IMG/VR virus record: IMGVR_UViG_3300034980_000108 | Location: 1 to 43,440 of that record | Source of the DNA: a virus | DNA: 43,440 nucleotides | Strand: one strand, 5' to 3' | Part shown: positions 1-43,440 of the stretch, piece after piece | Numbering within the stretch: the first letter of the stretch is position 1 | How the letters are laid out: every line of letters starts with the position of its first letter | The notes under the pieces: generated by a model | Databases searched by the model: none | What the model was told of the DNA's origin: nothing | The model's input: the letters and a program-made list of their open reading frames with translations, nothing else | Made by a program: the position numbers and the translations under genes

Positions 1-125
1 ACAATCTGCTGGCCAGCCAACACACCCAGATCAAATGCCGAGAGGTTTTCTCTGGGACACTTGTCTGGGTACATTGTTTGGAGCTTTGTGATGAGACCTG
101 CGGGGACTTGGGGGAAAGGTTTCAT
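1..125 (-). CDS. Small ORF running off the left edge (partial)
   Basis: An open frame starts at the ATG at 125 (MKPFPQVPAGL...) and runs to base 1 without a stop. It sits directly downstream of the phage promoter at 133-151, with a GGA-containing stretch before the start. The segment with MYPDKCP and GQQIVR resembles a short protein I recall upstream of portal genes in many podoviruses; that match is from memory only. If the molecule is circular, the frame continues in phase from base 1 into base 43440 and joins the small virion-protein ORF at 43215-43430. Either the two are one gene of about 115 codons, or a stop was lost at the cut point. Confidence 0.5.
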   Translation of the reverse strand, partial: MKPFPQVPAGLITKLQTMYPDKCPRENLSAFDLGVLAGQQI

Positions 126-132
126 CTCATAT

Positions 133-151
133 TCCGATAACTGAGCTTTAT
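133..151 (-). promoter_or_regulatory. Phage RNA polymerase promoter before the structural genes
   Basis: On the minus strand this reads ATAAAGCTCAGTTATCGGA. It shares a core with copies at 11063-11081 and 21531-21549 and resembles the T7 promoter segment CTCACTATAGGGAGA in layout. It lies just after the dNMP kinase stop and before the small ORF leading into the portal gene, where T7 has phi6.5. Recurrence at three intergenic sites, all on the coding strand, is the main support. Confidence 0.8.
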
Positions 152-164
152 GATTTGGGCGGGG

Positions 165-968
165 CTATGGCTGAAGGAAGCTCTTCCATGTCCATGCTGC
201 GACCTTCGCTTGGAAGCTCGCACGGTCGCTGTCGTTGCGAAGGATTTGATCCACACGAATGTCGTTGATGTGAACCTCAGAGGCGTGGGCAGATGTCTGC
301 TCCAGCTCTGCCCGTTCGACACGGATCAACATGCCACCAGCATCACGGATGGCCTGAGCCTCATTCGGGAACCGAACGTCTGTGATGATGGAACCTACGT
401 CTGAACGTCCTGCGGCCCGAAGAGCCAAGGTCACCCAGATGGTGTCATTCAGCATCTCACGGCCCCACTCAGTCCCGAGGGTCTGCATTGCGTGGCGCGG
501 GGAGCAGTCCAGCAGGTGTGGTGTTGGGGCATCCTTGAGATCACCTTCGAGGTATCTCTCGACTTCCTCAGGGGACAAGCCCTGCCCTGCAAGCAAGGCG
601 CGAAGCATATCCTTCAGAGGCCCTGCGAACTGCACAAGGTCATAATTGAGGATCGAAGCGATGACGGCAGCGGCAGTGTCCTTACCGGATCGCTTGAGGC
701 CGGTGATGCCGATGAGGGGTACTTGACGATCTGGGACATCAGACAGTCGTGGTAGCTCATCGAGGACGGCTTCAATGTCAGGCCCGCGTGTGAGTACGGT
801 GGGTGCAGAATTGCTCGGTATAATGTTGATGGGGCGCTGGGCATTCACGTCAGGGTTCCTACAGGGTTCCTCGGGGGAGGCCCCGCAATGATCGCAGGAC
901 CTCCAGTTATCCGAGCACGGTGAGATGGGAGGGGTGAGGTTTCGATGGTCTGCCAGTAGCGATGCCAT
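165..968 (-). CDS. Deoxynucleoside monophosphate kinase (T4 gp1-like) with N-terminal Cys motif
   Basis: Predicted to phosphorylate dNMPs to dNDPs for phage DNA synthesis. The kinase part has a P-loop (GITGLKRSGKDT), the FAGPLKDMLR segment, a QTLGTEWGRE motif and ITDVRFPNEAQ, all characteristic of the T4 gene 1 deoxynucleotide kinase family. The first 70 or so residues are extra and contain CDHCGASPEEPC, a possible zinc-binding motif seen in other phage proteins. The ATG at 968 overlaps the upstream stop (TGATG), so I prefer it to the GTG at 986. It is the last replication-module gene before the promoter for the structural block. Confidence 0.85.
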   Translation of the reverse strand: MASLLADHRNLTPPISPCSDNWRSCDHCGASPEEPCRNPDVNAQRPINIIPSNSAPTVLTRGPDIEAVLDELPRLSDVPDRQVPLIGITGLKRSGKDTAAAVIASILNYDLVQFAGPLKDMLRALLAGQGLSPEEVERYLEGDLKDAPTPHLLDCSPRHAMQTLGTEWGREMLNDTIWVTLALRAAGRSDVGSIITDVRFPNEAQAIRDAGGMLIRVERAELEQTSAHASEVHINDIRVDQILRNDSDRASFQAKVAAWTWKSFLQP

Positions 969-1288
969 CAGCGGTGCCCGTACCACTCAAGGTCTTCAGG
1001 TGCTGTGGCAATCGCACACCCAAGAGGTCCATCTTCGCAGTCGGGGTAAGATGGGCACCCAATGTGAGGGTCCTCAGCCTCCTCCAGCACCACGAGCTGA
1101 TCGACGTGCCGCCAGATGGTGCGATCACTACCAGTGGGCCCATACTCAATCAGCGCACCTTTCGGCGTTACGGTCAGAATGTATCCGACCTTTAAGACAC
1201 GGGGCTTATAGCGGTTGATGTAGGCCACGGTCTGGCCGACCTTAAGGTCAGTACCAGCAACGTCTTCGAGGGTTACTGTGGTGTCCAA
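968..1288 (-). CDS. Small hypothetical protein, possible SH3-like fold
   Basis: 106 residues, unrecognised. The middle (VGQTVAYI...VLKVGYILTVTPKGALIEY) alternates short hydrophobic strands with turns like a small beta barrel (KOW/SH3 type). This is a guess from pattern. The C-terminal part has three cysteines (CPSYPDC...GCA). It overlaps the exonuclease 3' end by 16 nt and is coupled to the kinase start by TGATG, so it belongs to the replication operon. Confidence 0.65.
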   Translation of the reverse strand: MDTTVTLEDVAGTDLKVGQTVAYINRYKPRVLKVGYILTVTPKGALIEYGPTGSDRTIWRHVDQLVVLEEAEDPHIGCPSYPDCEDGPLGCAIATAPEDLEWYGHR

Positions 1289-2037
1289 GGGATCACCTCC
1301 TGTTTCTTTGGGTTATAGTCGGAAGCCCGGAGTATCCGAGCGGAGCGGGCCTGACTGAGAGCGAACTCTTCGTCGAAGCCAGCCTTCTCGTAGGCAGGGA
1401 CAATGATGTCATCCCAGATGCCTTTGACCTCGTCGTTCTCGACAAGTTCGGGGAGCATGTTCTCAGCCTTCTTCGGGCCGATCCCTCGGCAGCCGGGGTA
1501 TCCATCAGTCGCATCTCCCATCAGGGATTGCAGGAGGTGGTACCTGTTGGCTTGCGCTTCGGTGACGGTGAAGAACTTATCGTGGCTGGGATTGTAGTGA
1601 TCCCCCGGAATTGTCTGGAGGTCCTTGTCGATGGTGATCATGATGGTCTCACCGGCACCGGGCTTGGTGGCCAGTATGCCCATGATGTCATCGCCTTCGA
1701 GACGGGGCTGCCGGTAACCACGCGGGTCAGCAGCAATCTTGTCGCGGAGGATGGAGACCAGCATCGGCTTGACGCCAGCCTTCCGGTTGGATTTGTACTC
1801 GGGATAGAAGTCGTACCGGAAGTTCTCCCGGTCGGTGATGCAGAGGGTGACTTCATCAGCCCCTACTTTCTCCATCAGCACAGCGACACTGTCGTTGAAC
1901 TGGGCCCAAGCTTCATCAAGGTGTGCGTGACGTGTCCAGAGGACTTCACCTTCGTTCCCATGTGGCCACGGGATGGTGCGCTCGCAGCGTGTTGCCGCCT
2001 CATAGAGGATGATGTCGGCGTCGATGAGTGCTCTCAA
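1273..2037 (-). CDS. 5'-3' exonuclease (T7 gp6-like, FEN/PIN family)
   Basis: 254 residues; T7 gp6 is 300. It starts MRALIDADIILYEAA, with the first metal-binding Asp residues of the FEN fold. YDFYPEYKSNRK, LEGDDIMG and TIDKDLQTIPG are the acidic clusters of the family, and GDATDGYPGCRGIGPKKAE is the helix-hairpin-helix with the last Asp pair. In T7 this enzyme removes RNA primers and degrades host DNA. It overlaps the ThyX-like gene by 4 nt. The order polymerase then exonuclease matches T7. Confidence 0.9.
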   Translation of the reverse strand: MRALIDADIILYEAATRCERTIPWPHGNEGEVLWTRHAHLDEAWAQFNDSVAVLMEKVGADEVTLCITDRENFRYDFYPEYKSNRKAGVKPMLVSILRDKIAADPRGYRQPRLEGDDIMGILATKPGAGETIMITIDKDLQTIPGDHYNPSHDKFFTVTEAQANRYHLLQSLMGDATDGYPGCRGIGPKKAENMLPELVENDEVKGIWDDIIVPAYEKAGFDEEFALSQARSARILRASDYNPKKQEVIPWTPQ

Positions 2038-2624
2038 GGTTGAACCTCCTCGAAGACAGCAGTCAGTGTCTTGTTGGCCGCTGCGATGAGAGACCAGAAG
2101 TCATTGGCAGTCTTACGGGTCATGGAGTGAGCGCCGTGGCTGATAGGGCCTGAACACTTGCGCAGGTTCCAGAAGTCCAAGATGGACCCTGAGACCGTCA
2201 AGGTGATCGGAGCGTCCATGGTCTTGAACATCTGTGCCTCGACGACATTGATGCCCTTCTTGATGGCCAGCTCGTAGATGTCCTCGGCAGCCTTTGAGAA
2301 GTCCTCAAGGACCTGCTCCATGTCAGAACTCTCACGGTGGAACTTGTCTTGGCCGCGAAGGTGGAAGCCGTCGAAGGTGATGTCCTTGTCGACAGCTGGG
2401 CTCTCGCCGACCCACAGAACATTCTGACCATCCCAATGGCGCAGCAGGTTGAGAGCTGCAGCGGCTGGAAGCTGTACTGAGAAGCACAAGGTCTGAAGCT
2501 TGAAGGGCGACATGTTGCGACGTTCCAGAGCGCCACGGAAGTGGACAGACTGGTTGTGGGCGGTATGCCCGATGCAGCCGAGAGCTACAGCAGCGGCAGC
2601 CTGCGGAGTGTTGATGACAATCAT
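2034..2624 (-). CDS. Divergent ThyX-like (flavin-dependent thymidylate synthase fold) protein
   Basis: 196 residues from the ATG at 2624, which overlaps the upstream stop (ATGA). The plan of ThyX can be traced: NMSPFKLQTLCFSVQ followed by LLRHW (canonical: QLVRHR, with RHRxxSxNExSxRY) near residues 60-64; YELAIKKGINVVEAQMF (canonical Y..L...G...E.AR) at 117-133; then TLTVSGSILDFWNLR and ISHGAH (canonical N.R.L..FL.LR...HAQ.EIR) at 141-166. Several active-site residues are missing: the second Arg of RHR, the Ser/Asn/Glu/Ser series, the Arg of E.AR, and the Gln/Glu of HAQxE. It could be an inactive or repurposed ThyX relative. Context with dNMP kinase and exonuclease fits nucleotide metabolism. 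Assignment by eye only. Confidence 0.5.
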   Translation of the reverse strand: MIVINTPQAAAAVALGCIGHTAHNQSVHFRGALERRNMSPFKLQTLCFSVQLPAAAALNLLRHWDGQNVLWVGESPAVDKDITFDGFHLRGQDKFHRESSDMEQVLEDFSKAAEDIYELAIKKGINVVEAQMFKTMDAPITLTVSGSILDFWNLRKCSGPISHGAHSMTRKTANDFWSLIAAANKTLTAVFEEVQP

Positions 2625-2848
2625 GAGATACCTTTCAGTGACCAAAGGGTCGTGAGCCCAGTGGGCGTGATGAAGTGTTTGTTGGAGTGAGCGTCAGGAC
2701 TGACCTTGGTGGTGATCAGGTGACGTTCGGTTGCCAGTGCGACGATTGGGGCGAACTCGCGGGCAAGGTCAGACTTCGCGGTGAAGCCGCCCTGCCACGC
2801 TTGATCGAGAACAGTCAGCAGCGCCGGTAGATGGCTGGGTTGCTGCAT
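2621..2848 (-). CDS. Small protein, possible winged-helix
   Basis: 75 residues, unrecognised family. The helix-rich N-terminus (LPALLTVLDQAWQGG...SDLAREFAPIVALATERHLI) followed by HFITPTGLTTLWSL looks like a compact winged-helix ending, similar to the Leu-Thr-Pro-x-Gly-Leu turn of small DNA-binding domains. Its stop overlaps the next start (ATGA), so it is translated in the replication operon. Function unknown. Confidence 0.6.
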   Translation of the reverse strand: MQQPSHLPALLTVLDQAWQGGFTAKSDLAREFAPIVALATERHLITTKVSPDAHSNKHFITPTGLTTLWSLKGIS

Positions 2849-2856
2849 GTGTTCCG

Positions 2857-3030
2857 CTAGACCTCTTCGACCATCAGGCTTGTAATGAGAGAGCCAAGTT
2901 CAGCAGCGGTCTCTGCGACCCATTCCTTCTCAGGAAGAGAGCCGGGACTTTCGGACCGCATCATCACAACGTAGCCATTGGCGACGCGGCGGATGTAGAG
3001 GCGGTCGTGTGCGTATGTTGATCGGCGCAT
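2857..3030 (-). CDS. Small hypothetical protein after DNA polymerase
   Basis: 57 residues from the ATG at 3030 (MRRSTYAHDRLYIRR...), which overlaps the DNA polymerase stop (TAATG). An in-frame start upstream at 3048 is less likely. It has a basic N-terminal third and an acidic, helical C-terminus ending VEEV. No family recognised. Confidence 0.55.
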   Translation of the reverse strand: MRRSTYAHDRLYIRRVANGYVVMMRSESPGSLPEKEWVAETAAELGSLITSLMVEEV

Positions 3031-3532
3031 TAGTGGGTATCCTTCCAAGAGGTTCCGATCTCAGCTTCGCCCTCCATGGGGCATTTGAAGTTGAGACGCT
3101 CGCCCGCTTCCTTGATTGACCAACAGGCAATCTCGCCAACGTACTCAGCGATTTCAGGACGGGCTGTGATCTGCATTTCATCGTGGACGTGTGCGACCAT
3201 GGCGAAGTCCCGGCCCCAGACGTAACCCTCGGCAATGAGCCGTTCGTACATCAGGACTGGAGCCAGCTTCATCAGCACAGCGCCTGCGTTTTGCAGGAGT
3301 GAATTTAGGGCCGCGTGTGGCGACCTGATTGGTATGCGTCGTCCGTCGATCCCACGAACCCATCCGCGTTGAGCTGCTGCCTTGATGGCAACGATCAGCT
3401 CTTTGAGGCCGGGGGTGTTTGCGAGGAACTTCTTCTTGAGAGCCTTGCCGATACGGCGTTGGTTCTGCTCGTCTTCGTTCGGTGCCACGATGGACCCGAT
3501 CTTGACGTCACCGGCTCCGTACAGGAATGCAT
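3030..3532 (-). CDS. DNA polymerase (T7 gp5-like), exon 2
   Basis: 3' exon of the split family A DNA polymerase. It begins with the last two bases of the Tyr codon and continues AFLYGAGDVKIGSIV, the second half of the O-helix/motif B region, then NTPGLKELI, and motif C AHVHDEMQ (catalytic Asp near residue 628 of the spliced protein). It ends with CPMEGEAEIGTSWKDTH, like T7 gp5. An unspliced frame continues upstream into intron sequence, so a naive call would start at 3587. The spliced gene encodes 677 residues against 704 for T7. Confidence 0.9.
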
Positions 3533-4228
3533 CATGGTGTTCGGGCTGGGTCGCTAGTCCAGCCCCGTGGGCGTACCACTGCTGCATGTCACCATGCAGA
3601 TCAGACTATATCATCACCTCACCGAAGTGAGGGCCTTGCGCTTCCCCCGCGCTTACGGGGTACTCCCTTGCGGGATAGTCGTTGCACCTTCCAGATACGC
3701 GATAGCTTTGCTGAGGGTCTCGGTGCTGTCTTTCAACAGACCAAGGGCCCGGTTACAGTTGTGACACAATAAGCCACGGACGTTCCCGCCCTTGTGGCAG
3801 TGGTCAACCACCAGCTTGAGCTTGTGGCTTTCCTTCATTACGAAGCCTTCGGAGCTGCAGAGCTTGCAGACGCCGCCTTGGGCTTCGAACATACTGTCAT
3901 ACTGGTCTGCGCTGATCCCGTAGGTTCGTTGCAGGTAGCGGTCCATCTGGCTGCGGGACGAGCATTCGTCAGAGCAGTGAAGATGGCTGGGTGCTATCGG
4001 ATAGAACTCCGCGCCGCACGACCGACAGGGCTTCGGCTTGAAGCGGCCCTGAGGGTATTTGTCCGGCGAAGCCGTGAAGGCGTCGGAGGTGGGGTTTGAT
4101 CTTGCGTACATGGCAGTCCTTTCGTTGGACTACCGCGCATCTGGCTTGGCTCAGGATTGTCTCGGAGAGATGTCCCCTGAGTTCACAAGGTTTGCTTCCC
4201 AGCATCGCTGCTGGGTGATCCGTTATTC
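3533..4228 (-). ncRNA. Group I intron in the DNA polymerase gene
   Basis: About 696 nt between the polymerase exons. Boundaries: the 5' exon ends TTTATCT (U at the splice site), the intron starts GAATAACGGATC, and it ends in G at 3533 (ACCATG, then ATGCATTC); joining gives KTFIYAFLYGAGD, the T7 sequence order. Group I elements seen: a P1-like pairing ATCT/GGAT with U.G at the splice site, a P2 hairpin CCCAGCAGCGATGCTGGG, a P/Q element AATCCTGAGCCAAGC, a P5/P6-like hairpin AGTCCAACGAAAGGACT, an R element CAACGACTATCCC near 3670-3685, a CTCACTTCGGTGAG hairpin, and an S element GATATAGTCTGA near 3601-3612. A self-splicing group I intron in the DNA polymerase gene of T7-like phages is known. Confidence 0.92.
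3653..4111 (-). CDS. Intron-encoded HNH endonuclease (endonuclease VII-like)
   Basis: 152 residues, preceded by AAAGGA eight bases before the ATG. The N-terminal half has a zinc-ribbon pattern (C29, C32, C46, C50). The C-terminal half matches the endonuclease VII-type HNH core: VCKLC (C82, C85), VVDHCHKGGNVRGLLCHNCN (D103-H104, C116, C119) and ALGLLKD. The ORF lies after the intron P/Q elements and its last codons overlap the R element, so coding and ribozyme sequence share bases. Predicted role: homing of the intron into intronless polymerase genes. Confidence 0.9.
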   Translation of the reverse strand: MYARSNPTSDAFTASPDKYPQGRFKPKPCRSCGAEFYPIAPSHLHCSDECSSRSQMDRYLQRTYGISADQYDSMFEAQGGVCKLCSSEGFVMKESHKLKLVVDHCHKGGNVRGLLCHNCNRALGLLKDSTETLSKAIAYLEGATTIPQGSTP

Positions 4229-5759
4229 AGATAAAGGTCTTGGCGTTGGCTCTGGTAGGTAGACCGGCAGCCTTCTGGTTGAGCGTGTGAATGTCGGTCC
4301 CTTCGGACTTCTTCCCGTTCAACACGATGTTGGCGTAGCGCCCCTCGTCCTTCATGAAGTGCGCAAGGCACCGCAGTTCCAGACCAGCAGCATCACACCC
4401 GATCAGGACGTGACCTTCGTCAGGCTGGTACAGAGCGCGGCAGTCGCCACCGTAAGGGACAACTCCCTTGGCGTTCATGATCGATGGGACCTGAGCTACG
4501 TTCGGGTTGCTGTGGGTACAGCGTGAGGTCACAGCGCCCAGAGTATTCACTCGGCCATGGATGCGACCGTTCTTCTGTTGCTTCAGCCATGCTTGCTTCC
4601 CGTCAGCGATCTGGGATAGCCGCTTCTCCAACATGAAGAACTCAGCCAGTGCCTTCGCTGGGGGATACTCAAGCTTCCCCAGTATCTCATCGTCGATCTT
4701 GGGGTCACCACCAGCAGTGAACTCGGTAGGCACCCAGCCGTACAAAGTCTTCAGCCGGTTGGCGATGTGATGCCGAGAGCCGGGATTGAACACGCGCATC
4801 TCAGCCTTGGTGAAGACATCGCCTGCAGTCCTGATGTCCCAGTACCCATACTGAGTGACCTCTTCCTTCACCTTGCGGGTCTGGACGCGGCCATTCTTAA
4901 ATGTGTGCTGGTACGTCTCGCCAGTCTCAACCTTCACCACGCGGCTCTCAGAACCATGGGGTGACTGGATGAACTGACGGACTGTCTTCTTGATCGGAGC
5001 AGTTGCTACCTGAACCCACCACGGTTCGAAGAGGTGGAAGAGCTGACCTTCAGCCTCCAGCTTCCTAAGCCGGATGGCCTGTGCCAGTTCCTCCGCGCCC
5101 TCGACATCGAAGTTGAAGCCGTGGCGTTCCTGTTTGACGATCAGGTCGAAGAACCGCATCTCCAGATCGATGGCTGGGCCCCACTCTTCCTCAAGGTCGA
5201 AGCGGGTGGCCATCATGTGGTAGAGGCGTGCGGTGACGCGGACATCCTGATCGCAGTAGTCCTGCATCTCCTGTGTCCAAGTCGACCAGTCAGCGTTGGT
5301 GCCGAAGTCACCCTTGTTAAACCCGAGCCGATATCCCCAAGCTTCGAGCTTGTGGAGGCCGATCAGGTTACCCGGCAGGCGAGGCTCTTGGCCGCGCTTG
5401 TGGGCTGCATCACGCGCCTTGAAGTCCACATCCTTCAGGTCTGCAAAGAGCATCCGAGTGAGGATCAAGGTATCTGTGATTTTCGCTGTGGTCTTCCAGT
5501 CAGGGTAGAGCTTCTTAAAGACCAGAAGGTCGAACCCGATGACGTTGTGGCCAATGATTTCATCAGCCTCTGCGAGGAGCTTGAGACCGAACTCGATGGA
5601 GTAGTATCCATCAGGGACCGGCATGCCCTTCTCAGGGTCCTCAAAGCCGCAGCAGGAGATCAAGGTCCCATCGTCTACGTCCATGAGGACCAGTGAGTGA
5701 ATGGTGGTGAGCTGATCTACGAAGCCATCAGTCTCGGCATCGAAGAAGTATCTACTCAT
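4229..5759 (-). CDS. DNA polymerase (T7 gp5-like), exon 1
   Basis: 5' exon, 510 codons plus the first base of the next codon. It carries the 3'-5' exonuclease domain (RYFFDAETDGF with D7/E9, later HNVIGFDLLVFKK and DQDVRVTARLY) and the first half of the polymerase domain: GAVTSRCTHSNPN, motif A IGCDAAGLELRC (Asp near 456) and motif B TRANAKTFI (Arg 503, Lys 507). The frame stops at 4227 only because it enters the intron. Start ATG at 5759 overlaps the preceding ORF by 8 nt. Phage replicative polymerase; in T7 it uses host thioredoxin, but I could not judge that here. Confidence 0.95.
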
Positions 5760-6111
5760 TGCCGGTCACCTCAGGTGCCCGAAGGACCCAGACAGTCTGG
5801 GAGACAATCTGGTCGTGACTGTACGGGCACCGGTCGCTCTCGTTGACGCGGATGGTGCCGCTGTCTTGCAGCTCACGCCCTATTTGAACCGCGCCCGCAT
5901 CGAGCCGGTACTGTCGGTACTCCGCCTCTTGCACAGCTGTAAGGTGGCTATGCCCTGCCGCTTTGAAAGAGACTTGAAGAGGTGCGAGCCCGAGAGCGTC
6001 ATAAACTGCCTTCGCGGCGTGGGCAGGTTCAAGGCAGAACTCTTCGAGAGCCTTGTAGATAAGCGAAGCCGGTACGTTAGAAACCGTAGGTCTGTGCCTC
6101 GGATGCGTCAT
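5752..6111 (-). CDS. Hypothetical protein between primase-helicase and DNA polymerase
   Basis: 119 residues from the ATG at 6111; an in-frame start at 6147 lies deeper inside the helicase gene. No family recognised. Features: a helical N-terminus (LIYKALEEFCLEPAHAAKAVYDAL) and a central HSHLTAVQEAEYRQYRLDAG. It overlaps the helicase 3' end by 35 nt and the polymerase start by 8 nt, the position of the T7 gp4.3-4.7 small proteins. Confidence 0.6.
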   Translation of the reverse strand: MTHPRHRPTVSNVPASLIYKALEEFCLEPAHAAKAVYDALGLAPLQVSFKAAGHSHLTAVQEAEYRQYRLDAGAVQIGRELQDSGTIRVNESDRCPYSHDQIVSQTVWVLRAPEVTGNE

Positions 6112-7732
6112 TGTCGGAACCTTTCTCGGGTACCGCTGGACGCTCACACTCTATGAGACGCGAAGTCTCCGAGTTGTATAACAACCAGAACGTCAAGCCT
6201 GCTGAACGCCCGGTGAGGCGATCCTTCAGGATGCGAATGGTCGTAGTGTTTCGGATGACTGGGTCGTCAGCTTGAGTGTTGCGTTCAGCGCCCCACATGA
6301 AGTCCGCGTACCGCATGACTGCGCGCGAACCTGTGAATTGCTTGGCAACCACGCGACCGCCCTCTTCGTGAGAGGTACCGTCTGGCGTGGAGAGATGAGA
6401 GAGTGTGTGGAAGACGATGCCGAGGCTGGATGCCAAAGACTTCATCTGCTTGAGGAGACCATCGAGGAACCTGCGTTCATCATCGGCCTCGGCAGCGAGG
6501 AGTGTGAGGTTGTCCACGTAGACCGCAGAGACACCTTCAGCCTTCACGAGCCACCGGATGTGGCGCTCGATTTCCTCCCAGTCACTTGACCCTTGGTGAT
6601 CGTAGATGAACAGGCTGTCCTCGTAGGCCTCAATGGCGTCACGAAGTTCCTGCTCGGTGTACTCACAGTCAGGGGCGAAGAATGGCTTCTCGACCAGCTT
6701 GGCCGCGATCCGTTGGACGGTCTCGACTGGGTTCTGCTCCAGATGGAACACACCAATCTTGCGGCCTTCCTTCAGATCGAAAGCCTCGAACTCGGTGAAG
6801 ACATCGGTCTTGCCTATGCCCACGCCGGCACCACCGATCCACAGTTGACCGGGCTTGGGGCCGTAGGACATCTGGTAGAGCGAGGGCATCGGGAGGGACA
6901 TGCCGTATTCGACAGGCTTCACCGCATCTTCAATCAGGTCCGAGAGGGACCGGAGGGCGTCAGGGCGATAGGCCTTGGCATTCCAGATCGCCTGCTGGAC
7001 GACAGCGAGTTTGTGCTGGGTCAGCAGGAGGTTCGGATCAGTGGCGTCAGGCAGGTGTGCGATCTTCGCCTTGCCGGGAGAGAGGAGCTTGGCAGCCGCG
7101 AGGGCACCAGCTCTTCCAGCCTCGTCAGCGTCGTACATGAAGACGACCTCGTCGAAGGTCTCCAGCCAGTCGATGGAACGAGCGATGGTCTTGTCATCAC
7201 TGGCACCGTTGACCACGGAGACCACCGGCCACTTGAGGTCCAGTATCTGGGAGACGGACATGCAGTCGATCTCGCCTTCGGTGACCACCACACGGCGACC
7301 ACCTGATCCCCAGCTGCGTTGACCGAAGAGCTGCTGGACAGCCTTGGGCTCACCCACGAAGGTGAAGTCCTTACCGGGTAGGCGAAGCTTCTGGGCTACC
7401 ACCTGTCCGTCATTGTTATGGTACGGGGCGATGTGGCAGGCGGTGCCGTTATGCTCGCCCAGTTGATACCCGAACTTGCGCAGGGTCTCTTCGCGCAGGC
7501 TTCGAGTGCCGAGGTCAGCATACCGACCTTGGATAAGGCCCCGAGTGGGGCGTGTTGTTTCGCTCACTTGAGGTTCTCCCAAAGAAGAACCCCCCGATTT
7601 GTCATCGGAGGGCTCGAAGCGTTTGCAGGAATTGCCGAAGCAGAAGGCGTGGCCATCGGAGTAACGCGTTAGGGCGTCACTGGACCCGCAGTCGGGACAA
7701 GGTTCTCGTCCGACCACATATGCCTCTGACAT
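6077..7732 (-). CDS. DNA primase-helicase (T7 gp4-like)
   Basis: 551 residues, T7 gp4 is 566. N-terminal zinc finger CPDC...CFGNSC, primase TOPRIM core with VVVTEGEIDCMS and the VFMYDADEAGR motif, then the RecA-like helicase with Walker A GGAGVGIGKTD, helicase motif segments GVFHLEQNP, VYVDNLTLL (Walker B), FHTLSHLS and KQFTGSRAVMRYADF. It primes the lagging strand and unwinds DNA as a hexameric ring with the phage polymerase. The acidic C-terminus common to T7 gp4 is short here. Start overlaps the upstream stop (TAATG). Confidence 0.95.
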   Translation of the reverse strand: MSEAYVVGREPCPDCGSSDALTRYSDGHAFCFGNSCKRFEPSDDKSGGSSLGEPQVSETTRPTRGLIQGRYADLGTRSLREETLRKFGYQLGEHNGTACHIAPYHNNDGQVVAQKLRLPGKDFTFVGEPKAVQQLFGQRSWGSGGRRVVVTEGEIDCMSVSQILDLKWPVVSVVNGASDDKTIARSIDWLETFDEVVFMYDADEAGRAGALAAAKLLSPGKAKIAHLPDATDPNLLLTQHKLAVVQQAIWNAKAYRPDALRSLSDLIEDAVKPVEYGMSLPMPSLYQMSYGPKPGQLWIGGAGVGIGKTDVFTEFEAFDLKEGRKIGVFHLEQNPVETVQRIAAKLVEKPFFAPDCEYTEQELRDAIEAYEDSLFIYDHQGSSDWEEIERHIRWLVKAEGVSAVYVDNLTLLAAEADDERRFLDGLLKQMKSLASSLGIVFHTLSHLSTPDGTSHEEGGRVVAKQFTGSRAVMRYADFMWGAERNTQADDPVIRNTTTIRILKDRLTGRSAGLTFWLLYNSETSRLIECERPAVPEKGSDNDASEAQTYGF

Positions 7733-8001
7733 TAAGCCTCGCCGAGGAGGCGTGACATGGCGACTTGAAGCAGCTGCGCTTCGTCAGTCTCAGTATCGAG
7801 GCGGTCAATCTCGTTGTTCATGTCAGCAACTTTATTCTCAAGGGTATTGGCGCGGTCTTGCAGGCTTTCAGCGAGCACAGCAGCGCGTGTACGCAGGGCG
7901 CGTACGTCATTGTTGAGGCTTTCAACAGAACCAGCCTTGGAGAACAGGGCGGTGCGAATGAGAGCAAACTGGGCGCGGATGGCGGATACAATGTTGATCA
8001 T
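7732..8001 (-). CDS. Small coiled-coil protein
   Basis: 89 residues, mostly helical with heptad-like hydrophobics (SLQDRANTLENKVADMNNEIDRLDTETDEAQLLQ), so probably a coiled coil. Unrecognised. It follows one copy of the repeated CACACA...CGACCAA leader and is translationally coupled to the primase-helicase. Confidence 0.65.
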   Translation of the reverse strand: MINIVSAIRAQFALIRTALFSKAGSVESLNNDVRALRTRAAVLAESLQDRANTLENKVADMNNEIDRLDTETDEAQLLQVAMSRLLGEA

Positions 8002-8025
8002 ATTGGTCGGGACTTTCTGTGTGAT
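8002..8025 (-). repeat. Copy of the repeated 5' leader element
   Basis: Minus strand reads CATCACACAGAAAGTCCCGACCAATATG up to the start codon of the coiled-coil gene. It shares CAT-CACACA and CCGACCAA with the early-gene leaders, mostly at 15-20 kb. The 149-nt gap upstream (8002-8150) also has AT-rich TATTATAA on the minus strand, a weak -10 candidate. Confidence 0.5.
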
Positions 8026-8150
8026 GGGTTATAATAGTTACAAGGTCGTAATAGTTTCGGCACCTGCAGGCTTTGGGTTGGCGTAAGGACAACAGAGTGT
8101 CGCCTACGTCAACCCCATGACAACGCGAGACAAGGGCGAAAATGTGGGTG

Positions 8151-8549
8151 TTAAAACGCCTCTAACGCGAGAACGTCGAAGCCGGGGCAGTCCTTGGAGG
8201 GGTCGAGGTCCCGGTGCCCGCACACCGTCGAGCGGGGCCACAGGCGGATAAGCCAGTCCAGAGAGTTGAACTGGGCATCAGTGAAGTTATCAACGCTACC
8301 TCCGGGGCCCACGAGGGCGATCCCGATGCTGTATAAATTGTGACCTTTTACATGGGCACCTTCGCGGTTGATTGGGCGACCGTGCTCGATGGTGCCATCA
8401 CGGCGGATCACGAAATGGTAACCGACATCTGACCATCCGTTACCATGGGGTGATGGTTCGGTATGCCAACGACGAACTTCAGCCACCCCAATGTCCATAT
8501 CGACTGGGGTCGCTGTGCAATGCACGACGATATTTTTGATCTGTCTCAT
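8151..8549 (-). CDS. N-acetylmuramoyl-L-alanine amidase (T7 lysozyme, gp3.5-like)
   Basis: 132 residues from ATG 8549 (MRQIKNIVVHCTAT). Zinc ligands H10, H112 and C121 and catalytic Y44 and K119 line up with T7 H17, H122, C130, Y46 and K128; GWSDVGYHFVIRRDG and GHRDLDPSKDCPGFD are the family motifs. In T7 it cleaves peptidoglycan and also binds and inhibits the phage RNA polymerase; the same double role is likely but not visible in sequence. It sits between endonuclease I and the primase module, as in T7. Confidence 0.92.
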   Translation of the reverse strand: MRQIKNIVVHCTATPVDMDIGVAEVRRWHTEPSPHGNGWSDVGYHFVIRRDGTIEHGRPINREGAHVKGHNLYSIGIALVGPGGSVDNFTDAQFNSLDWLIRLWPRSTVCGHRDLDPSKDCPGFDVLALEAF

Positions 8550-8602
8550 GGAAGCTCCTACGAGAACAATAGTGGAACATTGGGGTGACAAAAGGTGTCA
8601 GG

Positions 8603-9067
8603 TCACTCGGGGAAATACTTACCCTGCTCCTCGAAGAGCTGGAGGATTTTGGCGAGTGACGTAGGGTTGGTGGTTTCGTTCAGCCACGCGGACGGGATGA
8701 GAGTGTCGGCGAACTGGAAACCTTTGGTGTCACACCACTTGGCGTAAGTGGTTTTGGAAGTCTTGCTGATCTTGGACTTGGACCGGGAGAATACGAAGCG
8801 GATATCCAGCTCAGGGAACTGTCTCTTGATGTAGAGATGCTTCTGTCTGTCGGCAGTCACAAACCGGCCTTTGGTTTCAACGATGATGCCATTGGGGAGG
8901 ATGAAGTCCGGGGTGTACTTGCAGGATTTCTCCAGCTTCCACGGGATGAACATCTCCTCATAGATCACAGGGAGCCCGGAGGCCCGAAGCTGACACTGTA
9001 CGTCATCTTCGAGCCCCGAGCGGTATCCGTGCATGATCGCCAACTGGCGGGGCGATTTAGCTGGCAT
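8603..9067 (-). CDS. Endonuclease I (T7 gp3-like)
   Basis: 154 residues, T7 gp3 is 149. GYRSGLEDD, CKYTPDFILPNGIIVETKGRF and DRQKHLYIKRQFPELDIRF contain the catalytic acidic residues and Lys of the Holliday-junction resolvase/host DNA-degrading family. The ATG at 9067 directly follows the SSB stop; longer upstream starts would lie inside the SSB gene. Confidence 0.92.
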   Translation of the reverse strand: MPAKSPRQLAIMHGYRSGLEDDVQCQLRASGLPVIYEEMFIPWKLEKSCKYTPDFILPNGIIVETKGRFVTADRQKHLYIKRQFPELDIRFVFSRSKSKISKTSKTTYAKWCDTKGFQFADTLIPSAWLNETTNPTSLAKILQLFEEQGKYFPE

Positions 9068-9068
9068 A

Positions 9069-9701
9069 CTAGAAGTCGTACTGCTCGGAGGCTTCGGCCT
9101 CCACGTCATCACCCTCTTCAGGAGCTGCGTCCTTCGGGTCCACGTAGCCGCCCTCAGTCGCACCGAAGCCGAAGCCAGATGCGGTCTGGTTGCCACCACC
9201 GAGTTGGATGATCTGGACAGCTTCGAGGCGCAGTGAGACACCGCAGTTCACGACAGGCTTGCCCTTTTCCTTGCCAGCCATGGCGTAGGAGATCGGTTCG
9301 ATGGCGCAGTTGATGACAGCACCCGAGGTGACCTGCGCGTTGGAGGCAGCACCTTGGCTGTCAAAGATTGGCAGCTTGCGAGACCAAGGCTTGTTGGTCT
9401 TCTTCGAGACGCCAGATGCTTTCATCTTGCACGACAGGATGTACTGGCCAGTCTCGTTGCCCTCTTCATCATATTCAGGGTTCAGAGGGTGGTCGTTGAC
9501 CTGTGCCTTCTTACCCTTCGACTGCTCTTCAGCCTTGGCGATGGCATCATCACGCAGCGCATCGAAGCGCGCGATCAGAGGTAGAGCTGCCTCAGTTGTG
9601 AGGATCAGCTTGGTGTTGAACACACCGGCAGGGTCGTACTTCGTGTCTGGTTCATTCAGACGAGGGAAGGATGCGACGCCTTGGACATTGATAGTCTTCA
9701 T
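9069..9701 (-). CDS. Single-stranded DNA-binding protein (T7 gp2.5-like)
   Basis: 210 residues. OB-fold-type segments (VFNTKLILT, ILSCKMKASG, CGVSLRLEAVQIIQL) and a strongly acidic tail ending in aromatic Phe (EEGDDVEAEASEQYDF), which in T7 gp2.5 contacts polymerase and helicase. Position before endonuclease I matches T7. Confidence 0.9.
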   Translation of the reverse strand: MKTINVQGVASFPRLNEPDTKYDPAGVFNTKLILTTEAALPLIARFDALRDDAIAKAEEQSKGKKAQVNDHPLNPEYDEEGNETGQYILSCKMKASGVSKKTNKPWSRKLPIFDSQGAASNAQVTSGAVINCAIEPISYAMAGKEKGKPVVNCGVSLRLEAVQIIQLGGGNQTASGFGFGATEGGYVDPKDAAPEEGDDVEAEASEQYDF

Positions 9702-9729
9702 GTGTTTGCTTTCAGCGGAGGTTTGGCGA

Positions 9730-9873
9730 CTACGTCTGTAGCCGCTCTAGGGCCTGCAGGTCGTACCCCTCGTTCGTTAGACGAGTGAGCAGATCGACAG
9801 GGAGATGGTCTAACTGGTTGCCAGCTTCGAGAAGGAAACGGACACGCCAGTAGGTCGAAGTGTGTCGGGCCAT
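9730..9873 (-). CDS. Small hypothetical protein (47 aa)
   Basis: ATG at 9873 to TAG at 9730: begins MARHTSTYWRVRFLLEAG and ends ALERLQT. The composition is protein-like, with alternating helices, and it fills the gap before SSB. It overlaps the 59-codon ORF at 9810-9989 in another frame. No clear Shine-Dalgarno. Unknown function. Confidence 0.45.
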   Translation of the reverse strand: MARHTSTYWRVRFLLEAGNQLDHLPVDLLTRLTNEGYDLQALERLQT

Positions 9874-9989
9874 GAGGGTTGGTTCTTCCGTACGCGGAGC
9901 GCATGACGCTCCTGCCGGAGGTCACGGTCCTTTGCGGCATCAAGCCGAGATGGATGGGATGGATGGGAGCGGGGGACGCTGTACGTCAT
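9810..9989 (-). CDS. Small hypothetical ORF (59 aa)
   Basis: Starts with an ATGA overlap on the preceding gene (MTYSVPRSHPSHPS...), rich in Arg/Ser/Pro, and ends inside the 47-aa ORF. The overlap with the upstream stop is the only positive evidence; composition is poor. It may be a chance frame. Confidence 0.3.
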   Translation of the reverse strand: MTYSVPRSHPSHPSRLDAAKDRDLRQERHALRVRKNQPSWPDTLRPTGVSVSFSKLATS

Positions 9990-10252
9990 CCCGGAACCTC
10001 ATCACGAATGAATGACCGGAGGGCTGTGACGTAGTTGTCGTCAGCCAGTCCGGTCGTCTTCAGCATGTTGTCTGAGGCAGTCATGATGTCGCCGGGGGAA
10101 AGCCCTTTGACATCTGCCAGCGTCTTGAGGGTCAGCCCGAGAGCTGCGGCCATATACTCAAGTGGCTCGTCCTGAACGGTCGCGATGAGCGCGAACGCTA
10201 GACGGCTGGCCCGGTGTCTTTGCAGCATGCCGAGGTCTAACTGCTTGGTCAT
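9986..10252 (-). CDS. Small hypothetical protein
   Basis: 88 residues, predicted all-helical (MTKQLDLGMLQRHRASRLAFALIATVQDEP...), with LADVKGLSPGDIMTASDNML in the middle. No family recognised. Coupled by 4-nt overlaps to both neighbours within the RNA polymerase-SSB segment, the T7 class II early region. Confidence 0.6.
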   Translation of the reverse strand: MTKQLDLGMLQRHRASRLAFALIATVQDEPLEYMAAALGLTLKTLADVKGLSPGDIMTASDNMLKTTGLADDNYVTALRSFIRDEVPG

Positions 10253-10638
10253 CGGCGGGAACTATCAAGGTAGGTCCGCAGGATCATGTCACGATCTGAT
10301 GCGTTGAATGCATAGACCGTACCCTCGAAGATATGGAGGGCCAGCACTTCGCCGGGAGACATATACTTGCCCAGTCCGTAGACCCAGAAACGTGGCATGG
10401 AGCCATCCTTGGTCTTCGGGCGGTAGAGCGACAATGTGGTCTCTGCAGTCGCACCACGGGACATGTAGACACACCGAAGCTTGACCCGGTGTTCTAGGCC
10501 AGCCTTCTGTTCGGAGTAGTCGTGGATTTTGTTATCAGCCAGCAGGGACTGAAGGTCGGCATGAGCATCGAGGATGTTCTTACCGTGACCGGCTGGGCAT
10601 AGAGGGATGAACGCCGTACGAGGGCGTACTTTAATCAC
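10249..10638 (-). CDS. Hypothetical protein
   Basis: 129 residues, basic N-terminus (MIKVRPRTAFIPLCPAGHGKN), then a mixed alpha/beta region with FWVYGLGKYMSPGEVLALHIF and VYAFNASDRDMI. The latter pattern reminded me of small effector or restriction-type domains but I cannot name a family. It overlaps its neighbours by 4 nt. Confidence 0.6.
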   Translation of the reverse strand: MIKVRPRTAFIPLCPAGHGKNILDAHADLQSLLADNKIHDYSEQKAGLEHRVKLRCVYMSRGATAETTLSLYRPKTKDGSMPRFWVYGLGKYMSPGEVLALHIFEGTVYAFNASDRDMILRTYLDSSRR

Positions 10639-10982
10639 TCTGAAGCCTCAGCAGCGGCTGACTTCTTGGAGGCCTTCTTCGGCTTCTTCGGTGCAGCGTC
10701 TGCAAGAGCGGCAGCTTCCACCTTGGCACCGGCAACAGCTTCAGCGGCTGCTACGTCCTTGGCATTGGCGACGGGTGCCAATTCCTTGGGGGTTTCTTCA
10801 GGGACCAGAGAAGGGTCCGCAGCCATGGCGAACTCAGCCAACTGATCGGCCATCTCAAGCAGACCTGAAGCACCAATGGCGAAACCATCAGAGAGACTGA
10901 CGGAGAACCTTCGGGTTGGGTCTGGATTGGATGACCGGATAGAGAGACTTGCTTTGCCACCGGGGGCAGTGAAGTGAAACAT
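10635..10982 (-). CDS. Small protein with Ala/Lys-rich tail
   Basis: 115 residues. The N-terminal half (FHFTAPGGKASLSIRSSNPDPTRRFSVSLSDG) looks like a beta structure; the C-terminal third is low-complexity Ala/Lys/Glu (PKKPKKASKKSAAAEASE), which suggests a flexible nucleic-acid-binding or histone-like tail. First gene after the phage promoter at 11063-11081. Confidence 0.6.
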   Translation of the reverse strand: MFHFTAPGGKASLSIRSSNPDPTRRFSVSLSDGFAIGASGLLEMADQLAEFAMAADPSLVPEETPKELAPVANAKDVAAAEAVAGAKVEAAALADAAPKKPKKASKKSAAAEASE

Positions 10983-11062
10983 AGGGGATACCTGATGTTA
11001 CTGATGGGAGGGGTGAAGGAAGACCTAAGGCTGACTTAAAGTTAGCTTTGGGCCACAGGTCT

Positions 11063-11081
11063 TCCGACAACTGAGCTTTAT
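11063..11081 (-). promoter_or_regulatory. Phage RNA polymerase promoter after the RNA polymerase gene
   Basis: Minus strand ATAAAGCTCAGTTGTCGGA, one base different from the copy at 133-151. It sits between the RNA polymerase stop and the first class II gene, the T7 phi1.x position, so it is expected to start phage-polymerase transcription of the replication genes. Confidence 0.8.
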
Positions 11082-11096
11082 GGGGAGGATGTCTGG

Positions 11097-13673
11097 TTAT
11101 GCGAAGAAATACAGGGAGTTAAGAACATCCGTGATTTCTAGGTCACCGTGGGCTGGTAGTGGTGGCAGGGCTGCCCCTACTTCCTCGGGTAACTGGTCAA
11201 CCAGCTCGTCTCTAAATGAGATCAGCCAGTCCTGCTCTTGGTACATCTGGACGAACGCCTGCCGGATGGCAAACTGAAGGCTCTCTGTGTCCGCCGCATG
11301 CGTCGCATAGCTATCGTGAACCATCGACAAGTGGATCGTAGGGCCTACAATATCCAGCAGTATCTCCACGGTCCTGAGCATATGCGCCGCATCCATGGCG
11401 TGGACGAAGTTCGGAGCAATCGCCAAGGCCATCTTCGCACTGTCGATCTTATCCTCGTACCCGTCCGCGATCTGTATCTGGACACGCTGCCCCGCGATGA
11501 GCAGCGGGACCTTCTTGTTCTTGGACTTGCGATAGTCCTGCTTGACCACGAAACCTGACGGAGACGTCCAGCTGATCGGGTGCCCAGCCTTGGCGACCAC
11601 CTTGGCCACCGCCTGCAGCCAGTCCATTGCATCGCGAGCAGCGATCACAGTCGAGCTGGTGGCCTCCCAGACGAGCTTCCCGAGGTATTGGGCGGCTGCG
11701 TATGGCTCAGAGGTGAACGGGCTTGTACCGGCCTTCTCAAGCGGACGTATGGTGTCCTCCATGATCTGGTCTGCGAAGCCTGTGCGTGTCGCCCCATACG
11801 GGAGCGTCATGACTGGGCGCTTCACGGTCGACCGCTTCATGAGAGGCAGCCACTTCTGTGCGGTCGGCTCTCCCAGACCAGCACGCTCCTCCAGATCGAT
11901 CACCACCTTCTTCATGACCTCGGTGTAGATGTCTTCAGGCTTCGATCCGGGTAACAGGTTGACCGCCCTGCCCCCTACACTGTCCCTGAGCATGGCTGAC
12001 AGGTGCTGCAGGCCGTTGCATGACCCGTCCATAGCCACGGGTGTGTGTGAGACGTGCTCCAGACCGTGCTGGGTGTAGCCCCACCAGTCGAAACAGAACT
12101 GGAGGAACTGGAAGGGTTTGTCGGCGTCCATCCAGAACCGCTCGGCGAACGGGTCCTCTGCAGCGCGTACGATCCGAGCCTCGTTGGCCTCCACCCAGCC
12201 GACCCGGTCATCGTACGGGCACTTGTCCTCGCCCCAGACGTTGGCACCCTGTACGGCCAGCCAGTACGCCCCGTCCTCTCCCAGCTCCTTGCCGTGAGCG
12301 AACTCCAGCAGGCCCTTGGACAGGTCGTCACCCTGAGGCTTCAGGAAGCTCGGCATGTCGTACACCCGGCCCCGGAAATCCACGACCTTGGGGAAGTAAA
12401 TGTGTGGTTCCTTGGACATACTCTGGGCCAGCATCACAGTCTTCTCGACAGCGAGCATCTGGCCCTTCATGGCGGCGTTGCGAGTGTGTGCCTCACGGGC
12501 AGCTCGCCGCCACACTGTACGTGCCTCTTCGTTCGTCTCGATGTCGTGAGGCTTCGCCGGTATCGTCTCCAGCTGTGACGGGGGCATGCTCCCACAGATG
12601 ATGTTTGAGGAGCGCATCCTGTTGATCACCTCCAGCACCTTGGCGCTGATCCGGTACGGTGTGGCCTGCAGGTAGTTCACAGGGCCAAACATGCGCGGCA
12701 TGTCACCCTCGCTGGCCGACCGGATGCCGTTCGACTTGTTACGTGCCACGACCATCTGCCCGCCCCGCTTGAACGGCAGCCAGTAACCCCCAGACTTCAA
12801 GGTAGACCATGGCCGTGGCGGGATCAGTGTTGGGTACATGTACGGAGACATCTCAGCGTTCATCTGGTCAGCCTTGAGCATCACAGCCAGCGCGGTGTCG
12901 GTGAGTTCGAAGACCTTGGTCAGCTTCTTACCCTTGGACAGGTTGGTCGATTGGACGATCCCGAGCTTCTCAATGCAGCCAAGCAGGAAGACACCCAGCC
13001 GCACTTTCTCAGTATTGTGCATACGAGCCGCGTCATCGTCGGAGATTTTCTCGTAGGCTTCAATGATCTCTTTGCGGCGCTGGGCAGGATTGCGAGAGCG
13101 TTCGTTGATGCGGCGCAGGACCCGGTCAAACAGGCCCCGGTCAGACTTGCGGAACAGGCGGGCGAGGTATTCGCTCTCGATCTCGTTCCCAATGCCGAAC
13201 CCAAGGCGCTGGGTGGTACAGCGTGAGCCTTCCAGCTGCGCGAGCGAGTTCGTGACGGATCGCAGCGCGAGGACAGCCGTGTCCTTGGCAGGTAGCAGCT
13301 GCAGTGTGCGTAGCTCCGGGGGCTTGCGGCGCACCATACCACTCCCAAGGCGTACGACCTCTTCGATGATCATTTCAGACAGCTCCCCAGCCATCCGCGA
13401 CATGATCACTCTGCCACCTGCCGTGGCCGATATGTTTCCGCGAGCCTTCTCTTCGGCTGTCCGCTTCTCAGCGCGGGCGATGCCTGTGTCGATCATTTCC
13501 TGCTCGTGTTCCATCTCACGGGCGAGTTGGTCGTCTGAAAATTCCATTGCATTCAAGTTTGGGAGTGGTTGTGTCACGTTTCGCGTCACTTTCATGGTCA
13601 TTGGGGGAACAGTGAAGAGGTCGGTCCTAGTTGGGACGTGAAAAACCTGAACCCCGTAAGGCTCAGGCATCAT
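11097..13673 (-). CDS. Single-subunit DNA-directed RNA polymerase (T7 gp1-like)
   Basis: 858 residues, T7 is 883. All hallmark motifs are present: VVDFRGRVYDM, AMDGSCNGLQHLSAMLRD with catalytic Asp near 549 (T7 D537), STVKRPVMTLPYG with Lys near 618 and Tyr near 626 (T7 K631, Y639), and SMVHDSYATHA with Asp near 787 (T7 D812). It ends LNSLYFFA, close to the T7 DFAFA ending. It transcribes the phage class II and III genes from the AGCTCAGTTATCGGA promoters. The exact start is uncertain: no good Shine-Dalgarno before 13673, and internal ATGs exist within the first 45 codons. Confidence 0.96.
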   Translation of the reverse strand: MMPEPYGVQVFHVPTRTDLFTVPPMTMKVTRNVTQPLPNLNAMEFSDDQLAREMEHEQEMIDTGIARAEKRTAEEKARGNISATAGGRVIMSRMAGELSEMIIEEVVRLGSGMVRRKPPELRTLQLLPAKDTAVLALRSVTNSLAQLEGSRCTTQRLGFGIGNEIESEYLARLFRKSDRGLFDRVLRRINERSRNPAQRRKEIIEAYEKISDDDAARMHNTEKVRLGVFLLGCIEKLGIVQSTNLSKGKKLTKVFELTDTALAVMLKADQMNAEMSPYMYPTLIPPRPWSTLKSGGYWLPFKRGGQMVVARNKSNGIRSASEGDMPRMFGPVNYLQATPYRISAKVLEVINRMRSSNIICGSMPPSQLETIPAKPHDIETNEEARTVWRRAAREAHTRNAAMKGQMLAVEKTVMLAQSMSKEPHIYFPKVVDFRGRVYDMPSFLKPQGDDLSKGLLEFAHGKELGEDGAYWLAVQGANVWGEDKCPYDDRVGWVEANEARIVRAAEDPFAERFWMDADKPFQFLQFCFDWWGYTQHGLEHVSHTPVAMDGSCNGLQHLSAMLRDSVGGRAVNLLPGSKPEDIYTEVMKKVVIDLEERAGLGEPTAQKWLPLMKRSTVKRPVMTLPYGATRTGFADQIMEDTIRPLEKAGTSPFTSEPYAAAQYLGKLVWEATSSTVIAARDAMDWLQAVAKVVAKAGHPISWTSPSGFVVKQDYRKSKNKKVPLLIAGQRVQIQIADGYEDKIDSAKMALAIAPNFVHAMDAAHMLRTVEILLDIVGPTIHLSMVHDSYATHAADTESLQFAIRQAFVQMYQEQDWLISFRDELVDQLPEEVGAALPPLPAHGDLEITDVLNSLYFFA

Positions 13674-13736
13674 ACGTCACAAAACTAGCTGTAAGGTCGG
13701 GCAGATCGCCCACCAGAACCTAAATCTAAAGAATGT

Positions 13737-13823
13737 TGGTGCGGCTGGAGGGACTTGAACCCCCACTTCTGTTAAGAAACAAGGACCTAAACCTTGCGTG
13801 TCTACCAATTTCACCACAGCCGC
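13737..13823 (-). tRNA. tRNA-Leu (anticodon UAG), CCA encoded
   Basis: 87 nt with a perfect 7-bp acceptor stem GCGGCTG/CAGCCGC, discriminator A and encoded CCA, D-arm with GGTGAAATTGG, anticodon arm CAAGG-TTTAGGT-CCTTG (anticodon TAG), a long variable arm as expected for Leu, and T-arm GGGGG-TTCAAGT-CCCTC. It lies immediately beyond the integrase 3' end, where related temperate podoviruses carry an attP site matching a host tRNA. It may be a working tRNA, the attP core, or both. Confidence 0.9.
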
Positions 13824-13824
13824 A

Positions 13825-13882
13825 CGTCACAGCAGTCACATGCGCGTCACGCTCTCGCGTCACACGTCACAGTCCGCGTCAC
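13825..13882 (-). repeat. Cluster of GTGACG repeats between integrase and tRNA-Leu
   Basis: The minus strand has GTGACG at 13825-13830, 13845-13850, 13858-13863, 13865-13870 and 13877-13882, plus a TGTGAC at 13835-13840; most are TGTGACGY or GTGACGCG. Two more copies lie in the first codons of the RNA polymerase gene (around 13575-13595) and one near 13674. Candidate integrase arm-type or excisionase sites. Confidence 0.55.
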
Positions 13883-14934
13883 ATCGCCTTTTGCAGCATG
13901 TCACGGGCGTTCTCAAGGTCTCCCGGCAGTAGCTTCGCATACCGCAGGGTCATCTTGATTTCAGTATGACCCAGCCACTTCTGAACGATCATCAGGTCCC
14001 GCGTTCTGGCGTACAGCCGAGTTGCGAGGGTGTGGCGCATTGCGTACGGGATGAAACCTTCGTCATCGGACAGCGCCATGGTGTCACGGGCCCATTTCCA
14101 CGCGTGCCGGAAGCCACCTTTGGTAACCCAACAAAACGGCTGCGCGCCATTCTGAAATATCTGCCGCTCTAAGGCCTCCAAGGCCCTGTCGGTCAGCGGG
14201 ATAGTGCGGCGATGGCCGGACTTGGTCTTGGTGAGGGTCAGTAGCGATCCGCGCAGGTTCTTTGTTTCAATCACCGACATCTCGCTTTCCCGAGCGCCTG
14301 TGTCCATCAGCAGCGTGATGAAGTCGGCCCACCGCGCACCCGAGTTCTTGCGCTGTGGTGTATGGTCCCAGACCTCAGTGAACAGGTGGTGCAGCTCCTG
14401 AGCCTCTTCATCAGTCATAACCCGGTCGCGGGTGTTGTCCCCAATCTTGGGCTTGTCGAAGAACGGCTTGGTCTTGATGTTTCCCCGGCGATGGAAGTGC
14501 GTGAACATCTTCGATACGCAGGAACACCGGCTGGCGATGGTGCTGGCAGCGAGCGGGATCGCCTTCATATCCGCGATGTATTTATCCGCATCCTCAGTCG
14601 TGATGGTCGTGATGTCCCTGTCAGCCCCGAAGGCCTCGCAGGCAGCCTTCATGTTCGACCGCTGTGTCCGAGCACATCCAGCTGGCTTCCAGTACACCTC
14701 CCATGTGGTTTCGAGAGCTGCCTCCAGTAGGAGCGCGTTGGACCCGCCAGTCTTGGCTGTGGGTGCCTTAGGGTCTCCTCCGGTCAGCAGTATGTGTTCG
14801 ACTTCGGCGTGGCGCGCTTTCGCATCCGCCATGGTGCCGTTGAACTGCTGCCGGTGTCGTCTCAGCTTGCCTTCGTATCGTACGTGAACATCGATCTGAT
14901 AGCCGGGGCAGTCCTTGCGGTTTCGTATTCCCAT
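13879..14934 (-). CDS. int: Tyrosine recombinase / phage integrase
   Basis: 351 residues from ATG 14934 (MGIRNRKDC). The catalytic set is complete: Arg in DTGARESE, Lys in TKSGHRRTIPL, HxxR in YAMRHTLATRL, His in KWLGHTEIK and the nucleophile Tyr in TLRYAKL. The N-terminal 60 residues look like an AP2-type arm-binding domain (GYQIDVHVRYEGKLRRHRQQF). I chose 14934 because an ATGAGGA sequence containing the Shine-Dalgarno GAGGA overlaps the longer start at 14949, and the same leader precedes the gene starting at 17362. Predicted to integrate the phage, probably at a tRNA-Leu. Confidence 0.92.
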   Translation of the reverse strand: MGIRNRKDCPGYQIDVHVRYEGKLRRHRQQFNGTMADAKARHAEVEHILLTGGDPKAPTAKTGGSNALLLEAALETTWEVYWKPAGCARTQRSNMKAACEAFGADRDITTITTEDADKYIADMKAIPLAASTIASRCSCVSKMFTHFHRRGNIKTKPFFDKPKIGDNTRDRVMTDEEAQELHHLFTEVWDHTPQRKNSGARWADFITLLMDTGARESEMSVIETKNLRGSLLTLTKTKSGHRRTIPLTDRALEALERQIFQNGAQPFCWVTKGGFRHAWKWARDTMALSDDEGFIPYAMRHTLATRLYARTRDLMIVQKWLGHTEIKMTLRYAKLLPGDLENARDMLQKAM

Positions 14935-14960
14935 GTTGGTCGTCCTCATGTGTGTGAATT
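14935..14960 (-). repeat. Copy of the repeated 5' leader element (integrase)
   Basis: Minus strand AATTCACACACATGAGGA, then CGACCAACATG at the start codon. It is nearly the same as the leader of the gene ending at 17102 (CACACACATGAGGAACGACCAAATG), so two unrelated genes share a leader including GAGGA. Confidence 0.65.
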
Positions 14961-15340
14961 TACTGCAGGTGTTCGGTCATCCGATTGATCAGTGCCAGCC
15001 CCTTCGGTGACAGCTTCACACGGATCATCCGCAGGTCTCTGTCGTCGTGGATACGTTCGACCAGCTTCAGGCTCTTCCGAGCGTTGGCTGGTCGTTCGTC
15101 ACCGATCCTAGACTTGCCCAGACGCCGGTCGCCCAGTGTCTGCACGGTCCTACTCATGTTCGGGCGTGCCATGCCCGTATTGTCTGCCACCTCGGCAATA
15201 GAAGGCCACTCGCCGTGCGTCTCATGGTGTTTCTTCACGTAGATCAGCACAGCGCCATAACTGGCCGGGAAGTCCGGCTCAATCGCTCGCAGCTCATTCA
15301 TAATCCGGCCTAAGGCCTTGAGTTCTTCTGTATCGGTCAT
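14960..15340 (-). CDS. Winged-helix (MarR-like) transcription regulator
   Basis: 126 residues from the ATG at 15340, preceded by AGGGGAGA. A MarR/wHTH pattern is visible: YGAVLIYVKKHHETHGEWPSIAEVADNTGMARPNMSRTVQTLGDRRLG (helix-turn-helix) followed by a wing and IRVKLSPKGLALINRM. It lies just upstream of and co-directional with the integrase, so a role in controlling integration or early expression is likely. Not a CI-type repressor by sequence. Confidence 0.75.
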   Translation of the reverse strand: MTDTEELKALGRIMNELRAIEPDFPASYGAVLIYVKKHHETHGEWPSIAEVADNTGMARPNMSRTVQTLGDRRLGKSRIGDERPANARKSLKLVERIHDDRDLRMIRVKLSPKGLALINRMTEHLQ

Positions 15341-15360
15341 GTGTTCTCCCCTGTGCCCAT

Positions 15361-15388
15361 GACGCCTATCTGGTGATGGACACCTATC
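15361..15388 (-). promoter_or_regulatory. Direct repeat, candidate operator before the winged-helix gene
   Basis: Plus-strand 10-mers GACGCCTATC (15361-15370) and GACACCTATC (15379-15388), 18 bp apart, lie 21-48 bp upstream of the regulator's ATG. Spacing near two helical turns and the location fit an autoregulatory site; inference only. Confidence 0.4.
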
Positions 15389-15434
15389 CAAAATTGGAAC
15401 GCAGTAGGCAACAGCAGGTGACAGCCCGCGGACA

Positions 15435-15464
15435 CATTAACGCATGAGGTGGCAGAAGTTTCAA
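15435..15464 (-). promoter_or_regulatory. Possible sigma70-type promoter for the regulator-integrase pair
   Basis: Minus strand TTGAAA (15459-15464), 18-bp spacer, TTAATG (15435-15440), upstream of the direct repeats and the winged-helix gene. Weak -10, so tentative. Confidence 0.35.
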
Positions 15465-15472
15465 CCTCTAAA

Positions 15473-15634
15473 CTATTCTAGCTCGTGCCCGTGGCGCGCC
15501 TCATAGTCCCTGCAGGTGGCCGTGCGAGGCCTTTCGTAGTCCGGGGCGAACCCCAGTGCCCGCATGATGTCCATCGGGTCTGCGGGAGGCTTGGTGCCCA
15601 GCTCAGGTGTCTCTCGTTTCTGCTGTTCGGTCAT
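15473..15634 (-). CDS. Small hypothetical protein (53 aa)
   Basis: ATG at 15634 overlaps the upstream stop (ATGA); ends at TAG 15473. Begins MTEQQKRETPELG and contains MDIMRALGFAPDYERP. Hydrophilic, unknown. It is the last gene of the early operon before the regulator-integrase pair. Confidence 0.6.
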   Translation of the reverse strand: MTEQQKRETPELGTKPPADPMDIMRALGFAPDYERPRTATCRDYEARHGHELE

Positions 15635-15822
15635 GCGTATACGCCTCCTCGGCGGGCTCTTCGACTTCTGGTTTTCAGCAGGTTCTCGACCGCGATCAGA
15701 CGGGCCCTCTCCTGCGCGGTGTTGGCGTGTGAATGGAACCGCAGTGCCTTGCGGACGTTCTTGAGTTCTTGTGTCGGGCTGGACGCGTAGAACTGGGCCT
15801 CATCGGCGATCTGTTTGATCAT
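15631..15822 (-). CDS. Small hypothetical protein (63 aa)
   Basis: Helical, strongly basic C-terminus (ENLLKTRSRRARRGGVYA). Start and stop both overlap neighbours by 4 nt. No family recognised. Confidence 0.6.
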   Translation of the reverse strand: MIKQIADEAQFYASSPTQELKNVRKALRFHSHANTAQERARLIAVENLLKTRSRRARRGGVYA

Positions 15823-16178
15823 AGTGAGATGCCCCAGCTGCGAATTTCTTCCCGCAGGGCGCGGTCATGCTCGTAGACATCCTCACACAGCGTGCGCGCG
15901 AACCTACTTAGGGCGATCCGCGTACCTGTGTTCTCGCAGCGGTCGTGCCGCTCCAAGATCAAACGCGCCACAAGAACTGTAGGGGCCTCAAGGAACCGCA
16001 AAACGGTACCGCCTGAGCGCCTGACAGGGTCCCACGGCTGGCTTGCCCGCTCTGGGTGCGGACGCGCCTTCAACGTGACGTCCAGCTCGTAATCGGATGC
16101 GCCTACCGAGCGTAACAGATACTGCAGCTCGAAACCCGCCATGGGGCCCAACTTATACTCTTTCCAAAATTCGCTCAT
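15819..16178 (-). CDS. Hypothetical early protein (119 aa)
   Basis: Starts MSEFWKEYKLG at the ATG overlapping the upstream stop; longer frames upstream are unlikely. Mixed charge, mostly helical at the C-terminus (DVYEHDRALREEIRSWG). No family recognised. Confidence 0.6.
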   Translation of the reverse strand: MSEFWKEYKLGPMAGFELQYLLRSVGASDYELDVTLKARPHPERASQPWDPVRRSGGTVLRFLEAPTVLVARLILERHDRCENTGTRIALSRFARTLCEDVYEHDRALREEIRSWGISL

Positions 16179-16312
16179 GATGTGTATGCCTCCAGTGCGG
16201 CCTCGCGGACGGCCCTGAAATACAGGACCCCCCACTGGGCATGCATGCGGGTGCGCAATTCGTCAGCGCGGATGAAGTCCAGGGTGATGTGGTCGATCTG
16301 GCGCTGGCTCAT
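16175..16312 (-). CDS. Small hypothetical protein (45 aa)
   Basis: ATG 16312 (MSQRQIDHITLDFI...) to TGA 16175; 4-nt overlaps on both sides make it a clear member of the operon although short. Probably one or two helices (RTRMHAQWGVLYFRAVREAA). Unknown. Confidence 0.6.
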   Translation of the reverse strand: MSQRQIDHITLDFIRADELRTRMHAQWGVLYFRAVREAALEAYTS

Positions 16313-16749
16313 GCTGCTGCCTTCCAGTCGACTTCTCCGGTCTCTGCGAGCAGGCGCAATGTGCGGACAGCGTGCTCTGGTGTGATGGTGCCGAGGTAGA
16401 CGCCTTGCCCACGGGCGAGGAACAGCTCTTCACTGAGCATCACGCCCAGACCTAGAAGTTTCGTAGCGGATGACATGCAGTTGACGTTCATGTCAGTCGC
16501 CCGGTCGCCATTGAACTTCTTCGCTCGCCCGGACACCCCAAAGGCTGCTACTGCCCACCCGGCAATGCATGCGACCGTGCCACACTTGTGGCCGCTCTCG
16601 TGGTCGCTCTTGTCTACGATAGTGCGGCGACCACGAGAGCCCCATGTCTCCATGTTGAACCCAAAGTCATTGGCCTCTTGGCCAGCTTCGATGATGTCGG
16701 CGAGCTTGTTGATGCGTTCGATATTCATGTTGATACGTTCGATGTTCAT
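16309..16749 (-). CDS. Conserved-type early protein with CGTVACIAGWA motif
   Basis: 146 residues. The motif HKCGTVACIAGWA is one I recognise from many phage and prophage proteins of unknown function, in which Cys-x-x-x-Ala-Cys precedes a Gly-Trp-Ala. The first 14 residues are a tandem duplication, MNIERIN-MNIERIN, mirrored in 21-nt DNA repeats, so the true start could be either ATG (16749 or 16728). It has a good AAGGAAAA upstream of 16749. Confidence 0.7.
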   Translation of the reverse strand: MNIERINMNIERINKLADIIEAGQEANDFGFNMETWGSRGRRTIVDKSDHESGHKCGTVACIAGWAVAAFGVSGRAKKFNGDRATDMNVNCMSSATKLLGLGVMLSEELFLARGQGVYLGTITPEHAVRTLRLLAETGEVDWKAAA

Positions 16750-16783
16750 GATGTTTTCCTTGGTCGGTTGATGTGTGTGAATG
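16750..16783 (-). repeat. Copy of the repeated 5' leader element
   Basis: Minus strand CATTCACACACATCAACCGACC, then AAGGAAAACATCATG. Same order of blocks (CACACAC, ACCGACCAA, GGAAAA, ATG) as the leaders ending at 18827 and 17746. Confidence 0.7.
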
Positions 16784-16790
16784 CGGGTGA

Positions 16791-17105
16791 TCAGGCTTCG
16801 TAGGCACAGAGGTTAGCTGGGCCCACTGGTGGGTATCGTTTGACGTGATCCACGAATGACTGGATCAGGACGCCAGCGCGGCCCCGGTCCTTGCGGACGT
16901 ACAGCGCCTTGTAGATTTTGGTGAGCCTGCGGTCCCTGTTTTGCCAGAGCGCAGGGTCGACCATCATCAGCGAGTTCGTTTGGAACTGGTCGAGGTCCTC
17001 AAGCAGTTCGTCGAACCAGCCGGGTGCAAACTTGTGAAACGGTAGGCCACCTCGGGTGACCTGAGAGACCCGGCGCGATACGGGAAACGCGAGACGGGCG
17101 CTCAC
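16791..17105 (-). CDS. Hypothetical early protein (104 aa)
   Basis: Basic N-terminus (MSARLAFPVSRRVSQVTRGG) and a segment rich in Arg/Lys (NRDRRLTKIYKALYVRKDRGRAG). ATGA overlap with the acidic gene upstream. No family recognised. Confidence 0.6.
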   Translation of the reverse strand: MSARLAFPVSRRVSQVTRGGLPFHKFAPGWFDELLEDLDQFQTNSLMMVDPALWQNRDRRLTKIYKALYVRKDRGRAGVLIQSFVDHVKRYPPVGPANLCAYEA

Positions 17106-17362
17106 TGTGCTGCCCCTGTCAGGAACGCGTCTTCTGCGAAGGCATAGAAACCTTCGAGGGCCTCAAGCACCTCGTCTGGGACGCGCTTCTCGTGCCCGTT
17201 CTCGTCCATCGCATTCCCGGTGTCGAGTGCAAGGCTGGCAGAGGACAGGTAAACCCCGCAAGGGCTCTCCACGGTGACCTGTGGGTCCGCGTAGTCTGGG
17301 CGCAGGTCCTCAGCGGTCAGCGTCCAGTCGTCAACTTCTTGGGTGATGTTTTCGTGTGTCAT
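17102..17362 (-). CDS. Very acidic small early protein
   Basis: 86 residues from ATG 17362 (MTHENITQEVDDW). By count 19 Asp/Glu against 3 Lys/Arg, so net charge about -16. T7 Ocr (gp0.3) is an acidic DNA mimic that blocks type I restriction and is also an early gene; the comparison is by charge and position only, with no sequence similarity seen. Contains one Cys. Start chosen downstream of the GAGGA in the leader rather than the ATG at 17398. Confidence 0.6.
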   Translation of the reverse strand: MTHENITQEVDDWTLTAEDLRPDYADPQVTVESPCGVYLSSASLALDTGNAMDENGHEKRVPDEVLEALEGFYAFAEDAFLTGAAQ

Positions 17363-17422
17363 TTGGTCGTTCCTCATGTGTGTGTGGGTTGTCGGCATGG
17401 TGCCGGGATGCTGGGCCCCGCG
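17363..17422 (-). repeat. Copy of the repeated 5' leader element with upstream extension
   Basis: Minus strand CGCGGGGCCCAGCATCCCGG, then CACCATGCCGACAACCCACACACACATGAGGAACGACCAA, ending at the ATG. The upstream part matches the leader at 18828-18900 (GGGGCCCTGCATCCCGCAC), so similarity extends about 50 nt, beyond a mere ribosome binding site. Confidence 0.65.
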
Positions 17423-17444
17423 ATGGAGACCCAGACACCGAGCA

Positions 17445-17549
17445 TCAGGCGGTGGCGGATAGGATGAACATCCACATGGCGATGGTGCCGAAGCTCAGGA
17501 CAACGCCCAGAAATTCGAGGAGCAGCACGCCTGCCTCGCGGACGCTCAT
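17445..17549 (-). CDS. Small single-span membrane peptide (34 aa)
   Basis: ATG 17549 overlaps the upstream stop (ATGA). MSVREAGVLLLEFLGVVLS continues as a hydrophobic stretch to LSATA, one predicted membrane helix. Too short for function prediction; an early membrane peptide could target the host envelope. Confidence 0.5.
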   Translation of the reverse strand: MSVREAGVLLLEFLGVVLSFGTIAMWMFILSATA

Positions 17550-17746
17550 TGGGCCACCTCCAGAGAGGCGTACCGGGCACGGCCTGCCGCGATGGCATCA
17601 TGGCGCAGCTTGCGAGCCTCAGCGGCTCTGTATGCGGCCAGCGTGTACGAGCGTTCGCTGCGCTCCTTCACGGGTACCAGCATCGCCTGATCGGCTTTGG
17701 ACTGGAGGGCGGTGGTGATGGCAGCCTGAAATTGAATATCGTTCAT
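17546..17746 (-). CDS. Small hypothetical protein (66 aa)
   Basis: Helical and Ala/Arg-rich (LAAYRAAEARKLRHDAIAAGRARYASLE). Preceded by an AAGGAAAA and a leader copy. Unknown. Confidence 0.6.
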   Translation of the reverse strand: MNDIQFQAAITTALQSKADQAMLVPVKERSERSYTLAAYRAAEARKLRHDAIAAGRARYASLEVAQ

Positions 17747-17806
17747 GATCTTTTTCCTTGGTCGGAGTTGGTGTGTGGTGAATGTTGTTTAGAGGTTGCA
17801 GCTAGT
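17747..17806 (-). repeat. Copy of the repeated 5' leader element (long form)
   Basis: Minus strand ACTAGCTGCAACCTCT, AAACAACATTCACCACACACCAA, CTCCGACCAAGGAAAAAG to the ATG. The AGCTGCRACCTCT block upstream is shared with the leader at 19905-19966, so these two copies are the most alike. Confidence 0.7.
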
Positions 17807-17813
17807 TTGTCAA
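17786..17813 (-). promoter_or_regulatory. Candidate sigma70-type promoter within the early operon
   Basis: Minus strand TTGACA (17808-17813), 16-bp spacer, TAAACA (17786-17791). It overlaps the leader element of the 66-aa gene and follows the structured region at 17879-17942. A perfect -35 but weak -10. Confidence 0.45.
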
Positions 17814-17878
17814 TCCGCTTAACCCTCTCGTGGGGGATGAGCCCCGGTGGGTCTCACTAAGCGCACCCTTGTATACTG

Positions 17879-17942
17879 CATGTCCCTGTAGGTTTACCGA
17901 AGGTAGGGCCACCTCGATAGAGGCCCCACCTACAGGTAAACT
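17879..17942 (-). other. Structured intergenic RNA element with alternative pairings
   Basis: Just after the stop at 17943 the minus strand forms a hairpin with stem GGTGGGG/CCCTACC plus CCTC/GAGG around TATC. Flanking segments GTTTACC and CCTGTAGG can pair with GGTAAAC and CCTACAGG, but the two pairings are mutually exclusive. There is no U-run, so it is not a standard terminator. A related hairpin (GGGGTCTCTATCGAGGTACCC) is on the plus strand near 21437. Confidence 0.5.
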
Positions 17943-18827
17943 CTAGGCCAGCTCCCAGACGCTGCGGGCTACCTTGGTGCGGCACCAGCATTGGGCAATC
18001 GGGTAAGCGCCCTGCTGATCCATGACCAGACCAGCGTGGACGGTGACGATGTGGCGGGTGAGCTGCACCGCGTATTTCTTGGCTGGGTCCAGCTTCGAAA
18101 ACAACGTCTTGAGCTGCTGCCGGTCGATCCGTGTCTGCTTGAGACGCTTGCCCAGTTTCGCGGATACTGTGGGATACTGCAGGTCAGTCCATGTGGCACC
18201 GTTCCAGCGGCCTTTGTGCTTGCGCAGTCCGCGCTTGGCGATGTCAGCCCAGACAGCCGCCTCAACCTTCGGATATGCCACGCCAGTCAGCGACGCCAGC
18301 GCCACGATTGCGCAGTTGCCAGACCGGCCACTGTCTGCGAACCCGTCAGGCCTCGGCAGGGCTGCAGGATCACTGGCGGCGGAGGCTGCCCGCTCCGCCA
18401 GACGTGCCAGCCTGTTGTGCTTGCGGATACCCTTGCGCCGTGTGGTGTTGCGCTTGCGGTTGTCGAGTAGCTGGCCCAGTGAGCTGGCCGCGATGCTATC
18501 CACAGTGTGCAAGCGCCCATTGCGCCAGACCGCGTCCGCATTGCACTGCAGGCTGCCCTGCCGGTAGATGTACAGGTCGACCTCTGCGTCTCCGTCGACC
18601 AGCTCCAGCTCGGTGAAGTCTCGCATGCCGTACAGGTCAGCCAGATCATGGTCGATGTCTTGGCGGTCAAAATAGATGGCGTTGAATGAGGTGTGATCGC
18701 CATCCTCTGGATTGAATGGCTGCGAGACCCGCGCCTCTGGTGTGAGCCCTTGCCCGAACTGAAAGCGGATGCCCTCACGGATGATTTGGTGATCGCGTGG
18801 TGTGACTTTGATGGTGGTGAGTTGCAT
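17943..18827 (-). CDS. Early protein with possible papain-like C-terminal domain
   Basis: 294 residues from ATG 18827 (MQLTTIKVTPRDH); AGAGGAAAA precedes it. The N-terminal 120 residues are acidic with FNAIYFDRQDIDHDLADLYG. After a basic, Ala-rich linker (125-160) comes GRSGNCAIVALASLTGVAYPKV (Cys 172) and later HIVTVHAGLVMDQ (His 259 or 264, Asp 270). A Cys near the start of a helix and a His followed by a small residue strand is the layout of papain-like/C39-type cysteine peptidases, and similar NC-x-x-x-AL domains occur in phage proteins. Catalysis is inference. Confidence 0.65.
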   Translation of the reverse strand: MQLTTIKVTPRDHQIIREGIRFQFGQGLTPEARVSQPFNPEDGDHTSFNAIYFDRQDIDHDLADLYGMRDFTELELVDGDAEVDLYIYRQGSLQCNADAVWRNGRLHTVDSIAASSLGQLLDNRKRNTTRRKGIRKHNRLARLAERAASAASDPAALPRPDGFADSGRSGNCAIVALASLTGVAYPKVEAAVWADIAKRGLRKHKGRWNGATWTDLQYPTVSAKLGKRLKQTRIDRQQLKTLFSKLDPAKKYAVQLTRHIVTVHAGLVMDQQGAYPIAQCWCRTKVARSVWELA

Positions 18828-18900
18828 GGTGTTTTCCTCTGGTCGGTTGGTGTGTGTGATGTCGCATGAGTGCGGGATGCAGGGCCCCGTAGGACCCTGA
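18828..18900 (-). repeat. Copy of the repeated 5' leader element with hairpin
   Basis: Minus strand: hairpin AGGGTCCTACGGGGCCCT, GCATCCCGCACTCATGCGA, CATCACACACACCAACCGACC, AGAGGAAAACACC, ATG. Best example of the full cassette; overlaps the small leaderless gap after the gene ending at 18910. Confidence 0.7.
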
Positions 18901-18909
18901 CACCGGCAA

Positions 18910-19116
18910 TCACAGACGGGGCACGAGGCGAAGAGCGTTGCGGCGGCGGCGAGCTTCACAGTCACGGTGCAGGCGAGCATATCGCGCTGTGCGTTCCTTG
19001 CGGGTGGCTAAAAGTGTGCGCAGTTCGTCAGCATCCCGGTCGAAGCGATCCATGACCATGTCGATTGCCTCTTGAGCGGTTGGCGGCTTTGGGAAGGCTA
19101 TGACCTCGGCGCTCAT
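18910..19116 (-). CDS. Small basic early protein (68 aa)
   Basis: Starts MSAEVIAFPKPPTAQEAIDM at an ATGA overlap with the next gene upstream. The last 35 residues are Arg-rich (RKERTARYARLHRDCEARRRR). Possibly nucleic-acid binding; unrecognised. Confidence 0.6.
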   Translation of the reverse strand: MSAEVIAFPKPPTAQEAIDMVMDRFDRDADELRTLLATRKERTARYARLHRDCEARRRRNALRLVPRL

Positions 19117-19904
19117 GCTGCGATCATGTCGCGTCGCTTGGCATTGGCCATGACTGCAGACCCGCCGTGCAAGGTGATCGTGACGTCTGCCCTCGCCTTG
19201 CTTGATGTCCCACCACAGGCCTTGCAGGCCGCGCACTGCAGACGCTGGCCAGCCTCGACACTGGCAGGGCATACAAACTCACCCTTGAGCTTTTCAGTGT
19301 CTGGGCGAACCCGGAAAGTGCGATAGCCCAGAGCGTTGGCGTGTTCACGCTCCAGAGCGGTATCCGCAGACGCCATGCAAAGCTGCGCAAACCGGCTGTC
19401 GCAGTCTAACCACTGATGGGTGTAGCCATTGTGTCCGGTGGTGCCCTGCAGCAAGCCTGCCCAGACATCGAATGGCACGGCTGCAGGATCGCCATAAGTG
19501 CCCAGACGAACGAACTTGCCAGCGAACAGGCCGGATGCGTCAACGGTCGGATACTGGTCAGCCTGCAGGCCCTTCCAGACACCTGTCGGGCCCTGCCCGA
19601 TCACGACGTAGCAGGTGCGAGTGCCGGGTATGACTGCGCCGGTTGCATCATGCTCGCCACGATGGCGACAGCCGCCACAGACTGAGCTGTCAGCGCCGGA
19701 CTGGATCGCAGCCGTTGGGCTCATGTCATCCCGCAGAATATACGTCTGCACCATGTTGCCTGTCTTGGTGTTGCGTGACTTGGTGATGGCGACAGCGACG
19801 ATAGGCTGCCCATCGATTGCGCTGGGTCCCCGATAGAATATGACGCCGCGTGCCAGCTTGTTATCGGATCGGCGGATGGTGTTGAGATTGATCAAATTGG
19901 TCAT
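19113..19904 (-). CDS. Conserved-type Cys-rich early protein
   Basis: 263 residues. Contains VQTYILRDDMSPTAAIQSGADSSVCGGCRHRG, a CYVVIGQGP segment, VRLGTYGDPAAVPF, GYTHQWLD and a C-terminal CPASVEAG...CAACKACGG cysteine cluster that may bind zinc. I recognise this set of motifs from actinobacterial and proteobacterial phages as a protein of unknown function, but not a role. Good position as an early host-takeover or DNA-modifying factor. Confidence 0.75.
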   Translation of the reverse strand: MTNLINLNTIRRSDNKLARGVIFYRGPSAIDGQPIVAVAITKSRNTKTGNMVQTYILRDDMSPTAAIQSGADSSVCGGCRHRGEHDATGAVIPGTRTCYVVIGQGPTGVWKGLQADQYPTVDASGLFAGKFVRLGTYGDPAAVPFDVWAGLLQGTTGHNGYTHQWLDCDSRFAQLCMASADTALEREHANALGYRTFRVRPDTEKLKGEFVCPASVEAGQRLQCAACKACGGTSSKARADVTITLHGGSAVMANAKRRDMIAA

Positions 19905-19966
19905 GGTGGTTAGCCTCGTTTTGGTCGGTTGGTGTGTGGTGTGAATGGTGAAGAGGTCGCAGCTGG
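19905..19966 (-). repeat. Copy of the repeated 5' leader element (long form)
   Basis: Minus strand CAGCTGCGACCTCTTCACC, ATTCACACCACACACCAACCG, ACCAAAACGAGG..., ATG. Shares AGCTGC-R-ACCTCT and CACACACCAAC with 17747-17806. Confidence 0.7.
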
Positions 19967-20182
19967 TTAGGCAGCGTTAAGCTGGGCTTGAAGAGCATGG
20001 ACAGCCGCCATGGTGAAATCGTCACTGTCTGGCATTGTGTGGATGGCAAGCTTGCTGTAGCCGCGATCGTGCTTAAGGCAGTCGATCTCATCCCGTGCTT
20101 CGGACCGCTTGAAGAAACCGTTGATCACTTCATGCTTGCCGACAAGATTGCAGCGACCTGTTACGACGAAATATTTTGACAT
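19967..20182 (-). CDS. First early gene, small hypothetical protein (71 aa)
   Basis: Begins MSKYFVVTGRCNLVGKHEV, contains GFFKRSEARDEIDCLKHDRG and ends HALQAQLNAA. It is the first gene downstream of the terminal non-coding region, so it should be among the first host-RNA-polymerase transcripts. Unknown function. Confidence 0.65.
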   Translation of the reverse strand: MSKYFVVTGRCNLVGKHEVINGFFKRSEARDEIDCLKHDRGYSKLAIHTMPDSDDFTMAAVHALQAQLNAA

Positions 20183-20447
20183 GGTAGAACCTCGTGATGT
20201 TTCGGCCTTGCTGGGCCATCGTCAGCGGGACAGCAAACAGCCCCGGACATCCTCCCCTAGATCAACGCTGCCAGACGTTCGCGCTGGCAACTCCCATCCG
20301 CCTTAGACCCTGTCGCTGTTTCCTCACCGTGCAGAGCCTGATGCCCTGTCTCACAGTGTCGCGATGTTGTCCTAAGACGCGGCGGACCTTTTATCTCTGG
20401 GGAGCCCGCTGCCCCGCCCCGCAGTCACTTGCTGCGTCGATGAACAC

Positions 20448-20476
20448 CTTAGACCACGGCTCGACCTTGATAGCAA
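20448..20476 (-). promoter_or_regulatory. Candidate host early promoter
   Basis: Minus strand TTGCTA (20471-20476), 17-bp spacer, TCTAAG (20448-20453), with an A-rich stretch upstream (AAAGATGTAAAAAAGATG) resembling an UP element. It points into the early operon. The GGTCTAAGG block recurs near 20303. A reasonable early host-polymerase promoter but not strong. Confidence 0.45.
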
Positions 20477-20802
20477 GTGCCACCTCGCATCTTTTTTACA
20501 TCTTTCTGCACCTAAAGGCTCTGCAGGCCTGCTATAACAGGCGATCACGTCATGCATTTATTTTGCAGCTGCAGGCTTGCGCCGTGCTATTGCTGCAGGG
20601 TTGCACCTTGTTTGACGCTCTGGGCAGGCCCTAGGCCCAGTTGAGATGCAACGCGCGCGCGAGCCTTCTATAGGGGCGATCCCGATCTGGGGAGAAAAGG
20701 GCAGGCATTCAAGCCGCTTTGGGTGACATCTGGGCACGTCAACTGGTCAGGCCTTAGGTCACCGGATGCCCTGCCAGTCAAGGGCTTGCCACCCCATTTA
20801 AG

Positions 20803-20840
20803 CTCAAGGTCTCTCAAGGGCTCTCAAGGTCTCTCAAGGC
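20803..20840. repeat. Tandem CTCAAGG array, 10-bp period
   Basis: Four copies of CTCAAGG at 20803, 20813, 20823 and 20833 on the plus strand (CCTTGAG on the coding strand). T7 has arrays of the heptamer CCTAAAG beside its terminal repeats; the resemblance in length, sequence and place is striking. Confidence 0.8.
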
Positions 20841-20959
20841 TGACAGGCTGATGATTTGGCGGCGTAAATGGTCCGGGCTCTGGGCTGTCAACTGGGCTGT
20901 CTCTGGGCTTGCATTTGGTGGTGGTCTCTGAGCCGATATCAGGCGATATCAAGGGTTGG

Positions 20960-21033
20960 CTCAAGGTCACTCAAGGTCACCGCTGGGCCCTATCTCTGGG
21001 CTTGCTCTGGGCTTGCTCTGGGCTTGCTCTGGG
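20960..21033. repeat. Second terminal repeat block: CTCAAGGTCA and TCTGGGCTTGC arrays
   Basis: Two copies of CTCAAGGTCA (20960, 20970), then three copies of the 11-mer TCTGGGCTTGC from 20995 with a partial fourth. With the 20803 array these frame about 120 bp and could mark sides of the terminal repeat. Confidence 0.75.
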
Positions 21034-21317
21034 TTACCGAAAGTCACCGGATGTAAGGTATACCTGACACCAAGAAAACAACAGTAGATCGCTCCCTTGT
21101 ACTCGTATTGAGCATAAGGGTCGGGACCTACGGTTTCATTGGGCGCGCATTAGATACATTATGTGGCGCGGTGTGAGCTATAGCAGGGCTGCCGGGCACC
21201 TTGTGACGCATGATGTGACGCGGTTGGTGCTGGCCCTTGTCATCTGGGCGGCTTCGAGACCCCCAAGGGGGAAACCGAGGACGCGGGAATATCATAAGGT
21301 GCCTCGTTGATATGAAA

Positions 21318-21344
21318 CAAAAAACGATCTCCCTCTCAGGGGGA
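21318..21344 (-). terminator. Possible rho-independent terminator after the late genes
   Basis: Minus strand has TCCC-CCTGAGA-GGGA followed by GATCG and a run of six T. The stem is short (about 4-5 bp). It would end late read-through downstream of terminase and its promoter. Confidence 0.35.
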
Positions 21345-21345
21345 A

Positions 21346-21422
21346 TGTCAAGCACTGCTTTCTGAGCTGCATGGCAGGGAGACCCCTGTCTGGTATGTCA
21401 AGGACTACCTTCTGAGCTGCAT
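21346..21422 (-). repeat. Direct repeat pair containing AGCTCAG
   Basis: Two 27-bp copies (21346-21372 and 21396-21422), 50 bp apart: minus strand ATGCAGCTCAGAA-R-G-Y-AGT-S-CTTGACA. Each contains the AGCTCAG half of the phage promoter and ends in TTGACA, a perfect sigma70 -35. They may be degenerate phage promoters or host-promoter units. Confidence 0.6.
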
Positions 21423-21530
21423 AGGTAGGTCCAATGAAGGGGTCTCTATCGAGGTACCCATACCAGTGGGTGTCTCTAGTCTCTTACAGGAAAACCTACG
21501 GCATACTTAAGGTACCTTAGGGAGGCCCCC

Positions 21531-21549
21531 TCCGATAACTGAGCTTCTC
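21531..21549 (-). promoter_or_regulatory. Phage promoter after terminase (phiOR-like)
   Basis: Minus strand AGAAGCTCAGTTATCGGAGG, same core as 133-151. It lies within 70 bp of the terminase stop, where T7 has phiOR (right-end replication origin promoter). The following GGAGGGGGCC fits a T7-type initiation region. Confidence 0.75.
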
Positions 21550-21595
21550 TATTGCCTAGTGTTATCAGAGGGGTACCGAGGGTGACTTTAGGGTC

Positions 21596-23353
21596 CTACA
21601 GTCTCAAAGAGAAGCCATCTCGCGACTTCTTCCGTTGGGTCCTGTGTGGTCCTCGGTGTCGAGGGTCCACCTGATCTTGGATGAACTGCTTCATGGCCTT
21701 GTCCATGATCTTGTCCTTGGCCTTCTGTGCGGCCTTCTGGGCACCCTGAGCCAACGTATCGACCCAGTAAGCTACGATCCCTGCTAGGGCATCCAACCTA
21801 TCGTCATGGCGCAAGGCCCCTTTGACCTTGGTGATACGGGTCATCTGGTGGAACAGGCGGTACTGGGTTGCCTGCTCTTCCGTGTACGACTGCACCATCA
21901 GATCATCATCACGGACTACTTCCTCATCGATCACCAGACGGTGCTGGTTCATGATCGGTTCGAGAGTGTCGATGATGCGGAGTTCCTTCTGTCTGTTGGA
22001 ACGTACGCTCTCGATCAGACAGGGGTACTCAATGGCCGTCAGGTGGGGCTGGAGGAGCTTCTCGAACATTCCGTCACCGAAGTTCGTCTCGACGAGAATG
22101 ACGTTCACAGCCTGATCCTTGGCGTCCTGAGCGATACGCTTGAGGATGTGGTCCTCATAGCCGCCTTGGGTACCAACCATCTTGGTGATGAAGATCGTGG
22201 CGTTCAGCACTTTGCCTACCGCCCATGTGGTCTCATCCTTACCTCTACCGGCAGGGTCAACGAACATCGCCGCACCCGTGTAGGGCTGGTAGGCGCTCTC
22301 GTCCACGTAGGCGGGGCTGTAGAAGCCGTCACCGTCCATTCCTGGGGTATGTATGTCATGGTATAGGTTGGCGCGTTTCGGGCCCCACGCGACTGAGGCT
22401 GGACCCTTGGTACTATCGAGAGGCATGACTATCAGGTCACGCAGTCTCAGAGGGTATCTGTCAGCATCACTGAGGGATGTGTCCAGCAGGAACTGGAGGG
22501 CGAAGCCAGAGGCACCGTAGGAGAGCTTGCGCTCTGCCACTTCGTCCTCATCGAACCGCTTCGGGTCCAGAGACTTCCCGATCTCGTGGCCCGCTTTCAT
22601 CAGCTTGTGGACGTACGGAGCCAGTCGGCGACCCATGCGCTTGAAGTACGCTTCGGTCGGGATCAGCACCGGCCAGATGCGGATGTCGTACCCGCGCTCT
22701 GGGAGCTTGTTGTAGAGAGACTGCTCGGTCTGGGGTGTCCCAAGGTAGATGACGTTGCCACCGGGCTTCAGGACCGCATCGAACTCCTTGATGAGTTCAG
22801 CGAGCTTGTCCCGCATGTTCTGGGTCTCAGAGTTCTTGGGGACCTCAATGTCATCTGCGACGATGGTGTCAGCACGAGAACCTGTGAGCTGCCCGAAGAT
22901 ACCTACGGACTTCACAGAGGGAGAACCCTTGGCAGCCGCAGGCCCCACATCGAACGCCTCATTGGAGGTACGCTGTCCGTGTCGGGTTGCGAGGTGCTGG
23001 AGGATGTCCATCTCGTTGATGATACGCTTGGTGAAGGTTGAGAAGGCCGTAGCGCGATCCTCACCGGCAGAGACCACCATGATCGAGTGATCGGGGTCTC
23101 TCAGGAGGAGCCAGATTACGAAGGCCACGGTGACGTAGGACTTCCCTACCCCACGGAAGCCTTCGATGATCCTTCGGCGTGGGCCGTACTGCAGGTAGTC
23201 AGCCATGTCCAACTGGACCGGCGTAGGCACTGGAAGTCCGAGGTGGGCCCAGACGATGTGGAGGAAGACCTTGAAGTCTTCGTACATCCTCCAGACCTCG
23301 GGATGGTCAGGGTATTTGGTCTCCCAATGTGGGTCGACCTTCGGTGCTGCCAT
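21596..23353 (-). CDS. Terminase large subunit (T7 gp19-like)
   Basis: 585 residues, T7 is 586. ATPase with Walker A EGFRGVGKS (residues 64-72), Walker B-like ADTIVADDIEVPKN, and motif III YLGTPQTEQS; nuclease-domain acids in AAMFVDPAGRGKDETTWAV and later HDDRLDALAGIVAYW. Drives DNA into the prohead with the small subunit and portal. Preceded by AAGGAGTTCACACATG. Confidence 0.96.
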   Translation of the reverse strand: MAAPKVDPHWETKYPDHPEVWRMYEDFKVFLHIVWAHLGLPVPTPVQLDMADYLQYGPRRRIIEGFRGVGKSYVTVAFVIWLLLRDPDHSIMVVSAGEDRATAFSTFTKRIINEMDILQHLATRHGQRTSNEAFDVGPAAAKGSPSVKSVGIFGQLTGSRADTIVADDIEVPKNSETQNMRDKLAELIKEFDAVLKPGGNVIYLGTPQTEQSLYNKLPERGYDIRIWPVLIPTEAYFKRMGRRLAPYVHKLMKAGHEIGKSLDPKRFDEDEVAERKLSYGASGFALQFLLDTSLSDADRYPLRLRDLIVMPLDSTKGPASVAWGPKRANLYHDIHTPGMDGDGFYSPAYVDESAYQPYTGAAMFVDPAGRGKDETTWAVGKVLNATIFITKMVGTQGGYEDHILKRIAQDAKDQAVNVILVETNFGDGMFEKLLQPHLTAIEYPCLIESVRSNRQKELRIIDTLEPIMNQHRLVIDEEVVRDDDLMVQSYTEEQATQYRLFHQMTRITKVKGALRHDDRLDALAGIVAYWVDTLAQGAQKAAQKAKDKIMDKAMKQFIQDQVDPRHRGPHRTQRKKSRDGFSLRL

Positions 23354-23473
23354 GTGTGAACTCCTTGTTGTTCAGAGGTGGCTGTTAAATCGACACAGGA
23401 GTGCCGTGGGGAGCATTCGAGAAGCCCCCGGCCCGATTGGACCGGAGGTAACTGAAAGGCTCTCAGAGAGCTT

Positions 23474-23809
23474 CTAAGCGGCTTGTGGGGCCGTGGGTTG
23501 TCGTACTCGTTCCCAGCGGCGTTTCGTTCGGTTCCATTGATGGGTACCGGCGCTCTCTCGGGCACGCTGGACCGCTCGTATTCGGTTGATGGTTTTATGG
23601 CACGGGAAGACGTGGCGACGTGCCCAGTTGGGCATCTCTTTGACCCAAGCAAGCAGGTCCTCGCCGAGGTCGTTCAACCACTTCCCGACAATGCCGAGTA
23701 AGCAGAAGAGGACTATCGGGATGATGCAAGGGAGGAAGAGCGTGATGCGCAGGGTGTTGCAGATGATGACCAGTGCGCGGTCGAAGAAGTGTTCGAGATT
23801 ATGGAGCAT
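23474..23809 (-). CDS. Membrane protein, possible lysis factor (spanin position)
   Basis: 111 residues from ATG 23809. One long or two short membrane segments (ALVIICNTLRITLFLPCIIPIVLFCLLGIVG), then a basic cytoplasmic/periplasmic tail rich in Arg (RIRAVQRARESAG). It sits where T7 gp18.5 (Rz-like spanin) lies, but no Rz similarity or lipobox seen. Overlaps the Tad2-like gene by 11 nt. Confidence 0.6.
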   Translation of the reverse strand: MLHNLEHFFDRALVIICNTLRITLFLPCIIPIVLFCLLGIVGKWLNDLGEDLLAWVKEMPNWARRHVFPCHKTINRIRAVQRARESAGTHQWNRTKRRWERVRQPTAPQAA

Positions 23810-24023
23810 CGTAGAGGTCCCAGTCAGAGGAAAGGAGATCGCCCTGTGACGCTGTCCATGGGACAAGGTCGCCTTGAGCGGTGTGGATGTAGATGTACGG
23901 GAGGGTCATCTTGGAGTGAGCATCGGGGCGCTGCATCTGCAGCCACAGCCCTTTGCCATTCCAACCCTTTCGGAGGACCTTGCGGCCCTCCTTGAGTAGA
24001 TACAGGATGGATGAGAAGTTCAT
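23799..24023 (-). CDS. DUF2829 / Tad2-like protein (candidate Thoeris anti-defence)
   Basis: 74 residues from ATG 24023. The whole length follows the DUF2829 pattern: MNFSSILYLLKEGRKVLRKGWNGKG, then LPYIYIHTAQGDLVPWTASQGDLLSSDWDLYD. Proteins of this family (Tad2) have been reported to bind the cyclic ADP-ribose-type signal of Thoeris and block abortive infection. The gene lies in the late packaging cluster between small and large terminase; most anti-defence genes are early. Family from motif memory; activity is inference. Confidence 0.8.
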   Translation of the reverse strand: MNFSSILYLLKEGRKVLRKGWNGKGLWLQMQRPDAHSKMTLPYIYIHTAQGDLVPWTASQGDLLSSDWDLYDAP

Positions 24024-24030
24024 TGGTGTC

Positions 24031-24276
24031 CTAGTTGATGAGGTCTCGGATCGCGTCCGGGTCACCTTCATCTTCGATAGAGTTGATAGTATCCGCGAGC
24101 GCGTTCAGAGCTGTGTTGTCTGTGTCGCGTGCGGGCTCGATGCCGTTGTCCTTGAGGAACTTGATGGCCTGAGCGAGCATCTGGGGGCTCGGCTCTTCCT
24201 TCAGTGCCTTGCCAAGGGCTTCAGCTACGGTCGCGTGCAGGAGCTGCAGGACCTTTTCAGATGCGGAGTTACTCAT
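24031..24276 (-). CDS. Terminase small subunit (T7 gp18-like)
   Basis: 81 residues; T7 gp18 is 89. Helical, with LLHATVAEALGKALKEEPSPQMLAQAIKFLKDNGI, the family's typical DNA-recognition helices. Position two genes before the large terminase. Overlaps the preceding membrane gene by 8 nt. Confidence 0.8.
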   Translation of the reverse strand: MSNSASEKVLQLLHATVAEALGKALKEEPSPQMLAQAIKFLKDNGIEPARDTDNTALNALADTINSIEDEGDPDAIRDLIN

Positions 24277-24463
24277 CCGACTGTGCCTCTAGCGGGTTGC
24301 CGTAGATGGTGTCGATGCGTTCTCGAACATAGGTCAGATCACCTTTTATGTTCTCGATGTCTGCGCGGTTGGCAGAGACCGTCCCCCAGAGGAGGATAGT
24401 CCCTGTCAAACCTGCGACCGCAATACCGGCTACGAACTCGCCGATACCTTGGAGCTTTTCCAT
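24269..24463 (-). CDS. Small membrane protein, holin-like
   Basis: 64 residues: an N-terminal hydrophobic segment (FVAGIAVAGLTGTILLWGTV) followed by a coiled coil (ANRADIENIKGDLTYVRERIDTIYG). T7 has its class II holin (gp17.5) at this place; the single span plus coiled coil also resembles XhlA. Holin role plausible. Confidence 0.65.
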   Translation of the reverse strand: MEKLQGIGEFVAGIAVAGLTGTILLWGTVSANRADIENIKGDLTYVRERIDTIYGNPLEAQSDE

Positions 24464-24723
24464 TAGATGGAAGGCTCCTCAGGCCACACTACGTCCGCTG
24501 GAGAAGCGAAGGCGTTGGTGATGTCGCGCAGGGACTTGCGGTAAATCCACAAGGCTGCACGGCTGCCCATGTCACGTTGGAACGGGCTATCAGGCAGCAC
24601 CTTCCAGTCACAGGCAGAGAGCCGTGAGTTCCGCTCGTCGCGGATCGCATCAGCTTCAGGACCTTCCCAAGGGTCAGCAATTACTTCGGGCAGGTCTTCA
24701 GGTTCGATCACTGGATCGTCCAT
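24463..24723 (-). CDS. Tail-fibre assembly chaperone-like protein
   Basis: 86 residues. RDERNSRLSACDWKVLPDSPF followed by WIYRKSLRDITNAFASPADVVWPEEP is the ending shared by many phage tail-fibre-associated proteins (R..L..CDWT.LPD..L...W..YR..LR). It is directly downstream of the fibre gene, as expected for a fibre chaperone. Confidence 0.75.
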   Translation of the reverse strand: MDDPVIEPEDLPEVIADPWEGPEADAIRDERNSRLSACDWKVLPDSPFQRDMGSRAALWIYRKSLRDITNAFASPADVVWPEEPSI

Positions 24724-24753
24724 GGTATTTCCTTTCAGGGAATGTGGGGGCGT

Positions 24754-27700
24754 TTACGCGAAGGTGGTCGTAGGACCGTCCTTGATGGATTGAATAGACA
24801 CGGAGATGTGAGACGCCGCGAGGGACGCTGCGATCTTCGTGGTACTGTAGGTGCCTCCAGAGAGACATCTGGATGCTGAAGAACTGCACGCCCGGTTAGC
24901 TGCAAGGTGCAGCTCCATCTTTACAATGCCGTCAGCAGGCCAGCCTCCTGTCCCAAGCGCTGGGACATCCACGTACTGGACGCTCGTGAAGGACTTGGTC
25001 ACAAGCTCCGTCGCCAAGTATGTAGAAGGAAGGTGGCTGGTGTTGGAGGTGGTACTCATGAACCGGATGTGGTTGTCAGTTACTTCGACCTGCCCGTTGC
25101 CCGGCGTGAGTACGCGGCCCAGCTCTTTCCAAGAGAACCACTCAAACGAGTTGTACTCAGCCTCTTGGGTGTAGCTGTACTCAACCTTCACTCGGTCACC
25201 TTCGACCACCGTGATCGTGGGCGTCTCGATCTTAATGGTCTCGAACGAAGCAATCGCGAAGGCGTCTGCGAGCGGGTACCCAGCTTTCGCCCAGCCTTCC
25301 GAGGCTGAGGTTGCGATACTGTGTTCACCTAGCGAGCCCCCAACCATGTGGATGGTGCCGATAGTCGCATCACCGATCACTGCAGAACCGATCTGGGCGT
25401 TTGTCATATGTACGACACCGCCGATAACCTCGAAGACAGCCACTGGTGCGTCACCCGGAGAACTGGGGTCTGCAATCAGGAACTGATCAGCGAGGATGCC
25501 GAACGAAGAAGTAGCCCCATCGTTGGACAGCCCGAAACCAGAGATGTTTCCGTTGACGTCCTGTCGCAGGGCGTACATGGCATTGGCGGAGCCTTGAGCA
25601 TCCAGAGCCACCGCACTCGTCGTGACGATATCAGCTTCAGCATCGCCCATCCGGGTCGTGAGAGCTGTAGTGTCAGACGCGTTTGCGCTGTCGGCTGTGG
25701 TTCTGGCGGACGCTTCAGTGGCTACCTGTGCCTCAATGTCTAGGGCAACAGCGCCCACTTCTTCGACAGACATGCTACGCACTTCGACGTGGCCATTGGT
25801 TCCTGTCCAATCGGCTCGGACATAGATACCGAAGCGGAGGTAAGGCGTGAAGGCAGAGACGCAGGTGTACTCCAACTCTACGGTTTCCCACTGGTATTGC
25901 GTGGTGAAACTGAAGCTGAAGCCCGCAGGTGCCCCCACGTAGCCGTAAGAGCTACTCAGTGACCGGAAGTGCCCGTTGATAGCTGTACCTGAACCCATGT
26001 CAGTCCCGGTGTACCGCATCACAACACGCGCTCGGTAGCGACGGCCCTCCACGTTAGGGACTGTCTGCCGCATGTAGAGGTATTTGAAGGTTGCGCCGTC
26101 AGGAACTGCATAGGCCAGAACGCCATGGGCGGCGTTCGGGGCACCGTAAGTGCCCCAGTGTTGACCTGTGGTCGCCAACGGGTCTCCGTACGTTAGATTT
26201 TGGAAGTCCTCTAGCCCTACCTCAGGGATGAGATGGATTGAAGAACTCCCGTACATCTTAGCGCGCAAGACGTTCACATCAAAGGCACGGGCACTCTCTT
26301 CGTCTGAGATTGCAGATGCGTTGGTGATGATGTCAGCTTCAGCATCTCCCATGCTTGTTGTCAGGCCTGAGATGTCCGAAGCCATCGCGCTGTCAGCTGA
26401 GGCTCTCGCAGATGCTTCAGAGACTATTGCTGCGCTATTCGTGACCACGCGGCTGAGACCTTCAGCGACGTCACGCACCCGTAGGGACAAGATGCGGGCC
26501 TCACCTCCGGCAGTCTTCTTCATGCCGAACCTGACGTTCTTTGCGAGGTTCGCCTGAGAAAGTGCGGACACCCCGGTCGCTGGATCAGCCGTGTGGCCCA
26601 CAACGACTGTGACCGTATGTCGGCCCACAGCCAACTGACCTTGGGTGATGTGGGTCCACCAAGTTCCTGCAAGAGGAGTACCTGTGTCGTCCAGAGAGGC
26701 TACCTGCGGGTAGATCGTCGCTGGTGACACGGCCTCAACCTCGTACACTGCTTCGTAAACCGAGTGGGCCGTCCACGGGTATGTCGACTTACTCCGTGCT
26801 GAGGAATTATCAGGCAGGTCCAAATACGGAAGCCCTGCAGCATCAGTCCCTATCCACGATGCAGGAGCATCTGGCAGACTTCCTTCCGGGCCCTGCCCCG
26901 TAGTCCACGTCGTTGAAGTTGGCCGCACGCTTCCGTGCCCGTGTGCTTCCCCAAAGTTGGCTTGGAGTACAGTGAACTCAGCTGCGCGGGCGCTTGTCTC
27001 ATCAGAGATCGCTGCAGCATTCGCGATGATGTCAGCTTCAGCATCTCCCATGCTTGTCGTCAGGCCCGAGATATCAGAAGCCATGGCACTGTCAGCCGAA
27101 GCCCGTGCAGATGCTTCAGTCACCACAGACGCCTCTACAACATCATCAGCTGCTTCAAAGGCTGTGGTAAGTGCCGTCACATCAGATGCTCTTGCAGATG
27201 CCTCATCGGAGATAGCGGCAGCATTGGTGATAACAGCAGCCTCCGCACCCCCCATACGGGTCGTGAGACCTGAGATGTCCGAAGCCATCGCACTGTCAGC
27301 GGAGGCTCTGGCAGATGCTTCAGAGACCACAGACGCTTCCGTGTTCAAGTAGGACTGGCCGAGTTCCTCGACAATCATTTCTTGGAAGTGGACGTCGCCG
27401 TTGTGTCCTACCCAGTCTCCGCGAGTGTATACACTCGGACGGAAGTAAGGCTGAGTGGCAGCTGTCGCATCGATTGACACCTCAAAGGTGAAGGTGTGCC
27501 AAGCGCCTGTGCTGGTGAACTTTAGGGCTGTCGTGCCTACGGTAACCGGTAGGACATCACCCGCATAGTCGTAGTTAGCGGTAAGCACGCGCCCGAACAC
27601 GCTCATGGCCTCTACGTTCAACCCACCTGTGCCCATATAACGGGCTCGGAGGGTGACCCGGTAGCGCCTACCCTCGATGCACTGATAGACAGGCCGCACA

Positions 27701-29250
27701 CTGAGATAGTGAAATTGGGCGTCGGGCGTAGTGGCTGCGTAAACACCATCGACGGGATCATTCACTACGGTCCAAAAGGTCGTAGGTCGCGGTAGGATGT
27801 CCAGTGGACTTCCTTGGTAATGCTCGTTCCAATCATCGAACCCGCTCTGGAAGTCAAAGCGGTCTGAACCGCCACCTTTGAGGCGAGCTTCGAGTACGTT
27901 CACCTCAGAGGCTCTCGCTGAACTCTCATCCGAGATCGCGGTAGCGTTGGTGATGATAGCAGCTTCAGCCGTATCGAGATCGGTGGAGACTGCAGCAATC
28001 GCATTGGCGTTGGCGCTGTCCCCTGTGGAGCGTGCCGTGCTTTCGGCGACGATAGATGCCTCAGCGTCATCCAGAGCAGCCTGCACACCAGAGACCGCTG
28101 TGGCCCTCGCGGTTGCTTCGTCGGAGATAGCCGTCGCGTTGGTGATGATGGCCGCTTCCGCCGTACCGAGATCGGACTGCACACCAGAGACCGCTGTAGC
28201 CCTTGCGGAACTCTCAGTAGCGATAGCTTCATTGGCAGCGATGATGTTCGCCTCTGCTGTCCCCATAGAGGACTGGAGGGACGTAACGTCAGACGCAATG
28301 GCCGCATCAGCGTTCACACGGGCCGTAGTCTCAGAAGCTACTGTAGCATCGGTGGCTGCTAGTGCAGCAGACACGACGCCTAGAGCCGACGCATTGGCGC
28401 TGTCAGCATCCGCGCGCGCTGTCTGCTCTGCCACGATGGCAGCCGCATTGGTACCAGCAGAAGCCACAACAGCGTCGATGTTCGACTGGAGGGCTGTGTC
28501 TCCGGTAGACCGGGCGAGAGCCTCAGCCACCAGTGCGTCCGCGTTTTCTTGGACTGCCGTCTGGCGATCTGTAATCTCCTGTGTGAGAGCTGAAGCCGTG
28601 GAGGCCAGTGCAATCAAGTCAGCGTCAATCTGGCTCTGGATCGCAGCCACATCGGCAGCTCGGGCTGCCGCCTCAGCTGAGAGTTCAGCCTGTCGTGTTG
28701 CAGCCTCAGCAACCACCGCATCGATACGGGACTGTGTCTCCGCAGCAATCGCCGCGATCCGAGCCAAGCTTTCGGCTGCGATACTGGTACCGTTCTCATC
28801 GGTGGTTGAGAGCAGCTCAAGGATGACTGGGGAGCTCCTAGAGGCACCTTCGATCTGCTCGTTGATCCACTGCTCAGTGACAACCGAGGAGCCGTTCGGG
28901 TTTGTGACCAGCACGTTGCCAGCCAAGATGCCATCAGTGACACCGTCCAGCAGCTCTTGACAGATGTAGAAGTTCTGCAGCGTGGCCGCATCCAGATCGC
29001 CAGCGAGCAGTGTTTGCCCGTCTGAGAAGTCTGTGATGCGGTTCACCTTATCGGTGACACGGGCTACGCGGACCACCTCCCCTGAAGCTGGCGTGTTGAC
29101 CAGCTCCAGAGACGTTGGGGATATCCATCGGTAGCCTGCGAGGGCACCATCCACGAAGACAAACATGTGTGACTTCTGGAGGTAACCCACGGTGATGGAG
29201 AAGTTCTTCGTCGATCCATCAGCGACGTATTCGGCGTATGATAGAGCCAT
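24754..29250 (-). CDS. Large mosaic tail fibre
   Basis: 1498 residues (T7 gp17: 553). N-terminus (about 1-130) is the T7 tail-fibre anchoring domain (SYAEYVADGSTKNFSI, YICQELLDG). Then long Ala/Ser-rich coiled-coil repeats of the type VTEASARASADSAMASDISGL about 150-465, 640-770 and 930-1000. Three folded inserts lie at about 470-630, 770-930 and 1000-1160; the first and third are related (VEGRRYR, RGDWVGHNGDVHF vs RADWTGTNGHVEV) and look like carbohydrate-binding beta sandwiches. About 1235-1300 is a lambda-J-like (DUF1983) segment (FGLSNDGATSSFGILADQF). Receptor recognition role. Confidence 0.9.
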   Translation of the reverse strand: MALSYAEYVADGSTKNFSITVGYLQKSHMFVFVDGALAGYRWISPTSLELVNTPASGEVVRVARVTDKVNRITDFSDGQTLLAGDLDAATLQNFYICQELLDGVTDGILAGNVLVTNPNGSSVVTEQWINEQIEGASRSSPVILELLSTTDENGTSIAAESLARIAAIAAETQSRIDAVVAEAATRQAELSAEAAARAADVAAIQSQIDADLIALASTASALTQEITDRQTAVQENADALVAEALARSTGDTALQSNIDAVVASAGTNAAAIVAEQTARADADSANASALGVVSAALAATDATVASETTARVNADAAIASDVTSLQSSMGTAEANIIAANEAIATESSARATAVSGVQSDLGTAEAAIITNATAISDEATARATAVSGVQAALDDAEASIVAESTARSTGDSANANAIAAVSTDLDTAEAAIITNATAISDESSARASEVNVLEARLKGGGSDRFDFQSGFDDWNEHYQGSPLDILPRPTTFWTVVNDPVDGVYAATTPDAQFHYLSVRPVYQCIEGRRYRVTLRARYMGTGGLNVEAMSVFGRVLTANYDYAGDVLPVTVGTTALKFTSTGAWHTFTFEVSIDATAATQPYFRPSVYTRGDWVGHNGDVHFQEMIVEELGQSYLNTEASVVSEASARASADSAMASDISGLTTRMGGAEAAVITNAAAISDEASARASDVTALTTAFEAADDVVEASVVTEASARASADSAMASDISGLTTSMGDAEADIIANAAAISDETSARAAEFTVLQANFGEAHGHGSVRPTSTTWTTGQGPEGSLPDAPASWIGTDAAGLPYLDLPDNSSARSKSTYPWTAHSVYEAVYEVEAVSPATIYPQVASLDDTGTPLAGTWWTHITQGQLAVGRHTVTVVVGHTADPATGVSALSQANLAKNVRFGMKKTAGGEARILSLRVRDVAEGLSRVVTNSAAIVSEASARASADSAMASDISGLTTSMGDAEADIITNASAISDEESARAFDVNVLRAKMYGSSSIHLIPEVGLEDFQNLTYGDPLATTGQHWGTYGAPNAAHGVLAYAVPDGATFKYLYMRQTVPNVEGRRYRARVVMRYTGTDMGSGTAINGHFRSLSSSYGYVGAPAGFSFSFTTQYQWETVELEYTCVSAFTPYLRFGIYVRADWTGTNGHVEVRSMSVEEVGAVALDIEAQVATEASARTTADSANASDTTALTTRMGDAEADIVTTSAVALDAQGSANAMYALRQDVNGNISGFGLSNDGATSSFGILADQFLIADPSSPGDAPVAVFEVIGGVVHMTNAQIGSAVIGDATIGTIHMVGGSLGEHSIATSASEGWAKAGYPLADAFAIASFETIKIETPTITVVEGDRVKVEYSYTQEAEYNSFEWFSWKELGRVLTPGNGQVEVTDNHIRFMSTTSNTSHLPSTYLATELVTKSFTSVQYVDVPALGTGGWPADGIVKMELHLAANRACSSSASRCLSGGTYSTTKIAASLAASHISVSIQSIKDGPTTTFA
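25600..28800 (-). repeat. Internal repeats in the fibre gene
   Basis: The fibre gene contains many imperfect nucleotide repeats of about 90-200 bp, each coding for units such as ASARASADSAMAS, ISDEASARA and TNAAAISDE. Nearly identical stretches recur at 26280-26430, 27000-27120 and 27180-27330. Such repeats allow length changes by recombination. Confidence 0.75.
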
Positions 29251-29286
29251 AGGTTTTCCTTAGGGGGCACTAGGCCCCGGAGGGCT

Positions 29287-32200
29287 CTAGTCTTCTGGTT
29301 CTTCTGGAAGCACCTCAGTGGCGCGGTTGAGTAGGGCTTGGACGGCGACATGCTTTCCCAGCGGAGCGAAGGCCCCGACTAGGTTGTTGACGTCGCTGTC
29401 GGAGAAGGGTTGGCCGGTGAACAAGTCACCAGTGGCACCGATCATGGAGTAGAAGCGGGAGCGCGAGGCGTTGCCCGATAGAGGGTCACCTGCGAGCCCA
29501 GAGGCACGAGACTTGGAGAAGATGGGGCCGATCTCTTGGCCACCGATCTCGTCGATCCCGGCTTCATTCAGAGCGGACAAGCCGCCATCAATCAGGTTCG
29601 GGAATACGGAGGCGTGAGCTGAGTAGTAGAAGGCAGCCTTGGCCGTCTCATCCCACGTCATGCGCTCCTCAAGGAACTCACGGCGCTCTCGCTCGTCATC
29701 CAGTGCAGCACCTTGGGCAGCCACGCGGGCCATGTATCCAATGGAGCCACCGAAGGACATCGCGATGGTCTCTGCAGCAGCACGGCTGTCATGAACATTC
29801 ATGGCGAAACCGGCATGCTTTGAGAAGGCGTTCAACGGGAACCCCAGAAATTGGAAGATCAACTGCAGGAACGGTGAGCGACGCATGATCAGCGCCTGTC
29901 CACCAAGGTCTCCCTCAAGCACCAGTCGACGTGTGTTACGGTCGATGGCGTTGATCCATACGTTCAGAGCTTCAGGGTCATCCCAGCGAGCCAGATCGAA
30001 CTCAGGCACCGACTGTCCGGTATCAGGAGACTTGGTGTCTTCTGTACGGCGCAGCTGGTTACTGATCCGGGTCCACATCTCATCATCGATACCCATCGCT
30101 CTCATGCGACGAGGCTCGTAGAGAGGCTTGCCTTTACGCGCAGCCTTCACCCAGTCCTGTGCATCTGCAGTGGCGATTGCCATCCGCAAATACTCAGAGA
30201 GTGGGCCCATGCCTGACCAGCGCGACGTGGCGTTGGCAGACTTACGAGTGAGCGTATCAATGCGTTCCTGCACCCTGTTGGCAGGGTCGATCATGTCCTC
30301 AAAGTCACCCTCGTACCTGTTGGCTTTCGCCTGCAGACTGGAGCGGAGCTGTGTGGACCCGTGGCCCATGATGACATCGGACAGGGCGAAGAGGCTCTTG
30401 GATGCTTCAGGATCACCGGCTCGTGCCTTCTTGTAGTAATCAAGGAACGCAGGGAACTGCCTGAACAGCCGGATCGGGCCAACCTTCACCAATGCGCCAC
30501 CGAACTCTGACAACCCAAGGAAGCCCACGTTGGACATCAGGTTGGCGAAGTTGGAACGCCTGATCTGGTTCATGATGAAGTTGTATGTGTCCGACTTGAA
30601 CATGGAAGGCTCGGCACGCCCGAGGATCATGTCGCGCATGTGCCCCAGTTGTTCCCGTTCTTTCCTGCCGCGCTTCTGGCGTGCTGCAGATGTACCGGAG
30701 GTGTTGTCCCCGATCTTCCTGAGCATGCTGTCGAACTCTGAGATGGAGCTGAAGCCGGCACGGAGGAACCCGGCGTAGCCTGAAAGCTGTCGGCGGTATG
30801 TCATACCAGTCAGCTCTGCATCCCACTCGAACATGTCGAGCAGGTCTTTGTCGTTCTCAGCGTCAAGGTGCAACGTGAGACGGCTGCGGGCCCGCGGGCT
30901 CTCAGTGCCTCCACCTTTCTTCACAGGTGCAAGGAGGTCCATCATCATGTCGATGGCATCCTCGATATTGTCACCGAACTCATGTCCATCGTTGAAGGTG
31001 TCCCGCACGATCTCCCGAGCGGCGTTGCGATCTGCAAAGCTCACAGGCTTGTGGGGACTTACGTTGTCCTTCATGGCCGGGTTGGTGAGCTTCTCGACAG
31101 TCTTGGCATACTGGTTGGCGATGCGCCGTGCCATCTGGTATCCAGTCAAAGGGTCCTTGATGCGACCAGTGGCGTCCGGTTTCCCAGAGCGCCCAAGGTT
31201 GAACCGTTCGGCAGCAGCTTCGAGCCACTCCCGGTTGGACCGAAAGACAACATCAGTGAGGCGATTGGCCACACCCTTGTTGCCGCCCATTGTATTCTGG
31301 ATGCGCCGGAAGCCGTCTTGGCTGAACATCCGCATCATGTAGGAAGGATCACTCTCGATCTCAGCCCACTCATCAAGGCCCCTGCCCGCATCTCCTTGGG
31401 AGCCGGGGCCGTTGTGGAACTCATTCTTCACATACGAAAGAGTGTCGTCGTTGGCTGCTCTCCATACGCGGACAGCGGCGTTGACGTTCGCATCGGTGCT
31501 TGTTCTGACACCGGAGAGGACCTGCCCCACCAGTACGTTGAACTCCTGCTTCTGCAGTGTGGTAGGAGCGCCTGTCCAGCTGAGGTTGCCCTGAGCCTTG
31601 AAGTAGGCGCGCATGTGCGACCGGCCCTCACGAACGAAGGAGCCGATGGCGTCATTGATACGACGCTGGGCCTCGAAAGCTGTCTGACGCTGGGTGCCGC
31701 CGGAGAACGGGTTCCAGCTGAGGCGAGCCCCAAGGTCACGGGTGACGCTGTCGACAGATCGCTGCAGGTAGTTGAGAGGTGTCCCGAAGACGCCGATGCC
31801 CCATGATGTACCGGGGATCGTTGCTTGGAGTTGCTCAGGGGCACCTTCAGCGACCCACGTACCAGAGCCGTCTTCGAGTTCCCGCATGATAGGCTTGAGC
31901 TGTGCAGCACCCACGGAGCCACTTTCCTGCCCGAAGTAATCCACAGCATCAGCTGCAGCGTTGTCGAGAGACTTGACGTCAGCTTCATCCAACCCACGAC
32001 CAAGGGAACCAAAAGCTCCCGAGAGGGTCGTTGAGCCGATCACAGCGATGGCCGTCTGGGCCCAAGTGGTGGCAGGATCGACTTGATGTCGGACAAGCTC
32101 CAGAGGTGTATCGGCAGCGAAGCCAGCACCAGCAGCGCGCATTGCGTTACCGAGGCGTGTGGCTCCACGTCCAACCTTCATGATTGCTCCGGCAGTACCA

Positions 32201-32763
32201 CCAGTAAGCAGGAAGGCAGGGTCGAAAGCGTTGACGGCCATGCGGGCTGCGAAGCCTCCAAAGCCATGGTCACTCTGGGAGATCGCAATGTCTCTCAGGT
32301 TTCGAGCGGCGTACGTTTCCGCGATTGCGTCCATATCGTCGGCAGAGTGGGCAGTGGCGAGACGGTCGTAGAACCGTTGATCTAGCTGCCACCTGTCTGC
32401 AGTGGCCACAAGCTCCTCAGCAGTCGGGGTGTATTCGGGTGCGTTCCCCGGCATCATTGCAGAGCCACCGCGACGAGAGCGCGTCTCGTATTCATCGGCT
32501 AGGTTGCCACCGAGCAGGTCCTGCCGGAACAGGTCGTCAGTGAAGGGGAACTCCAAGCCTCTGAAGCTCCCGTCTGTGTATCGCTGCACCCGGACCCAAG
32601 GGGTCTGCTGTTGTGCAACAGATGTTTCCCCCTCGGCCAGTGGCGGGAGGACCATCTCAGAGACCTTCTCTTCATCGCGCTCGGGGGTAGCTTCGGCCTC
32701 AAGATCGCCGGGGGCGTACTGAAGGACCTGCCCGAGGGCTGTGAGATATTCATCTCGTTCCAT
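29287..32763 (-). CDS. Internal virion protein (T7 gp16-like)
   Basis: 1158 residues; T7 gp16 is 1318. Identified by position (last of the internal core genes, before the fibre) and architecture: hydrophobic stretch GFGGFAARMAVNAFDPAFLLTGG, long helical middle, C-terminal GFPLNAFSKHAGFAMNVHDS. I do not see the lytic transglycosylase domain that starts T7 gp16. Forms part of the ejection tube. Confidence 0.75.
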   Translation of the reverse strand: MERDEYLTALGQVLQYAPGDLEAEATPERDEEKVSEMVLPPLAEGETSVAQQQTPWVRVQRYTDGSFRGLEFPFTDDLFRQDLLGGNLADEYETRSRRGGSAMMPGNAPEYTPTAEELVATADRWQLDQRFYDRLATAHSADDMDAIAETYAARNLRDIAISQSDHGFGGFAARMAVNAFDPAFLLTGGTAGAIMKVGRGATRLGNAMRAAGAGFAADTPLELVRHQVDPATTWAQTAIAVIGSTTLSGAFGSLGRGLDEADVKSLDNAAADAVDYFGQESGSVGAAQLKPIMRELEDGSGTWVAEGAPEQLQATIPGTSWGIGVFGTPLNYLQRSVDSVTRDLGARLSWNPFSGGTQRQTAFEAQRRINDAIGSFVREGRSHMRAYFKAQGNLSWTGAPTTLQKQEFNVLVGQVLSGVRTSTDANVNAAVRVWRAANDDTLSYVKNEFHNGPGSQGDAGRGLDEWAEIESDPSYMMRMFSQDGFRRIQNTMGGNKGVANRLTDVVFRSNREWLEAAAERFNLGRSGKPDATGRIKDPLTGYQMARRIANQYAKTVEKLTNPAMKDNVSPHKPVSFADRNAAREIVRDTFNDGHEFGDNIEDAIDMMMDLLAPVKKGGGTESPRARSRLTLHLDAENDKDLLDMFEWDAELTGMTYRRQLSGYAGFLRAGFSSISEFDSMLRKIGDNTSGTSAARQKRGRKEREQLGHMRDMILGRAEPSMFKSDTYNFIMNQIRRSNFANLMSNVGFLGLSEFGGALVKVGPIRLFRQFPAFLDYYKKARAGDPEASKSLFALSDVIMGHGSTQLRSSLQAKANRYEGDFEDMIDPANRVQERIDTLTRKSANATSRWSGMGPLSEYLRMAIATADAQDWVKAARKGKPLYEPRRMRAMGIDDEMWTRISNQLRRTEDTKSPDTGQSVPEFDLARWDDPEALNVWINAIDRNTRRLVLEGDLGGQALIMRRSPFLQLIFQFLGFPLNAFSKHAGFAMNVHDSRAAAETIAMSFGGSIGYMARVAAQGAALDDERERREFLEERMTWDETAKAAFYYSAHASVFPNLIDGGLSALNEAGIDEIGGQEIGPIFSKSRASGLAGDPLSGNASRSRFYSMIGATGDLFTGQPFSDSDVNNLVGAFAPLGKHVAVQALLNRATEVLPEEPED

Positions 32764-32781
32764 GCTGTCTCCTAGTCTGGG

Positions 32782-34962
32782 TTAGTACCGCCTTCCTGCG
32801 CCGCGTTGGGGCAAACTGGAAGACATGTCGATATCGGTGGATGGGTTGAGAGCATCCTCGGCAGCCCGTTGGTTGCTTGCGGCATGCTCGGCTTGCTCAA
32901 GATTGGCGAGGTGGCGGTCCCGTACTTCGGACGCGCGTCGGATAGCCTCGGCTGTGTAGAAGTTCACACTCCCGTCAGGAGCATGGACGATGTATGCGTT
33001 CCCACCAGCGTGATCCATGGTGTACCCTTCGATGCCTTCAGTGCCTGCCAGATCGGCGAGACCGTTCAGGAATGAAGTGGAACGCTCATGCCACTTGGTA
33101 GGTGTTTCTCGGGACATAGTAGGGTCGGCCATAGGGCCATTTGGAAGGGCGAGGATGGAGCCGTTCACGACTGTGTGCTCAGACTGGTAGTCAGCCTGCG
33201 CCATCGCGATTGCGTCTTCCTGTCCCATGTACGCGGTGTATTCGTGGACGCGATCGCCTACCCAAGCCTGAGCGGCGTTGTACGCAGGGTCGACAGTGTT
33301 CGGGTCCAGACGTCTCCAGAAGAGACCACGACGCCCGCCAGTTGCCGGGTCATCGACTTCAAGGTTGCGCACAGTGTCGCGAAGAAGCCTGCTGGTGTCT
33401 TGGAGACGGGGTCTGTCCATATCCACGAACGCGACAGCTCTTGTTGCAGCTTCAGCCGGGTCAAGATCGGGGTCGCGCTGGATGTAGCGATCCATCTGTT
33501 CGAAGACGGAACGTGAGCGAGGGTCAGTGACGTACCGCCGAGCTGTGACTGGGTCCATGTTTGAATACATGGTGTAGCCTTGGGCGACATCAGGGGCACT
33601 GGAAATAATCCCTTCTACGGTCATCATACCGCCAAGGCCATCGAGATACCGCTGGAGCATCGGGTCGTGAAGGTCACCATCAGCGAGGCGCTGGGTGTAC
33701 ACTCGGTACTTCTCACCCTCTTCAGCCGGGACGGCCAAGGGGTTCTCTCCGAGGTACTGGTCACGGAAGTATCGGGTGGCACCTTCGATCCGCTCGTTGC
33801 GGCTGTAGTGGACATTCGTACCTGTGGCGTCATCAGTGAGATCGATGTCGGTAATCTCCTCGCCCCGGCCAGCAACCAGAAGGTCTATGGCAGAGCTGTC
33901 GCTTTCAGCGCGAGAGGTACGGCGGAACCATCCAGTGTGTTGTTGGCGAGCTTGGGTCTGTCGGTTGTTCTGATCCGAGTACCACCGCTCATGAACCATG
34001 GACTGCATGCTCTCAGGGAGGCTCTCGAAACGAGGGTCACTGTGAAGCTGATCCAGTGTCGCACCTTCGCGGATGACATCATAGAGATCAGTCCGGGTCT
34101 GGATGTGACCGTCTTGTGCGTTCTGTCGCGCACGGAGGTCAGCCTGTTCACGATAGCCTGCGACTTCTGACATCACATTGGCATCTTCAGCCAGCGTCGG
34201 GATGCCGTCAGATCGGGACAGGTTCGCGAGGCTCTCCACGTAGTCAGCGTCACCGCGTTGGGCGGCAGCGCGCATGCTGGAGATCAGGATGCCTGTGATG
34301 TCTGTGCCACGAAGGCCCAGCTCGGAACTTCTGAGGCTCGCTACGGCCTGTCCGAGATCGCCAGTGTCTTCGAATACAGTCTGGAACTCACGACCGGCAG
34401 CCTGCACCCGAGTGGCTTCAGCTTCCTGAAGTCCCGAACGCATCTGAGCCTGAGCCCACTGGGCCCGGTACCGATCCATCTGCTCGTTCATACCGCGAGA
34501 GAAGAAGCTGTCCGAGGTGTCCGAAGGGTTCTCCTGCAGATACTGCTGGACCGCCTCTCCGTCGCTTGGATCAACACCAGCGGAGATCATCGCTGAGGCT
34601 GTGTCGTCAGCTGCTACGCGCCCGCGGTGGACCTGTAGAGCTGGGAGGATGTACGGGTTCTGCCGGAAGCGTTCTGCCAGAGGTTCACCCTCAAGGGCCT
34701 CACCGATCTGGTCGGCTGTGTACCCTTGGAAGGATGACTGTATCTGCGCGGCTTCATCAGCCCCGGTGCGCCGTAAGTCAGCGATGCGTTGATCGTGCAT
34801 CTGCGTGGCAGCACCAGTGGCAGCTCCAGTGAACTGTGCGAGACTGTCGGCCAACTGGAGGAGGCCTGTGTCTTCGGTAATGGCCGCGGGGGAGACATGA
34901 ACGCCTCCCTGAAAGCCACCCCTACGGATGCCCTCAGGGCCTGAAAGTTTCTGTTGTGGCAT
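32782..34962 (-). CDS. Internal virion protein (T7 gp15-like)
   Basis: 726 residues, T7 gp15 is 747. Helical, with tetratricopeptide-like spacing (NEQMDRYRAQWAQAQMRSGLQEAEATR, EFQTVFEDTG). Starts MPQQKLSGPEGIRR and ends with low-complexity SSSLPQRGAGRRY. Assigned by position and size. Confidence 0.75.
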   Translation of the reverse strand: MPQQKLSGPEGIRRGGFQGGVHVSPAAITEDTGLLQLADSLAQFTGAATGAATQMHDQRIADLRRTGADEAAQIQSSFQGYTADQIGEALEGEPLAERFRQNPYILPALQVHRGRVAADDTASAMISAGVDPSDGEAVQQYLQENPSDTSDSFFSRGMNEQMDRYRAQWAQAQMRSGLQEAEATRVQAAGREFQTVFEDTGDLGQAVASLRSSELGLRGTDITGILISSMRAAAQRGDADYVESLANLSRSDGIPTLAEDANVMSEVAGYREQADLRARQNAQDGHIQTRTDLYDVIREGATLDQLHSDPRFESLPESMQSMVHERWYSDQNNRQTQARQQHTGWFRRTSRAESDSSAIDLLVAGRGEEITDIDLTDDATGTNVHYSRNERIEGATRYFRDQYLGENPLAVPAEEGEKYRVYTQRLADGDLHDPMLQRYLDGLGGMMTVEGIISSAPDVAQGYTMYSNMDPVTARRYVTDPRSRSVFEQMDRYIQRDPDLDPAEAATRAVAFVDMDRPRLQDTSRLLRDTVRNLEVDDPATGGRRGLFWRRLDPNTVDPAYNAAQAWVGDRVHEYTAYMGQEDAIAMAQADYQSEHTVVNGSILALPNGPMADPTMSRETPTKWHERSTSFLNGLADLAGTEGIEGYTMDHAGGNAYIVHAPDGSVNFYTAEAIRRASEVRDRHLANLEQAEHAASNQRAAEDALNPSTDIDMSSSLPQRGAGRRY

Positions 34963-35522
34963 TAGCCTTGTCCTACTGCTGCTGCGGCGTTCATGCTCTG
35001 ACGCATCGAGTATCCACTGGCAGCTGAACTGCCGAGCTTCACGCCCAGAGCCATGAGGCTTGGACCCTTGCTCTGCTGGCGGGAGTTGATGCGAGACTGG
35101 GCGGCGTTACGGGCACCACGAGTATTCAGGCGGTGACGTTGTCCATCCAGTTCGGCATTACGGTTGATGTTGGCAACATGCTGACCTGACTGGAAGCCGA
35201 GGTCGCGCTCAAGGGCGGCTGCGGAGAGGCCACCGGCCCCACGTTCACCTGCAGAAGCCCGTGCGGCTCCACGAGCTGCGAGACCTTCTTGGCTTGCGGC
35301 GATCCGCTGTTGGGTGGCGCTCTCTTGAGCAGCCATGCTGTCGAGGTTGGCAGCTTCGATGTCACCCTGATAGGCGTCGATGGAAGCCTCTTGGTTGGCC
35401 GCGAAGGCGTCATTCATTTGGTTCGCCTGTTCCACCTGCCCCATATGTCCGACAGCAGCGGACGCCATGGACATGACTGTGGAGGCGATAGCGATTTCAG
35501 TTACACCGGGCACATAGCACAT
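34962..35522 (-). CDS. Internal virion protein (T7 gp14-like)
   Basis: 186 residues; T7 gp14 is 196. MCYVPGVTEIAIASTVMSM start with Met-Cys, Ala/Gln-rich coiled coil and a hydrophobic C-terminal GVKLGSSAASGYSM match T7 gp14 in layout. In T7 it inserts in the outer membrane during ejection. Confidence 0.8.
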   Translation of the reverse strand: MCYVPGVTEIAIASTVMSMASAAVGHMGQVEQANQMNDAFAANQEASIDAYQGDIEAANLDSMAAQESATQQRIAASQEGLAARGAARASAGERGAGGLSAAALERDLGFQSGQHVANINRNAELDGQRHRLNTRGARNAAQSRINSRQQSKGPSLMALGVKLGSSAASGYSMRQSMNAAAAVGQG

Positions 35523-35970
35523 AGCGGAACTCCTTGAACTGGGCCCCGAAGGGACCGAAAGGTTGAGGGTCTCCGATCTTGCAGCCCAGAGCTTCGAGGT
35601 ATCGGATGTGGAGGGTATTCTTGGCGTAGACGTGATGCTTCAGCTCGCCGTACTGATCGTACCAGTGGGCCAAATAGGTTCTGCCTAGAAGCAGCATGGC
35701 CTTGGCGGCGCTGAAGGTTGCCAGTTTGTCAGTCCCCATGAGCCATGGAGACCAGTGGTCACCGTCCTCGAAGATACCGAAGGCGGCGATAGGCTCTCCG
35801 TCCATAAGGGCAACGAGAGAACCGGGGAGCGCCAGAACGCGCCGAGCGAACACCTTGAATGGGTGTCGCCCGGACGCGGATAAGAACTCCTCGAAGTCAG
35901 CTGGCCGCAGATTGTCGGAGATGAACTCCAAGTCTCGGCGGGTAGCTGCAGTGACTGTGATGTTAGACAC
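35497..35970 (-). CDS. GNAT-fold protein in the gp13 position
   Basis: 157 residues. GSLVALMDGEPIAAFGI, SAAKAMLLLGRTYL and YAKNTLHIRYLEALGCKIG follow an acetyltransferase-like fold, as in T7 gp13 (internal core/morphogenesis protein) which ends with a similar NTSHIRFLKTIG stretch. Whether it binds acetyl-CoA is unknown. Overlaps both neighbours. Confidence 0.8.
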   Translation of the reverse strand: MSNITVTAATRRDLEFISDNLRPADFEEFLSASGRHPFKVFARRVLALPGSLVALMDGEPIAAFGIFEDGDHWSPWLMGTDKLATFSAAKAMLLLGRTYLAHWYDQYGELKHHVYAKNTLHIRYLEALGCKIGDPQPFGPFGAQFKEFRYVLCARCN

Positions 35971-38323
35971 GGCGTGATTTGCTTTCTACGAGGCCCCTCC
36001 ACGAGGCCGCTAGGAAGCTGCTTGGGAAGGGACTGTTGTTGGTGATGGTGAGAGACCAGAGAGAGTTCTTGGTCTTCGTCTTGATGCGGAAGGTGCCCTC
36101 CTCCAGCGGAGGTATGGACAGCGCAGTGGCACCCAGTATCTTCCCAGAGAACTCCTTCACGACTGGCGTGCGGTGCTTTGGGGTGAACGTGGCCTTGAAG
36201 TAGCCGGTGTTGGCGAAGTCGAGGGAGTAGTCCCTGACCTTCAAGGTGGCCTCGGTGTTGGCTGTAAGGCCTCCGGTGGCGCTCTGGGTCATTGGGTATG
36301 GTCGAGTGAGCTGGAACTCCTGCTCGTACGGCACACCGATCACCACATCCCATGTCGTCACATCTCCCGGTACTGAGACCACATAGGGCCCAGTCACGGT
36401 GACGGAGAGGTTCTGACCGGGGGCATGGAGATCACCGGGGCTGTACACTGTGACCACCTGAGTATCGGTGGGTGCCAGATACGGCAGCGTGAAGTCAGTG
36501 CGGTCGTTCACGCCATCATACGCGGCAGTGTATTCACCAGCCTGTACGCGGCGATCCAGCAGCGTGAAGTAATCCAAACCTGTGTCTTCGAGACCCGGAC
36601 GGAACCGTACGCGCTGGAGGTGATACCCATCGGTGCGCTGCACGACCATGTAAGCGATGTTGTCGAAGAAGTCGCAGCTCAGGATCACGTCATCAGCATC
36701 GAACTCCCAGACGCCCCAAGCTGACTGAAGCTTCTCTTCGCCACCCCAGAAGTATTTGTAGGTGTACAGCTTGTTCGGGGTATCCTCGGAGATCGCCAAG
36801 ATGATGTTCTCAAGGGTACTGCCAGTCATCGAAGTGATGCCGGTCGGCAGGAAGGTTGGGCAGTGAGCGGTCACCTCGACAGCATCCTCGGTCTGTGAGG
36901 CACCATCGACGTAGAACTCACGGACACCTGAGGCACCGTCACGGTCGAATGCGAAGTAGATGAAGCGCCCTGCACTCACCGGCCTGCAGTGAGCAGACGC
37001 TTGGAAGGCTGTGACAGGATCAAGGACTGCAGTCGAAGGCGTGAGGATGCCATCGGCTCCCATGATGAACTGAGCGTTGCGCGCAAAGAGGACCAGCTTG
37101 CGGTCGAATGCCACGGCATGCTCAAGGATCGACACTGGCGAACTCTCACCAGATGCGTCACCAGCCACCACGTCCACCGGATCGCTGTCGAGGACTTGGG
37201 TCACTGTGGTCTTGAACAGGTTGAAATAGTCACCAGCCTGAGACAGGAGGACGTTCTCGTCAGCGAGGAAGCCCAAGCGGTTCCTGAAGTAGAACATGCT
37301 GGAGAGCTTGAGGTTCGTGATCGAAGGGAATGGTGCGCTGTCGTCATCGCCCACAACTCGATCCACCCACGGGAGCGTGATAAGCTCGAAGGTGGTGTCA
37401 GGGTTGCGGACCAGCGCGACTGGCATTGTCGTAGCGTCCAGCCTTGTGATCAGACCGGGCTCAAGAGTTTCCTCCCAGACCTTACCGTTGAAGCGGACCC
37501 AGTAGTCGTCAAACGCTGACGTCTGGTCTCCGATGACCTTCAGGACCAAGCCCTCTTCAGCAGCCTCAGGGAGATCAGAGAACCTCTGAACTTCATCCTT
37601 GAATGCCTTCATGGTCTGCTTGCCTTGACCGTCCTCAACGTCGATGTCGAAGTCAGTGGCATGCGTCAGGTAGATCACAGAGCCCACACGGGTAGTCGTG
37701 AAGCCACCGCCGATGCCGCTGTGCAGCCGGGTGGCGATGTATGCAGCATCAATCTGGTCAATGTGGGCCACATCATCACCGCGAGGGGTTACGAAGGAAG
37801 CGGTATCCATCGTAGCGCCGGTCGACTTGTTCTTCAGCGTGATGGTGTACGTCTTGCCGTAGTTGCCAGCCCGTACGAACACGATGCCCTCGTTGGGGCG
37901 TGTGGGGGCTGTTGCGACGTCCGCAAGGACTGTGACTTCCCGGTTGGCGATGAAGGTGTAGTCGGCGATGGTCAGGGTCTTGAGAGATGTCGAAGGTGTC
38001 GACGTGTTGAGGTAGGCGTTGGTGGCGTTCGTGACTGGGCGTTCAGAGCCATCCACGGTGTCGTAGACTTCCACACGTCCGTTGCGGACTAGAGCCACGA
38101 AGCGGTTGTCCGTGTCCCGGTCGATAGGGAACACAGCCGGCGCGGCAGCATCCACACCTGAGATCAAGCGTTTGACATGCTCGGTCGGCGGTCGCTTAGA
38201 GAGACCCTCGACAGCATCGGACATACAGTTGGTCATGCTTTCGAGCTGGTTGAGGTAACGGGCGAGCGCCGGTTGTTCGCTCACTCCCCCGTTCAGGTTC
38301 GGGATCGGTTGATCAAGAAGCAT
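35963..38323 (-). CDS. Tail tubular protein B / nozzle (T7 gp12-like)
   Basis: 786 residues; T7 gp12 is 794. MLLDQPIPNLNGGVSEQP and the LESMTNCMSDAVEGLSKRPP segment are typical of the family's N-terminus; FYFRNRLGFLADENVLLSQAGDYFNLF and the long beta-rich C-terminal half also fit. Part of the tail nozzle. Confidence 0.92.
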   Translation of the reverse strand: MLLDQPIPNLNGGVSEQPALARYLNQLESMTNCMSDAVEGLSKRPPTEHVKRLISGVDAAAPAVFPIDRDTDNRFVALVRNGRVEVYDTVDGSERPVTNATNAYLNTSTPSTSLKTLTIADYTFIANREVTVLADVATAPTRPNEGIVFVRAGNYGKTYTITLKNKSTGATMDTASFVTPRGDDVAHIDQIDAAYIATRLHSGIGGGFTTTRVGSVIYLTHATDFDIDVEDGQGKQTMKAFKDEVQRFSDLPEAAEEGLVLKVIGDQTSAFDDYWVRFNGKVWEETLEPGLITRLDATTMPVALVRNPDTTFELITLPWVDRVVGDDDSAPFPSITNLKLSSMFYFRNRLGFLADENVLLSQAGDYFNLFKTTVTQVLDSDPVDVVAGDASGESSPVSILEHAVAFDRKLVLFARNAQFIMGADGILTPSTAVLDPVTAFQASAHCRPVSAGRFIYFAFDRDGASGVREFYVDGASQTEDAVEVTAHCPTFLPTGITSMTGSTLENIILAISEDTPNKLYTYKYFWGGEEKLQSAWGVWEFDADDVILSCDFFDNIAYMVVQRTDGYHLQRVRFRPGLEDTGLDYFTLLDRRVQAGEYTAAYDGVNDRTDFTLPYLAPTDTQVVTVYSPGDLHAPGQNLSVTVTGPYVVSVPGDVTTWDVVIGVPYEQEFQLTRPYPMTQSATGGLTANTEATLKVRDYSLDFANTGYFKATFTPKHRTPVVKEFSGKILGATALSIPPLEEGTFRIKTKTKNSLWSLTITNNSPFPSSFLAASWRGLVESKSRRV

Positions 38324-38907
38324 TACATTGGTCTCCGCTGCAGGGCCCGAGCGTTCGCAGGGTTCCTGAAGAAGCCACGAGGCTTGGCGCGCAGGTCGGA
38401 CTTGCGTAGAGCCGATTGGGCCATCGCTTCGTCCTGCTGGGTGAATTGGTTCTGTGATCCAGAGCCAGTGCCACGGGCCTGATATACACGAGCGGCGCGG
38501 ATGGTGATGTAGTACCGCGCAGAGCTGGGTAGATCGGGGAAGTCCATCATCTGACAGACGTCCAGATAGACTGGCTGGGTGAAACTGTAGGAGTTCTCTA
38601 GGAGGTCATAGAGCTTCCGTGCGCGCTCAACGAGGCTCATGGATTGCGACGTGTTGGTCGGCTTGATCCAGAGGGTGTCCGTGGGGAGGACGATCTCGTC
38701 ATTCACGTCAGGGGTGAACTTGCGGTTGAAGTCAGTGTTGAAGGCCCAGCCGCTGTCTTGGACAGTACGGGCAATCTCTTCGAGTACAGCTACAGCATCT
38801 GCAGCTTCCTCAAAGCCAGCTTCGGCAAGGGAGGCAACCGGGGCCTCGCCATCGTTCTGGAGGATGATGTTCACCGCAGCGAGTTCGGTGATCGGAGTGG
38901 TGTTCAT
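38323..38907 (-). CDS. Tail tubular protein A / gatekeeper (T7 gp11-like)
   Basis: 194 residues, T7 gp11 is 196. ELAAVNIILQNDGEAPVASL, NTDFNRKFTPDVNDEIVLPTD and the FPDLPSSARYYITIRAARVYQ segment are characteristic. Links portal to nozzle. Confidence 0.92.
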   Translation of the reverse strand: MNTTPITELAAVNIILQNDGEAPVASLAEAGFEEAADAVAVLEEIARTVQDSGWAFNTDFNRKFTPDVNDEIVLPTDTLWIKPTNTSQSMSLVERARKLYDLLENSYSFTQPVYLDVCQMMDFPDLPSSARYYITIRAARVYQARGTGSGSQNQFTQQDEAMAQSALRKSDLRAKPRGFFRNPANARALQRRPM

Positions 38908-38925
38908 CTCGTTGATCCTTATGCG

Positions 38926-38964
38926 AAAAAAAGGGGCCCTAAGAAATAAATCTCAAGGCCCCTT
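38926..38964 (-). terminator. Rho-independent terminator after the capsid gene
   Basis: Minus strand GGGGCC...GGCCCC stem with an inner loop, followed by seven T. It lies between capsid and tail tube A, the same place as T7 Tphi after gene 10, and would raise capsid over tail transcripts. Confidence 0.92.
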
Positions 38965-38983
38965 CAGGGTTAGTGGTTATGGA

Positions 38984-39961
38984 TTAGACGGGAGCGGCTG
39001 TACGGATTACGCCAGCCATCTCAGGACGCAGCTGGCCGTGGCCAACGAGCATCTTCGAGGATACGAGGGTCGAGTTGTGAGTGACCTTGTAGTCCTCACC
39101 AGTCATGCCGACCGAAAGATCGCGGACCTTCAAAGTACCAACAGCACCCGGAAGCATGGCAAGTGCCACGACGTTCCGTGCGTCTACATCGTACTTGTTG
39201 CCGTAGGTGCCGGTGACGTTAGTCTGTGGCAGACGGTTGGTCTTGATCATGTTGAAGCCGAGCAAGGAGCGCATCTTCAGAGTGCGGATGTCGGACGCCG
39301 AGCCGTAGTCAGAGCTGATGGTGTCGTTATCAGCAGCCAGAAGGGCGTACTGGGCAGGCTTCAGGAACAAGTTGCGGTCTTCGTCGGGAATGTCTTTCTC
39401 GTCGAAGTTGATACCCATGGTGACCATAGCGGCCTTCAGGATAGCCGCGTCTGTATCTGTGTCCGCGACGTCGACAACCTTACCAACTGTGCGACTTTCG
39501 TAGATGTCACCAGTACCGGCGAAACGGGAAGTGGTGTTGAGGGCAGCCTGAACACCGACGCGGGCGACGTTCTCATCGAACGCACGAGCAATCGCACGGC
39601 CATCTTCGGTGGAGAATGGCTGACGATAGTCGAAGTGAGACATCGCTTGGTCGATCTCAGTGATCGCCGAGCTGGAGTGCAGGAAGTCATCGATTGTGAT
39701 GAGGGTCTCTGCGAGGTTACCCGGCGCACCCACGATCATCGTACCGGGAGTGTGGTACTCCGCAGTCTTACCGCCGATAGACGGGAACTGGGCGGACTTA
39801 CCAGACGCGATGGTACGCGTGAAGTGTCGGTCCTTGAAGGCACAAATCTCTTCGAATGCTGTGAAGACCTCGCCACCATAAGTCTTGAGGAACAGGGCGC
39901 GATCATCACCGGCCTGATTGATTTGACCACCACGGAGTAGTGTAAAGTTAGGAGCAGCCAT
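38984..39961 (-). CDS. Major capsid protein (T7 gp10-like)
   Basis: 325 residues, T7 gp10A is 345. FLKTYGGEVFTAFEEICAF, FDYRQPFSTEDGRAIARAFDENVAR and LAMLPGAVGTLKVRDLS are family-like. One product; no sign of a gp10B frameshift site recognised. Confidence 0.93.
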   Translation of the reverse strand: MAAPNFTLLRGGQINQAGDDRALFLKTYGGEVFTAFEEICAFKDRHFTRTIASGKSAQFPSIGGKTAEYHTPGTMIVGAPGNLAETLITIDDFLHSSSAITEIDQAMSHFDYRQPFSTEDGRAIARAFDENVARVGVQAALNTTSRFAGTGDIYESRTVGKVVDVADTDTDAAILKAAMVTMGINFDEKDIPDEDRNLFLKPAQYALLAADNDTISSDYGSASDIRTLKMRSLLGFNMIKTNRLPQTNVTGTYGNKYDVDARNVVALAMLPGAVGTLKVRDLSVGMTGEDYKVTHNSTLVSSKMLVGHGQLRPEMAGVIRTAAPV

Positions 39962-40147
39962 AGCTGTGTTTCCATCTGTTGAGGTTTGGGGGTGGCCTCA
40001 ATTCCTCGTCCCGGCACAGAGGGGTGTCCTTGAGCTATCCCCCTCAGGGGAGAACTGTCAGGGCCAACGATCTGAGATATCGGAGAGGGCCAAGCTGCCT
40101 ACTAGAGAGCAGCACACACTTGGACTTCGATGGACTTCTAACTTCGA

Positions 40148-40234
40148 TGGAGCGGGGAGTGGGGGTCGAACCCACGTCTTCAGACCGGCACTAAGCCACG
40201 ACGCCTGATGCTCTAACCATTGAGCTATCCCTAC
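40148..40234 (-). tRNA. tRNA-like sequence, 87 nt, anticodon not assignable
   Basis: Good T-arm (GTGGG-TTCGACC-CCCAC), D-arm (GCTC-AATGGTTA-GAGC), acceptor with one mismatch (GTAGGGA/TCCCCGC), discriminator T and encoded CCA, and a GTCT-GA-AGAC variable hairpin. The anticodon arm does not fold normally: GGCGT/GTGCC closes a nine-base loop, and no U33-anticodon fits. A degenerate or unusual class II tRNA. Confidence 0.55.
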
Positions 40235-40235
40235 T

Positions 40236-40311
40236 TGGCTGAAACGGCAGGGATCGAACCTGCGACCACCTCCTTAACAGGGAGGCGCTCTACCCTCTGA
40301 GCTACGTTTCA
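40236..40311 (-). tRNA. tRNA-Asn (anticodon GUU)
   Basis: 76 nt, complete cloverleaf: acceptor TGAAACG/CGTTTCA, D-arm GCTC...GAGC, anticodon arm CCTCC-CTGTTAA-GGAGG, T-arm GCAGG-TTCGATC-CCTGC, discriminator G (as usual for Asn) and CCA. The first pair T-A is unusual. One base separates it from the tRNA-like sequence downstream. Confidence 0.9.
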
Positions 40312-40320
40312 ACATAAGAA

Positions 40321-40353
40321 ACCCCCGCCAAGCCACCACAGCTCGACGAGGGT
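40321..40353 (-). other. Stable hairpin upstream of the tRNA pair
   Basis: Minus strand ACCCTCGTC pairs with GGCGGGGGT (nine pairs, two G.U) around a loop with a further AGC/GCT, followed by TTTCTTATG. Either a weak terminator or an RNA processing site just before tRNA-Asn. Confidence 0.5.
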
Positions 40354-40390
40354 CTCCATTCACACACACGGTCCCGACCAAGAGACCATG
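40351..40390 (+). repeat. Inverted copy of the repeated leader element
   Basis: Plus strand CATTCACACACACGGTCCCGACCAAGAGACC then ATG, the only copy on this strand. It is enclosed by GGTCTC and GAGACC, an inverted repeat. The plus-strand ORF after it is antisense to the holin-like gene and not credible as a gene. Confidence 0.6.
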
Positions 40391-40426
40391 TACAAAAGGC
40401 AATGTAAGGGGGGAACCTGCATAGGT

Positions 40427-40810
40427 CTAGCGGTTCCTGCCGTGCATCCTTTCCATGAATGGGCGTACGAACTCGCGGTATCCGAAGGCCGATGCAATCG
40501 CCAGCGCAACGCCAGCAATGTACCACTCAGGGACGAGTTCAAGGCTCTCAAAGCCCACGATGATGTGAGGCTGGAGAGAGGGGAAGAAGATCGCAACAAG
40601 GGGGGCTGCGAGTACGATATGCCACAGCTCGTCTTTGAGGCTGTGCTTGGAGTTCTGGGCTTGGATGATATCCCAATCGATGTCGGCGGTTGCCCGCGCA
40701 GTCTCGATAGCGATGTCGGCTGTCAGGCGAGCATGTTGGCGCTCACGTTGACCTTGGAACCAATCACCGGCCATGCCGAGGACTGATCCCAGAATGTTAC
40801 CCCAGCCCAT
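40427..40810 (-). CDS. Holin-like membrane protein
   Basis: 127 residues: a helical N-terminus (LTADIAIETARATADIDWDIIQAQNS), SLKDELWHIVLAAPLVAIFFPSL (first membrane segment), LVPEWYIAGVALAIASAFG (second), then basic residues. The (S)KDE...W, PEWY and SAFG pattern matches small holin-like proteins of alphaproteobacterial phages (3TM/GTA holin type). Between scaffold and capsid, not the T7 holin position. Confidence 0.75.
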   Translation of the reverse strand: MGWGNILGSVLGMAGDWFQGQRERQHARLTADIAIETARATADIDWDIIQAQNSKHSLKDELWHIVLAAPLVAIFFPSLQPHIIVGFESLELVPEWYIAGVALAIASAFGYREFVRPFMERMHGRNR

Positions 40811-41643
40811 TACAGGTTGGTGACGGCGAGACGCGCTTGGACACTGGCAACGTAGGCAGGGTCCGAACGATACGCGGGGTCACGCATGGCTGCTGAGACT
40901 TCCGACTGGCTGCCGAATGGTTGGACAGCAGGGTCGGACACGTCAGTGGTAGTGTTGAGCAGGTTGGGCTCGTTGCCGACCATCTGAGACTTGACGCCTT
41001 GGATGAGCATGGTGGCGGCGGTGAAGTCACCCTCGCCTACAGCAACTTCCGTGGCTGTGTTGAAGGCAGACTGCTGCTCTTCGGAGAGGTTTGCACCGCC
41101 CCACTTCAGCAGTGCGTTGAACTCCTCTTCACCACCAGCTGCCTTGTGCAACTCTTGGGTCCGAAGGGTCTGAGTGGCTTGGATGCCCTCCGCGAAAGCG
41201 TCGACGTATTCCTTGGAGATGCCTACGGCTGCGAGGGCGGTGTAGTTGTCCTCAGTCAGCTCGCCGGTCTCAAGGTACTGGGTCGACAGTTCTTGCACGT
41301 TCAGAGCAGGTGCCTCTTCGGCAGCAGGCTCCTCTTCACCTTCAACAGGATCGCCCTCAGCTTCAGGTTCCGGCTCACCCATCTTCAAGGGATCGGCAGG
41401 CTTCTCTTCGGCAGCAGGCGCGTCTTCCTTCGGTTTCCCGATGCCGCTCTCAAGCTCTTTGTAAGCCTTCAAGAGGTCATCTTGTGTCTTGAACTTGCCA
41501 CCAATCAACTCAGGATCGGCCTCAGGTTCTGCAGGCGCACGCTGAAGGTCGACCATGCCGCCTTCATAGTTGCTTTCGACGACAACGCCGGGTGTGTCAG
41601 ATAGGCTGTCCAGTGTTGGACCTACGGAAATAGCGTCACTCAT
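40810..41643 (-). CDS. Scaffolding protein (T7 gp9-like)
   Basis: 277 residues. Acidic N-terminal half (Glu/Ala/Pro-rich, EPEAEGDPVEGEEEP) and helical C-terminus, between portal and capsid. Overlaps the portal stop by 4 nt and is adjacent to the holin-like gene. Confidence 0.85.
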   Translation of the reverse strand: MSDAISVGPTLDSLSDTPGVVVESNYEGGMVDLQRAPAEPEADPELIGGKFKTQDDLLKAYKELESGIGKPKEDAPAAEEKPADPLKMGEPEPEAEGDPVEGEEEPAAEEAPALNVQELSTQYLETGELTEDNYTALAAVGISKEYVDAFAEGIQATQTLRTQELHKAAGGEEEFNALLKWGGANLSEEQQSAFNTATEVAVGEGDFTAATMLIQGVKSQMVGNEPNLLNTTTDVSDPAVQPFGSQSEVSAAMRDPAYRSDPAYVASVQARLAVTNL

Positions 41644-43211
41644 TGAGGCGCTCCCTGTGCTTGAGCGGCCATGCCTTGGATCGCAGGTCCTGTCCCTTTC
41701 GAGATCATTTCCTGCTGCATGGCGGCTTGTTGTTGTTGTTCAGCTTCGGCTTGAAGCTCTTCGGTGGTCTTGATGAGACCTGTGACATCCACACCGTGGC
41801 CATTGGCCAATCGCTGGATGAGTTCGTCGTCTTTGATACGTTGGACAATCGCTGGCAGCGCACCGGCAGCGTTCACAAGGTCACCGATGAAGCCACGTAG
41901 GCGGCTCAAGTCCTGACCGCGACCGAGGGCATCGATGCCTGTCACGATCATAGGCTCGACGGAGCCTGTTGGTAGGACTGGGAGTTCACCCTTGCGTTCC
42001 ATCACGCCCATCCATCGACGAGCGATAGGGAGCTGGAGTTCCTGCGAGAGGACGGAGTAGTAGCCGCCCAGTGTGTCTTCGATCTCCTGCGTCATCGTCT
42101 GGATTTCGTGAGCCGTGACGCGCTCGCCTTGCCGCGTGGCGGAGGCATGCATCAGGAACGAACTCTTGAGGCGCTCGACGGTGGAGACCAGTACGCGTTC
42201 TGCAACACTGAAGTCGCTGGCCTTGTTGGCCTGCAGTGCCACGACATCCTCAGGTCGGCCAGAGACGGTGTCGCCATTGGCAGCGTTCATGAGGTCGTCT
42301 TCGTCGGTAAGCCCATTTGGGTTCACCATCCAGAGACACTTGGCAGAGATCAAGCCGCCTTCGACGATTGCCTTCATGAGGTCGTTGGCAGACTGGAGGT
42401 CTCCGAAGAGTTCCTCCACGTATGAGCGACCGTAGTCCTCACCGTCCACAACGATCATCCGAAGGGCAACCCACGGAAGCGTGTTGGTCTTGTAGATGCC
42501 CCGAGTGCCGGGGATTTCCATACCGAAGGCCTCTTGATAGGAGGTCCAGTTGTCGCCGCGAGAGCGTTCAATCACCGTGTAAATGGTGACCTCAGCGTCT
42601 GGGTTGTCTTTCAACTTCCCAGCCTTGAGAGCATCCGCAATCATCTTGGCGGGGAGTGTCATCTTGTCGACGACTTCCTTCACCACGATCTTCATGAGGT
42701 TGCCGGAAGCGTCTCTGCGGACGACATAGCGGTGCAGGGCGAAAGCACGAGGGGTCTCGCCGATGTATAGGAGGACGTTCCCGGCCACGAGCAGATGCTT
42801 GAGGATCGAGAACAGAACAGTGCGGAGCGGCGTGCGCTCGATACTGCGAACGACTTCCTGTTCGATGGATTGCAGTGCAGCATCAATCTCAGCTGCGAAT
42901 GCGTCGGCCTCAGGGCCTTCCATCTGGAGGAGTTCTTGGCGTTCTTTGCGGCCCATAGTCAACTTGAAGAAAGGACTGTTGGGCGGGAGGAGTGTGAGCA
43001 GCATCTTGGCTGCCAGTGTGTTCACTCCTGTGGAGCCTACGGACTGCCACGGTTGCTCGACTTGAACATCCACATTGCGCTGGCTCTGTTCGCTGTCGAA
43101 CGGCACCAGTGTTGGGATGGTCAGCTTCGCACATTCATGGGCCCGTGTAAGGAACTGCTGGCGAACCGAAGTCCACGCTGAGTATTGTTCCTGTGCGGAT
43201 TTCTCTGACAT
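41640..43211 (-). CDS. Portal / head-tail connector (T7 gp8-like)
   Basis: 523 residues, T7 gp8 is 536. SVGSTGVNTLAAKMLLTLLPPNSPFF, GNVLLYIGE, RGIYKTNTLPWVALRM and RVTAHEIQTMTQEIEDTLGGYYSVLSQELQ are family signatures; Gln-rich C-terminus. Confidence 0.95.
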   Translation of the reverse strand: MSEKSAQEQYSAWTSVRQQFLTRAHECAKLTIPTLVPFDSEQSQRNVDVQVEQPWQSVGSTGVNTLAAKMLLTLLPPNSPFFKLTMGRKERQELLQMEGPEADAFAAEIDAALQSIEQEVVRSIERTPLRTVLFSILKHLLVAGNVLLYIGETPRAFALHRYVVRRDASGNLMKIVVKEVVDKMTLPAKMIADALKAGKLKDNPDAEVTIYTVIERSRGDNWTSYQEAFGMEIPGTRGIYKTNTLPWVALRMIVVDGEDYGRSYVEELFGDLQSANDLMKAIVEGGLISAKCLWMVNPNGLTDEDDLMNAANGDTVSGRPEDVVALQANKASDFSVAERVLVSTVERLKSSFLMHASATRQGERVTAHEIQTMTQEIEDTLGGYYSVLSQELQLPIARRWMGVMERKGELPVLPTGSVEPMIVTGIDALGRGQDLSRLRGFIGDLVNAAGALPAIVQRIKDDELIQRLANGHGVDVTGLIKTTEELQAEAEQQQQAAMQQEMISKGTGPAIQGMAAQAQGAPQ

Positions 43212-43214
43212 GGA

Positions 43215-43430
43215 CTAGCCCATCTTCGGGATGTTTGCACCGGAGCGGCCTGACATCTTCACGTCAGTGCGGAGGGTGCGCCGGGATCGGGCAGTGTCAT
43301 TGCCGTACTTGCCATCCTTGGAGGTCCGGCGCTCGTTGAGCTTCAGGTTCTCGGCGGTAGGCAGAGGGGCTGCAGGAGCAGCGGCAGGCGTCTTAGGGGC
43401 TATGGGCTTTGGGGCCTTGGGCATGCACAT
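43215..43430 (-). CDS. Small virion protein (T7 gp6.7/gp7.3-like), start near the right edge
   Basis: 71 residues from ATG 43430: MCMPKAPKPIAPKTPAAAPAAP, then RRTSKDGKYGNDTARSRRTLRT. T7 gp6.7 also starts Met-Cys with a Lys/Pro-rich stretch and has a Lys/Arg/Ser-rich tail; both lie just upstream of the portal. The frame is open to base 43440 and, if the molecule is circular, continues into the ORF at 1-125. Confidence 0.7.
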   Translation of the reverse strand: MCMPKAPKPIAPKTPAAAPAAPLPTAENLKLNERRTSKDGKYGNDTARSRRTLRTDVKMSGRSGANIPKMG

Positions 43431-43440
43431 GCACGCTCTC

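Follow-up and report, generated by a model that had tools for sequence, protein, structure and literature searches.

A compact Tad2-like gene between the terminase genes of a T7-like phage: a probable late-expressed sponge for ADPR-type defence signals

The window, i.e. the complete 43,440-base virus record analysed here, represents a T7-like phage with a tyrosine integrase; no near relative was found for it at the nucleotide level in the phage collection. Its replication and transcription genes encode a single-subunit RNA polymerase, primase/helicase, DNA polymerase and exonuclease, and its virion genes comprise T7-type portal, scaffold, capsid, tail tubular proteins, internal virion proteins, tail fibre and large terminase (TerL). 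The features surrounding the Tad2-like gene are as follows:

21531-21546, minus strand: promoter-like repeat AAGCTCAGTTATCGGA, just past TerL (exact copies at 133-148 and 11063-11078)
21596-23353, minus strand: T7-type TerL, large terminase (PF22530, E 2.5e-37; phrog_38, E 1.2e-114)
23474-23809, minus strand: TM-containing 111-aa protein (strongly hydrophobic stretch), without family match
23799-24023, minus strand: compact Tad2-like gene (PF11195/DUF2829), 74 aa (Pfam, phmmer, AF2 model and fold match)
24031-24276, minus strand: small terminase TerS (DNA_Packaging_2), 81 aa (PF11123, E 2.1e-14; phrog_891, E 3.3e-13)
24269-24463, minus strand: small one-TM protein in the holin position of T7 gp17.5, without family match
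24463-24723, minus strand: tail fibre assembly chaperone-like protein (PF16778, E 1.1e-14)
24754-43211, minus strand: late structural run of portal, scaffold, capsid, tail tubular, internal virion and tail fibre proteins (PHROG assignments)

In the direction of the minus strand, the tail fibre gene is followed by those of the fibre-assembly protein, the small TM protein, TerS, the Tad2-like protein, the TM-containing protein and TerL. The original prediction had placed the Tad2-like gene between the two terminase genes with exact coordinates; to this the minus strand, not given there, and the TM-containing ORF at 23474-23809, which also lies between the Tad2-like gene and TerL, have to be added. 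The start codon ATG occupies positions 24021-24023 and the stop codon TAA positions 23799-23801; the encoded protein reads MNFSSILYLLKEGRKVLRKGWNGKGLWLQMQRPDAHSKMTLPYIYIHTAQGDLVPWTASQGDLLSSDWDLYDAP. The mechanical ORF finder set the start at 24071, 16 codons further upstream, but this 90-aa reading was rejected, as the 16 codons that it adds overlap TerS and show no homology; an AGGA is present just 5' of the internal ATG, and homology starts at that ATG. The GC content of the gene is similar to that of its neighbours. Compared with its closest relatives, dN is approximately 0.3 and dS near or at saturation; the gene is thus maintained under purifying selection.

Seven nucleotides separate the TerS stop from the Tad2-like start, and the next gene (23474-23809) overlaps the Tad2-like stop by 11 nt, so that there is no room for an intergenic promoter at this gene. 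The only repeated promoter-like motif found, the 16-base AAGCTCAGTT(A/G)TCGGA, is present in three intergenic copies in gene direction (past the RNA polymerase gene, past TerL and at 133-148), lies before and after the structural/packaging run and does not occur within the structural run. By gene order, the copy at 133-148 would precede the portal gene if the contig ends join, as is supported by the exonuclease-portal order in the related IMG/VR record G006. Scans for sigma-70 promoters and terminators yielded no more than expected by chance. Because the promoter-like motif flanks the run and is missing inside it, late transcription of the Tad2-like gene is inferred; the proposed late character of this gene, which is packed into the structural/packaging run, is therefore supported.

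Several further features of this phage deserve mention. The DNA polymerase gene (3030-5759, minus strand) is interrupted within its conserved AKTFI/FLYGAG motif; the gap contains an ORF of the endonuclease VII type (3653-4111) as well as a group I intron match that is full-length but below threshold (3582-3819; 36.9 bits at a gathering threshold of 50, E 1.6e-7). At 13737-14949 (minus strand), a tRNA-Leu (TAG) with encoded CCA is located beside the tyrosine integrase gene, and the phage is temperate, with a likely tRNA-Leu attachment site; in a search aimed at host assignment, the genome collection contained no exact copy of a 32-mer taken from the 3' end of this tRNA-Leu. In the scaffold-capsid gap, a tRNA-Asn (GTT) is accompanied by another tRNA match of lower strength (40151-40311, minus strand). 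Past TerL, a long stretch without assigned gene (19905-21127) contains clustered CCTTGAG and GCCCAGAG repeats that are reminiscent of the short repeats adjoining the T7 terminal repeats, and repeated blocks of about 80-170 nt at a spacing of about 200-720 nt are located at 25622-28175 within the tail fibre gene.

The Tad2 family comprises phage proteins that soak up bacterial alarm molecules. The 74-aa protein matched the PF11195 "Tad2-like" profile over positions 1-72 of 73 (E 2.6e-23) with a score of 82.7 bits at a curated cut-off of 25 bits, which is far beyond chance. In phmmer searches against solved structures, it matched SptTad2 (of the solved chains, the one matching best in sequence), the Myroides prophage Tad2 (ModTad2), SPO1 Tad2 and HgmTad2/AcrIIA7; all of its solved relatives are signal-sponge Tad2 proteins or HgmTad2/AcrIIA7. 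The AlphaFold2 model of the monomer (pLDDT 92.6) superimposed on the SPO1, Myroides, HgmTad2 and SptTad2 structures with Z values of 11.7-12.9 and rmsd values of 1.2-2.0 Å over 70-72 residues; the values were Z 12.9 and 1.2 Å over 71 of 74 residues for SPO1 Tad2 (8wje) and Z 12.4 for the ModTad2-hisADPR complex (9eib), versus Z 6.4 or less for the next unrelated fold. Membership in the Tad2-like family and possession of the Tad2 fold are thus secure, and the DUF2829 assignment originally proposed holds at the level of profile, sequence and fold. In PHROGs, the family is entered as of unknown function, and no PADLOC model matched this gene or any of nine further window proteins that are small or unassigned. 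A weak likeness was also observed between the Tad2 model and the neck protein of phage 812 (PDB 8qkh chain S; Z 6.4, rmsd 3.1 Å over 68 residues); common ancestry of this virion domain and the sponge fold is possible on the basis of the model.

The structural comparison revealed that the window protein belongs to a compact form of Tad2. It shares with SPO1 Tad2 (Gp34.65; 8sme, 8smf, 8smg, 8wje) the fold, the RxGWNGK loop, the Trp in beta4 and the SQxD-x-L-x-x-DW helix, but SPO1 Tad2 has about 13 extra residues after beta2 without SKMTLPY, and SQTD in place of SQGD. ModTad2 (9eib with hisADPR; 8v3e) likewise agrees in fold and in WT-x-S...D-x-L-x-x-DW, including the Thr after the beta4 Trp, and deviates by a loop about 13 residues longer and by SVSD instead of SQGD. 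RxGWNG and D-x-L-x-x-DW are common to all three proteins. HgmTad2/AcrIIA7 (8kbi-8kbm) and SptTad2 (8wjd) have the same fold; both, unlike the window protein, possess a long insertion of about 20-30 more residues that is linked to cyclic-dinucleotide binding (SptTad2 has RPGDELSKTFLP at the position of RPDAHSKMTLP). Indeed, in the 74-aa protein the segment from beta2 to the next core strand, which is prolonged to this differing extent in the solved members, is short and contains HSKMTLPY, and the insertion between beta2 and beta5 that carries the CDN site in the HgmTad2/SptTad2 subtype is missing. According to a review, cyclic-dinucleotide binding is located in the Tad2 insertion, and the pockets for ADPR signals are built from the beta1-beta2 loop, the beta3-beta4 loop, beta4, the beta4-alpha3 loop and alpha3 (PMC12043709). 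By sequence, the pocket-forming segments GWNGKG, VPW, SQxD and DW appear to be kept; since these are present and the insertion is not, the protein is predicted to lack the CDN site and to retain the ADPR-type site.

Compact homologues with the HS[KR]MTLPY signature were found in IMG/VR contigs, Acinetobacter phage XC38 and Mycobacterium phage Curiosium; identity to the window protein is 54-72% in the viral contigs and 65% in XC38. Unlike the window, these are other phage types, in which the neighbours of the gene extend from terminase and portal genes to those of ribonucleotide reductase and primase. Among 61 compact homologues, R18, W21, N22, G23, W56, S59, D62, L64, D67 and W68 are invariant; within the SKMTLPY segment, which is absent or interrupted in the solved Tad2 members, S37, M39, L41, P42 and Y43 are invariant and K38 and T40 nearly so, although the homologues derive from unrelated contigs, and the segment could serve a separate role. 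The window protein retains all 20 subfamily-invariant residues. The Thr of SQTD, conserved in at least 90% of the compact homologues, is replaced by Gly (G61), and the protein is placed on a fairly long branch of the tree; given both features, it could differ in which ligand it binds or how tightly.

TerS and TerL of the relatives examined mostly lie side by side or have an unrelated gene between them; the interval is a variable insertion spot. A Tad2 gene is absent from 44 of the 45 IMG/VR records with related TerL, many of which are fragments; the single exception, G006, has it between scaffold and capsid. The gene is not found in the same place in relatives, as would be expected of a core packaging gene, and is accessory rather than a fixed part of packaging. 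A neighbourhood survey of 62 non-redundant IMG/VR loci (PHROG tallies, two neighbours on each side) revealed no fixed gene neighbourhood for compact Tad2 among them, and in these mixed viral contigs the compact genes also stand next to genes for replication and nucleotide metabolism. The idea that Tad2 genes in general are biased towards late regions was considered and discarded: such a bias is present in the T7-like lineages examined and not in the mixed set.

The original prediction had regarded the lateness of the gene as an anomaly. Once other T7-like phages were examined, its placement proved to be ordinary: in every T7-like lineage examined that carries a Tad2-like gene (a set of examined cases rather than a census), this gene lies in the late region. 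In the Klebsiella Drulisvirus phages KMI6 and KPPK108.2, a long-form Tad2-like gene is located directly behind the capsid gene; in Pectobacterium phage Koot (Phimunavirus), it is located between internal virion proteins, in Proteus phage PmP19 downstream of TerL, and in Pseudomonas phage MR4 near the right end, past TerL, lysis genes and tailspike. Drulisvirus SU503 is colinear with KMI6 and KPPK108.2, with exactly the Tad2-like gene missing, and many Klebsiella relatives align to the KMI6-type capsid region with about the same share missing; the three Drulisvirus loci with this clean one-gene presence/absence constitute a natural pair. The long forms of KMI6, KPPK108.2, Koot, PmP19 and G006 constitute a supported clade (97/87) apart from the compact form of the window; at least two kinds of Tad2 have therefore been taken up by T7-like phages. 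KMI6, Koot, PmP19 and G006 resemble the window in their late-region insertion and differ from it in Tad2 form and insertion point, and to judge from the sequences their genes and that of the window are independent acquisitions. In P22-like and other temperate phages, too, the Tad2 gene has lysis or terminase genes nearby; in the N4-like phage XC38, it is flanked by the ribonucleotide reductase and primase genes.

Based on these data, the window protein is proposed to be a sponge for a TIR-made ADPR signal, with a probability of about 0.6. Tad2 anti-Thoeris sponges are homotetramers in which two pockets for ADPR signals are shared between subunits. The fold and assembly of the window protein are most likely those of SPO1 Tad2 (the model being that of a monomer), and it would sequester the nucleotide signal of TIR-domain defences (Thoeris; gcADPR- or His-ADPR-type) in a putative pocket formed by the beta1-beta2 loop (GWNGKG), beta4 (VPW) and the loop and helix after it (ASQGD...DW). 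Inserted in the variable TerS-TerL spot, the gene would be co-transcribed with the late structural genes, and its product would appear roughly together with the capsid protein. Roberts et al. (PMC12578639) documented that, with staphylococcal phages, Thoeris is set off by the major head protein and the alarm is dependent on activation of the late genes; streptococcal Thoeris likewise senses capsid protein. Given such triggering of Thoeris, a late sponge would arrive together with the signal, would mop it up as it appears and would thus be timely; for the present phage, this timing argument is an analogy to the staphylococcal and streptococcal systems. Both this triggering and the late Tad2 genes kept by other T7-like phages indicate that the late placement is not odd, and the objection of lateness is answered without a role in virion delivery or at lysis; nothing was found that points to either of these two roles, which had been suggested previously.

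Instead of gcADPR or cyclic dinucleotides, the compact subfamily might bind a different product (of TIR, of CBASS or of another source), the SKMTLPY segment replacing the insertion and reshaping the pocket. The conservation of this segment in the 61 homologues exceeds the need of a plain linker, solved members do not possess it intact, and Tad2 ligands already vary (gcADPR, His-ADPR and cGG, according to PDB titles); however, the segment may be structural only, and those forming the pocket in the gcADPR- and His-ADPR-binding members are retained, so that this reading is regarded as rather unlikely. Similarly tentative is the broader notion that the compact SKMTLPY form constitutes a distinct class of sponges, widespread and with a ligand of its own, and that T7-like phages repeatedly couple sponges to late capsid expression because late proteins set off the defences being countered.

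A role in packaging or in the virion (as terminase accessory, neck or decoration protein), with the fold shared by chance, would be in keeping with the position within the packaging run and with the weak match of the phage 812 neck protein (8qkh_S, Z 6.4), but the absence of Tad2 from nearly all TerL-related records, the usual adjacency of TerS and TerL, the otherwise colinear Drulisvirus capsid regions without the gene and the different insertion site in each T7-like lineage make it improbable. Still less credit is given to Cas9 inhibition, an activity reported for the relative deposited under the name AcrIIA7: this full homologue (8kbi, 9kzr) was also solved with cADPR and cGG (8kbj, 8kbk), i.e. 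as a sponge, and late expression would come too late to stop Cas9 from cutting the entering DNA. That the gene is a non-functional passenger retained by chance, as the long branch and the change at a nearly fixed position might suggest, is very improbable as well in view of the low dN relative to dS and the complete set of subfamily-invariant residues.

With regard to the ADPR-signal sponge favored here, the points of interest are the repeated late placement and the compact subfamily. "Sponges are early genes" is an unsafe rule, as at least two Tad2 clades have been inserted in the late regions of T7-like phages at different points. Lacking the cyclic-dinucleotide insertion, the compact form represents a minimal Tad2 scaffold and is useful for asking which part of the family sets the choice of ligand. 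Late insertion fits a capsid-sensing defence and leads to a testable prediction, namely that the timing of the sponge follows the timing of the trigger.
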